This document shows, one piece after another, positions 1 to 64,000 of a stretch of DNA of 64,000 nucleotides (position 1 is the first letter of the stretch; every line of letters starts with the position of its first letter). Source of the stretch: Apostichopus japonicus (taxonomy: Eukaryota; Echinodermata; Holothuroidea; Aspidochirotida; Stichopodidae); assembly GCF_037975245.1 (NCBI RefSeq), contig NC_092578.1, forward strand, positions 5,745,001 to 5,809,000, read 5' to 3'. The notes under the pieces were generated by a model. It did not search any database and was not told the DNA's origin. It was given only the letters and a program-made list of their open reading frames with translations. The position numbers and the translations under genes are program-made.

Positions 1-2
1 AC

Positions 3-1220
3 ATGTTGAGAGAACCGTGCTATCTGTGGTTAAGTGTAGCAACTCATTCAGTCGGCGTCCCGCCGGACGAAAGTCCTTCCAAAATACTAAAAAATGTGCT
101 TCACTCACTGCCAGAACGTCTCCGTTACTGTTACCTAAATAAAGTCATGAGAGTACCTGGTACCTTATATAATATGATCAGAAAAATTGAGACATTCATT
201 GGTAAAGGACATGGTGGATATTCAGATCTTGGCCATAGTGTCCGTGGTATAATGCCAAGGTTGTATAGGTTACCACAACGTCAGTGTGAAGACGACGAAA
301 CCCTCGGTTGTGAGTGCATATGCAGTAGACAGAGACTAACAAAGGTTCTCAAACAAATAATAGATTCATTAGATGAGGTAGAAGGTACTCCTAAGCTACA
401 GATAACATTGATATTGTATTACGTCATGTCAAGTAATATGTTTGAGAGAATCCGACAGTTATTAGAAGATGTTTGCAATGGCTTGTCAATTAAGTTAGAG
501 TGGGACACGATACAATATCATATGAAGGACAAAATGAAGAACAGATTCACGGATGGTCTGACAGGTTCAAAAGATGGACCGACAATGGTCGGCAATGAAA
601 CATGCGAAAATCATTTAGAGAAGACAAACATGCAGGCAGATCTGTCCGTTCATACTACCATTGGTGGTAACAAAGGTATCTCATGTAGTCAGACCAATAA
701 TGATGATCTAGTCGGTTGTCAACAAGTAATATCGGGAATGCTTCAAAATCTCCACATTGCTGGTGATGGAAATACAGAGGTAGATAAAACTGTGTCCTCA
801 AGCTGTCAGAATACAGATGTCAAATGTAAGGAAGCATCTTCCCGGACCTTACAAGTAGTCGATCAGCGAACATTCGCGGGCTGTGAAACATCGGTTTTAA
901 TATTCCTCGACCCGTTTGAGATGCGGCATTGGTATCGTAGAGGAGATAGAACGGGCTCAGGATACCACAGTCTTATCTTTACAAGATGCACAGGCCACTT
1001 CATTTTAATAACCTGGCCAAAAGACGAAGCCGGGTTGATGTGGGAGAAACATCTTGAAGAATACGGAGAGGAGGTAAGCAGAAGCGATGCAACCGATAGC
1101 TACAAGTATGGGAGATTTCAGTACATTGCTGGTGGTCGGAAGGCACATTTTGAAAGTCCAAAGACTTGCCTCGATATGCTCCTTGAAACTAAATGTATTC
1201 ACAATGTTCAAATTGAATAA
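3..1220 (+). CDS. 3' part of an unrecognised protein-coding gene (405 codons seen)
   Basis: A single open frame of 405 codons runs almost from the window edge to a TAA at 1218-1220. The first ATG is two bases inside the window, so the true start or a splice acceptor may lie upstream. I do not recognise the family. The N-terminal 180 residues look helical and charged, with a cysteine cluster at about 103-107 (C-E-C-I-C). Residues 185-290 are low in hydrophobics, rich in Ser, Thr, Asn and Asp, and look disordered. The last 110 residues form a compact aromatic region with several Trp and Tyr and a short hydrophobic strand (HFILITW). No signal peptide or membrane segment is visible. The length and absence of stops in AT-rich DNA argue for a real coding exon, probably the terminal one. 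No canonical AATAAA was seen just downstream. Confidence 0.7.
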   Translation: MLREPCYLWLSVATHSVGVPPDESPSKILKNVLHSLPERLRYCYLNKVMRVPGTLYNMIRKIETFIGKGHGGYSDLGHSVRGIMPRLYRLPQRQCEDDETLGCECICSRQRLTKVLKQIIDSLDEVEGTPKLQITLILYYVMSSNMFERIRQLLEDVCNGLSIKLEWDTIQYHMKDKMKNRFTDGLTGSKDGPTMVGNETCENHLEKTNMQADLSVHTTIGGNKGISCSQTNNDDLVGCQQVISGMLQNLHIAGDGNTEVDKTVSSSCQNTDVKCKEASSRTLQVVDQRTFAGCETSVLIFLDPFEMRHWYRRGDRTGSGYHSLIFTRCTGHFILITWPKDEAGLMWEKHLEEYGEEVSRSDATDSYKYGRFQYIAGGRKAHFESPKTCLDMLLETKCIHNVQIE

Positions 1221-1620
1221 CTTGACAAGTCGACATACTTTAACATTGTATTTACCGTATTTAGAATAATGCAATATCAACACAGATTGATATTAAAACT
1301 CAATGAAAGGTTAGTCACAATCCATGCTCTCCATGCTTTAGTCAAGCAGGATTAATTCTGGTGAACTGTCGATACCATTCGATATTTATTTCTCAAATCT
1401 ATATATACTTATGACTTATTTCATTTTCTGGCTAGGCCAGTTTCAACTCACATAACCATGTTTAAATTGTTCGAATTTGATTGTTTCATGTTATTATTGG
1501 AAAGTGAGAAATTGTCAGGGTGACAAATCGAGGAAGGTATAATGTTAATTTGATCAATTGTCATGTTATTTTTAGCAATACTATGAAAAGAAAATAGGTG
1601 TCCAAATGCATGCAACATCT

Positions 1621-1869
1621 TTATGTATGTATATATGTATGTATATTAGATCCTCCTGCAAGCAGGAACTCGCGAAGAAGCCTCATTGGCTTATCAAAGC
1701 CGCAAGCTGACCAAAGTCAGTCTCTTACATTCATATTTACTGTCCATGATTATGAATTGTCAATTGTCAACAACTCTGTAACTGGACGACATACATTAAT
1801 TTTGGAGTGACTCAAACTCAGGACCTTATGATTGAAAGGCACCGGCGTTAACCACTGGGGTAACACTCC
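1621..1869 (-). repeat. tRNA-headed SINE, copy A (minus orientation)
   Basis: Read on the minus strand, this segment starts GGAGTGTTA, runs through a tRNA-like head (GCCGGTGCCTTTCAATCATA and GAGTTTGAGTCACTCC), and continues into a unique body. It ends in a short GTAT/CATA-rich tail. A clearly related copy lies in plus orientation at 49111-49320. Both share the head, the internal ATGTATGTCGTCCAGTTACA segment, the TTGATAAGCCAATGAGG segment and the tail. The anticodon loop could read TTC (Glu), but the anticodon stem is poor, so it is a SINE head and not a functional tRNA. Confidence 0.75.
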
Positions 1870-2257
1870 TACTATTTAATCTTTCTATCTACTCTTTATA
1901 TCTTCTCTTTAAGGAACATATTCATTTCATTTTCATTCATTTCATTTATTTGTTTCTCCTCAATATACAGGTTTAACAGTTAATAGTTACTTACATAAAT
2001 GCAAAGAAAAATATTAAAAGAGAAAAACCGCCCCCCCCCCCCTACACTCCCGAGGGAAAAGAAAGAAAGAATGATCGTAACATATAGAGAATAACGAAAT
2101 AAGTCAACTGAAAAAAGGCACATATCTAAGATCGGAGAGCAATTAAATGAATTCCTAAATAGTTACTAAAATGAGCTAAGATTCTTATTGTACATCCTAT
2201 AATAGGTCCCACTTGACGTCCTATATTGGCTCCCACATGACAACACGTCCTATAATG

Positions 2258-2260
<3 letters not shown>

Positions 2261-2297
<37 letters not shown>

Positions 2298-2300
2298 TAT
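2261..2300. repeat. TA dinucleotide microsatellite
   Basis: About 15 uninterrupted TA units followed by an imperfect ATATAC/ATATAT continuation. Confidence 0.9.
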
Positions 2301-3899
2301 AGCCCTATATAGTACTGTCACATTGGTAATATGCACATTGAAATAAATAAAGAACAACATAAACAATTGAAGCACATGTGACTCGATGATGTCATTTTTA
2401 ACTTAACCAAGTCTACAGTGTTGCATTTGAACGAACATTAAATCTGATACCCCCAATGTAATAACAGTTTCCTTAGCTTTTGTTTAATCTTGGGGGGGGG
2501 GGGGGATGGCCAACTTGTCAACTATCCAGTGATGGGTAGCGTTTAGCTAGTGAGAACTTCTATCGAGACTTAGAGACCACATTACTTTGATGATTTAGTG
2601 TGAAGGTCAATAGAACATTTAAGAGGCGTATGGTCCCATAAGGAATAACCTCCAAGGTAGCATATGCTTATTAAAAGCCCCATTGACATACACACTAAAC
2701 AACATATTAATTTGTATTGATAATGAGAGTATCTGTTCTGTTTCAGGTTGCATAATCTCCTTGTTTTTATCCTTCAATTCTTCATGCAAAAGATTATTTC
2801 TGATATTAGCAGGGTACATCGTTGTGACAAATAAACTTGTTGTATTTTTTGGTAAATGGAATCATTGCAAATTTGCTCCTTGAATTGTAGAAGTCTTCAA
2901 GAGAAAGGTAAATGATTGGATATTTTTAACTATTTGCACAACTTGAAGTTTGATATAATTTGTCTTCAGGATGTTCATTGGACCAGGGACAATGAGCACA
3001 TTCATTATTCAGAATGGGGAAGTGTACCTACTTTATTATTTTTTTTTTTCTGGTTGCTGTTTTATTTTACAAAAATCTTGCTTATGAATTGGTGAATATT
3101 GTATTGGATTGTAAAAGCAATTTTATTATCCGTAATATGGTTATCTATTATCATGTTTTCAACTTGATTAATGTTTATGGTCCAAATAGTATATAAAAGA
3201 GAAAGAAAGAAAGGAAGGAATGGACTAACTGCAAACTGCGTACCGATGAATCGGAGCAGCATTGTTTCTATGGAACGCGAAAAAGGGACAACATTATTTT
3301 GTGGCTCAAACTAAGTTTAGTGCTGTCTAAACTAATGTTGTTATTGCTGTTTTACCATATTGCTGTTCAAACTCAAGTTGATGTTTAAACTTACGTTGTT
3401 GTCTAAACTTTCGTTGCTGTGTAAATTTCCGCTGTTGTCTAAATTTACGTTGAAGTCATCGGCTCTGTTCAACAATTGATCTCACGAAATTCAACAAACA
3501 TCACCAGCGCACGAGAATGCCATATACCTACTACTGTTACTGGCTATTGCCATAGTGGTATTAGCAGACTACACTATAAGTATATAGATATTTCTCCATG
3601 TACTAAAGCCACTTGGTTTTTTACTACTGTGGTAAAACAGTAATGTAAAGGATATGTATTGGCATGATAAACTGGAAATATGCTGTTTGTGTAGTACTGT
3701 TCTAAGAATAATAAAAATCAAATGTTGTGTACTAAATACCATTTCAGTATTGTTACTGGGATTTAAAAACTTAAACACCTTAAAATGTTTGCCTTCGCTC
3801 GTTAAAACTTGAGTCTAGGCTGCTGTCCTCCATGAAAACATGCACTTTGTAATACATTTACAGGAACACAAAATACTTAGTGATAATAACCCTGACAAT

Positions 3900-4328
3900 A
3901 CGTGTCTAGACAAAATACCAGCATAAAAATAATGTACATTTTAAATGAATAAATAGAACCATTAAATGATGTATGCATACGCTGTTAATGTCTAAAATCA
4001 ATTAAAACGAGTGTCTACATAAAATACTAGCATAAAAATACTGTATTTTAAACTAATTTAATACAACCATTAATTGATGTGTGCATATTCTGTGAATGTC
4101 GGAAATCAAGTAAAACGAGTGTCTAGACAAAATACTAGTATAAAAATACTGTACTTTTAAACTGATTTATTTGAACAATTAAATGATGTGCATAGGCTGT
4201 GAATGTCGGAAATCAATTAAAACGAGTGCCTAGACAAAATACTAGCATGAAAATACTGTATTTTAAACTGATTTAATACAACCATTACATGGTGTGTGCA
4301 TACGCTGTGAATGTCGGAATGTCGGAAA
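3900..4328. repeat. Tandem array, four units of about 107 bp
   Basis: Units start at about 3900, 4007, 4115 and 4222, each with ACG(A/T)GTGYCTAGACAAAATA. Each continues through AGCATAAAAATACTGTA, AACCATTAAATGATG and GCTGTGAATGTCGGAAATCA. Spacing is 107-108 bp. The array lies wholly within the TIR element at 3271-4928. Confidence 0.85.
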
Positions 4329-4597
4329 AAGCACGTGGTCAAAGGGGCCGCAAAAATTTACGCAAGTTTGCAACGAAGTAATTATTGAGGTAAAAAATGC
4401 ACATTTTACATTAGCATTTCTCAATACGGAGAGAACAAACATATACTCTTAGATGAAAAGTCGTTTCCAATATCAGAGATATTGGCTTCCCACAAAATTC
4501 GTAGATTGTCTCAACTCATAACATTTTGTGATAAAAACAATGATTCCAATATTACGTTACCAATATCGTTAACGTTCTGAGTTCTAGCAATTATCAC

Positions 4598-4673
4598 GTA
4601 AATATCGTTAACAACGAGAGTTTGTTCGACAAATCAGGTTGTTGCTACAAATCGCATTGTTAACGATATCTAC
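4598..4673. repeat. Inverted repeat, 17-bp arms with 42-bp loop
   Basis: Arm one at 4598-4614 (GTAAATATCGTTAACAA) and arm two at 4657-4673 (TTGTTAACGATATCTAC) pair at 16 of 17 positions. A further ATCGTTAACG lies just upstream at 4565. This is an internal structure of the TIR element. Confidence 0.7.
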
Positions 4674-4979
4674 ATGGTTTTTGCTATAAATGAGGACGTT
4701 AACGAATTTTTCCCTTTTAGCGTTCAGTAGTTAACTTAAACCATCATACTTTTGCGTTCACTGAAGATGCAAGAATTTTTGCAGGCAATGGGTAAGGGAC
4801 AATTAGTCAATCAAATCGCGGGAAATTTGGAAAACCTTCATTGGCTATATTTAGCATGACAACTTTAGTTTAGACAACAACAAACTTATAGTTTAAACAA
4901 CAAAATAATATTCTCTTTTCGCTTTCCATATGTTTTAGACTATAGGAAAGAACTGTCAAGATCATTTATTTTGATAACT

Positions 4980-5175
4980 TTTTAGATACCTTTTGATAAC
5001 TTTTGTAACTGGATAACTTTTGTAACGCTTTTTATCGTTCATAATTATCTTAATCTCATAAACTTTTTTATGGCTTAACCTGTATTTTTGATGTTCTGTA
5101 TATTGGTATATTTTTATCCTATTTATAAATTTCTCTGTAAATTTATACTGGAATAAAGAAATGAAATGAAAAACT
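4980..5175 (+). mobile_element. Probable 3' tail of a decayed non-LTR retrotransposon
   Basis: A T-rich stretch leads into GGAATAAAGAAATGAAATG at about 5150-5168. It combines a polyadenylation signal with short AATGA repeats, a common form of LINE 3' end. Similar antisense CATTT repeats occur at about 1925-1950 and 10072-10105. No reverse-transcriptase reading frame accompanies it. Confidence 0.4.
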
Positions 5176-8100
5176 GAGACCATAAATATAGAATGAATTC
5201 TCAGAAGCATATGTATTAGGTACTGCCAATATAATATTACAATACGATAGATATGGTAGAATAAGTGTGTTGTTAAGCAAAATAAGAATATGTAGCACTT
5301 AACGAAGGCTATGTATAATTCCTACACCCCTTTACAATATACTGAATGGGATGCATGAAAGAGAGATGATTGTCAATATAAACTCCAAGGAGCTTAGAAT
5401 TTGAACCAGGTTATGGCAGCTTAAGGCTATATTGTGTGAATATTGATGCCAAACGTAATAAGTTTGCGTATTTATCCAGGTCGCCCAGATCCTTAATTAT
5501 TCTGTCCTATTCAAAATGTGCAAAACTTTACTATGAAGAACATTAAATCTTCTACATGTATGTTAAATATAATGTTATATCTAGGTATAACTTTGACAAA
5601 GAACGTGTTTCACGGTAATAAAACTATTCGAAGTGGATGATTGCAACATGTACCCTTATATAGCAGAGAGAAGTGAAAATATCACTGAGAAATCATTTTG
5701 TTCTATACAGCCAAACATAAACGGAGTACTCCGGTCCGGATGGGTATTTAAAGTAACTATTGAACGGGACCATATAATGCGATATCCACATCAGTACGTT
5801 ATAGGCTAGTTTTATACCTCTTGCATGTATAAAGCACTGGAACTTTACATACGGTACACCTTTCTTATACACATACACGTTAGTTCCTATAGTATCGACA
5901 AATATAGTGTAAGCTTTTCCATGCCCAATTTCGTTACAATTAGCGTATTACCTTACTATATAAGACTGTGCTTAGTAATGTATAAAGATACTATGAAGAG
6001 ACAAGACATATACCCCACAACTGGATACGTCTATAATAGGCCTAATATTATTAATAATGATGTATAACATTACTGAATTAAAAAAAACTCAAAATATCCA
6101 ATGTGCATGATCAGCCAATAATAAATCATATCTAGGTATTGAACTAACCTGAATCAGTTTTCGGGATATTAATACCTGTATAGAGGATATTTAGAAACAC
6201 TCCCTGATACGAGTTCTTGGTGACACAAATGTGAAGAGCGCGCATAATGTCCATCTGCATTTTGTCTTGATTGTTCCGTATGCATTGGTAGATATATATG
6301 TGGTGGCGCACTAGGCTAATGAGAACTAGAGTTCATTCAGTATAAAGGAACTCTAATGAGAAAAAAGCTGGATATTATAGAGATATACAGCTCTTATCGA
6401 AAACATTTCCTTACAATCTGCAATGTTTTCCCGTCGTTTCCAGCAAAGAGGAATAACCCTCAATTCCAAACGAAAGTTTGTTTTATGCGTCATTTTGTGT
6501 AAATGAAATTTCTTCAACTGTTTTCGGTTATGTAACATCTTTTTTTTCCCCATGGTGTTCCTGTTTGACTTAAATTATGTCACACGGTCACACACACACT
6601 GGTGCTGTGCATAGGCGTACGGCCCGCCCAAATTGCGGGGGGGGGGGGGCGGAAGACAGCTGTTTTTGCCCGAAGTTTCGAAACTTACAACACGAGCAGC
6701 AAGAAACATGCTGATGCGCGTTGCTTGTATTATTTATTTGAAATTGTGAGCAGTGGCGTACCTAGCATAGTTGGCACATGACCCCGGGCAGATCGACGCC
6801 GTCCATGGGGGAGGGATCTAAAACTTAGTTTATGTAAGGTGACTTGGATGTAAAATGGTGCTATCTTTGGCAATGCTTTGAACTGATCATATGTTTGGGA
6901 ATTCCCATTCTTATTTCTTTTATTAATTTCTCTTATTGAGGGGGGCTGTGACATGGCACCCTCTGACTGGTACCCGGGCGGACCTCACACCCCTAATAAC
7001 TAATAGACCCACCTCTGTGTGACTGCTGTGTGGCTGCTGTGGTAATGGACGTTGGTTTTTGCAGCTACGAAGGAGACGAGATAGTATATTACAACTTAAC
7101 TCGCGACGTTTTCATTATGTGTCGAAATATTCAGGCAAAATGTGTTGACTATTCAGGTAGGAATGAGGAACGATTTGGACGAGGAATGGGAACTATTTAG
7201 GCAACAATCGAAGAAATGTCGTGTATTAAAACTTTCACACTATGTTTTCTTTGAATTTTAAATTGAATTTCCACCTTATGATGAAGACACTTCCCACCAA
7301 AAGTTTGTTAAGCAAGGAACTTCAGCCATTAGAAATACGCCTTTAAAGAACCACTGAATGCAGTCTATTTGGGATGCTATGTCATAGTTCAGGAAAAAAA
7401 GAAATATGTGTCAAGTGTTCGCTATATTTCTATACAGCTATTCCGGTATACAAGATATTCAGGTTTTAAAAAATTAGAAATCTGTTGACTGTAGAATGCT
7501 CCTTTAGGACTCAATTGATCATGACCTCATTGTTAATGTTAACCCATGGTTTCATTTATTCTAACAACTCAACCAAGGCATATTCTTTGAACTTGATATA
7601 AAATTCACCTAGACACAAAAACTGTCGATTAAAGGTGAAATTTTGACGTAATATTACTGTGGCACGCCGTTTGTAAAAATATAATAGGATTTAAGAATGA
7701 AATAACGGGAAACGTAATTGAGTATGTGCATTCATCGTTCGTTAACCTTCATTGCCCGTTCTGTAAAATAACAGAACTTTATGAACGTGAAACTACCGTA
7801 ATACCGTAAATTAACATTCGCTATTCGTTGTAGAGAAACAACAGTTGAACGCACTTTTAATTGCATAACATTAATAAAGAATAAACTGTTTTTAATGGTT
7901 TGAGATAATGATTTGACACCTATTACTTACAAATTTGTGTGACTACAACTACGCATATACGTTTTGTATCATTTGCCACACATCATGACACTGTCAACTT
8001 GCATATTCATTGTAAAGGTGTTATCCAAACTTTTGTGGGTTACATTTACGTTAGGTGATTTACGTGCCTACACATGCATATAATGTGACTTAATAATCAT

Positions 8101-8289
8101 GTACGTTGTTAGAAATAGGTATTTGATATGAATACATATGTTAATTGCGTAACTGTTGCTGTATTTGCTAAAATCGAAGAGACAGTTTTTACAATTGTCG
8201 CAAATACACAGAGTTGATATACATAAACTTACCGCTTACATTATTCCATCATTCCAAGCTGAAAATCTCGTTCAATTAAGGATCCACAA
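5176..8289. other. Intergenic stretch without a supported gene
   Basis: Only short open frames with no family resemblance. A CAGTGGCGTACCTAG word at about 6751-6766 is typical of the termini of non-autonomous DNA transposons in animals. A weaker GCATAGGCGTACGG lies at about 6609, with a G homopolymer near 6640. No matching opposite end was found, so these are recorded as likely transposon debris only. Confidence 0.5.
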
Positions 8290-8700
8290 ATTGCTTCTCG
8301 GTCTTTTGGCTAAGATCATGCGTAGTATTATGTTCCCCTTGTAGGGAAATCGTGATACACACCTGACGTTGATCGCGCAGTCCCAGTCTCGATGCAAGGG
8401 GTCTGGGGTTGAGAGAGAATCAGTCGTTCGGTTGTTTGGTTTTTCGTGCCCAGGTTCTTTCCTGGGTGACTTTTCTCAAAAATAGCCACCAGTCGACCAC
8501 TTCCGGTATCCACTAGCTTGTTGGCTAAGATCATGTGTAGTGTATGTTCCCCTTCTTGGGCAATCGTGATACACACCTGACGATGATCACACAGTCACAG
8601 TCTCGATGCATGGAGACTGGGGTTGAGAGCGGCTCAGTCGGTTGTTTGGTTTTCCGTGTCCAGGGCCCATGGGTGATTTTTTTTACATAGTAGCCACCGA
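8290..8700 (+). repeat. Tandem dimer of a U2-snRNA-headed repeat
   Basis: Copy one begins at 8290 with ATTGCTTCTCGG followed by TCTTTTGGCTAAGATCATG and GTAGTAT. This closely matches the conserved first 45 nucleotides of U2 snRNA, including the GTAGTA that pairs with the branch point. Copy two restarts 215 bp later (GGCTAAGATCATGTGTAGTG at 8523) and lacks the first dozen bases. After the U2-like head both copies share about 170 bp of non-U2 sequence (ATCGTGATACACACCTGACG, CAGTCTCGATGCA, CTGGGGTTGAGAG, GGTTGTTTGGTTTT). U2 stem II and the Sm site are not recognisable, so this is a U2-derived repeat or pseudogene and not a functional snRNA. Confidence 0.65.
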
Positions 8701-10060
8701 TCGACTGTTTGCTTTATCACTAGCCTATAAAGGCGATTGTGGTATTATCGATTATAGGGTAATGAGTATAATTGAAATCCTAATCCCAGATAAAAGAAGA
8801 AAACTGCAATTAAAGGAGTTGTTATTTAACCCGCATGACGACGTGAATTCACTGCTTCATTGACCCGTTAAACCGTCACAAAGTTCTTCACAAACCGCTG
8901 TGAAACTACGTCGTCCTAGCTGTCGGTATTCTACCGTATAAACTCTCTTTTTCTAACAGTTTTATAGACAAAATTGTAATGCATTGTAAACATATCATTT
9001 GGGTGGACAAACGTGAGTTGAGACCAAATCGTGTGGCAGGATCTGTTATGGTTGGCATACTAAGTAGGTCACGGGGACGGGGATGGGCAGGGGTAGATGA
9101 GAGGGTTGTAATCAGCCGAGACAATTTTCCGTGCTGTGTGAGCGCCCGAAATGAGTATTTGTCCTCTTTCTCGGCTAAACAGAAAATGCCAATCACATAA
9201 ATAAAGAAAAATTGTGCCTTTGACCAACTCTATAACACAGAGTTACACAGTATGATTGCCTTCTTGTTCATGTATAGCGATCTGACAATGCTCAATTTCT
9301 CGATTAATTATACATAAGAATGATTCCAATGGGTCCGTTGGAAGGGCGATTCTGCCTAGAGCGGATTTTACACGATATAGATGGATCAGGATATACGTTC
9401 GTATGGATAACACGTACATAGGAACGTGCAAAACACAGAAATATATTCTAGTAGCCGGTATTACGTTATCAAAATCCGTTACGCGTCAGTGGTAAACGTT
9501 TAACAAGTGTGAAAACGCCTTACTTATTTGGGTTTTTTTTTTTAAGCATTGGTCATTTTTCCTGTCAAAAAAGAACCAAGATATACTATAAATATTAGAA
9601 AGGTTCCAAACAGTACACCCCGGATTACAATTCCTGTTTTCTCTAAACTGACGTATCATTGAACGGGTAGTTTCTTTCGTTGTCATGGTTGCATGTTGCT
9701 GTTATCAAAGGTGATAGATTCATTGTCATGCGTTCATATCATACAGTTTATGCAAAAACAAAATTCAGCGTTATTCCACCTAAAATTGACCAACCCTCAA
9801 ACCAAAATCGTACCCCCAAATAGCTACTCTTACAACCATAGAAACTAAAAATAACATTCCCTCTTCAGAGATAGTCAACCTACTAGCCTTGGTGGTCGAA
9901 CAAAAAACATGAGTCTCCGAATAGGCCAAACTAAACTTTTAAAAAAGAAAGGTATGCCACTGTCTCGGCAGTCACCCACTTAAATCTTCAAATAACGATA
10001 GAAGAAGTACACAAAACATTCCCCCTCAAATCTTAAGTTTATCTCCATTATCTGATGGTT
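8701..10060. other. Intergenic stretch, nothing recognised
   Basis: Short overlapping frames on both strands at 8906-9200 do not resemble any family. No repeat structure stands out apart from homopolymer runs. Confidence 0.4.
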
Positions 10061-10640
10061 AATAATATTTCCATTTCATTTCATTTTTCATTTCATTTAT
10101 TTGTTTCCACATTCAAAATATATAACACAATAATAGAAGAAAATGTATGTGACAAGTGGAGGAGGTCTGAGAAAGCCGAGGCTCTTACGAGGCAGACCCC
10201 CCCCCCCCCGTACAAAGACAATAAGAAAAGAAAAAAATGAACAATGCATGCAATAAAACAAAGGTTGCACACACAAATAAACCATGTAACTGTACTTACG
10301 TTACATAAGATAACATTATACAATTTAAAGAATTATCAAATATGTAATGACAAAAAAAGAAAAAAGAGAAAACCCTTCATCTTAACATTAATAGCATTGA
10401 GTTCCACAATTTACCAATTTTCTTGAAATTATTATTCCTTGTAAGCCCCACAATGTCACTATCATTGCTTACTATATTCATCCTGGCTCTCCCCTCCATG
10501 AACCAATCGTTCCTAAATGTATGGATAAGAATACTATTGTAATAAGTGACCTCAGAGGAACCCCAAATGAACTTTGGGTGTACCAAACGTTTTACATATG
10601 GTAAACAGCTTCTTAACATTATTGACTTTCGTATGACTTT

Positions 10641-10706
10641 CGTATTATCACTTACGTATTATCACTTTCGTATTATCACTTTCATATTATCACTTTCGTA
10701 ATATCA
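10641..10706. repeat. Minisatellite, 14-bp unit
   Basis: About five consecutive units of CGTATTATCACTTT, starting at 10641, 10655, 10669, 10683 and 10697, with few substitutions. A partial unit (CTTTCGTATGA) precedes it. Confidence 0.8.
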
Positions 10707-10719
10707 ACACTAATACTAC

Positions 10720-11030
10720 TACCAGAACCGACCCTAGGAATGACAGACAGGAACTTTTAGACTATGTGATTACTAACAGCTATCTAACCACCAAGGCAAG
10801 TAACCTTCTATTATTGCTGATACAGGATTTAGTGACCATCATATTATCTTAACAAGTTCTTCCTCAAACCAATTTGTTCGACCAACAACTACTATCGCTT
10901 AACTAATAATACTCTAACTCTTATCAAGTCTAGGAGGAAGCTTAGAAGAGAGGACAGTACTACTAGAGAGCCCAGACTTACGACTAGCACTAATCAAATT
11001 GAAGACGAAATTAACCCTCATTCATCACCA
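10720..11030 (+). pseudogene. Decayed LINE endonuclease fragment
   Basis: Translation near 10724 gives RTDPRNDRQELLDYVITNSY. After a one-base frame change it gives ADTGFSDHHIILTS, followed by a basic region and an acidic stretch. A leucine-rich segment followed by SDHH-hydrophobic is the signature of the C-terminal endonuclease part of CR1/L2-like non-LTR retrotransposons (established family knowledge). The frame break and lack of a following reverse transcriptase show it is dead. Confidence 0.55.
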
Positions 11031-11581
11031 GGAATCAAATAAACTAACGACAACCTGTATCGATATCGCCTGCGAAAAAGATCTAAACAACACCCTTCTC
11101 ATCGATCCCTTTATCCAAAATTTCCTTCTTAAATATATAATTAATAAACCTGCCCCCAAAATACTTCAAATTATCCCTAGATAAACTAGATATTTTGAAC
11201 TGGGAGGAGACTTCGGCTCTGACAGAGGGAGGGGGCCCTTGTTTAGGAACCCGGTGGCTAGAGGGCTCGTGAGTAGAACTCCGGAAGAATAGTTCTCTTC
11301 CAGGGAACAGTCCAGCCACTGGGAAGTTTTTTTCTTTTTCTTTTCGTAGCTTAAAGTATCATCCCTGGAGGGTAGGGTTGCCAGGTCTGGAGCAGCCTCC
11401 CAGTTTGTCAGTGTTTAAGTGTCCCACGTAGTTTTGAAAGCTTCCATTCTGTGTATATTGCTTTTTGAGGTATCTAGTCCTCCACTGACGGCGAATCCTT
11501 GATCGTCAATTCTTTGAGAGGGGTATATGGACAAGGAGGAATACTCCCAACAGTCAAAATGAAACTGCTGAAATTGTAAGT

Positions 11582-13212
11582 TCAGAAAAGTTTCACGTTA
11601 CAACTCCTCACACTAACGGAACCGGATTGGGTTTGTTCTGTACCTACAGGTTTCAACTTGAGGCATTCCGCTGGACACAAAGAACCGTCCCAAACCTCTT
11701 GTTTATCCGAAGATGTTTCACGAACACTTTCCGATACATAACAAGTTAAATCTGGAATAGGTTTAATATGAAAAGGTAGTAAAGATGCCGGACAATCCTG
11801 ACAAATTTTAAGTTGTCTGGGAAACATTATTTTCGGTTTTGATGTAATTGCCTTCAACCAGGCGTCCTTCCCTTCTGGTGCTATTACCTTTCCTAATAAC
11901 ATCTGAGCTATCATTTCTGTTGGATTTCCACAGACTGTCATCTCACCGTTTAATTCGTTGCACCATCGATGAGTGTGCCCTGATTTTATGAGCGGAGCTG
12001 ACTGCGTGTTGTGTCTCATTGCTGATATTAAACCAAATCCGTCGATCAACTGAATGCGACTGTCCACAGATAACAAATTCTTCGCCAATTTGTAACTCTT
12101 TGCAAGACCATCCTTAGTGTAAAGGTTGGTTCTTATAACGACGAAATTATATAGAGTATAAATAGTTCCAGACCAAGACGGGGGAATTGCTTTTAGCAGT
12201 AATTCCAAATGATTAGTTTCCCTTATCGGTATTACGATAATGTTAGGCCATTTATCATGAGACTGCGCGAAGAGGTACTCGCTGAGAAATCGGATACCAT
12301 CATCGAAATAATCGTAATCCCCTGACTTCGCTATCTTTTCGTCGTGACAGATTATCTCAGCTTTTCCATCTTCACCCATCTTCAAGTTTCCAACAGTTAC
12401 AATACGAAAGTCCTGATATAATAACGTTAAGTTTCCAACCTCTACATGTGCATGGCCCCAGCATTCCCTGAAATCTGATTTAGTTAAATTATATTTTTCT
12501 TCTTTTGCGAGCAATAAGTCGACAAGAGAAAAGAAAATACCTCGTTCAATTGAGGAACCCAAAACGGCAATTTTTTTAGGTGAGGTCATTTCCGCCGCCA
12601 TTGCGAGATCCTTTGTGGTAAAAATATCAAAACTACACCAGTCTGGTTGAAAAACCCATCCGCTACGTAAAACTCCTCGTTTGAGACCTGCTATGTTTCC
12701 AGTTATCCATTCGCCATCGAGCCAAGAGGGTCGTGTTAACTGCATAGTCTGACAGGAGGGCAACTTATCAGCATTTCTACCGAGCTGAACGGCGTAAACA
12801 GGATCACCTTCCACTACAAGACGAAAGGGACTACCTGGAATCTGTAATTGAGCATTTGCATTGATCTCCTCTACGAAGAGGTTGTACAAACCAGGAACTT
12901 TGGGTGTATACGTGAAGGTCATCAAGGAGCCATCGACTGAAAAGTTTAGATGATTTGCAGCGAAAATGTGATTTTCTCCTACTGCTAAAACACTCAATAT
13001 TGTTTTCTGGATCAGCACATCTTTGTCAATTTCAATAGTCAAACTAAAGAGTTGACCAACTTGTGCGTTCAACTTGAGTGAACTTGTATTAGGATACACG
13101 CGACATTTACTTTTTTGCTTGGATTTCTTAACCAAATGGCTGTCATGTAGAATAGGACCGGTTGAACCCATTGTGACGTCATATAGTTCGGAACGCGGTA
13201 TCACTTTTAAAT
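11582..13212 (-). CDS. Exon 2 of the NXPE-like gene (filamin repeat plus SGNH-like domain)
   Basis: This 1631-nt coding exon begins in phase 1 after a pyrimidine-rich acceptor and ends at the stop codon 11582-11584. It holds the whole lumenal region. Many cysteines (CQDCPASLL, and a C-terminal set) suggest disulfides outside the cytosol. The open frame continues 34 bases upstream of the acceptor by chance, giving a spurious in-frame Met. Confidence 0.8.
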
Positions 13213-16200
13213 CTGATAAGAGAAAAGTTAAACTTGCATTAAACATGTAATGTGATATCGGTTATTCCGATATAATCAATGACTCTAAACAAAATTACCC
13301 ATAGGTGGATGCCGGCAGCAGTGAAGTTCAGCCATCTTACAGTCATCAGTATTGGTCTTAAATGCGATAAAATTCAAATAATGGCCAAGCATGCTCCAAC
13401 TTCATCAACAGATCAAGCTTTCACTAAGACCCTCAAAATATTGTTCCTCACTGAAGCATTCAATTGTCTCAATTCAAACCCTCAATGCCAATATCAATAT
13501 CAATGTCAATAATATAACTGATACAGAACCACCAGGAAGGAAATCTTGAACCCTTTAGCAGTTTTTAAGATGCTCAAATTTGGTGTCAATACTGATGACC
13601 TTGAAAGTGACGAGTTGACTTGTTTACATTTACCTTAATTTCAGAAGCTGAACTTAAGCAATTAATTCCGTTCATTACAATGAAATATGGATAAACATTG
13701 AAGAATGAAGTGGCTTTCTTTTGTATGATATTCAACAGTATAATGGCGCTATTGACGTTTTTCATTTCGATGAGAATCGTAACCGTTGTAGTAATGCAGG
13801 CGGATGAGTGTGCGTGTGCGTGTGTGTGTGTGTATGTGTAACACGCCCTGCCTTGTAAACACGGTATCTCAAGAGGTCAACGGTCATTTTTGGTCACCTG
13901 GGGTCAAATTGTGTAAACCTTATAAACACGATATCTCAAGAAGAGAAGCTTGGACCAACCTCATATGCAGTATGTAGATGTGACACATTGAGTTCAAGAT
14001 CCCTATTGTTTTTTAGTGGAGGTCAAATGTCATTTGGGGTCACCTGGGGTCAATTTGCAAACCTTGTAAACACGATATCTCAAGAGGAGAAGCTTGGACC
14101 AATCTCATATTTAGTATGTAGTTGTGATACGTTAAGTATAAGAAGCTTATTGTTTTTGGTGGAGGTCAAATGTCATTTTTGGAGTCACCAGGGGTCAAAG
14201 TGTGGAAACCTTGTTTATAATCTACCGTATCTCCCACCGACCAGCCTGCTAGATATGTGCGTTACGCCTCATTAGAATATGGGAGACTGTTGGGCAATTG
14301 GAAATTAGCTTAAGAGCATCCGTAGATATGAATCAAGAAGTCTCGACCAAATCTCCATGGACTTAAGTGTGCATGTCGCTAACTTACATCGCTGCATATA
14401 TGCCTGTGCACAAAGTTGTCTAATGAAACGTACTGTTTGTACATGCTTAATACATTGGAATGGACGATATCATTGGTGAATAATCGGTAATATATCTTTG
14501 CTTCCGTTGTTGAAGTTTTCCGTCGTATTTTGCAATTGTCGAGATTCAGTGCCAAATAAAATTCAGGTTTGGATGTAGTAACGTTGAGAAAAACACCAGG
14601 CGCCGTTTACGAAATTAACTGTCGCCTAGTTAAATGTTTTAGAGGCAAACCAGACGAAAAAAAAATTGGGGACCAGGGGATTAAATTCGCCCGGCGCCTG
14701 CTTAATTAACCCTTTGGCCTTGCAGTGTGTAAGCAGCAGAAAGTAATTTTTGTTAGACTCATTTACATCAACTCCGAGGAATATTTTGTACAAGAACCTT
14801 TATATCAATGGAAAGGGTAATAATTGTTCCTTTCATATCTGATTTGTTTCACTATTTGTGGGCTAATTATGTATGCAAAGATGCAAATTACCAATAGTAA
14901 TAAGCATTTTGTTTTTGGTGTAAAATAGTATTATCTAAAATATTTCCTATCATTTGAGGCTTAAATTGTGGAAATTGGTTGAAGAATAACCAAGACACAA
15001 TGATTGTCACAAGAACTGCAGATACACCCTTTCCCTGGGACCTACCTAATATACAGTACATAAACAATGCATGTTTATACAATACACTATATACAAGAAC
15101 ATCACCGTACCTGCATTGTCCAAATCAAGGGATTAGCGGCGCTATGCCGATATTCATTGCTTTACTTTTGTAATGACGCCTGTAAAGAACATATTTGTTA
15201 AATTTTTGAAAAGGGGTTTAGGGTGCGCGTGATATGATTTTTTTTTAATCAATGAAGAGTTTTTCAACTTTTTTTTCGGTTTTTGGACAGGTTTTTGACG
15301 ATGATAATTCAAATGTCCTATATAGCCCTGATCTTTTCATGGTAGTTTTTTATGTGTTGGGCTTGTTCTAGAACTTTGAAGGTGCTGGCCTGTTTCTAAG
15401 TGGAGCCTAGATTTTGTTGAAAAGAAATGGTCAAAATGTAGAATTTTCACACTTTTGGAATGAAAACAGAATTTGTACCAAAAGTTGGGAAATAAACATC
15501 AATAGCACCCCCCCCCCCTTCTTAAAATTTAATGTACTTTTGAATAGATCTGTCTTTCAGCTTTATTCTAACACTCAAACCAAGCTTATAGCTAGAAGCT
15601 TCGGTTGGGAAGATACATATTCTTCAACGTGTTAAGTTTCTTGAGGCATAATCTGCCCAGAAAACGGTTAATGTACGGCTTGTATGTGTACCACATTGAG
15701 TACAAGGATAGTTTCCATGTCAGTCTTTATGTCTGTCAATGTGAAGATTGTCTGTCACATCTCAACGCTTTTTGCTGTATACTACTTAGATTGAAGTATG
15801 TTGTTCACCCCGGGCTATACACTACAGCCTAGTGTGTCACATTCGTATAAGATTATCATGTAGCATCACTGCAGTTTTCCTGTCTGGTTTGTATAAGCGT
15901 TATCATGAAGCCAAATAACCGAATTGTTTTTTTTTCCACTCTTGTATGTTCTTTGTCAACACCACCGTGCAGAAGCAGATGGACAATTTGTGCAACGTTA
16001 AATAACTGTAAATACCCAGAGATAAAAAGAATCAACCGGCCAATGGAAATGTAGAAGGTTGGTTTACTTTTTTTTAGTATTTCCCCTCAATGAAATCCTC
16101 AACCCTGCCCCATGATGACCATTGAAGATTATCGACTATTTTCGAGCCATCCGTTTTCAATGAGTGCTCAGAAGAAAATTACGAGGCGTGCACATGCCGC

Positions 16201-17625
16201 ACCAGTTCATGATCACGTGACCAACACGTAACGTTCCCCACGCCAGTTAACGCCCCCTGCCCCTGTGAGGAAGCATTACGTTAGCATCCTACTACTTTCT
16301 CACACTACAGCGGGAATCATCATTACACTAGTTAAAGAACTTCTTTATGATTCAAGAGAACTACTTCCCATTTTGCAAATCAGAAATACCACATGCACGG
16401 GAAAGTCCGCTAAACAGCATTTGTAAAACAGCAGTTTTGAGTAAGTCAAGAGAATCTAATGGGGATTTGAACTTGAAGCCTATAATGTTTACGTGGGGGA
16501 CACTCTATCCCCTACACTATACGGCCTCCACTTTGAATCAGTAACGTCGAGGGAAGAATTATGCCCAGAGGAATATTGGAGAGTAACCATAATATTTCTA
16601 GTAGTGGTGTTACAAGAGGGTAAAATGGAAGTGGACTTTTCGGCTATTTTCCATCGGTTTATTACGAACTATTCTGTAAGAAACTAATAGGCCAATTCAT
16701 GCTTAAGTTGTTTTGTGCCGGTGTACTTGATGGTATGTATCTGTGAAACATGCACGAGGAAAACAGTGACATGTGTAACCATGCACCAACATGGAACATA
16801 TATTTTATATTTTTCTGTTTAGAAATCGCTGTGATTCCGGGGGTTTTTCAGCCCAGATATGTTTACAATAATTACAATTGTCTCATCAACCTGATCCCAT
16901 TAGAACTACACATTATTTTAATACCAAGCTATAAAGGCCTATTCCCTTCGTAGGCCTAGTCAGAATTCGTTACGGCCAGTATATGGGGTGGGGAAATGTG
17001 TCGAGTGTGCCGGAGGACGTAGAAAGAGTTCTAGAGAGAAAGGAACAGGAACATGTTCATGACGCTACATGAACTAATATGAAGGCATATTTGTTTGCTA
17101 TTGTTTGCAGTGGAATAGCCTTTAGTGCTTAGAATATTTTACAATCTAAAGGAAGAAACTTGACTCGTGACGTTCGAACATTTTGCAGCACAAGTTAACT
17201 CGAAGCAAACCTGTGTGACGATATCTCGAAAACGCAATGCGGAAATCGCATGCAAATTTTTACCAGCAAGAATATATAGTAGATGTTCTTCTTTCAATGA
17301 TCAACATAACTATCCTTTTCAATTCCCCAGTTTCGGGTAAATCCATCCACTCCGAAGTACTCGGACCAAACTAAGTAGTTTACAAATTCAACATCACATA
17401 CATACCGTTTCCTGACTCTCCTACGTAACTAACGTCGCCGTCATGTGATCTGAGCATAGGTGATATTCGATTTGAGGAATCATACGATTGCGGAATAAAT
17501 ATTGTTGTCTCATTATTTCCTTTCCCTGGCAGTAATCCACAGTAAAACAGAAAGGTGGATAACACGAATATGTAAACAGAAAGCTTGAAGCCGCCAATTA
17601 ATTTCTTCAATAAATTAGTCGCCAT
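11582..17625 (-). CDS. NXPE/PC-esterase-like type II membrane protein (2 exons, 616 aa)
   Basis: Exon 1 is 17625-17406 and exon 2 is 13212-11582 (minus). The donor AAACG|GTATGTA and acceptor TTTTCTCTTATCAG|ATTTAAA are canonical and join in phase 1, restoring an Asp codon at residue 74. Exon 1 encodes a short basic N-terminus and a signal anchor (about residues 11-33), then a lumenal stalk. Exon 2 encodes a filamin/ABP280-type Ig repeat (about 112-212) with the IPGSPFRL signature, then W-L-D-G-E-W near 237-242. An SGNH/PC-esterase-like domain follows to about residue 515. The block I motif reads LGSSIERG (residue 291 onward) where the family norm is GDS, and the C-terminal catalytic region reads SGHTHRWCN without the usual Asp before His. 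Such proteins usually reside in the Golgi or at the cell surface. The alternative, shorter start at 13246 is intron read-through. Confidence 0.8.
13213..17405 (-). other. 4.2-kb intron of the NXPE-like gene
   Basis: Bounded by GT at 17405-17404 and AG at 13214-13213 on the minus strand. It contains a TG microsatellite near 13811-13835, a tandem repeat at 13860-14230, and otherwise AT-rich DNA with short frames that I cannot support as genes. Confidence 0.7.
13860..14230. repeat. Tandem repeat, unit about 145-160 bp, roughly 2.5 copies
   Basis: Each unit contains GGTCAAATGTCATTT, GGTCACCTGGGGTCAA, TAAACACGATATCTCAAGA, GAAGCTTGGACCAA, TCATAT...AGTATGTAG and CTATTGTTTTT. Words from the same family (GTAAACA.GRTATC.CAAGAA, TCTATTGTTTGTGGTGG) recur at 39290-39420 and 39560-39610, so the unit is dispersed as well as tandem. 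Confidence 0.7.
17406..17625 (-). CDS. Exon 1 of the NXPE-like gene (signal anchor)
   Basis: ATG at 17625-17623 starts MATNLLKKLIGGFKLSVYIF, a basic N-terminus followed by about 20 hydrophobic residues. This is typical of a type II signal anchor. Residues 35-73 are a polar stalk with an N-glycosylation sequon (NNET). The exon ends at a strong donor (GTATGT) in phase 1, matching exon 2. Confidence 0.75.
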
Positions 17626-18839
17626 GTCATAGTCCTTATCATTTGTTATCTTTTAGTAAATCTTTTAGAAAACCGCTCTCCAGCAACAACAAAATAGAAG
17701 AAAAACAAGACAAAACAACACACAAATTACCAAAACGATACTGCTATCCCTATCCTAAGATTGATGTCGTTGCCTTTGATTTGAATCTTTCTGTGGGCTT
17801 CACAGTTAACACATTATATACATGTTGATTTTGTATATGTGCATTACGTTTATCAGTTCACGCTTCTTGTATAGATATGAGTATCTTGTTTCTACAAAGA
17901 TTCAATAGAAGTGCCTTGAAGCTTGACGTGAAGTCCAATACGCATTCCATAACCTGCGCTATCCCTATATAATTATAGTTATATTATAACGTCTTCACGT
18001 GAAATACCGGCGATTTGCCTGCGACTAGTCTATTGGGCACATGATATAGGTGATACCATAGCCGAACGTCGTTCTTATTATCAAATGTAGCTATAAGCTA
18101 AAAAGCGGTAGTCTTGATCTTCCATGTTCGTTTGTTTCACTTTTTAACAAACACAAAACTATATATAGGCTAATTATTTATTCTCGGCTTGGTTGTAAAA
18201 CACATACTTGATGGTCTTAGTATATTGACAGCAAATGTACTCAAAGGTGTGAAAACTATATCCTTAAGGCTTCAACCCTTATGATAATCATTCCTATACA
18301 TAAATTAGATGAATATATGTGTTTTAGTGTTTTGGAGGAGGCAGTATAAAAAGAGACTAAACAATTGACAAAAGATACTTGCCCTTATTTGACTCCCAAT
18401 GAAAATTAACTGAAATCTATGAGCTGGTAATTTGTGTGTGTGCGTGTTAGCACATAACGTCTTGATTACAAAGGTTGACCGTAACTACTTACCTACTTAT
18501 ATCAGGTAGCCAAACAGGCAGGATATATGGGAAATAGCTTGCTTTGACTGCTGGTATACAAAACGCAAGAACCATCTTCATAGGGAAATATTTATTAGAG
18601 ACCGTATCATTTGATTATATCATCATTATTTCATGTATAGTTAGGTTCCGATCAAACATGTCTTTCATCCGTCTTCCTCGTCGATATCTAATTTCCAATC
18701 GTGCCAACCTGTTAGGGTTGCTAGGGAAACCAACTGACCCTCCTTATCGTGTTACAGATGATTTCTTTATGAAAACATAGGCAGATGACATGTTCGAGTT
18801 GTCGTAGCACGTACATGGCAAGCCATATGTGCAATAATT
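17626..18839. other. Upstream flank of the NXPE-like gene
   Basis: AT-rich DNA expected to contain the promoter of the minus-strand gene. I see no distinct TATA box or repeat structure that I would defend. Confidence 0.35.
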
Positions 18840-19075
18840 CGATAAACCGAGTTTATCGCCGTTAAACTCTGTTTTTCGATCGATAAACTGAGTTTATCAA
18901 CTGGATAACCGTATTTTTTCGCGATTAACTCAGTTTATCAAGTGAAAAGCAGGGTTACCTCGATAAACTAAGATTATCGGCGATAAACCGACTTTATCAA
19001 ATGGGAACTATGTTTTTCGCTCGATAAACTAAGTTTATCGATAATCCCTGTTTTATCGATAAACTCAGTTTATCG
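18840..19075. repeat. Palindromic minisatellite, 20-bp unit in 40-bp dimers
   Basis: Seven near-perfect palindromes of the form CGATAAACNNAGTTTATCG start at about 18840, 18880, 18922, 18961, 18981, 19022 and 19056. Between most of them lies a divergent 20-bp unit such as CCGTTAAACTCTGTTTTTCG. The basic period is about 20 bp, and palindromes mostly recur every 40-41 bp. Each palindrome holds two inverted GATAA cores. Confidence 0.85.
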
Positions 19076-19793
19076 CTTATACAGTTGCATTTTAGATTTT
19101 CGAAGAGATTTCGAGTAAAGCTAGTCCTTGTTCAGTGCATACATTCACTAGATATTCGATGGTACAGTGATTCGAAACAATCCATGTCGATCGATTTTGA
19201 TTGCTTTGACTGTCTTTGATACTGTGGTTGTTGTTCATTCACATACTAAGCACAATTTATTGACGGTCAACAATGATTTTTGCTCATTTGGCGCCTCTTA
19301 CTTTTTAAGACCAGTGTGTACTCTCAAGCGTCTTCGGGTTACGTTGTGAACAGACCTGGGCATCTGATTCAGTCAGTGGTAATGTACTGATGTTATGATC
19401 TCCATAATGTGCCTTTAGAAGAATCCAAATGCAGAACTATGTTGTTATTGACGATAATTGCTGACCAAGTTTGCACCAATTTACATGATATTTGTTAATC
19501 AGGCTAGGAGCAGTAGCCTAACCATAATTCCTAACGCTACAATACACATCGCACGAGGCTAGGCTAGTATAGGAGACCTGGTCTAATTAGCTCATGAATA
19601 CATAAACACAATTACCTGCAGTTCAGGCCACATGCGTCAGGTACGTTGATTGACTGTACTATACCTCGGTATTTCAATGTATGGTCTACTCGCAAAAGTA
19701 CTTACTTGACTCCAGTGTAGGCCTATGTACATTCATTTATTTAGCCTAATGCTGGACCACTGGCCACTTTACCTGCCTAGTATAGTAAAGGCT

Positions 19794-20369
19794 TCATAAT
19801 TGACGCACCCCCGTAATTGACGCACCTTCAATTATTACTAGCAACGATACAGCAGGCCACCTAAACTTTTTGCAGTCAAGCAGAATGACATATTTCATGA
19901 GTTTGAATCCATTTCAGCTATTTGCTGACCAAATTGTGGTATTTTTTAAGCTATGAACACCCTCCCACCAGTTTTGCACATTTTTTGGTCATTTGGAAAT
20001 CTTACTTCCTAAAAATAACCAACATTACCTCAATATGATAACACTGCTCTCTGGAACCTGACCAGTCTGAGCTTAGAGACTCAGAGCATAGCAAACAGCA
20101 TCTAAAGTCAATAGATGTATACTAAGGCCTACACTACAGTTAGTTCTACAACGAATGTGTCAATTTAGGGGTATGAAAGAACTTGACACGGCAGACATTT
20201 TGTGGTCAAATTCTGCTCAATTGTACGGTGCATAAGCACAGAACCTTAAATATTTTGAGATCATAACATTTCTGAGGAACTACACATATGAAAAACACAT
20301 ACAGTCGAGTGATTTGGATTTTTCCTTGATAGATATCGTTGATCAAATCCTTAAGTGCGTCAATTATGA
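19794..20369. mobile_element. Candidate MITE, 576 bp, 15-bp perfect TIRs
   Basis: TCATAATTGACGCAC at 19794-19808 is matched perfectly in inverted orientation at 20355-20369. A second direct copy of TAATTGACGCACC follows the left end at about 19813. No coding capacity and no clear target-site duplication were seen, so superfamily assignment is open. Confidence 0.55.
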
Positions 20370-21635
20370 GCCCACCATGCTACTAGTTGGCTGGTTGGCT
20401 ACTATAAGAATTAAATAGGCTATTGTATAAATATATATCATTCGAATAGTTCAGTGCAAGTCATAAGAACTGAAAAGGAACAGGAACCAGGCTGAAACAT
20501 CTTTAAGTTTTAAGTTGTATTAGGCCTATTGAGCCTGAAAATTTAGAGAACCTCTGTCATGTTGCAAAGTTTCGTAATTATCCATTGTAGAGACCTAGAG
20601 GGACGGACAGAAATAAACACATAGATGACTACACACACTGGCTGTCTGCACTCAACTGAATGTAGCCTGCCTGTAGCCTCCGCTGAGGCAGACTGGTATG
20701 ACTTAGCATCACAACAGACATTCATTAACATATTAATACATATTAACCAGACAATCGAATAAGCAACAACCTAACTATGCAACATCTGCACAGCTGCAAC
20801 CCTCAGGAGTAGTATGTTAAGTTAGTAAGGAAGAGTAGAGATACCCTAAACTAGGATCACAAGTACTTTCAAAGCCATCAATGCAAAGTTTCCATTGCCA
20901 CATCCAGCCAAAAGTGCTTACTGTACTCTTGTGTCAGTATAATTACTCTGTGCATCAGCATTGCACAGTTGGTTCAAAATTTAGCAGATTCACAACTCAG
21001 ACATAGCTTTCCACTTTCTTAACAGAAGAGACTTAAGGCTTTTTTTCAACAACTGAAATGATTACTTGACATAAACTTACCAGCTGGCTCAATATTTTTC
21101 ATGTTCCCTAATACAAGTTCAGCATTACAAATTGGCAATGTGACAGAAGCCCTGAAAATGTCTCTCATTTTCATGCTAACACATAAATTTCAATTTATGG
21201 CAGGAGTAACCTATCTTTCTGAGTTCAATAATCAGAGTGTGCTACATACTTTGCTTAATACGTCAGTGACGTCACTAATGTATTTTGCAACAGATTTTTC
21301 CTGTTACCATTTTAGTCGTGCAATAACACAAGGTACCCATTCATGGCTTTATATTTTCCCTCCCCTGTGGGTGCCAATATCGCTTGCAACTGTGTCGCAC
21401 TGTTAACTAGTTTCTATGATGATATTTCTGACGCCATGCTGTGAGACCCGTGACTATTGCGCTACTGTAATCGTGTCATGTGGATCAAGTCCTAATAGCA
21501 TCACACTGTTACACAGAGAGCCACATTTGTTGGAAACCATCAAAATACTGTATCATATATGTTTGCTGTTTCTATTTTCCCAGAATATTTTATGCTTACC
21601 TTATCTTGTCTTTTTCCCTTTTTGGTATCCTCTAG
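20370..21635. other. Upstream flank and presumed 5' UTR/promoter of the RGG zinc-finger gene
   Basis: No supported coding sequence. The segment ends at a splice acceptor-like CCTCTAG at 21629-21635, three bases before the start codon, suggesting a non-coding first exon somewhere in this stretch. I could not place that exon. Confidence 0.4.
21267..21274. promoter_or_regulatory. CRE octamer upstream of the RGG zinc-finger gene
   Basis: TGACGTCA, preceded by a half-site (ACGTCAGTGACGTCAC). It lies about 365 bp upstream of the start codon at 21639. The octamer is the classical CREB/CREM/ATF binding site. Function here is inference. Confidence 0.35.
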
Positions 21636-21638
21636 AAA

Positions 21639-24600
21639 ATGTTTGACCCGTACTTTCGAGAGCGTTTAGCCAGACAATATTCAGAAGTAAGGGATCGTCC
21701 CCTGTTACCTTCCAGGAATGAACCTGAAAGTCAGAATTACAATTACAGCGACAGACCAAGCTATCCGAAACTACATGATGGAACTGCTGGGAATGATAAT
21801 TGGAAAGGTAATAATCAACAGCCACGGTTGCTTTAAATGCTGTCTGGATAAACTTGAATCTTAATTGACAATGAATCAATAATAAACAAAAAATGGTACA
21901 ATAATGAAGATAATTTTGTCACAATTTAGTAATTTATTACTATGGAGCTCTTCTTCCTATGTCAGTAAAAAAAATACATGTTGGAAAGAGGAGTGAAAAT
22001 GCTAGGCCTGATATGTGACTCTGATATCGCTCGTATAGAAAAACTATGGAGATTTATCTGGACACATTAAATGGTCTGGAGGCTGTCCAGTCAGTAAGAA
22101 AGTTTGGATAACAAAGTATTCTGTACTTCACCATAGTGTCAAGTTTGGCAGTGTTTGTGTCCTTTCATATGAATGTACACACAGACCACTGTTTTAATAC
22201 TTAGGGGAAATATAGGGCATTTGAATTTATAGCTTAGATCATCATGGGGGGGGTGGGAAGAAAAGAAGATAGAAACCAGGTTGTTGTTGTTGTTGCCATG
22301 ACAAAAGTCATTGCAATAGTTGGTAGACGGCATTAGTGGTGCAATTATCTAGTAAGTGTACATGCGCATATTTCAATAAATTTCAAACGGTTACTTCTAT
22401 ATTGAAACATAATGACAAAAGGAAGATGTTCTTACTAAGAACATTATTGCTTGATTAAAACTGACAAACAAGCATATCTACTTGTACAAATTTCCAGGAA
22501 AGACATCTAGAGTGTCAGGCAGAATGCAACTTTTTGAGGGGATTTTTTCTTTCATTTTTCTTCTTCTTCTTGTCACATATTCTGTTCCATACTTAAACTT
22601 ATATACAATGTACAGTAGGTCATTAGTTTGATTAGTCAAATTTCTTTGGAAATAGTTTGACAATTTTTTCCTCATTGTTACATGTCCTAATCAATGCTAC
22701 GAGGCAAAAATTTTGCGAGAAATGAAATGATGAGGATTTAATCTACCCCAGAATTATTACTTGCCCCCAAATTAAGGATCATTTGGTGAGGAACTTAAGG
22801 GGGTCGTCATCTCCTGGAGAATTGCAATCTTACTGTATAATAAATTGCCAGAAAAGACAGTATACAGGGATGTAAGTCTTCCGTATTTTTACGGAAATCC
22901 GGTTTTTTTTTTAATTCCAATAAGTCTTCCGTATTTTTACGGAAATCCGTTTTTTTTTAAATTCCAATAAAGTTCCACAAAATTGTTCGAATATCAAAGA
23001 CACAACGCGGCAAAAATGCCTGGCCCGTTGCAGCAAGCTAACTTCAATTTTCACTCATCGATCACTCAAAGTACCACTTCCAGTTTCGCATCATCGCATT
23101 GCACTGTACAACATTGTGCCATGTGAATATCGTTGCGTACGTGCGAACTTCAAATCGCTATAGCTCATTTCTGTCGTTGAAAAACCTTGCCTAATTCATG
23201 TTGATTGGACTGCTAATTAATATTTTCGTAACTGCTGGTTCTCGACATAAGTTTTTGAATTAACGCTTGTGATATTTGTGAGCGGCGGAAATCTATGGGA
23301 TACGCATATGAAAGTCGATATTTGTGATCGCATTCGAATGTGAGACTGTTTTTTTATTCCGTAGTTCGCTGCGACGTATTCGTGACTTTGAGCTAGCCTA
23401 ACATAACGATAGTGTGTAAGTAGTAAGAACTAGGGGTAGGATGTGTTAGCGCTAATACTTCTAAGCTAGCCTAACATACAGTAACGATAGTGTGTAAGTA
23501 GTCAGAGCTAGGAGTAGGATGTGTTAGGACGGCATTCACCTGGGGTCTCCGAATATTTTTCCGGTTTTTTTTTGGGGCTGCACTTACATCCCTGAGTATA
23601 TATAACAGTTAATTTTTTTTTTTTTTTTTTTATACACAAGAACCATTGTGTTTTATTAAGAGACAAATTTAACAGACATTAAAACAGCTACAGTAAATTG
23701 TTCCCTGGATGTACGTACAACTGATTCGACTAACATGGCACAAGTCTAATCGGTTTTCCTTTATGCATCTTCTTTTTTTTTTAAATATATTTAATTTTAG
23801 ATGACATGAGCATAGGAGATGGTCTTTGGAGCAGAGGAAGAGAAAGTTTTGGAGGTGGTAGCAGCTATGATGGATTCAGAGGTGGATTTTACAGTGAAAG
23901 CAGTGCCAATGGAACTGGGATTGGTGCTAACGGAGGGCGTGGTGCTAACCGAGGGCGTGGTGCTAACCGAGGGTATGGATCCGGTCTGGAAAGAGGAACC
24001 TTCAGAGGAAGGGGTACCAACAGAGGAAGGGGTACCAACAGAGGAGGAGGTACCAACAGAGGAGGAGGTACTGGCAGAGGAGGGGTTACTGGCAGAGGAG
24101 GGGGTACTGGCAGAGGAGGGGGTACTGGCAGAGGAGGGGTTACTGGCAGAGGGGGTGGATCCAATCGAGGAGGCTGGACAAAGAGAGGTGTTGAAAGTGG
24201 TAGAGGAAGTGGCTTTGGAAGAGGTGGTGGACCAAACCGGGGAGGAAAGATCAAAGATGACAGAAGCCAGGCAGTTGGCAGTCAAGGAGGTGTATCTTCC
24301 GAAGCAAACGACCCAAATTATTGGTATTGTTCGGTAAGCTGTGAAGTTTGTGTGCTTGCTTTTCTAGGCTAGGGTTGAGATGGGGGTTTAATTGGCCAAA
24401 TTTTTGTTGTTAAAGCAGTATGGTTTTTAGAGCTGTTCATTTAATGTTTAAAACCGGTGATGATATTTAGTCTTTCAATGATAGTAATCATTATCAATTG
24501 TTAGCAGTTACCATGTTAAGGGGGATTGAATAGATTTCTATCACTGTAGTATCGTGCCATCACCTAAATCTTTATCAACTATATGACATATTAAACATAG

Positions 24601-27600
24601 ATCTTTGAGCGGAACAAAATTACCCACCACCCTCTCCTTACTCTTCGTTTCATTATGAGTTTCAGGTATGTCTGGAGTTGGAAACTCTTCAACTTTTTTA
24701 ATTAATTAACAGTTCAAAGGTTACAAAATGGTTTTTATTATTTGAAGCATGTTTGCTTTCTCTTCTGTTTTTCACGATAGGTGTGTAATTTAAGTACCAC
24801 AGGACCTGAGAATATGGCCGAACATATGCAAGGACAGAAGCACAGACTGGTAAGGGGTCGTTGGGTCACACTTATGATGTTTTCAGAGGGACTCATCAAT
24901 GTGAAGGGGTCCCCCCCCCCCGTAGGCTACTCCCTCTTTCAGACAATTATCCATTCCATGATTCCTATTGCACCTGTGCTACTAGTAGTGTCTCGCACAA
25001 GCCTGTGCCACATTTGTACATACCATTTTATGTATAGTTACCATTTTGAAAGAACAAAAATGGATTTCAGCAAGATTGGATTGAAACTAGTGAGCTCAGG
25101 ATGCAGTAGTTCAGTAAGGAACTGCGTGGGGAGGCTTGAATTCAATTTATAGTCAAAAGCTTAATTTTTCCCCTCTATTTTCTCCTGCTATCTTCAATCA
25201 GTCTTCCCTTTGAAGTTTAGTTACCTAGGCAACTGACAGGTATAATTTTGCTCTCATTTCTCTTTTGTAGGTTTTAGTGAGTTACTTGATTTCAATATGT
25301 GGCTTGATAGCTTCAAGGATACATCCAATGATTTAGTGAATCCCATTTTCCATATTTATTTCGAGTACATTTTTTTGAAAGAAATAAAATTTATTGTGAC
25401 TTTAAACGTCAACTAATTTTGGGCATGATTTTACCAAAGCTAGCAAGCATTCCCTTTAAAGTTTTATTGCAGGTTGTTGTATTAGTCAGCCTCCAACATA
25501 TTTGTCACCGATTGAACAAATTAATGAAGGGGGGTTGAAGAACTGTTTAATCATGCAATTGTTTTTCCCATACACACACTTTCTCATATCAGTATTGACC
25601 ACATGGATAAAGTTTAGTCAGATACTTTTCGTAAATTTGTACATATTTGTAACAAATAACATGGGATAAAGCATGGACTGAGAATATCCAGTAGCATGGA
25701 ATGTTATCATGTTAAAATCAGATGCCAAAAGGTGATTTAGAAAAATGCAGCAGTGTACGTTTGTTGTTTGTATTGTAAACAAATGGGTAATTCACTGAAG
25801 AAACATGGTATTAATACACATTATTATTGCTAGTTTTCTTTTCTTTTATATTTTCTCTCTTTTTTCATCAGAATGTGGAAAAGAAGCAGCAAGATGGTAG
25901 GATTTAATTTCTAATTTCTCTCAAAAATATTGAACAAATATTGTCAACAACAAAAAATTCAGCCATGATATTTACATTTAAAAAGTAAAAAGATGTTGGA
26001 TAATATATAGGGATGTGGTACAATTATCAGTTTTGTAGGAAGGCTGTACTCATTCAAAATACACTGATGAAGGATTGCAGTAGTGCCCTACAAGTTCCCT
26101 GCCTGGTCCTCCCACACAACCCCCCTTTCCCACACCCCCCCCAAGTATCAAAGGTGGAAAATTTACCTATTACATTAACAAGTTTGTTGCCACTATAATA
26201 AATTGCTTAATAGCATCTGCCCTTCAAGAAACGATGTACCGTTTTTAGGCTTTGTATTGGAATCTTGGTAGGAAGCTGCTTTACACAAAGTGTGAAAAGA
26301 TCATTTCTCTAAACTTGTTTCATTCTTTCTTCCTTTTTCATCAATGCCTTGGTTGCAGAGGGCCAAGCAGTTGGGTTATGGTTCTGTCAGGTATGTCACC
26401 AATACAAGAATTTAATAGTAACATAATGAGGGATGGAGAGGGGGGGTGGTTGGTGTTATAGAGTTTACCTTGGTAAAAATTGATATGTATGAAATTTGCA
26501 ATGATACTTTTACATTGTCTGCTGTAATAATGTCTTTCAATGTTAGGATGTTGGATGGATATGATCTTTGGATTCAAGATCTTCAGTTATAGCAGGTGAA
26601 TGTTGTGAGAGCATTGTGGTTAAGGCAGTGGGCTTGCAGGTTCGAGTCCTGGCCAGTTGTCCTTGGGCAAGGCACTTTATCTCTATTGCCTCTATTCACC
26701 CAGGTGAATAAATGGGGACCTGTGAGATAAATTGTTTGTTGGGGGCATTTTAGCTGCTGCCATGTGAAGGGATTGACACTATGTTTGACAGGTTAATGTT
26801 GACCAGAGTAATATTGTGATCGGCCTTGAGCGACGTTATCGGTGGAAAAGTCTGTGCTTTATAAATCCTCAATATTATTATTATTTATTACTATCGTCGT
26901 CATCATTATTATTATCATTATTATTATAACGTGTCATTCCTTGGCTTTCTATTTTGGAGGTACCACAGATTTGATGTTCTTCACATTCTAGGTGGAAGAC
27001 TTGATCAAGTCAAAATATGGCATATTGAGCCACTTGTGCTTCAAAAAAGTTTTACAGTTTTCTTTATTGTTTTGGCCATTTTTGTTTGTCTGTAACAGAG
27101 ATGGGATTCGCAAATGGTGAAGCTAAAATATTGAAGCTAGTTGCATGACCTAATGATGGTATTGATTTCATTGTTGATCAACACTGTTAACATATTCTAA
27201 CTTAAAACTTATGAAATGGAAAACAAAGAGAAAGTAAAAGCCCTTCAGATCCTCGTGGCATTATGACATCACAGATTTACAAAATGACAGCTTCCAGAAA
27301 TGACTTTTAAACTAGGATATCTCCCAAATGGAGCAAGATTTTTTATTAGCTGTTTGGGGGGCAGTTGTTCTCCACAAAGATCTCTGTCATGTAATATAAA
27401 TTTAATGGTTGGGTTTTTGTCCCCTTTTGGTCTGTAATGTTTTGTAGTTGCAGATGTCAAATTTGCTTAAACACAATGCAAAAGGCACAATGCGTTAAAT
27501 ATTTCTGTAGCCTCTAGTCCAGGCTTTCCCTAACTTTATTCCCACACGAACCGCCTGTGGATGTCAGAGTTGTCCACGGACCCCCAACTTTTCGAGACAC

Positions 27601-30600
27601 GATCTGAGTCATTATGATACTATAATACGCATAACAATGCTTCGTAAAAGATCAAGTTCATAGTGTATTATTGTACTGTCATGCATACACCAACTTCACC
27701 AAAGTCATGTGGCTTGTGTCTGTTTCATAATTCAGTTATTTATCACATGCACGGTACTACTATGGCAACATATGCATATGGAACACGAAAAGAGTTTGTC
27801 GATAGGTACGGGTTTTGTACATTACTAAATTATATGATATATCAGATTTTAGTTCAACAAAAAGGACTCTAGTTTTGACTTTCAGAAACCTCTCACGAAC
27901 TCCCTGGGATGGACTCACGCACCCCCTGGGGGTTCATGCATCCCAGTTAGGGAACCCCTGCTCTGGTCCATTCAAACTTCAGCTATGGTAGTAATGTTGC
28001 TTTTGTTTTGTTGTTTTTTCTACCTTGACTTTTCACAGCTTTGCAATGTGTCTACAAATAGTTCAGAACAGCTGGAGTTCCATTATCAGAGCAAACAACA
28101 TCAATTCGTGAGTTAACTTTTGGGAAATTGAAACATCCAATACTGTTTTGCAACTCCCAATTTTGTTTTTGTTTTTTTGTGCTGTCTCTTAATATCTATG
28201 ACACTTCAAATCAGTATCAAATGTCATTTATGTGATCTGCCCAAAATTTATTGACAAACTCAAACATCTCTGCTTGATTTGTCATTGTATGGAGAACTCA
28301 TTCAACTATTTCATGAATTGTCCATATATATGTGCAAGTCTAGTCTCTTCATCAACTATTCATTGATATGGACAATTTTACCACAATATTTCCATACATT
28401 TATAACCAGATTTGTATAAATCTCTCCCACGTTTTCCAGATGTAATGTAGTCCAATATTTACGATCAAACCATATTTCTGTCCATTCATTTTCCATACAT
28501 ATTGACATTCGATGGGACCTTTCCATATATGGGCAAATCATCTCTCCATCAACCTTCCATATGTATGGACAACTCAATCACACAACTCATACAGCTTTAT
28601 ACCTCTGACAGTTCAATCGGTTGCCCATGACTTTGCCACATAACACGAGCAATTACACATTTCCTTTAATGTATCGCCATGATTTTATCCATGTACAATT
28701 CAAAACTCTGCTTTTATATGTCCATGTGTTTTCACAAATCACCATCTTTCCATCACTTTCACATATATATATGGTCCACATCATAAGAACTTTAAATGAT
28801 TTGCTATTTTGTTTGGGAAAAGAATGTCTTTCCATGACTATTTCATACATGGACAGAATCATCCATGATTTTCCACATGCATACCCATACGCACAATTAT
28901 TGCCTATTCGTGTCTTTGTTATAATATATATGTATGGACGAATGTGTATCACTACATGGAATTTCCATATATATTTTCTGTATGGTCTATTCATGTTTTT
29001 TTTTCTCATTTTTCCATACATGTGGACAAATGATGCATGAGAAAGTAATATATATGATATTTTTTTTTCAACTAAGAGTTGATAGATGATACTTGATCAG
29101 ACAAATCCCATATGATCCAAAAATACGATGACATGGACTCATCCTTGATTTACATAGATTTGATCATTCATTAACAAGTCAACTGATTGCGTGTGATAGT
29201 GGAATAAATTCCAATACAATTGTGATTTATTTCTATACTTAATGTGCATGATGCAACTTAGTGATTCGCAAATGATTCAATTGCTTCATAAATACTCATG
29301 CATGAATATTCATGTCATGAATATTCATGACATCAATATGCATATATTGTACAGTCTTGGTAATAACCATTAGATGGTCCAAGGTCAGACAATCCTTCTG
29401 ATCTGAAGATTGGAATGCATTCAACATCAGTGGAATACAATTCATCACAATTGCTACTTGTTTCCAAGTTAATGTGCATATTGTACCTAACCAACAAAGA
29501 AAATGATTATTCTTTGCATGAATATGCATATTTCACTTCATAAATCTAAAAAATCAATTTAGTGTCTGTTCAAGTAAATATGCATATATTGCACTCTACA
29601 GGGATGTAAGTCTTCCGGATTTTTACGGAAATCCGGTTTTTTTTTTAATTCCAATAAGTCTTCCGTATTTTTACGGAAATCCGTTTTTTTTTAAATTCCA
29701 ATAAAGTTCCACAAATTTGTTCGAATATCAAAGACACAACGCGGCAAAAATGCCTGGCCCGTTGTAGCAAGCTAACTTCAATTTTCACTCATCGATCACT
29801 CAAAATACCATTTCCAGTTTCGCATCATCGCATTGCACTGTACAACATTGTGCCATGTGAATATCGTTGCGTACGTGCGAACTTCAAATCGCTATAGCTC
29901 ATTTCTGTCGTTGAAAAACCTTGCCTAATTCATGTTGATTGGACTGCTAATTAATATCTTCGTAACTGCTGGTGCTCGACATAAGTTTTGGAATTAACGC
30001 TTGTGATATTTGTGAGCGGCGGAAATCTACGGGATACGCAAATGAAAGTCGATATTTGTGATCGCATTCGAATGTGAGACTGTTTTTTATTCCGTAGTTC
30101 GCTGCGACGTATTCGTAACTTTGAGCTAGCCTAACATAACGATAGTGTGTAAGTAGTAAGAACTAGGGGTAAGATGTGTTAGCGCTAATACTTCTGAGCT
30201 AGCCTAACATAACGATAGTGTGTAAGTAGTCAGAGCTAGGAGTAGGATGTGTTAGGACGGCATTCACCTGGGATCTCCGAATATTTTTTCCGGTTTTTTT
30301 TTTGGGCTGCACTTACATCCCTGACTCTAACACAAGAGAAAATTTTTTGGTATTTTCTCTACAGGAATAGGCGTAATAAATACACTTTGAAAATAACAAA
30401 ATCATTTTTTTTTTGGTTTATACAAGTATATGCATATCGACCTCAGCAATGAAAAATGCAATTTTTGGTTGTTTCCACTGTGATACAAAAGGTAATTATT
30501 GTTCTCTGTTTCTACAAGATGTATGCAACCAAGAAAACAACCCTTTTGTTTTGTACACATTATATATATGCATATTGTTTCACTTAAAAAATGACAACAT

Positions 30601-30867
30601 TTTTATGTTGTCTTTCTCTTTGATAATAAGGAAGTTACTTGTCATTTGTTTATTCATACATATATATGCATATATAAATATATATATATGCAGTTTCACG
30701 TCAGCAATCTAAACAATACTTTGTTTAATAATATGCACATGTTGAATCATAACAATATACGTAATTGTTATTTTGTTCTTGACCATATGAAAACAATTGT
30801 GATTGGTTTCTATATGGATATTACAAAACATTCAAAGCAACATGATTGCTGTTCCTTCTAACTTACC

Positions 30868-30915
<48 letters not shown>

Positions 30916-33900
30916 GCTTTCAAGCTGCCTTGAAGAAACTTCTACATTAACAAATAATTAGTATGGCACCAAACAAAATGTTATTTGTTTCAAAATGAAT
31001 GCATATTGGTCCATTCTCAGATGGAACCATCCATAGGTACTACAGCATGCAATCACAGTTGCATATTGTGTGTTCATATCGGATTTAAAGGAGCTATGGC
31101 AATTAAAGACTTTTTCTATCAAACCGAAATTGTAATAGACCTAGTTTCATATGAAGAAAAATACCTTACACACAGTTTTAAAGGTGTTTTTTGTTTGACC
31201 TTAACGAAATTGTCAAGCCTGACATTTTTTGAAAATGTTATATGGTTATTCTACCGGTTGTATCCTTGAGGGAGGGTGTGGGGAGTAGGGGGGGGGGCTT
31301 CCAGTTCTTTAATACCATAATGAGCTCCTTTAATAGCGAGATATGAAGTTGCAAGATTTGTGACGAGTGAAGATTCTATGTGAAGCAATTGACTATTACC
31401 TCAAAATTTTGTTTCTTCTTCCCTCAATAGAAACTTGAAAAACTTGGGAAACGGGGTGAGTAACCAAGTAGCTCAGTGTTCTTTCGACATTACATCTTTA
31501 AAGTGAAACTTTGAATAAAAAAGATACATATATTTCTGAAGGAGAACTAAAACCAACCGACATATTCACCTTATTTATCATAGAGATGTCGGTGATGAAC
31601 GGCTCCCTGAAACATCCAAGAAAAATCTTTCTTTTTTTTCTTTTTTCTTTGATTGTTTGGGGAGTCGGTTGTTCATCATTGGCATCTGTATCAGATAAAG
31701 GCAAAGGTGACGACGGTTGGCGTTTTTTTTTGGCTTCACCTTTAAAGTAAAAATGTCGAAATGCAAACATTGACTATTGGTTCTGAACATCGCCGTATCT
31801 CACTGTTCATTGTGATGGACACGCAAAGCACTATTGCAATCAGCTTCTTGTTTCACTTTGGCTTGACCATTAAGAAACAAGGACAAAAAGGTAACAAAGT
31901 TATCTTTTTTCTTTCTAAGGGACTGGAAAACATCAAAGTATTTCCTCTTTCCATTCTATGTTTAGAGACGTGTCAAGGTGTGTTGTGAAGGAAAATGAAA
32001 AGGGCTCAATTTTTCCATTCCGACAAAACTGTTGGGTAGCATTTGATATCATGGCATTTTGTCGTATATTTTACCAAATCAAACGAGGTATGCGGAATAT
32101 TTCGAAGCACAGTGCAAACATTCTGCAAAAGATTTGAATTTTTAATATTCTCCGCTTTGAATCAGTCCTTTGAAAGATTTGAATTTGGTCTGATTTCAAC
32201 TTTATTATGTCCCTAAATAGTTAAAATATATGCTCGCAATAAAATATATAGTGTGCATGAAAAATTAAAATTATATAGAATTAAGAACATAGAAAGTGAG
32301 TGCTTAAATGCAAAATAGTGAGAAGAACTGTGTGGTGGCTGGAGGGGGGGGGGGGGTGGGCATGTAAATTCGATTGAATACTTCCAACAATTTTAAACTA
32401 TTAATGGCAATGAGGGACATCTAGTAGTATAGTCATTTAAGGGGGTGGGGTTGGAGGAGGGGTGATGTGCAGGGGGCCTAAGTCACTCTATTTATAGACT
32501 ACAAGAGTAGATCATGTGGTCTTCTAGGACAGAAAGTCCAAGTAGTTTCTGTTTATCTGAATGAAAGGGTTAATATATACATGAAATGTGCCGAACTGTA
32601 TTCTTCTATTCAATGAACTGGTTACACAGTAGTGTTAGTGTGCACCGACCCACTTGTTGATCGCACTGGGTTTTTTTTTCACTTTCAGTTGAACCTAGAG
32701 CTGGGTCTGCATACATTCGTCCAATAGTGTGTTGTATCAAACTCATATGCAAGAAAGTTGGCAAAATTTGTCATTTTCAGTTTGTGAGATGTATTCATCT
32801 GTGTCATTATGTAACAGAGTGGTTAAAAGTCACTTTATTTTTGTTTATATGCTTGACACCATTCTTTTTGGATCGTTTCATGAGAGAAAAAAGATGGACT
32901 AAGCCATATTCACAACTATGGGGATATAACATGATACAACACCCTTGGATCATGAAATGTTCATAGCGTGTAATTATACAAGGCCAGTCATACTACATGC
33001 ATTACGATGCGATAAAAATCAGTTGAAATCATTTCAGCTCTGTAACAATATATTTGTCGACAATGCATTTATCGCATAAATTTATCGCATGTGGTGTGAA
33101 CACATATTTTTTATTTTTTTTATCGTATAGTCATATTGTACACAGTGTTGAACGATGCTTATTTGCATTCGTGCAGCATCAACTGAGACAACTTTAGAAC
33201 CAAGTGTGGCTGCTAGTACTTCACCAGTCAGAATATCGTCATGGCGACATTCTCCGTCCTAATGAATGACGATATTCAGAGCAAAATCACTCTGGCATGG
33301 TGTTGTAGTTTGCTCGGTTCTTTCACTCGGTCTTTGACACGTCACGTTTTCGTCCAAAGGCACCGTTTGTAGACCTTAAGCCCAACTATCTTCATGTTGT
33401 AGTGGGATATACAGGTCTATTTACCCGTACTAGCACCAACATTTTATCTTTGATCTTCTTAACTTTGGGCCTACCTATTCTGGAGGCTCTACCTATGCAG
33501 TGACACACAAATTGCTAGGTATACTAAGAATTGACCAAAGTTTCAAGAGTTAAACAATGATTTTAGCATATTTTTTTATTAGTTTGTGGGAGTATCTATA
33601 TTTGCATTATGTGTTCACAAGGTTCCAGGGTAGTATAAACTGAGATCAGGAATTTCTTGACTATATTTTGGTGACCTTAGGCAATAGTTCTTTTTGCTTC
33701 ACTTGTAAACCCTTTAAGATTCTTGAGGGAGTTAAGGTGAGTTAAGTGAATAAATGATGTGTTATGTGTATGGATTGTGACATCTTTGCTACAGATAACA
33801 CCAATTTTTGCATGTAGGGATGGGTCAGTCAACTGATTTTTAATGCTGGTGTAGAGCCTAGCCTTGGAATACTTTCTTAGAAGATACATCAAAACTGAGA

Positions 33901-36900
33901 CTGGTTTCGGTTTAAATGTTATAAGACTTCAGGGTAGAAGCTGTTCTCACCGCAAGTTAATACTTTTGTGGTGACAGCACAGAGCCTTGCACCGGTCAAT
34001 GAGGTGAATCTGCAAACAGCTACATGTAAGAGGGGGTGGGGACTAGGGGTGGAAGGGGAATGGTGGGGAGAGGGGAGGGGATTTGGAATCGAATGCAGAA
34101 GTACCCATTTATAACATAAGCAAAGTAGTCATTTTTGGTCAAAACTCCTGTCAAAGCAAGTAATGCTACCACCTTAAATCAGAAAACCAATGGTTTTTGC
34201 CCTATAAATTCAAGTTTGTAGAACATTGCTCATTTCTTTGATATGTCATCGCCTGGGTGAGATTCTTGTATCTTCGTATTTTGGGGGGTCGGGATGAGAC
34301 TTTTGGGGGGGGGGGGGACTTTGATAGGACAGTGTTAATTTGCATACAACTTTATGCAGGTCCATTCGACCATCACAGATGGAGAACCTTACTCGTCTGT
34401 TTGCTTTTCACTGTAGTCCAACATCGGGACTTTCCTCTATTAAGCTGAACAGTGTCTAGACAATAGTAGTGTTTACTAGCTTTTTTAACAAATATTCCTT
34501 TTATATATTATGTCAAATTTATTACAAGTAGAGATGTGAAGGTGCTCTCATAGAGGGGAAACGTTTTTTCTATCTTTTCTTCTTCAATGAATTATTTTAT
34601 TCTTCAACGAATTATGAAGCCCAATATGTACATGAGATAAAATGTGAATTTGGATGCCTGATATTGTAAAAATGTTCTACTTTCACTGATTCAATGGTTG
34701 GTGACCATGTGTACAAATCTTCTCGATATTATATTGACATTAACTCTGCTGGCTGGAACAAGAAGAGGGTGGATGTTTAGAAGGGTGGAAGATTAATAGG
34801 GGGAGGGGGGAGCGGTGGTTGGAATAGTTTCTCATTGAACCTGTTGTAAGTCGATAATATGTGGCATGCATATATATATTCTACAGTTATTCTCGTAGCT
34901 GTATTTGATAATCTCCATTATTTTAATTTCCATGTTGTTTCTCCAGGACCAAACAAGCCAGCCGTTTCCCAGAAGTTTAAGGCGCCGGTGATTCCACAAA
35001 TCAAAGAGTGCCCTTCTGCACTTCTTGGTAAGTATTATGAAACAATGTAAATGGAGAGGAATGAATTTCCTTCATTCCTCTGATACCCGTCTCCGATACA
35101 TACTCACTCCAATCTAACCTGGCCTACAAACAACTAGTGACATTCTTGCACTGCCCCTAACCTCCCTCCCCCCCCCCACATGACCCTACAGGTTGTAACA
35201 AGCTGGCTTTTCTCTTCCTTCAAATCTTATATAAAATATTAGTATTTCAAGAAAGGAAAGATATGTAAAGTGAAAACACAAGTATTGAATGTGGAAATAT
35301 AGATTGGTACTAGCTATTTCACCGATCGTACTTTCGCAGAGACAACTTTTGTCATTTATGTTATCTATCAACAGGATTGGAGTATTTAACGGAATACCAA
35401 CACGTCGAACCTGTCCAGGAACCTCATTACGAATGTGGAGTTTGCAATCTAGTCCTCATTGCAGGGAATGTTATCCCCCATTTCTTAGGCTTCAAACATT
35501 GCCTGAAATTCATCGTAAGCATCCCACGTTTCTAAACTTTTTTACTGTGATTAAATGCATTAAACGCAAAGGAATGATTGATCTGGTACCACACCGGAAA
35601 ATACTTTGCCAAAATGGTCAACATTGATGGACTAGTCCAGTTATTGATAGGGGCTGTGGTTTTACAGTTTCCATAGTACCGGTGCTGTGGCAGAGTGGAT
35701 AAAAGCGGTGGCATTTGAAGCAATGAGGCTTAGCAATGGGAAGGTTCCGGGTTTGATACCCGGCCGGGTCATAGTAAGGTTGATTTTTCATCCAAAAGCA
35801 ATCTAAAGTTTTCACATCTGAAATGACTTTCTAAAACGATTCCAAGTTTGAGTTAAAATGTTGAATTGGAAGCCACCCCGATGTGTAAGTTGTAATTCAT
35901 AAGCCCTTGCAGGCTTCTCCCACAATTGTTTTCGCTTTAGCATCGTAAAAATAACTGCTGATTAAATATTAAACCTTATATGAGAACTTTTAGAGCCTTC
36001 AACACTACTACACAAGGTTTGAACACTAAATTTATTAACTCAAATTGTTTTCAACACAAAAGTTTTTTAAAATACTGTTTGCTTGAAGATTTCAGTTGTG
36101 CAACTTTTATACCCAGGCATTGGAAAATTTTAAATTAAAGGTATAAATTGTGAGAGAGGAGGTATAAATAATGTAGTAGCAATGGGAGTGGAAAAGCATG
36201 ACCATTCTTGGTCTTTTCTAGCATATTTGTTGCTTCCAAGTTGAGAACATGCAGTGGCTGATAATTTAGCAATTTTACAGTTTTTCCTTGGAATAACCTG
36301 ACGATTTTACTCTTCAGGATCTTCTGACTTATTCTGTATTTGTTGGTAACACTTAATATCTCTCAACATCAAATGCTAGTTTTACCGATATTTCAACAAT
36401 CCTGCAGCTGGTTATTCAAACAATGTAATGTTTTCTCTTCAAGGTTTTCTATCTAATAATATATTTTAGTGGTAAAACTGAAACCCTTGATTAAAGGTCT
36501 ATCTAAAACATTCAATTAAATGCTAGCATGGCTGATGATGTTTCAGCAATTTTGCAGCTAGTCCTCCCTGAAAGAACCTGATTTGGAAGGATTATCTGCC
36601 TTACGAAAGCCCATGTCTGAAATGCATCTGGTATGAAAGTTATCTTGTGAAAGAGCGTGAATGTACTGTATATAAACCCTCGCTATCATATGGTAATGCT
36701 TGTTGACCTTCAACATCTGTTCTGTCTTCAACGTATCGACTCTTTACTCAGATTTTCTGCAAACATAGGTATACTAAAAATAACAATCTGACAGTTGGTG
36801 GTACATTTAAAACTATTTTAATCTGATTTGCTGTGACGACACGATATTTTGTCATTTTCCGAAGACCGAGCAGTGCCGATGATATAGTCCCTTTCCCACT

Positions 36901-39900
36901 TTTTTTTTTTTCAAAACGGCGAAATCATTTCCGTTGCAGAAAAAGTACCGCCCTCTAGTATACGAAGTTGAACTGGAGGGGCTGGAGGCGCAGAACGATC
37001 CTAACACCAGAGAAGACGAGAAGAGGGATCAAGAGAAGGCAGCGTATCAGAGTATGCAGGTGAAAGTGAAGGAACTAGCCAAGTCGTTAGAGGCACAAGA
37101 AGGGAGACAATCTGTCAAGACGGTCATCCTGAGAGGACAACCTCGTCCAACTCAGACTAAACCCGGACAGGGATTTCTGGTCGGTGAGTGAAATGCTACT
37201 GTTTACTTTGAGAGCGTGGTGGCCATTTGGCTAAGGCGTCGGACTTGTGATCCAAGGATTGCTGGTTCGATTCCTGCCTAGTTCATTATGTTGTGTCCTT
37301 GGGCAAGATGCTCTATCTCACTTGCCTCTCTCCACCCAAGGGTTAAATGGGTACCTGTGAGGGTAACTTGTCATTGGGTGCAGTATATAACTGCTGCCGA
37401 CTGGGAGGGATTGTCTCTGGGACAGATTATCATTGACCAGTGGTAATATAACGTCTGTGAAGCGCTTTGAGACCTATCACTGGTATTAAGCGCTATATGA
37501 AAAGCTAATGTTATTATTATTATTGTACTGATCGTTGTTGAGATGCCACTAACTTCAGCCTGTGTCAGTCGGAAAAAAAGAAATATTCTGGTGCAAAATA
37601 ATGTGATGCTTTTTAAATGACAGGAAGTCGAATCATTTCCGCATGAATTCGTTCTAATAGCCCAATTTTGTTGTCTGATTCTTAACCTCGAGTCATGGTT
37701 ATTTGAGGGTGAAGTTTGACTATTATAGAATCAAAATAATTTTTTTTTTTTAAATCATTTGCCACAACAGTGTTGATCTCTAAGCTGTTGTCAGGTGTAT
37801 TTATAAAAAAGTTTCCAAACTATGCAGAAAAGTTTAATATTCGCAACTACATATGATATTATGGTGGCTTTTATTTTTCACATGAAAAATTGGCAAAATT
37901 TACAGCAAGTATCTTCAGCACATGTGCACATTGTTATCAATCCATATTTCTATAGGAACCCCATCGAATGAACCACGTCAACCTAGGAATCATCAAGCAG
38001 CTCTGTCAGATATGATGGCCAAGGTTCCACCACAAATACCAAAGTAAGTTTGTAGTAATAACCTTCAAGTTCTCAGTAGTAATATGCTCCAAGCTCATCA
38101 CTAATCTTTTGGGGTTTTTATTCTGTCAAAGTTTTCAACAGTGTGCCTGTTCTTCCAAGGTATTAAAATTCTCAGGCAATAATAAGGAAGTTGGGGGGAG
38201 GGGGGGTGGGGGATGGATGAAGGGCAACAATTATCCCAGCAGGTGCCAATTAAGGTCACTCTAATTTTCTCCCAAGTGTCCCATCCTGTTTTTCTTTATT
38301 CAGCATAACTTTGATATTTTGGGCTAATATGGGAGAAATTTCACCCAAACAATGATAGCCTTAAAGCATTTACCGTGATATATTTGAACAATGTAATCTT
38401 GAGTGGGTCAGGCGGTTTATAGGCCCCGGCTTTAGTTTTTGAGCCAGTCTGTTGAAGACTTGATCAAGTCCATTTTTAATTCGGAGCCTGCTTGATACCA
38501 TGCAGTGAAGGCATGGTACAAACAATTCATTGAGATAACACTTTCTTCAACATCGCTGCTCAAGCTGATCCAGTTTTCAAGGGTGATAAGACATCTTAGA
38601 TGTTGAGTTGATTTATGTACATGTCTGTGTGTGTTTATGTAGTGCTGGGCTTTTGTCAGTATGATACAAATCGTGCAGTTTTCCACGAGTAGCTTCCCTT
38701 GGCTGTGTAATAACATGAGAGGTAATTGAAGAGGTAAATTGAAGTCCTCCCCTGCCACTTTCTGGTTTGTACTGAATGAAATTGAGGTGTGGTCCCTGGT
38801 TACATGGTATGCAAGCACAGTGGCTGTGGACTGACACCCCCTCCCCTCCTCACCCTCCCCTCCCCCGGGTCCCCCGCACCAAAGTAAAGAAAAGCCACTA
38901 ACTAAGGGCTGGATAGCTCAGTTGGCAGAGCATGGGGCTTGTAACCCTCAGGTCACTGGTGCAAATCCTGCTCTAGCCAAACAAAAATTCTCTTTTCTTT
39001 TTAAATCATGATATTCTTCTTTCTCTGTACCAGCAAAACATTCACTGATGATGATGTCAGTCCTTCCCTACTGTCAGATGAGATGATCGAAAAGGAGTAC
39101 CAAAGACGGTTTGGGTTGAAAAGAGCAGCACAAGATAGTCAGGTAGAACCTAGTGGCTGGTGAATTCTAACTTCAACTTTTGCCTCACTTTCAATACCCT
39201 ACAAAGACGGAAAGTGTCCAGTTTTTGGTTCCGTGACTTAGTAGCCATCAGAACCTTTGCATTCAAGTTGGCGTATGTGTGTGTATGTGATGCCCTAGCT
39301 TGTAAACAGGGTATCCCAAGAAGGAAATAAGTGATTGATGTAATACTAGGTATATATATATTGGTCAGGGTCAGTAGATGATCTCTATTGTTTGTGGTGG
39401 GGCTAACATGCATATTAATGAGTGGGCGGGCGTAATGTAAAATTCTAAAAATGTAATGGTGATGTAAGTACAGAGTATGTACATGTTCTTTGCAACAATA
39501 ACTTTGACATCATTAGTATTTCATTAGTGGGTGGGGCTTAATGGGAATCATGGAAAACGGCATGTAAACACGATATATCAACAACCACAAGTTGAGTCAA
39601 TGTCATCCACAACTTCAAATCAAATTGTTTCCAAACTTGGAATACAGTTGTTGGTTAGTGGTACATGTAGTCCTAAATTTGCTGGGACCGCCTTGGCCCC
39701 AAAAGGTTCTGGGCACATTTCTTTCTGGGTTGGCCCAAATTTTTTGGGCTCAATTTTGGGGGGCAAATATGGTTTTGAGTGAGTTTGTTTGGGCCAAAAA
39801 GTTTTAGGACCATTCAGGTGCAAAATTTTATGATACTATGTCACTAAATAGACTTTGTCAACATGATCACTGATTCCTGGTACCTTCCTATATATGTTGC

Positions 39901-42337
39901 CATATTAGTCAATAGATAATCCTCTTCATTTTGGTGTGCACAAGTTCATGGATATTAACATGTGTATGGCTTACCACACTATGAATATGTTCAGACATCG
40001 GAACCACAAAACATTTTTGGTTTTCTGGTTGTTTCTCTAACAAGGACAAGTGGAATCTTCTTGATGGTGATAACATGTTTATCTGTGTGTGTGTCTGTGT
40101 GAGACTCCTTGGCTAATTAGCACAATAATGCACCCATGTGTAGCATACATGAACTTAATATTTACTATGAGTGTGCAGACCCTTTTCCTATTGGCAAAGG
40201 TCATTTGAGGTTAACAGCAGCCAAAATTTGGAAATCTTGTATCAAGTTTTATTCAACCAGTACAGTAGTGGTAAATGTGATAATTGGGTTTTAGTGGTGG
40301 TTAAAACTTATTTTTTGAGATCTAAAGTACTCAAAATGTTAAAAAAAAATGTAATCTTCAACTTCTTGGCTGGTTCCATTATTGGTTGAGGTTAACAGTC
40401 ACTTTATCTCACCAGAGGCCAAAATATGACAACCCTCAACACTTAATACAGATGGAACTCAAACCTTGATTGTATTTTGTTACAGCCCCCTCTACCAGCT
40501 CAACCACCCACAAAGAAACCGTGCCTACCACCACTCCCTGGTGGTGGGGAAGAGGAGGAGGGAGCACAACCTGGTGGTGGGGAAGAGGAGGAGGTGTCAG
40601 GGGACAAGATGCACAACCTGTTAAATGAACTGGTAAGCTAAAAGTTGCTCCAACAAGTAGCTAGTGACAATTCTATGTTAGAATACTCTGCATGCAAACA
40701 AAGACCAATGGTGGATACTACACAGTTAATGCTGATTTTAATCTTACATTTTTTTGCTATGCTTTTGATATATTTATTTCTTTGCTTTTACGTATTTATT
40801 GCTTATTTATTTGTTTATTTGCTTTTATTTATTTAATGCTTTATATATATATATATTTTTTTTAATTGCTGGTACTTGCTTGTATTTATTTCTTTATTTG
40901 CTTTTATTTATTTATGTTCTTCTTTATTTATTTTATTTATCTTATTTGCTTGTATTTATTTTTTTAATTGTATGTTTTCATTTATTTGTTTATTTATTTG
41001 CTTTGATAAATGTAACTTTAAGTGTTTTGAAGCTTTTTTTTCACAAACACAGTTGATCAATTAGACCTTTCTGAAGATCATGCTTGTATCACTAAGTAAA
41101 CAAAGGATAATTTCATATGTTTAATTTTTCCTCTGACCAGACCACAACCATGATAAAAAATGAAGAAGATGCAGCTATGGCCTTGCAAGTGTCCAATGCC
41201 CTCACCCAGGCCCTGCTCAACTATCGACTGAGCATGTTACCAGATACCAAGCCCAAGGTACGTGATCACTTCTGGAAAAGATGCTTGTCAAGTTAAGGAT
41301 ACTAGATTTATAACAAGCATGCCTATGTTAGAGCAGATGGGAAGAGAAATTGTGTACAATGTTCAGTAAGATAGGTGTTAAGAAAGATGTGGCTCTACCA
41401 GCCCCAATTAACTGAATTCTTTATTATAGTACATTTCACTGTCATTATCAAGACATCTGCACATTATTAGTCGTGAAAGATAAGTGAATGAATACAGTTT
41501 AGTTTTATCAATTGAATACATGCCTCACACCTAAGTAGATGTATGCCTCCAGAACCAATGTTATGCTTCCTGTAATGTGTCTGAAGTTTTCAACATTGAG
41601 TGGACAGAAATATGGAGTGTGATAAAACACTATCAATGCTTACATTGTATTAGCCGTTCATATTATCTTGCGATCTTAAAAAAGGTCACCTGTGTTGCCT
41701 CCAACATATTTGGCAATTCAAAAATTTCTAAAACAATATCAAGTTCTCTCCTGGAGGTTCTGATCCTCATAATTTTTCCCACACATGGATTCTGGATTAA
41801 TGTTAATAAGATTCATAGATTGCTAAGCGTCGTAGGGTCATCTTGCACCAGCTCAGAAATGTTTCCTTGGCCTCTCCTTTCACTTTCATAAATATAACAT
41901 ATTTGGTTTATCAATTTCTTTGTCAGCCTGTCCTTGGTTTGTAGCTTTAAAATTTGTTACCTTTCTTGTGATCCTGGTTTGGTGTTCACGAAAGTGGAAA
42001 TAATTCTTAAAAAAAAAAAGTTAAGTCGTCTCATCGAAGGAAGGGTCAGTTGTACACTTGAGTGTTGATATTTTGCACATCATTGACCGGCTTTTAACCC
42101 TCTAACATATGGGGACAATACTGATCATCTTAAGAGGTGTACTGGATGAAAATTCATCAGCTAATATTTAAACATTGGTCGAGGACATTTGTAGATGATT
42201 TATTGTCACTGGTTAAGTCTTGATCTTGTCTGCTGAAATGTCAGTTTTTTGTACTTGTTGAAAAATGAAAACCTCCTTCAATCTTCCTCTTTTCCCAGGT
42301 TCCAGAAAATGACATCAACAATGCAACTACATCATAG
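21639..42337 (+). CDS. RGG-box and triple U1-type zinc-finger protein (15 coding exons, 628 aa)
   Basis: Coding exons: 21639-21807, 23801-24333, 24781-24849, 25872-25896, 26359-26390, 28039-28107, 31431-31455, 34947-35027, 35375-35514, 36940-37183, 37956-38043, 39034-39142, 40486-40632, 41141-41257 and 42299-42337. All junctions are GT-AG with matching phase, and the sum is 1887 nt. Domain order: an Arg/Asp/Tyr-rich N-terminus, a Gly-Arg (RGG) region at about 63-215, C2H2 fingers at 233-255 and 275-297 (both C-x2-C-x12-H-x5-H), and a third at 355-376 (C-x2-C-x11-H-x5-H). A charged segment that may be coiled coil follows at about 390-440, then a Pro/Gly/Glu-rich stretch and a short helical C-terminus. 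U1/matrin-type fingers plus RGG repeats point to RNA binding, probably nuclear. I cannot name a vertebrate orthologue. Confidence 0.85.
22865..23594. mobile_element. TIR element copy 1, 730 bp, 6-bp target duplication
   Basis: Ends are CAGGGATGTAAGT and ACTTACATCCCTG, a perfect 13-bp TIR. AGTATA flanks both sides, giving a 6-bp target duplication. Inside the left end, a roughly 50-bp unit with the hairpin TCCGTATTTTTACGGA is duplicated. Near the right end a roughly 65-bp unit (GAGCTAGCCTAACATA, GATAGTGTGTAAGTAG, AGGATGTGTTAG) is duplicated. A sister copy lies at 29599-30323. No coding capacity. It sits in the first coding intron of the RGG zinc-finger gene. Confidence 0.85.
23801..24333 (+). 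CDS. Exon encoding the Gly-Arg-rich (RGG) region
   Basis: A 533-nt exon (phase 1 in, phase 0 out). It encodes many GRG and RGG tripeptides built on an 18-bp tandem unit (positions about 24005-24160) translating as GTNRGR, GTNRGG, GTGRGG or GVTGRG-like hexapeptides. It ends in YWYCS, carrying the first Cys of finger 1. Because the repeat period is a multiple of three and lacks stops, several other frames are open here. Those are shadows. Confidence 0.85.
24781..25896 (+). CDS. Zinc-finger 1 exon pair (69 nt + 25 nt)
   Basis: Exon 24781-24849 (23 codons, phase 0 both ends) starts VCNLSTTGPENMAEH and supplies C236, H249 and H255. The exon at 25872-25896 (25 nt) encodes NVEKKQQD plus one base. 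The intron before the pair splits the C-x2-C knuckle (C233 lies on the previous exon). The same layout recurs for finger 2. Confidence 0.85.
26359..31455 (+). CDS. Zinc-finger 2 exons (32 nt, 69 nt, 25 nt)
   Basis: 26359-26390 encodes the linker and first Cys (EGQAVGLWFCQ). 28039-28107 encodes LCNVSTNSSEQLEFH and the final QSKQHQF, giving C275, C278, H291 and H297. 31431-31455 encodes KLEKLGKR. The 69-nt and 25-nt exons match the finger 1 pair in length, phase and position of the intron within the knuckle. Confidence 0.85.
26606..26889 (+). repeat. tRNA-headed SINE with GCGCTATA-type tail, copy 1
   Basis: The head contains a B-box-like GGTTCGAGTCCTGG followed by CCTTGGGCAAGGCACTTTATCTCTATTGCCTCT, here given as two shared words: CCTTGGGCAAG and TTGCCTCT. 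The body shares GGGGACCTGTGAG and AGCTGCTGCC with the copy at 37210-37528. It ends in an ATT-repeat tail. The anticodon region is deleted relative to the other copy. Confidence 0.75.
27520..27960. mobile_element. hAT-like non-autonomous element, 441 bp, 8-bp target duplication
   Basis: Left end CAGGCTTTCCCTAACTTTA and right end TTAGGGAACCCCTG are imperfect inverted repeats of the CAGGGGTTCCCTAACT type found on hAT elements. Flanks are CTCTAGTC (27512-27519) and CTCTGGTC (27961-27968), an 8-bp duplication with one later change. No transposase frame. Confidence 0.75.
28320..29040. repeat. TCCATA-rich degenerate repeat region
   Basis: The words TCCATATAT, TCCATACAT, CCATATGTATGGAC and TATGGACAA recur in both orientations across about 700 bp. 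This creates chance open frames on both strands. It looks like an old minisatellite within the intron after the finger 2 knuckle exon. No unit length can be fixed by eye. Confidence 0.45.
29599..30323. mobile_element. TIR element copy 2, 725 bp, 6-bp target duplication
   Basis: Near-identical sister of 22865-23594, with the same 13-bp TIRs CAGGGATGTAAGT/ACTTACATCCCTG, the same internal duplications and only scattered differences. It is flanked by ACTCTA on both sides. It lies in the intron between the finger 2 exons at 28107 and 31431. Confidence 0.85.
30872..30911. repeat. AT microsatellite
   Basis: About 20 AT units in the intron preceding the 31431-31455 exon. Confidence 0.9.
31456..34946. 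other. 3.5-kb intron of the RGG zinc-finger gene
   Basis: Bounded by the donor GTGAGTAA and an acceptor TTTCTCCAG. Contains G-rich runs near 32344, 34025 and 34302. No gene or defined repeat was recognised. Confidence 0.5.
34947..35514 (+). CDS. Exons for linker and zinc finger 3
   Basis: 34947-35027 encodes GPNKPAVSQKFKAPVIPQIK and onward. 35375-35514 encodes a conserved-looking GLEYLTEYQHVEPVQEPHYE followed by C355-x2-C358-x11-H370-x5-H376. Unlike fingers 1 and 2, this finger is contained in one exon, so it has a separate origin or has lost its intron. Confidence 0.8.
35681..35775 (+). repeat. tRNA-derived sequence with A- and B-box-like motifs
   Basis: TGGCAGAGTGGATAAAAGC resembles an A box and GGTTCCGGGTTTGATACCC a B box. 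The spacing suggests a class II (Leu/Ser-like) tRNA ancestor. No clean acceptor stem was found, so it is most likely a SINE head or tRNA pseudogene. It lies in an intron. Confidence 0.5.
36940..37183 (+). CDS. Charged, possibly coiled-coil exon of the zinc-finger gene
   Basis: This 244-nt exon encodes KKYRPLVYEVELEGLEAQND and then a Lys/Glu/Gln-rich stretch, ending in GQGFLVG. The donor is GTGAGTG. The heptad-like spacing of Leu and Val at about residues 405-425 suggests a short coiled coil. Confidence 0.8.
37210..37528 (+). repeat. tRNA-headed SINE with GCGCTATA-type tail, copy 2
   Basis: The most intact copy in the window. The head has A-box-like TGGCTAAGGCGTCGGAC and B-box GGTTCGATTCC, and the body starts CCTTGGGCAAGATGCTCTAT. 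The 3' part is GAAGCGCTTTGAGACC with AAGCGCTATATGAAAAG, followed by ATT repeats. It starts 26 bp after the donor of the 36940-37183 exon. Confidence 0.8.
37956..39142 (+). CDS. Two exons of the zinc-finger gene C-terminal region
   Basis: 37956-38043 encodes a basic stretch ending MMAKVPPQIP (phase 1 in, phase 2 out). 39034-39142 encodes KTFTDDDVSPSLLSDEMIEK followed by EYQRRFGLKRAAQ and ends in phase 0. No domain recognised. The YQRRFG segment is basic and could be a short interaction helix. Confidence 0.8.
38907..38979 (+). pseudogene. tRNA-Thr(TGT)-like sequence, degenerate
   Basis: A 73-nt cloverleaf. The acceptor GGCTGGA pairs with TCTAGCC at 7 of 7 positions including wobble. The D arm is GCTCAGTTGGCAGAGC and the anticodon loop CTTGTAA reads TGT (Thr). 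The T loop reads TGCAAAT in place of TTCGAAT and the T stem has two mismatches, which damages the internal promoter B box. Probably a tRNA pseudogene or a young SINE head. Confidence 0.55.
40486..42337 (+). CDS. Last three coding exons of the zinc-finger gene
   Basis: 40486-40632 encodes a Pro-rich stretch, then two copies of PGGGEEEE with short linkers, encoded by a tandem DNA duplication (GGTGGTGGGGAAGAGGAGG twice). 41141-41257 encodes a helical TTTMIKNEEDAAMALQVSNA stretch. 42299-42337 encodes VPENDINNATTS and the TAG stop. Confidence 0.8.
40765..41005. repeat. TTTATTTG-type microsatellite region
   Basis: Degenerate TTTATTT(G/C) repeats with interspersed GCTT words in an intron, responsible for several spurious Leu/Phe/Tyr-rich frames. 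Confidence 0.7.
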
Positions 42338-43258
42338 AAGTCTGTATCGGTCTATTGGAGGATGCTTGGCATAGATACGTCATGGCAGTACATGAGTGAC
42401 CATCTAACAGTACATGCAAATATCCAACCAACGACAGAGCTCAGGGATAAAGCAGCTGGTTGTGTTTCATGAAGGAGGCAAATAACTTATCAAACTTTTG
42501 GCTGGATTCTCTCTCAAGTAATTTAGTGCAAGATTCTGGTAAAAACAAAGAGTAGTGGTCTCGGCAAGAAAGGTGGCAATTAGCCCTGCTAGTTACTAAC
42601 AGTGTAGTATTGGCAGCCCTGCTTCTTGTATATAATGTAGGCTAGGTATCTTTGCATCTCTTGTAGGCCTAGACTGTGTTGGTACTTCTTAGGACGAGAG
42701 CAGGTAGGAGTGAGAAACTGTCGTAGAAGTCTTCATGAAACGAAAGGATACTAGTAGTCGGAAAACTCATTGGACTGTTTTTACAGAATCTGCTTTCTTT
42801 CTAGTAAAGATATGATAAATATTTGGAGCAAGTCTGATAAGTTTGTACATTGTTTTTGTGTCAGTACTTGTGTTATTTTTTGTTTTTTATGCATTTTTAT
42901 GAGTGTAAAACTGGAAGCTGTGAGGATATTAAGTCCATGAGGCAGATGTTAATATATTTAAGCTTTTCAAGGAGCTGCAGCAGACCCAGTCTTTATCATC
43001 AGTTTATAGTGTTGCTTGCAATGAACAATGACTCACCAAAAAGATAGTCATACTGCTGCTAGGAGGTGATACATTTCCTTTGGGTTTTTCTTCTTCACAT
43101 TCTCAAGGTTAAAAGTAATCATGTGTGCTATTAATGAAAACAATGCCAGTATTAGACCTGTGGCTATACTTCAGTGTCTTATGATCTTATGTATTGACAT
43201 AACCCATATCTATCGTGCAAATGAACAATACAGTAAATAAAGGTTTACAGTAAATAAA
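42338..43258 (+). other. 3' UTR of the RGG zinc-finger gene
   Basis: Runs from the TAG stop to two closely spaced AATAAA signals (43236-43241 and 43253-43258) within a duplicated TACAGTAAATAAAGG segment. The UTR length of about 0.9 kb is inferred from these signals. Confidence 0.55.
43236..43258 (+). promoter_or_regulatory. Tandem polyadenylation signals
   Basis: Two AATAAA hexamers 17 bp apart, created by duplication of ACAGTAAATAAAGG. They are the first canonical signals of this kind downstream of the stop at 42337. Confidence 0.5.
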
Positions 43259-44855
43259 GGGGGTGAAGAAAGATATTCAATTTCCAAGTGGCTCGGAAAA
43301 ATGTCATTTAGACTTGCTCAAGTCTTTGTCTTTTCTGAGGAGTAACATTGAAACATATCTCCCAAGTGGAATAGTTTTCTTTATAGCTGTGTCAGGGATT
43401 TGCTCATAAAAAATTGTTTGCATCACTGATGGTTTTGTTTGCTCCTCTTTTAAAGAGGAAAGTGAGAGGGTAACAAAAGAAGATGGGCAGGTTTGGGAGA
43501 TGTAAATCAAATAACGACTACAGCAACCAATGGGAAGTTTCTGATTCGATATTTTATTAGTTCTCATTAAACACTACAATGAAGAAAATAAAATGGTTGT
43601 GACAGTGAAAAGGAGAGAAACCTCTCAGCAGAACTTGAAATTGTCTCTATTGACATTCTAGGTTAAGAGATGTTGTTAGGGGGTCTACAGCCCCAGAGTC
43701 AAATTAGGGAAACAAGAAAATATGAATGTCTTTGGGAAATATGGAAAAACAAGAGAATTTTACTATCATTTTATCATGGAACAAAAATGAAGAGTAAAAG
43801 AAAATGGTTCCCCTGTGATGTAATTGTCCCCTGATCCTGACCTGACAGTTTTAGCGACCTCTAATGATGGGCCTTTTTTACTTCTGTATATATATATGTG
43901 TATTGATGTCATGCTGTCTCCTTCTAATATGCATGTTTTGTTTTGTTTTATTCATTGTTATGACTTTAATGCTTCTTGATGCACATACTACGACCAAATT
44001 TGTTGGTTAAGTTTGGTTTTCTCTTCACTTTTAACACTTATTTTGATAATGTAAAATAGCAACTTCAAACAAGACATTCTCTTCATTCCTCTGTTTTTTT
44101 GTGCTTTCGAAGTTTTGTGATGACCAAATTTTGATATAATATATTTACATATATCGGTGAGATATATAAATTGGTGAGAATTTGAGGCAAGGTGCTGACA
44201 CTGGAAAAGTGGCACTTGTACAATTAAATTTAAAGAAACTTAAAAATGGCAAAATCATTCTCTAATTAAAGGGAGTGAAGACTCGTGCACAAAGAAACGT
44301 CTGATGCCGGTAATCTGACCTAGTTTCAAATGAGTTGTAACAGAAGTGTTAGACACCACCATCGATCCCAGAAAATACACACACAACTTGCTACCATCGG
44401 TAATGAGACACTAGTGTACAGTCAATACATGCAGCTACTGTCAATACCCACAACATAGTGTACATAGCAGCGATGGACAGCTCAGGTCGTCCAGCTAAAG
44501 ATAACGATGTATCACGTTTCATTACTGTCTGCATTTTGTAGCGACAAGAAAAATACTTCACTTGCAAGCAATGGAAAGTTAACTTTTTCAGAGGGCGGCA
44601 CGCGGTTTGGGGCGAGTCTTCAATGCCTTTATAAGTCTGTTTCTGATGGATAGGAAAAGTCAGTCAAGTGGTTGAATGTAAAATATAATGTACCTCTGAG
44701 GGAAAACTTGACAACTTTCAAGAGCTGAAGATTTCCAAAGATACTCCCTCTTCTTCAGAAACAACAATTAACTAGCTCGTTACTGCTTGCCATCATCATT
44801 AAATTAAAGTTGTTGGATCGTCCCGTGCTCTAACTTGGGTGACTTTCCTTTTACA

Positions 44856-45204
44856 CAGGGGTGGGCAACCTTTTCGAATGGGCCAGATAAAAGGCGTGAA
44901 AATTTGACTGGGCCGCGCCTAACCAACAACCTGCTGTTGATTTCAAACCTTCGATTCCGAGGACTTTCAAGCAATAGGTGTGTACTTAATCTGTATTCAC
45001 AACATAATGTCGATACAGTACAGTTGATATTTAATGGGGATAATAGGCCTACCTGACAGCACCATTAGTGCCGATAAATTCTAAGCAGCTAGCTCATTTT
45101 TTGTGATGATGTAAAATATATTTTTGTTGAGACATCTCACAGGCCGCGTAAAAAATCACTGGCGGGCCGCATGTGGCCCGCGGGCCATAGGTTCCCCTCC
45201 CCAG
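44856..45204. mobile_element. hAT-like non-autonomous element, about 349 bp
   Basis: The left end CAGGGGTGGGCAACCTTTT and the right end GGTTCCCCTCCCCAG are inverted repeats of the CAGGGGTGGGCAACC type. Subterminal GGGCCGCGCC and GGCCCGCGGGCC words are typical of hAT MITEs. Flanking 8-mers are only partly alike (CTTTTACA and CTTAACCT), so the target duplication is uncertain. Confidence 0.65.
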
Positions 45205-45584
45205 CTTAACCTCTTGGAACTTTTCTAGTGTACTGACTGCAGTATCAAGGAGATAGTACGATGCAAGGAGAGAATAACTACACCTCTAGAAGCAACCAGA
45301 TTCCTTTAAAACAATATAATCATAATGAACATTGAAACCTGACTCAACCAGGATTTCCAACTAAAGTGTCAACAACAAAAATGAATCAATTTTCAAATTA
45401 GCTCATATTTTGGAATAGCTATATATAGAAACTATTTCAGATAACACAAACATTTGATCTGATAGTTTGGCAGAAATGAGTAATGTCTCCATCTAGAAGT
45501 TCTAAATAGACGATGACTTTAACCAACATACTCCAATATAACACAGTGTCAACATCTGTGCTCCTTGAGAGACATAGCATAGAC

Positions 45585-45800
45585 CAGGGGTTATTTCTCA
45601 AGAGACAGCCCACCAAATCAGACGGGCCAAACATTTCAATCTGGTCCACCAATAAAAACACAGCCCACAATATTATCAGTTATGTAGACCCAGAAGGTCT
45701 TGGGGGCCTGAGTAGCCTACCCTGCACATTCATCAATCTTCGTATAGCAAGATTTTTATCACCTCGGGCAATTTTCTTAATCTGCTCCAAACCATGTTGA
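45585..45800. mobile_element. hAT-like fragment (left end only)
   Basis: Starts CAGGGGTTATTTCTCAAGA and shares ATTTCAATCTGGTCCA, CCCTGCACA and GTATAGCAAGATTTTT with the element at 47918-48158. No right end was found. Confidence 0.45.
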
Positions 45801-45928
45801 CCTATGACCCTAGTAGACGATTGATTGAAAACATTTGGTATAGACAATCAGGAGTACTGCATCTTTTGTCATGGAGATCTGAAGGAGATGGATGATTTTG
45901 GTCTCTCAGTTGATGGACCGCAATCATT

Positions 45929-47149
45929 TCATCTCCTTTCTGGCATCTTGACATTATATTCTTCATCTGTTTCTATGCCCACCTCTTCCTAAAACAGATT
46001 AAAGAAATACTATTGTAAATATATAGAGATATAGTTCAGTATCTAATAGGCATGTACTTTAGCTGATCACAATCAAGGGAATTATTCACGGAAAAAAATC
46101 ACAAACTAGGATACAAACACCCTTTACTCCATTTCATTTTTTTCTTCTCAAAATAAACTGATTATTATTTCGTGTGGTACTCTCATGAATTTGAATGGGG
46201 GATAAAATGCATCAAAGAGACCTACTGTACCTGATTGTACAAAACTTCAGTGGAAGTTTGTGCACCTGTCCATGTTCTGTTTACTACTATACTACTATAA
46301 TCTATATACTATAATAGTTCACCTGTGTCCATGGTAACAGACAACTGCCAAATTCTCCTCCCCCATTCCACCCTACCTTGGGAAACCCCCCTACCTGGTG
46401 AAACCCCCCTACCTTGGGAAAAACCCCATCCAATTCCACCCTACCTTGGGAAACGACGCATAGTCTAACCAGCTGCCTCACTAGACTTACCATCAAGTCC
46501 TTCTTCTTCTTTGGATAACCTTCCAAGATAGCATCAAGTATGTCTGTCGCCTGAAAATCGACAACATTATCTGCAGTTTTATTTTCATTTGAAGTTATAT
46601 CAAGATTGATGCAGTAATGCACCATTCGATTGTAAGAGAGAGACTGTTGCAGTTTCCTTTTCAATGAGAGCATGGAATATGTCTGCTTCCAAATGACAGT
46701 TTTGTAAAAATTTGTCATTAATAGTTTATTATTAGTAATTTACCCAACAAAGATTATTTGCAACCACTTTGAAATGTTTTTTATGTATTTCTCTTGGGGT
46801 GGGGTGGGGGGGTGGGGAGGGGGTGAGTTTGTTTTTGTATTTTAATTTTGTTATAGTTACCAGCAAACTTCATCTGCAAAGATATTAATAACAGTAATAT
46901 ATTATTACTTGGAACCATGCTTAATCCTCCTCCATTAAACCAAATATATATATTTCTCCCGTTCAGTTTCACCATATTAAACAAGACTTTTCTACCCACA
47001 CGAGGCGCTCACTCACTAACCAGGCGTTTTCTCTTTCTCCACTCTTTCACATATTTCTCGTGCTTGGAGTAAATCCGATTCTTCTCTTCTGGAGTGGTGT
47101 GGTTTGTAGCAGCTTTGATCATCTGCAGTTTTCCTTGTTTCTTCTCGCA
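45929..47149 (-). CDS. PSMC3IP: HOP2 exons 6 to 8 (C-terminal region)
   Basis: 47149-47021 encodes CEKKQGKLQMIKAATNHTTP and on to EWRKRKRL. 46550-46491 encodes ATDILDAILEGYPKKKKDLM. 45988-45929 encodes EEVGIETDEEYNVKMPERR and TGA. These are the most conserved parts of the family and make the assignment firm. Confidence 0.92.
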
Positions 47150-50100
47150 CTGAAATGTTAAATCAATTTAATGTGATCACTAGTTGTAATCAGTTAAAAA
47201 AATTCTGATGAGCATGAGGTTTTTGTATTGGGGGTTTTCAACTTTTCTTTTAATATTTCTTCCTGTACAGATGGTACAGTATTTGTATTTTGTATCCTAC
47301 ATATATTCTTCCGCAGTTGTAGTCGATGCAATGACCGTTCCTAGTTCCTACTTAGTCATGCAGTCAAGCTTTGTTCCTGTTAAAAGAGCACAAACCTAAC
47401 CACTAGCGCGAGGCGATGCTTTCTATGATCAAGTTCAGTCTAAATTTACCTGTTCCTTGATGTCAAACAGGCTCGGAAGGAGCCTGAAAAAAAAGACAGC
47501 ACCCGATCACAAGCACTTTCAAACATGTTGTACATTCATATAATAGTAAAACCACTAATTCTTGTATGAATTGATCACATTGTTGAGGACTACCTGTGCA
47601 CCTGATTCTCAGCAGGTAAGAATTTGTTATGTACGGTTTCATTCACATGTCTGCTAGTATACACAGGTGGTGTTTATTCTGTGCGTTAATTCCTTGAGAT
47701 TTGATTCCTTTAAGTTTCTTACCTCCTCTGTAACATTCTGGAGTTGTTTCTTGGCATCTTCTGTTGTCAGGGCAGAGGTGAGGGAACTTAATTCTAGAGA
47801 AGATGAAGAACGGAGAGGAAGAAAACTTTGTCACTTTGTTCTCTGGACGAGTTGGTGACCTAGTAACGCAACTTCCAGGTTGGACGTGAAACTGCCACAA
47901 ATGAATTCTGTGTTACGGAGGGTTCTCGATAAGTAGCCTGTCGGTCAAATCCGGCCCGTGGGGATTTCAATCTGGTCCATAACTCTTATACTTACATGGT
48001 ATGCAGAGTCTTAGGACTTCTTTCATCAGCGCCCAACCAGCCGACCCTGCACAATGCTAGGTCCACAGTAGGTATAGTAAGATTTTTTGTTCTCTCTGGA
48101 CCACCAACCAATGTATTTCTCTGGCCCTCATATGAAACTAATTTGAGGATCCCTGCTGTATTACCCCAAGAAAGCAATCCCCTTATAACCTTGTTGTGTT
48201 CATGTAAGACTGGCTTACAGAAACGCGTAGTTTCTTCCTAAGTGGTAGATTTGGAAGGAGGTGTAAGAGGGCGGTGCCCAGGGAGCGAGGGCGCAGTGCT
48301 AAAACGTTTCCAGTGTGTAGTTAGGTAAATGGGAAAGTGCAGATGTGGAGTGGGAGACAGGTAAGAGAGGAGCCAAGTAAATTTTATGTTTTAAATGGAA
48401 ATGGCCTTTTACAGCAATATTTTCCAACAACTTTCAAAATGTCCATCTTTTCTATGAACAAGATTACACAGCAGACCAACTGGGAAAGTTACACTTACCT
48501 TTTTCTAACTGCTTACAAGAAGTAACGGTCAAGTTGAGAGTGTTCTTAACTTCACCGATTTTCGCATCCATTTCAGATAACTCCTTCTCACTGACCTCTG
48601 GGAAGTTACTCTACAAACGTAGGGGGAGAAAAACTTGTAAGAAATTAGCCATATGAATTAAACTTTTTCAAAACTACTGAAAAACCAATACATCGATCAT
48701 GAACCGCAGACACATAAAACAAACATAGCCATATAATTATATTTAATCTCTAATTATATCACTTATGAACATTTCATGTAATATTTTGGAATTTTTGTAA
48801 AAATCAATCCTTTGTAACTCATTTCTCCACCAAAATAGTAAGGATTTGTAAGAAGGAATGTTCAAATTGTGATACTGACTTGTCAACCAAGATCAAGATC
48901 AAACTAGGTAAAATAAAATTCATAAAGTAAAAATTCATACATTTTCAATTTTATATAATACACATTCTCGCTGTAATGGAAGGAAACTGCAATTGAAACA
49001 AAAAAGGGAGCTAGCGTTCTAGGCTTTATTTATACAATGGAAAATATGCCTCAAAAGGTGACAAGTGATCATCAAACTATGCTAACAGTAAAGTCAAGGA
49101 GTCATGTCAAGGAGTGTTAGCTCAGTGGTTAAAGCCGGTGCCTTTCAATCATAAGTTCCCGAGTTTGAGTCACTCCAAGATTAATGTATGTCGTCCAGTT
49201 ACAGAGTTGTTTACAATTGACAATTCATAATCATGGGTCAACTTGCGGCTTTGATAAGCCAATGAGGTTTCTTCGCGAGTTCCTGCTTGCAGGGGGATCT
49301 TAAATACATACATACATATACATAAGTACTAACCTGGTCAGCTACATACACTTTTTGCTTTCCGTAGACTTTTTCAATAATCTTGCCATCTTTAGCCAGC
49401 TCTTCGAGAACCCTGACAACCATCTGAAATGCAATGGAAAGAGAAGAAACATTTTTAAGTGATTTTGGAGATAAGCTGCTATTTATGAGAAATGCTCACA
49501 ATCTGGAAGAAAAGCTTTGCAATCAAAACTTATGACAATGTTACAGCAACAATATAGTTTTTCTGAAGGTTCACTTAGTACCTTTAAACTTATACAATGC
49601 AACATTTAGTTCTGAAAATACTGACAGGGATAAAATAACAGCTTAGTGTAAAACACTATAAATAACAGGGTACATAGGAAGGGTAACAGGGAATGTTGTT
49701 GACGTTTTGGTAACCAGGCTGAAGTAGAGATGGTATAAACTGTGAATCAAATGAAGCCTATTTCGTGTCTATTTAGAATCACATTATCACAGAGTACAGT
49801 TCTTTCTTCATAATTTCACTGTTTTTGTTTTCATCAAAACTCCAGTTTCATACTTTCATCAATTCTTTACAACTTTGTATTTCAAGGCCAGTTTATCATC
49901 CAGTACAAAACCCCGAAATGTGACTATTAAATGTTTTTGTTTATTACAAATAATGTTGTATAACAGTTAGTCATGTCTGGAAGGATTTTATGTATCATAC
50001 CATAACAATGTTGAAGATTTGAGCTTCTGAGAATCTAAGAAAAACTCACTAACAAAATAAAAAATATTTAATGACAGTCAGAAAAAGGAACATCCTTAAA

Positions 50101-53100
50101 GGAATATACATAGTAGGGTGTCCACATATAAAGCAGTTTAGTTTTTCCACAGTTTTGAGTTTTCCAACTCACTACGATTTCAATTTATATATATTATATA
50201 TACTCATTTGCCTTTTGTCATTTACCTCCATTTCATAATTAATATATACAGTATATATACATTAATATTGTAAATATTTTGGAAATGCATCATATATATA
50301 TGTCCACCATATTTTATTTTCTAGAGCTCTACATTTACCTTGAACAAAAAAGGCCAAGTTCAGCTATATGACTGTGTGTGGTAACTTTTGCATAACTTAG
50401 CCTATGTTTGATCATAATTTAAGTTTGACTAAATATAACACATACAGGAAGTGCTTCATCTTTTGCCTAACTTTCAAAACGAATCGTATTAGTCACATAA
50501 CAAATGGATTTGACATTAAAATTGTTCAGGAATATTTATCTCTGAAGACTATTACAGAGTTAGATAACTTGAAACAGCAGGCAGGATTAATATATGCTAA
50601 CTTTATTTCTCCTGTTTACATCCCCAGGTCAGTATTTTGAAGGTTGAACTCTGCGTCCCCGGCTAATTAACTTCCCTACCTGCGGGCTGCCACTGTTTAT
50701 CCTCATAAACAAGTTCAAGGGGAGACAGGGTAGTTCCTTTCTCTGCTAATTTCCAGCGGGAAATTAGTTTAACGAGCTCTCTCATTAGGGAATGTAAACC
50801 CAATGTGTCTTCTTACATGTATGCTTTGATCAAACTTTGGTGGAAAAGAAATGTCCCCTTTGTTAAAGGTACATGTATGGAAACAAAGACAATGGAAGGT
50901 AATTCCTAAGTCACATCACACAATAAAAGTATATCAAAGCAATATCAGCACCAATGTTCAAAATTTTGTTGTTTTTACTTTAGTTTTATTTTTTTCATAT
51001 TTCTGCGGCTTACCCGGAATGAATATGGTCATAACCTTGATCTTGAAATGTTCAAGTGGGTGAAACCTTGACATAAGTAAATGGCAATTTAGTAGCAGGT
51101 AGAAGGTACTATAACTTTCAGGCCAAGAGGGTGGCTAAAATTGCATAATGCAGAGTTGTTAAGGCTGAATCTCATAGACTTAAATACTTATTAACTTGGG
51201 ACTTCAATATTCCTTTGGGGATGTTGCTCATCAATAGGTGCTGGAAGAACAACTGCCCACCACATACCATCCCACCCCCCCCCCACCCCATCCCCTCAAC
51301 CAACTAAATTCTCCCTTTCCTTGCTTTTTTATATGGATTTTACCTCTTTTTTCATATATGACATCATAAAGATATATATGCTGAATTCCCAGCCTTATCA
51401 TGATCCAATTTATCTTTTTTGCACATAGTATCTTTAATATCAAGTTAAATTAATTGACAAAGTGGTTTGATATTATTTGAGGCTAAGTTTACAAACCTTA
51501 ATCACAGTGATTTTAGGACTCTTCCCTAGCATACAAAAGACTGTTCTACTTAAAAATTTCAAGTCAAATAAATGCAATTTTTTTTGTAGAAGTTCAGTTA
51601 ACATTGATATTATTTTGCAAGCTACTCATACAGCACTGAGTCCAATGAATGTTTGGAAGTTTTTTTTCTTACTGGCAAATGTTGAAATTCAATGGCATTT
51701 AGCTACAAAAGGCATGACTTTTGAGGCCTCTGTTCTCACCTAGTGGCATGAAAATCTCATGTAACTTCTTAGGCAGAGGGGCTTGGGAAATGGAGTGATG
51801 AAATATGCATACATGTGTACATGCACAGCGGAAATCTGATTAAAAATAAATAATAATTAATTGTGAATATTTGAATACAAAATCAAAAGTTACAAGTGCA
51901 CACTACTGTAGAGTCAGGACTCATCACTTTAAGCATATAATTTTACGAGACGGCAATGATATTCTTCAGGAAGACCTTGTAACAGTACATCAATTGGTGT
52001 GGGAAACTACCTACTCGTAAACGTCAAATAAGACGTAAAGGATATGTCGCAATTTAGAGAGAGAAACAGCACCTCCGTGAGGGAATACAATCTGTTTCCA
52101 TCGAGTAATTAATGCAACCAACTTTGAAGGGATTAGATCACATGTCAAGCCCACTCTATCTGAGAAAGCCGAAGAGTAGGATGTAAGAGAGATAAGCTGG
52201 GGATGAGAAGGGGTAAGGCTAGGGTAGGAATACCATGGGGAATAGGGTATCATGTGAAGTGGACACAAGCACAGCCTAATTGCCGCTGCCCCCCTACCCC
52301 CCCCCCCCCCCCATGACTTATCATGTTGTTACTTTGTTATATACAGTATAACAAGGCCCTAACAACATGATCAAATATTTTTAGATCTACTTAGGTGTAA
52401 TTCCATTTAGAATTTATAAATAAACCAATGACCTTAATTGTGATGTTTGTTCCTGATATTCATCTGATAGCCACAGTTCAGTCATCGTGCATTACTCAGT
52501 TGGAACTACTGTGCCAGTGTAACGTGATAATCAACAGGAGAAAAATGCAAGTCTTCTTACCTAACTTTTTTATTTCCCCAACACTACACAAGTTTTCTTG
52601 AACTTGCCCAAATTGTTGATAAGTTTTGCCTAAATTGTTTGATAAAAGAACAAATAAAAATGTGCTACCTGTAGTCTGTCTCATTTATTATTACCGAGCA
52701 AATACGTACACGATAAATGTGCATCAATAAATGTACTTTACAAGACAGAATGAGAATGCTGATGTTGTGAGGAGACAAGTGAGGTGAGGAATCAAAGTGG
52801 ATCCCTAACACCCTGCTACCAAAAATTACAAAAATAAATTTTTATATCGTATTGATATTTACAGTTTTCATATATCGTCAAATTCAAATTTTACAAATAC
52901 ATTTTTAAAACTAAATGTCATTTCTAACTCATATCTGTCATTACAGTCTCATATACAAAGGTAGAACTCTGTGATGCTACATGGCATCAAGCATGCACTT
53001 CTTGGGAAACTTGACCATTTCATCATAAAAATTAAACACATTCTATTTATCAAGTAGTTTATTTTCAGAAGCAATATTCTCCTGTCAAATTAGATTGTAA

Positions 53101-56100
53101 ACTCTGTAGACAACAGCAAAACTAATTTGTTCTGAAGCCATTTCTAATTTTGAGACTGACAGGACATTCACCGTTGCTGAAGCTCGAGAGGAAGAAAGCC
53201 ATTTGCGGGGTTAATTGTCTCAGCCTTGATTTACTCTATCCTAGGACAAGCTCGATCTGGACGGTCTAAACAGCAACAGAGTAACTACCAGCATCCTCCC
53301 AGAACAGTTGGAACCAAAATGTAGTTTACAAAAAAAACCATCTCTGCTTTGATTCGATCTGGATTTAACGCAAGAGTAGAGAAGTTGCATTCAAGGGAGA
53401 GGAAACATTCTGTGAACATTTTTCAACTAGAGTTGGAACCAATTCAACAATTGTTGAATTCAACAATTCAACATATTGTTGAACCAATGAGTTAGAACCA
53501 AATGGACCATATTAAGGCAAGGAATTTCACAACAACTGGATCGCCTGTGCAAAATTTGTATTGATATGCCTCAACAGCGTGCTATATTTTGTCAGACAAC
53601 CAGCCCAGCGATATTTCTTGAAAGTTTCATTCCTCGGGGATTCTACTACAACTTAAATACATACCAGCAATGAAGGCTAAAATGTGTAAGTCATAGCATT
53701 AGCAAGGAATTAATGCTAACTCTCTATGCTTTTCTATCTTACGAAATACCAAAAGTTGTGATGGCTCCTTAATTCTCTCGGGATTTTTGTAAAATTCTTT
53801 CGATATGATAATACTAGCTAAAACTAAATCATATATGAAAATACCAAAAGAATTCAGGATTGTAAGATGGAGTTTCTTTCATGAAATTTGTAGAATTTGA
53901 ACCCAATTTGACCAAATATCAACACCTCAACAGATGAATGGACTAGTGAGACATTTCAATCAAAGGGAAGTTTCAACTTTCTCTATAGTAAAACCCCAAA
54001 AACACTCTCACAGTAACAAAATTCCTTCTCAAAATGAATTTGAAACAACTTGGAAGAGGGAGGAGCTTAGTGTGCCTGGTCATCATTGCCTGTACACTTA
54101 CTGTGACCTCTTCACAACAATCTTTGTTGATCGAACCGAAAGAGACTATCGCTGTTCGTGGAGAGAACATAACACTGACTTGTCATTTTGCGACGCTGAA
54201 TACTTCGCAGAGCGACGACAGGTTCTGGTGGCTACGTCCGGATCATAACTTCAGGTTCGTGCGGAACGAAGCCGTCCTTCTCGGAAGCTTACAGAGAGAG
54301 AGGTACTCTGTTCGACTTGATCGTGATGCCGGTACTTATTCGTTGACGATCAGGAAAGTGCAGCTATTGGACGGAGGTAAGTTCATGTGTTCTTATCGGA
54401 GGGACAGGGCCGTCGACACCTTCTCCTCGGAAACGGCCACCATGACGGTGTTATCCCCGCCCCCCGGTGGATACCCCAGGTGTCCCTACTATACTAAATC
54501 AAATTTGATTCTGTCGCCGTCAAAGAGGATAGCGTTGACTTGTCCAAAGGTAGACTCGTGGAATGTCGAGCCCGATACGAGGCAGAACCAGAGAAGTAAA
54601 AACGTATATTTCAGCTGGGGTGTACTGGAGGGCTTCCTTTTACAAAATGGGACCAGTTTGCTATCATATTCATCCAGAGCACCCTCAGGGGAAGGAACAT
54701 TCTGCATGACTGATCATCCGATTCTGGGGCGTTACCCCGACAGGTGTAGTTTAGTGCATGACGCAGAATCAGCGGTGGTGCTCATCCAACCGGCCGGTGT
54801 TCACATCAGGGTCGGCGAAAACATGACTTTTGCTTGCAAAGTCAACAGTGCCATAGAGGGGGTAAGGTACGAATGGATAATCCCTTCGAATCTACCGTCA
54901 GAGAGAATTCACATAAATCAAGAAGGGAGCAGAATAACTGTGATCAACGTACAGGAGACCGAGCAGAAGATTAACCCTCAGAGCATCGGTTGCACTGTAA
55001 CCCTGGAGGATGGAAAGCAGATAAATGCCTTAGCAAATGTGACAGTCATACCCCTCCACGGCAGGCTTCACGTACAGAGCGACCGTAACGTAGAGAACGT
55101 CGACCTTCTGGCAAAAGGGGAGGATCGTGTGATACCCGGCAGACCCACCGGAGATGAAGAAGCCCCTCAAAAGTCACCCAAAAACTCCTTCAAAGAATTT
55201 GTGACCAATCCCGAGAAGATGGCGATTGTCTTCGGTCCGTCTTTAGCGGTCATCATTTTCTTTGTATTATTCTACGCACTGTTGAGGTTCGCAGTTAATA
55301 AGAAGGTGACCGTGGTTCAACCGCCTCGAATCGTCACCACTTCTCCAGATGCTGTCAGAAAGCAGTCTAACACCAGCAATCCAGAGACGGCCTTCCACGT
55401 CCCGGCCTTCTCCCGGAGCTACTCCGACGCCACTTCCTACCGCTTCAGTCGAAACTTTGACATCCACAACAGCTTCCAGGAGGGCGACATTCAAACTAAC
55501 ATGGACTGCGGTGAAAGGAACGTTCCCAACGTGCATCATTCTACGCCCCGTGCAGATCCTCGTATGAACGTGAGCATGCCCTCCCTACAATACAAATCCA
55601 ATACGCTACCGTCGAGTAAGAGTAAAAGGAGCCAGGATTTACCGCCTCCACCGAACTCTTTCATTGACCTACCACACGAAGTGGCCAAGAGTTCCTCCTA
55701 CTTAGAGCTGCCCTCTGTCGACTGGAGACCTAAAAGATCTGTCCATTTTGCAAAGACGCCACCGAAGCAAATGAAGAAGGTTAAGAAGTAAATCTGTTCA
55801 AATGTTTTGAAAATCTTGAAAATTGATTTAAAAAGCAGAAATGATGTTTTTAAATCATCATGGTGTGAAAACTTTGGTATTAAATTAATTTCCATCAAAA
55901 GAAACCTTGAGCAGACAACCGCTGCAAGTGGCACACATGACTTCATTGTATGAGAAATCCTATATTGAAACAGGAGGAAGTAATACAACATTGATGAATT
56001 TGTGAAATTAAAAAAGTCTAGTTTGAGAGATACATGGAGACTCAGCTTCAGACAGCTCTGTGAGCCTTGACTAGATTTGGAGAATATTTCTTTGTGTCTG

Positions 56101-59100
56101 AGATAAGCAATTTCAGCCTATTGACATTGGGGTATTCCACCATTAAATACTGCAATATAGTTACACTGTATATATATACTAAGGTGTCTTCCAAAATGAG
56201 GTTTGAAAATATTTTATATTTCTTGAAAACTTTCAACATATATAAGGCAAATTGTACAATACATGAAACTGTTTGTAGATGGTGATGTAAGTACTTTTAA
56301 GACAATGGTCTTAACAACTTTTCGGGGACATGTTTGAACAAATTTATTTTCAATGGCAACATGTGCCTTCCACATATATATTCCAAATTATCAAACTGGA
56401 AAAAACTGTTGTTTTCATGGTGTGCGATGGGTTTAACTTATTGCAAGAAAACTACAATAACTGTACTCTGCAGATCTGTGTTGTGAATATAAGACTTACA
56501 TAAATTGTGTACCATCATAAATTAAAGTGCTATCAATCTGTTCTTTAATGATACGTTTTCGGTACACAGTGACACTTTATTGGTTTTCTCACAAAAGGTA
56601 AATGTACACAGAGGTAAACATATGAATCATCTGTCATTGAAGGAAGTATCTTGTCCGGTCTTAGATTAATCTAGGTCACAACTCTGACTCTAATCAGGTC
56701 AATGGAATGAGTAGATACGGCTTTCACATGTATACGGCTTTCACAGCCAATCATGCTACATGTAACATAGAACCAATGATAACAAGTGACTACTACATGT
56801 ATGTTGGTTTGGTTGCTATGTAACCGTAGAATCATGCACTGCAATATATAGCACACATGTTCCTTTCAATAGTGAGATGTATTGTGGGGCCATGATCTAG
56901 CCATTTGTATAGCAACCAAACACACATGTACCAATTTTCTGTTGTTTTTTTCGTCTTCTTTCTTTGACATAAAATAGTTTAAAAGGTGTGGTATGTATAA
57001 CTGAAACATTTTTCATGAGACTAAAATCAGCTGAGAAATTATTGACAAAGTTTTTCCAGTACTTGGACAAAATTAATTTTAACATATTAAAAAAAGAAAA
57101 GTTTTTGTAAAGAGAAAGGCAAATGAAGTAAATACCTACAGTGTCTTCATTACCTGTACCTGTAAACTCATTTAGCACTTTGGGAAGTTTAAATCTCAGT
57201 AACAATAGGAGATACAGCTGTTACATTGCAAAACAGTAGTGTTGTACTCAAGTAGTTTTAACACTACTGTAAGAACCAAGTACTTCAATCAACCATAGCT
57301 CCAATAACCCTCTGTTTAATACACAAATTGATGAACAATCAAATTTTTATGATCACTGATTTTTGGAAAAGTTACCATATTTTAAAAACCACTCTCTGCT
57401 TCAGGGCACTCGACCATATGTTTGTGGACAGGCAAACAGTAGCCCATTTCTCTTTTTTTCTTCTTTTTTTTTTGGAAAAGGAGTCCGTTCAGAATCTTGA
57501 AAACTGTCTACCAGAGACTTTTACTTCCTATGCAAGCAAAATCATTGAGAATATGCTTCTGGATGCTGTCTATGATCACCTTAGTTCCAACACCATTTTT
57601 TCATAACGTGCAGTTTGATTTCATAGCAGTTCGATCCTGCAGTCCCAAACTTTAGGAAATGGTCAAACATTTATAGAAACTTAGTATGGGCTGTGATGTG
57701 CTTATCTAGATTACAGTCAAACTTTGGATTGTGTTGGAATGACACCAACGGTTAATTGAGAAGTTAGAGGTAGTTAGAGACTTGGAGTAAGAGGTATTAA
57801 CATTACCCCATGGGATACACAGTTCTACATGACAGAGAAACAGAGAGCAGAGTAGTTATTGAGGGAGTTTCTTCAGACTTGAAGGATGTAAGTATTAATT
57901 ATTTACCTTGAGGCAGTGTGTTAGACTTGGTTTATTGCTCATATACATAAATGATCTACCTAAGTGTGTCTCCTGTTGGATTAAATTATTCCCTGACGAT
58001 ACAAAGCGTTATTCCATATTCCATAATTAATGAAGGGCCAAACCGATGCCAAATCCTTCTGAGATGAAATAACCTTCTAGATATGTCAGAAATTTAGTGC
58101 CATCTTACTTTTACACAGTAGCTTAAAATCTGAATGCTTCACCTTGGGGAGAACTGTGCAAACATGGACAATTTCATTTCCATGAATAATTAAGTGATAC
58201 AAATTAGTCTTGCCTCAGTGATAAGTGAACGTGATAAGGGACTACCTTTGAAGTTCTCAAGTTCAATATGTAAATAAAAATATATATTTTTGTGACAAAC
58301 GGTGTGTGCCAATGCTATTCAAAACAGTCGGCACTATAAAACACATATTTTCTTGCATGAGTTATATGTTTCACATTCTGTTGCACTTACTCCTCTAGGC
58401 TGCACCATGCAATGGCTGCACTTGGAAGGGTTACATAATACATTGACATGCATAATGTCTAGGCTACACAATGTAATGGCATGCATAAGATATATATACA
58501 GCTGGATCTACAAAACAAAGGGCCAAAGGCATGTGTAAGGTGCAGTGTGCATATTATAGATTAAGTGTAGAACAATACATACTGATAGATACAGACAGAA
58601 ACCAAGGTAACCTTACAGAAGTATGTAAAGTATTCTAAAATTAATCCTGTGACTGCAGTACTTTAATACTGCATTCACTGATCTGCTGAAAGTTTGTTAA
58701 CTATCTATCAAAACTAGAGTCACATTTGCATAAAAAATCAAAGTACTTGAAACTATTCCACACTAGTACTGATATACTCACAGTTTTGCCAAATTCTTTG
58801 TGGAGGTTGTTGAAGACGTCACCTGCACTGTAAGGACGGTTCTGCTTGTTGAGGTAATCCAAGATGGCTGACCCAGCTGTTGGAACAATCAGCACTTACA
58901 AATGTTGATAGGGCAAGACAGTACGCAAACATAAACAATAGCCTAGAAAAGTTAAGTTTTGGGCGAAGTTTAATGTAACTTCACTTCTCTGAGAAAATAG
59001 CAAACATTGTCACCATCCTATGAGGCCTTTTACAAAGAAAAAAAATCTGCAGTTAGGTAGGGTTACTAAGGCCTATACCATAGTCTAGGATTGTGTTTTG

Positions 59101-60205
59101 GGTAGGGAAAGCAGTTACTACAAATATTTTTTGTTATAGACCTTTAACTTGTAGCTGATTACAGTTGATTGTGTTTTGTATGACTAAAAAGGACATGATA
59201 TCTATGGGTAAAATATCATGAAGGGGAAGGTCTGGAAGGGAAAGTTACTGGAATAACTAAAGAAACATTACTTATATGTAAGAACCCAATTTTTTCTTAC
59301 TTCTCAGACTAGGCCTATGGCATAACAGGACTGAAACTGGGTAAGGATACAGCCTGATGTACATTTATCAAATTAGGCCTACTGGTACCAATATGAAGTT
59401 AGCCTAGTCGCCAAACCATATAACTTCCCGATGTGACATTTCTATCTGCCACAGCTTGACAACTTTATAGGAGCAGTAGACTAATACTAGTTAGGCCTAG
59501 GGCCTAGTACTAGGCCTATTGTAGTAATATTAGGGCTTATGTGTTGGTACATGTATTTGCAATTAAATTGTTGGAAAAAAATGATGAAGATAAAAAATGC
59601 TATTTCAAAAATATTTTGACGATACGCTTAACCTTTTATTCCCATGGCCTAAGGCCCTACAAGAGGTACTGTACTATGGGGGCCATAAACTGACCTGGCC
59701 TAGGCCTAAGTGAAAAGTAAGAACTAGCCAGGCCTACTGGGCCCACTGTCACTGTATATTTTTTTATCATGTTTGTTTGTATTTTACTGCAAAGCGCCTT
59801 AGAGCAATTTCTGATTGGATAAGGCGCTATAGAAATTTTGTAAAATAATAAAATGGGCATGTGCTGGAGTGAAATTGGGGAAAATATCTTTAAAAAGGTG
59901 GAAAAGTGTAACAATCAACCTACGCCTATCGCTTATATTTTGTTAATAATATAATTTTGCATTTGCATTGCGCTTGTGGTTTATTGTGCAACGTTAGGTT
60001 AAACCTATTACAAAAAGTTATTCTTATGAGCTAGGCCTATGCATATACGAGTTACGACGTTATACGAGTAGACTAGCAAGTAGAATAACTTCGTGAGCTC
60101 CTAGTCCTACGTGCTAACTCAACGTTATGACTTAGGCTGTGTTATGATTGGTAATGTTTTTTTTTCAGTTGAAAGTGTACCATTTGCTTCCTTTGTCTTG
60201 CTCAT
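45929..60205 (-). CDS. PSMC3IP: Homologous-pairing protein 2 (HOP2/PSMC3IP), 8 exons, 213 aa
   Basis: Exons (minus): 60205-60181, 58876-58782, 49423-49334, 48610-48499, 47793-47723, 47149-47021, 46550-46491 and 45988-45929. All are GT-AG with matching phase, and total 642 nt. HOP2 acts in the nucleus with MND1 to stimulate DMC1/RAD51 strand exchange in meiosis. The N-terminal winged helix (about 9-75) contains LDYLNKQNRPYS, VRVLEELAKDGKI and YGKQKVY. A leucine-zipper-like coiled coil follows (about 80-140). The C-terminal region has IKAATNHTTPEEK, YVKEWRKRKRL, ILEGYPKKKK and EEVGIETDEEYNV, all hallmarks of animal HOP2. The length is close to the usual 217. The start is MSKTKEA, like the vertebrate MSK start. 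Confidence 0.95.
46355..46460. repeat. Short tandem repeat, CTACCTTGGGAAA units
   Basis: Four imperfect copies of CTACCTTGGGAAA (one reads CTACCTGGTGAAA), two of them preceded by TTCCACC, in the last HOP2 intron just downstream of exon 7. Confidence 0.7.
47723..48610 (-). CDS. PSMC3IP: HOP2 exons 4 and 5 (coiled coil)
   Basis: 48610-48499 encodes SNFPEVSEKELSEMDAKIGE and onward to CKQLEK (phase 0 to 1). 47793-47723 encodes ELSSLTSALTTEDAKKQLQN and VTEE. The ELSS-SALTT segment matches vertebrate HOP2. Between these exons' neighbours, a decoy acceptor and donor near 47450-47490 is not used (see rejected items). Confidence 0.9.
47918..48158. mobile_element. hAT-like short element
   Basis: The left end GGAGGGTTCTCGATAAGTAG and right end ATTTGAGGATCCCTGCTG resemble the diverged ends of hAT MITEs. 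Internal words are shared with 45585-45800. It lies in the HOP2 intron between exons 4 and 5. Confidence 0.45.
49111..49320 (+). repeat. tRNA-headed SINE, copy B
   Basis: Starts GGAGTGTTAGCTCAGTGG and closes the head with GAGTTTGAGTCACTCCAA. The body matches copy A at 1621-1869, and the tail is ACATACATACATATA. Opposite in orientation to HOP2, immediately next to the exon 3 donor. Confidence 0.8.
49334..49423 (-). CDS. PSMC3IP: HOP2 exon 3 (winged helix, second part)
   Basis: 30 codons, MVVRVLEELAKDGKIIEKVY then GKQKVYVADQ, phase 0 at both ends, donor GTTAGT. A SINE lies 13 bp beyond the donor boundary. Confidence 0.9.
49424..54033. other. HOP2 intron 2, part upstream of the nested gene
   Basis: AT-rich with no supported gene. 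It holds C homopolymers near 51272 and 52295 and the palindrome at 53441-53460. It must contain the promoter of the nested plus-strand gene, but no clear core element was identified. Confidence 0.5.
53441..53460. repeat. Perfect 20-bp palindrome in an inverted-repeat cluster
   Basis: AATTCAACAATTGTTGAATT is fully self-complementary. It is followed by CAACAATTCAACATATTGTTG, which extends the same word in both orientations, so the 50-bp cluster could form alternative hairpins. Confidence 0.7.
54034..55791 (+). CDS. Ig-superfamily transmembrane receptor, intronless, nested in HOP2 intron 2
   Basis: One open frame of 585 codons. Residues 1-28 form a signal peptide (basic start, then LVCLVIIACTLTVTSS). 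Ig-like domain 1 is about 30-140 (C50, WW at 65-66, D-G-G-K-F-M-C with C119). A divergent, Cys-rich second domain is about 145-245 (C150, C170, C224, C238). Ig-like domain 3 is about 250-340 (C268, W281, C320). A membrane-proximal stalk leads to one transmembrane helix (about 396-420). The 165-residue cytoplasmic tail has a Pro-rich LPPPP motif, an ITIM-like SSYLEL at Tyr556 and a basic C-terminus. N-glycosylation sequons are visible (NIT, NTS, NGT, NMT, NVT). Probably a cell-surface adhesion or immune-type receptor. No orthologue is named. Confidence 0.85.
   Translation: MNLKQLGRGRSLVCLVIIACTLTVTSSQQSLLIEPKETIAVRGENITLTCHFATLNTSQSDDRFWWLRPDHNFRFVRNEAVLLGSLQRERYSVRLDRDAGTYSLTIRKVQLLDGGKFMCSYRRDRAVDTFSSETATMTVLSPPPGGYPRCPYYTKSNLILSPSKRIALTCPKVDSWNVEPDTRQNQRSKNVYFSWGVLEGFLLQNGTSLLSYSSRAPSGEGTFCMTDHPILGRYPDRCSLVHDAESAVVLIQPAGVHIRVGENMTFACKVNSAIEGVRYEWIIPSNLPSERIHINQEGSRITVINVQETEQKINPQSIGCTVTLEDGKQINALANVTVIPLHGRLHVQSDRNVENVDLLAKGEDRVIPGRPTGDEEAPQKSPKNSFKEFVTNPEKMAIVFGPSLAVIIFFVLFYALLRFAVNKKVTVVQPPRIVTTSPDAVRKQSNTSNPETAFHVPAFSRSYSDATSYRFSRNFDIHNSFQEGDIQTNMDCGERNVPNVHHSTPRADPRMNVSMPSLQYKSNTLPSSKSKRSQDLPPPPNSFIDLPHEVAKSSSYLELPSVDWRPKRSVHFAKTPPKQMKKVKK
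55792..58781. other. HOP2 intron 2, part downstream of the nested gene
   Basis: Contains the presumed 3' UTR of the nested gene. Several ATTAAA words occur (for example near 55878 and 56007), but none is decisive. A roughly 60-bp imperfect direct repeat (CTAGGCTRCAC.ATG.AATGG) sits at about 58396 and 58460. No other gene is supported. Confidence 0.45.
58782..58876 (-). CDS. PSMC3IP: HOP2 exon 2 (winged helix, first part)
   Basis: Encodes AGSAILDYLNKQNRPYSAGD and onward to HKEFGKT. Acceptor TTGTTCCAACAG, donor GTGAGT. It is followed by a 9.4-kb intron that contains the nested Ig receptor gene. Confidence 0.9.
59765..59850 (+). repeat. SINE or LINE tail fragment
   Basis: CAAAGCGCCTTAGAGCAAT and AAGGCGCTATAGAAATTTTG match the 3' tail of the SINEs at 26606 and 37210. 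Only the tail is present, in the first HOP2 intron. Confidence 0.6.
60181..60205 (-). CDS. PSMC3IP: HOP2 exon 1 (start codon exon)
   Basis: Only 25 coding bases: MSKTKEAN plus one base, then the donor GTACAC. It joins in phase 1 to CTGGGTCAGCC of exon 2 across a 1.3-kb intron. Too short to be found by frame length. Supported by phase, position and the conserved MSK start. Confidence 0.8.
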
Positions 60206-62349
60206 CTTTGACAATAGTTATTTGACTTCGTCTGTGGTATGAATAGGATCTGGAAATTTGAAGAAATATGACACTACCATACATTTGAAAACGATCACTG
60301 ACATTTAGAAGAGCTCCCGTCAGTCTCCAACTTCCAAGATCAGTATGTAAGCTTTACTTTTGTACAGCTCATACCATCCAGGGAGTAACTCCCTGTATAC
60401 ACCCACACTGCAGTACTTCAGGAGGAGACACAAACTCAGATTAACGTTATGATCTATGAGACAGAGATGGCGTGTTTGTGTCCCTTGAAATTCACAATTT
60501 AGGCCTAACCGCGGTAAACAGTAGTCAATCCACCATTTGTTTCGCGCATTCGAAAGAAGTGCAAAAATGACGTCACTTGATTCTGATCACACACGTTGTG
60601 GGACGCGGAAAGGGCCAGTACATGTTGTCATTATAAACTTTTTGACAGAAGGGAAAAACTCGGTTAGCAAGAGCCCTTCAAACAAACGAGCGTAAGCAGT
60701 AGTGCTTCATTATTCTCGACATATGTATGTTAACCGTAAAAAATCATCTTCTGTTGAAACAAAAGTCATTCACTGCTCAGGGAAATCATCAGCCACTGAG
60801 AGTAAACACTACCTTTCCTTCTGATAAAGCTATGGCTATTATGCGGAGTAATGTACTTCCCCTATAGTCTGCCATTTACATCAACTAAGAACTTCCCAAT
60901 TACAGAACTTCACATGGTCTCCCTATAGAACACATAGAAATCATTAATTTGTCATGTACTAGTTCACTAAAGAAGCGCTCAATAGCTACCCCAACCATTC
61001 CCACCGCCCACCTAAAAGAATAGACAACCTGACAATTAATGAAACCTAAAGAAAGCAAAAGTCTGGGAAATTAAAATCTTAAACACGTTTCACTCTGCCT
61101 GCGGAGACAAGGACAAAAATTCTATAGGCCAAGGGTTACATGCTCCAAATTTTCGTTACACCCTTCATAATTTATGGACGTATATATTTCATGGCATTGC
61201 TTCCAAAAACTTGGTCATGTCTGAGTGATATTACGTCGGTCTTCTCAATCGATCATTAATATGGCTCATTTCTCGAAGACTCTGTGGCTCGTGGTTTTAA
61301 GGTTTTGTTCATGAAACTAAGTGAAATTTCAGCGTTTAAACTGTCTAAAGAAAACACGAAAAGGCAACCGGTTTGACTATAATTAGCGAGTAATTGCAAC
61401 GAAATGATACTACTTGGAGGTTGTTGTTCGCCATATGATAGTTGGTTCTAATCGAAACGGTCTGACAGTGACATACCATAGGCTACGGTTTAGAGCAACC
61501 TAATAGGACCATGTTTTTGTGGGAGGCCGTAAGGGTCCGTGCTGCCATAGTGTTATTCTATAGCAGGCTGTATAGTGGGAATAAGTGTTATTCTTCAGTT
61601 CCTTCTTATCGCTGGGGAGGGGGTGGCAGAGCTAGTCAAAGCATAGAACTTCCTTTCATCGGACCAAGGTACCTCTATTCCAAACATCACTGAAGGTCCA
61701 TGATGTGTATACTAGTCCACTAAGTATGCATGAGGTTCACCATATATGCTAGTAAATTCAATTATATATATATGTCTTATACAGACGGTCAATTCGTATC
61801 AAATAAACTCCATGTATGGATCAAAGATTTGAACATTACTCTCACGGTCTTCTTAATAGCATGGTTATTTAATAAAAACACAGACGGTCGTCGCCGGAGG
61901 AAGGATGTGCTTCGATTTCCCGCCAAAGTGAGACTCATTATCGAGAGTGATTAGTCTGCGTGTTAGCCCTGCGCTTACGATAACTTCTCGAAAATTATAG
62001 CATTTCTTCATTTCAATCAAGTGAATATCTAGGGTATAAAAATATCTCTTGGCGTATGATGTGTAAATTGCTTCCGCGGTTCGTTCTCGTGGGATTGATC
62101 CGTAAACGGCTTTAATGAACATTCGTATACCCATGGGGAGATTTGAAGGCGATATAAATATATGTGTGTAGATGTTACTATAGAACACACATGTACAAGC
62201 TACATACAAGGCTTCATATTCCTTGCACGGTTTGAAACTCTCTCTGTCTCTTTGTATCTATCTAGTATCTCTCTCTCTCTCTCATTTCCTCGCTCAAAGC
62301 AGGGTTGATCAAATTATGACACACACACCCAGCTATCTTTTGTCCAAGA

Positions 62350-62350
<1 letters not shown>
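60206..62350. other. HOP2 upstream flank and intergenic DNA
   Basis: Presumed HOP2 promoter and 5' UTR at about 60206-60600, then DNA with short frames only. No gene recognised. Confidence 0.45.
60568..60575. promoter_or_regulatory. CRE octamer upstream of HOP2
   Basis: TGACGTCA, 363 bp upstream of the HOP2 start codon. A site for CREB/CREM/ATF factors. CREM-type regulation is known for germ-line genes in vertebrates, so a role here is plausible but unproven. Confidence 0.35.
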
Positions 62351-62395
<45 letters not shown>

Positions 62396-62396
62396 G
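62351..62396. repeat. Compound TA/GA microsatellite
   Basis: A run of AT/TA units switching directly to AG units. A CT run lies at 62270-62283 on the left. Confidence 0.9.
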
Positions 62397-62464
62397 TGGA
62401 GAGAGGTGGAGCCAGCTGTATGCCTGCGTTTTTGGTCCGTTTGATCCAGCAAATGCGCAGACGG

Positions 62465-62500
62465 GCATCAAACGGACCAGTTGACTGGTCCGTTTGATGC
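62465..62500. repeat. Perfect inverted repeat, 17-bp arms with 2-bp centre
   Basis: GCATCAAACGGACCAGT at 62465-62481 and ACTGGTCCGTTTGATGC at 62484-62500 are exact reverse complements. GCAAATGC at about 62450 and GCATTTGC at about 62504 extend the stem after small bulges. GGTCCGTTTG recurs at 62434 and 62543. Confidence 0.85.
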
Positions 62501-64000
62501 TTTGCATTTGCGCAATAGGTCCTTTTGGTGATATTGGTTAGTTTGGTGATGTGGTCCGTTTGGTTCATCGTTGTAGACAAACAGGCTCGTCCGCGATGAT
62601 GAATCGTAAATTACACTAAATAAAACGTGCTGCGCGACCACTTCAACTCAACGTTGTTGAACGAGATATATCATCGTATTTCCTACTTACCGGAAGATAT
62701 TATCGATTCTTTCAGAGATGATGTGTGGATAAGCGGCTTCTTTATTGGTGGGTCAAGTAGAAGTAAAATTTTCTTTCTATTTACCAAAGTTACGTTGAAT
62801 TTGATATCAAGTTAGCGTGAGACCTATTCCGTTGCATAGGACGCCTTACTGTGGTTACCATAGCCGTATGTACTGTAGGCCTACATGGTACCTCGCATAC
62901 TGAATAGCTTATGAGCATAGGTTCGGTGTTTTCGTCTCTTAGTTAAGTAAAGAAAATAGACATTTTCTTCGGCCAAATCATGATATCATGTCAAGAAATT
63001 AGTCATTAATCAATCCTTTGTAAAGGCGGTGCCTAACGTTTGCCCATGGCCTGACAAGACAGTGATTCGCATAGGATACGCTTATCATATATAGCCTAGG
63101 CCTAGCCTAACTTGGGCTTGGTGTATAACTTTTGGTCTTAAGTTTAGTTAAAGCAAAATGTACGCAAACCTGATATCTTCCCGAGATATGAAAGTATAAT
63201 CTTTTAGAAGTTTTATGTGTATATTCTGCAGCAGTCTTTTTAATACAAGCTTTAGGCCTAACCCTGCTCCAATTGTGTTAAGCCTCAAGAGTCAAGGAAA
63301 TTAAGACGATGTGTCAAAAATATTTCAAACGGGCAGTAGCCTAAGCCTTTACTTTAGACAGGATAAAATTGTTTCCAGGTCTATGTGGTTCAATGCTGGT
63401 TATTGTAAAACAACTACTGAGTCTAGTTTAACACAAATTCACAATCTAGGCCTAGGTTGAAACAAGCACACAAAATGGGGTCTACCGGCAAGAATGACAC
63501 CATATATTCAACCCAAATTTTGGGAAAGAGAGATGCATAAGATATAGCTATCCATGGCAACAAAGACAAAAGTTACATTGAAATACTTAAAACACACTCA
63601 CTATTGTGACATTTGTACAATAACTTCCAAAACAGGTTACCGTAACACAAGATTACTGTACTTCCACAATTACTCTCACAAGACTACAAGAGGTGTGAAT
63701 CTACATAGGCCTCAGCCTAATTACTGAAGGCTACGGTATACCAAAGTGTACTGACTGAGTATAGGCCTACTGAATATCAAACCAGGTACAAAAAATTGCC
63801 CCAACTGGGAAGTGAGATTGAGAACAATAAGCCCCCTGTTGCATTCATGACACCAGGGTTTACTACATGTAATTTAGCCTTTAATTGACACCTATAGTAA
63901 CATTACTAAGCCTACTACAGTTATGCATACTAACTTTTTTAATCTATTATCTTTATGCTCATCCCATAGCAATATATTTTTTTCAATTTCGTTATATGTT
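62501..64000. other. Terminal intergenic stretch, nothing recognised
   Basis: AT-rich with many TAGGCCTA words between 62870 and 63770. Short frames only. No exon could be supported. Confidence 0.45.

Follow-up and report, generated by a model that had tools for sequence, protein, structure and literature searches.

Members of the Kirrel/Neph (IRM) family carry five immunoglobulin (Ig) domains and a C-terminal PDZ ligand. For echinoderm KirrelL, the earlier work cited is reportedly that of Ettensohn and Dey in 2017. The echinoderm gene kirrelL is described as encoding an Ig-domain transmembrane protein that the skeletogenic primary mesenchyme cells need for their fusion; it is said there to lack introns in every echinoderm examined, being single-exon in S. 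purpuratus, and retrotransposition is suggested as its origin (PMC8903837). Its upstream regions from six further species were tested in the same study (Khor and Ettensohn 2022, PMC8903837). In a brittle star, kirrelL is reported to be expressed in the dermal layer and the spines of regenerating arms (PMC7814545) and to require FGF signalling (PMC8180256).

Here we analyse a window of 64,000 nucleotides, the whole of one stretch of DNA from the holothurian Apostichopus japonicus. The gene at 54034-55791 is genuine: it encodes an immunoglobulin protein of the cell surface in a single exon and is nested antisense within an intron of HOP2, a gene of meiosis. It is probably the kirrelL of this species or a close relative, a reading to which we give a probability of about 0.6 and which rests on a gross architecture like that published for KirrelL.

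A single-exon gene for an immunoglobulin-domain membrane protein

The frame spans 585 codons on the forward strand, from ATG to TAA, intact and in one exon, just as the initial annotation had described it. Its open stretch begins at 53992, right after an in-frame stop, and 54034 is the first ATG within it. Under a base-composition model, the chance of 585 open codons per frame start is 4e-13 at the composition of the ORF and 2e-18 at that of the window. G+C content rises from 0.36 over the preceding 2 kb to 0.50 in the ORF and falls to 0.34 over the following 2 kb.

An earlier codon score was set aside because it was circular, its training set consisting partly of the 54034-55791 frame itself. 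The score retained was trained on the other genes in the window, with 1,881 windows as background. Of 12 sub-windows, 10 give the ORF's own frame the highest score of the six; no more than about two rise above the 99% level of the background, and the margin over background is small. The score thus lends mild support to the coding status of the ORF. The window holds no further copy of the protein, the sole other tblastn match having an E-value of 5. Searches for relatives among prokaryotic and viral contigs returned 589 and 22 pattern matches, respectively, with none confirmed in either; a blank is expected for such collections.

The gene and its protein are organized as follows.

54034-55791, forward strand: single-exon CDS of an Ig-domain type I transmembrane protein, probably KirrelL (ORF, Pfam, hydropathy)
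54034-54114, forward strand: signal peptide, residues about 1-27 (hydropathy peak at residues 6-24; putative cleavage site)
54133-54432, forward strand: D1, V-set Ig domain, residues 34-133 (Pfam V-set E 1.9e-11, above cut-off; C50 and C119 presumably paired)
54454-54801, forward strand: D2, divergent unit, residues 141-256, with cysteines 150, 170, 224 and 238 (spacing by eye; putative disulfides)
54760-55080, forward strand: D3, weak Ig_3/I-set domain within residues 243-349 (C268 and C320 presumably paired)
55219-55284, forward strand: transmembrane helix, residues about 396-417 (Kyte-Doolittle maximum 2.54)
55285-55788, forward strand: cytoplasmic tail of 168 residues with PPPPNSF, SSYLEL and a basic C-terminus (translation)
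55693-55710, forward strand: SSYLEL, residues 554-559 (fits the ITIM consensus (S/I/V/L)xYxx(I/V/L); its YLEL part fits the YxxPhi sorting motif)

Across the whole protein, hydropathy gives one signal-type segment and one strong transmembrane segment, which bears out the signal peptide and single membrane helix proposed at the outset. The Cys-paired Ig-like domains of that proposal hold in part: judging from sequence, one is secure, a second likely and the third open, with the cysteine pairing presumed. The secure one is the V-set domain D1. D3 is likely: when residues 243-349 are scanned alone, Ig_3 is matched at E 7e-4, under the curated Pfam cut-off, and NCAM comes top among solved chains at E 0.0027. 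D2 matches no Pfam family up to E 10, and its comparison with solved chains gave nothing convincing, the top match being an enzyme at E 0.039. By eye, the Cys/Trp spacing LTC...W...GTFC in D2 looks Ig-like, and the spacing of its cysteines would make an extra disulfide possible. Single-sequence AlphaFold2 prediction reached a mean pLDDT of 38.5 for the whole protein and 35.0 for residues 141-345, too low for a usable model. Pfam gave no match for the 168-residue tail, and the protein ends in KKVKK.

Nesting within a HOP2 intron

The host gene was located by tblastn with a human HOP2 protein sequence as query. Five minus-strand pieces, lying from 58.9 to 45.9 kb, were matched with E-values from 1e-12 to 1e-3.

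58782-58876, reverse strand: HOP2 exon (2 or later), AGSAILDYLNKQNRPYS... (tblastn 1e-7 and splice sites)
49424-58781, reverse strand: HOP2 intron (2 or later) of 9,358 bases, holding the ORF (donor GTGAGT at 58781, acceptor CAG ending at 49424)
49334-49423, reverse strand: next HOP2 exon after the 9,358-base intron (tblastn 8e-8 and splice sites)
48503-48607, reverse strand: probable HOP2 exon, matched part, weak by sequence (tblastn E 6.2 only; flanked by AG and gtaagt)
47012-47149, reverse strand: HOP2 coiled-coil exon, matched part, 3' limit uncertain (tblastn 1e-12)
46494-46550, reverse strand: HOP2 exon encoding ATDILDAILEGYPKKKK (tblastn 0.001; Pfam LZ3wCH 0.0073, below cut-off)
45938-45988, reverse strand: last coding exon of HOP2, matched part, EEVGIETDEEYNV... 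(tblastn 4e-4)

A coiled-coil piece at 47746-47666 on the reverse strand matched HOP2 at E 32 and was left out of the exon count. The ORF lies on the strand opposite to HOP2, 4,610 bases from one end of the intron and 2,990 from the other. The antisense arrangement and the intron size of 9.4 kb given in the initial annotation therefore stand, but its intron number can be stated only as 2 or later: exon 58782-58876 is preceded by a splice acceptor, which implies one or more further HOP2 exons upstream.

The kirrelL paper terms the flanks of the S. purpuratus gene 'intergenic', the terms HOP2 and PSMC3IP are both absent from its text, and the neighbouring genes are drawn in its Figure 1A (PMC8903837). 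In the literature searched, we found no account of PSMC3IP with a nested gene in an intron. Either the nesting is special to this lineage, or it is unannotated in S. purpuratus, or it appears only in that figure, or the ORF is another gene. The position inside HOP2 is possibly what is new here.

Identity of the nested gene

A search of solved chains with residues 28-172 yielded 141 distinct matches at E 0.05 or below, the best 60 of which were listed. Polymeric Ig receptor reached E 2e-8 over the whole chain, with no single stretch over the threshold alone, and TCR alpha 5.5e-7 in one stretch. SYG-1 (1e-4) and Roughest (0.0019), which we take to be invertebrate Kirrel-family proteins, both rank behind these two; Dpr2, presumably an adhesion protein like SYG-1, was matched at 1.3e-4. 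As a set, the matches do not single out Kirrel.

A V-set D1 whose top solved-chain matches, among those listed, are polymeric Ig receptor and TCR alpha would also suit a lineage-specific, intronless Ig receptor of immune cells, whose ITIM-like tail recruits SH2-domain phosphatases and damps activation. SSYLEL does fit the ITIM consensus, as first noted, but a match also turns up in 2,890 of 20,000 tails shuffled at constant composition (14%, about 1 in 7), and the motif is therefore not by itself evidence of an inhibitory receptor; we rejected it as a strong argument for one. The tail contains neither a second ITIM nor any ITSM. Beyond D1, D2 is without a Pfam match and D3 has only weak, general Ig matches. 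Immune receptor families are often clustered, and no related copies occur in the window. We consider such a receptor unlikely. For the remaining tail motifs, the same shuffling returned YxxPhi in 62% of tails, RVxF in 21%, PPxxF in 10% and the PPPP run, the rarest, in 1.6%; PPxxF, RVxF and PPPP are of weak or unclear meaning.

The initial annotation had offered an inhibitory-type or an adhesion receptor. With the inhibitory option hanging on one chance-prone motif, adhesion is the better of the two. An adhesion protein of the Ig superfamily other than KirrelL, retroposed independently and without an immune role, would accommodate the weak NCAM match of D3 (0.0027) as well as the Dpr2 (1.3e-4) and SYG-1 (1e-4) matches of residues 28-172. 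It calls for another intronless Ig transmembrane gene when the published one would do, and is in our judgement quite improbable. Within the literature searched, a limited library covered by titles and abstract openings, no echinoderm single-exon or ITIM-bearing Ig receptor besides kirrelL is named.

The best reading of the ORF thus appears to be a KirrelL-type adhesion and fusion protein rather than an undescribed inhibitory receptor. The initial description of the receptor as not yet described is probably wrong, because kirrelL, an intronless Ig transmembrane gene found across echinoderm classes, has been published (PMC8903837).

Echinoderm kirrelL has Alx1 and Ets1 inputs upstream of its start codon; a scan for such sites upstream of the ORF lends no support to the KirrelL identity. 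Ets-type MGGAAR sites number 2 in 2 kb (3.7 expected from shuffles) and 7 in 4.6 kb (7.9 expected), while TAATNNNATT or TAATNNGATTA is seen once in 2 kb (1.2 expected) and four times in 4.6 kb (2.9 expected). No Alx1 palindrome, in either arrangement, lies in the 2 kb upstream; since just 0.08, and so fewer than 0.1, would be expected by chance over that distance, its absence says little. One ATTANNNTAAT occurs downstream of the ORF, at 55879.

Proposed origin and role

The initial annotation had suggested retroposition or a lineage-specific family. Retroposition is also what has been suggested for kirrelL (PMC8903837), but no scars of it were found at this locus. A CDS without introns, as in the ORF, is a retrogene feature. 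Within the intron, no stretch of 9 or more A follows the ORF, and no target-site duplication was found, the tested flanks having only one 13-mer in common, which is AT-rich. Neither mark is expected to last in an old insertion, and their absence speaks neither for nor against an old retroposition. A non-functional recent retrocopy or a pseudogene in decay would likewise be intronless and sit in another gene's intron, but is highly improbable in view of the 585 intact codons, the lack of a 3' poly(A) run of 9 or more, the single shared flank 13-mer and an in-frame coding score that is best of six in 10 of 12 windows, if by a small margin over background.

For the probable kirrelL, we propose that a spliced mRNA of the Ig family was reverse-transcribed, and that the copy now lies antisense in the HOP2 intron. 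Insertion into a meiosis-active gene would fit retroposition in the germline. The gene would be driven by its own promoter within the 4.6 kb upstream. By analogy with the published gene, skeletogenic mesenchyme cells would display the protein on their filopodia, where the Ig domains would keep touching filopodia together; this adhesion would lead to membrane fusion into the syncytial cable in which calcite forms. Through its tail, the protein would link this contact with the cytoskeleton or with endocytosis.

The fuller proposal, that kirrelL was born by reverse transcription of a spliced Ig-family mRNA into HOP2 intron 2 in the ancestor of echinoderms and that the antisense nesting has been kept to this day, is tentative, and we hold it to be rather unlikely. 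If it is true, HOP2 is the place where a skeletogenic cell-fusion gene came into being, and the position would date kirrelL against other deuterostomes with an empty HOP2 intron. Should the gene simply be kirrelL, the result is mostly an annotation. Its position in HOP2 would then be a fixed landmark, by which the retrotransposition origin becomes testable through synteny among echinoderms, hemichordates and chordates, and the regulatory DNA of a skeletogenic gene would sit in the intron of a meiotic one.

Other features of the window

Several further features were recorded elsewhere in the window. At its edge, a 405-codon frame (3-1217, forward strand) is open and has a coding-like score; a single Pfam family, DUF2766, matches it within E 0.1, at 0.089 and below cut-off. 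On the reverse strand, 11585-13261 is an open stretch of 559 codons with coding-like composition; it matches no Pfam family to E 0.1, and solved structures gave no relative to E 0.01. By eye we take it to resemble the NXPE family.

RGG-type repeats at 23785-24369 (forward strand) are open in several frames and include an 18-base tandem unit at 24003-24152. Beyond them, at 24781, lies a weak zf-met zinc finger (E 0.011, below cut-off), and together the two perhaps belong to a gene for an RNA-binding protein. Separate tandem arrays at 22873-22970 and 29607-29704, about 6.7 kb apart, have a near-identical 48-base unit. An exon-like segment at 36883-37188 (forward strand) weakly matches Hus1, a DNA-damage checkpoint clamp protein (E 0.0019, below cut-off). 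Isolated Rfam tRNA matches lie at 38907-38979 and 37217-37280 (forward strand), the second barely above the gathering score; they are possibly a gene and its degenerate copy or a tRNA-derived element.

Comparison with known systems

With the vertebrate ITIM receptors, the ORF tail shares one match to (S/I/V/L)xYxx(I/V/L), but it differs from theirs in having no second ITIM and no ITSM, and its motif could have arisen by chance. Among those listed, the top matches of residues 28-172 are to polymeric Ig receptor and TCR V domains, whereas the likeness is confined to D1 and does not extend to D2. To the family of Kirrel, Neph, SYG-1 and Roughest the ORF is linked by the matches of residues 28-172 to SYG-1 and Roughest; unlike the IRM proteins, it has three Ig-like units at most instead of five, and its C-terminus, KKVKK, is no PDZ ligand. 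From echinoderm KirrelL it departs in its nesting within HOP2, which is absent from the text of the kirrelL paper (PMC8903837), and it resembles KirrelL both in its intronless CDS and in encoding an Ig-domain transmembrane protein.
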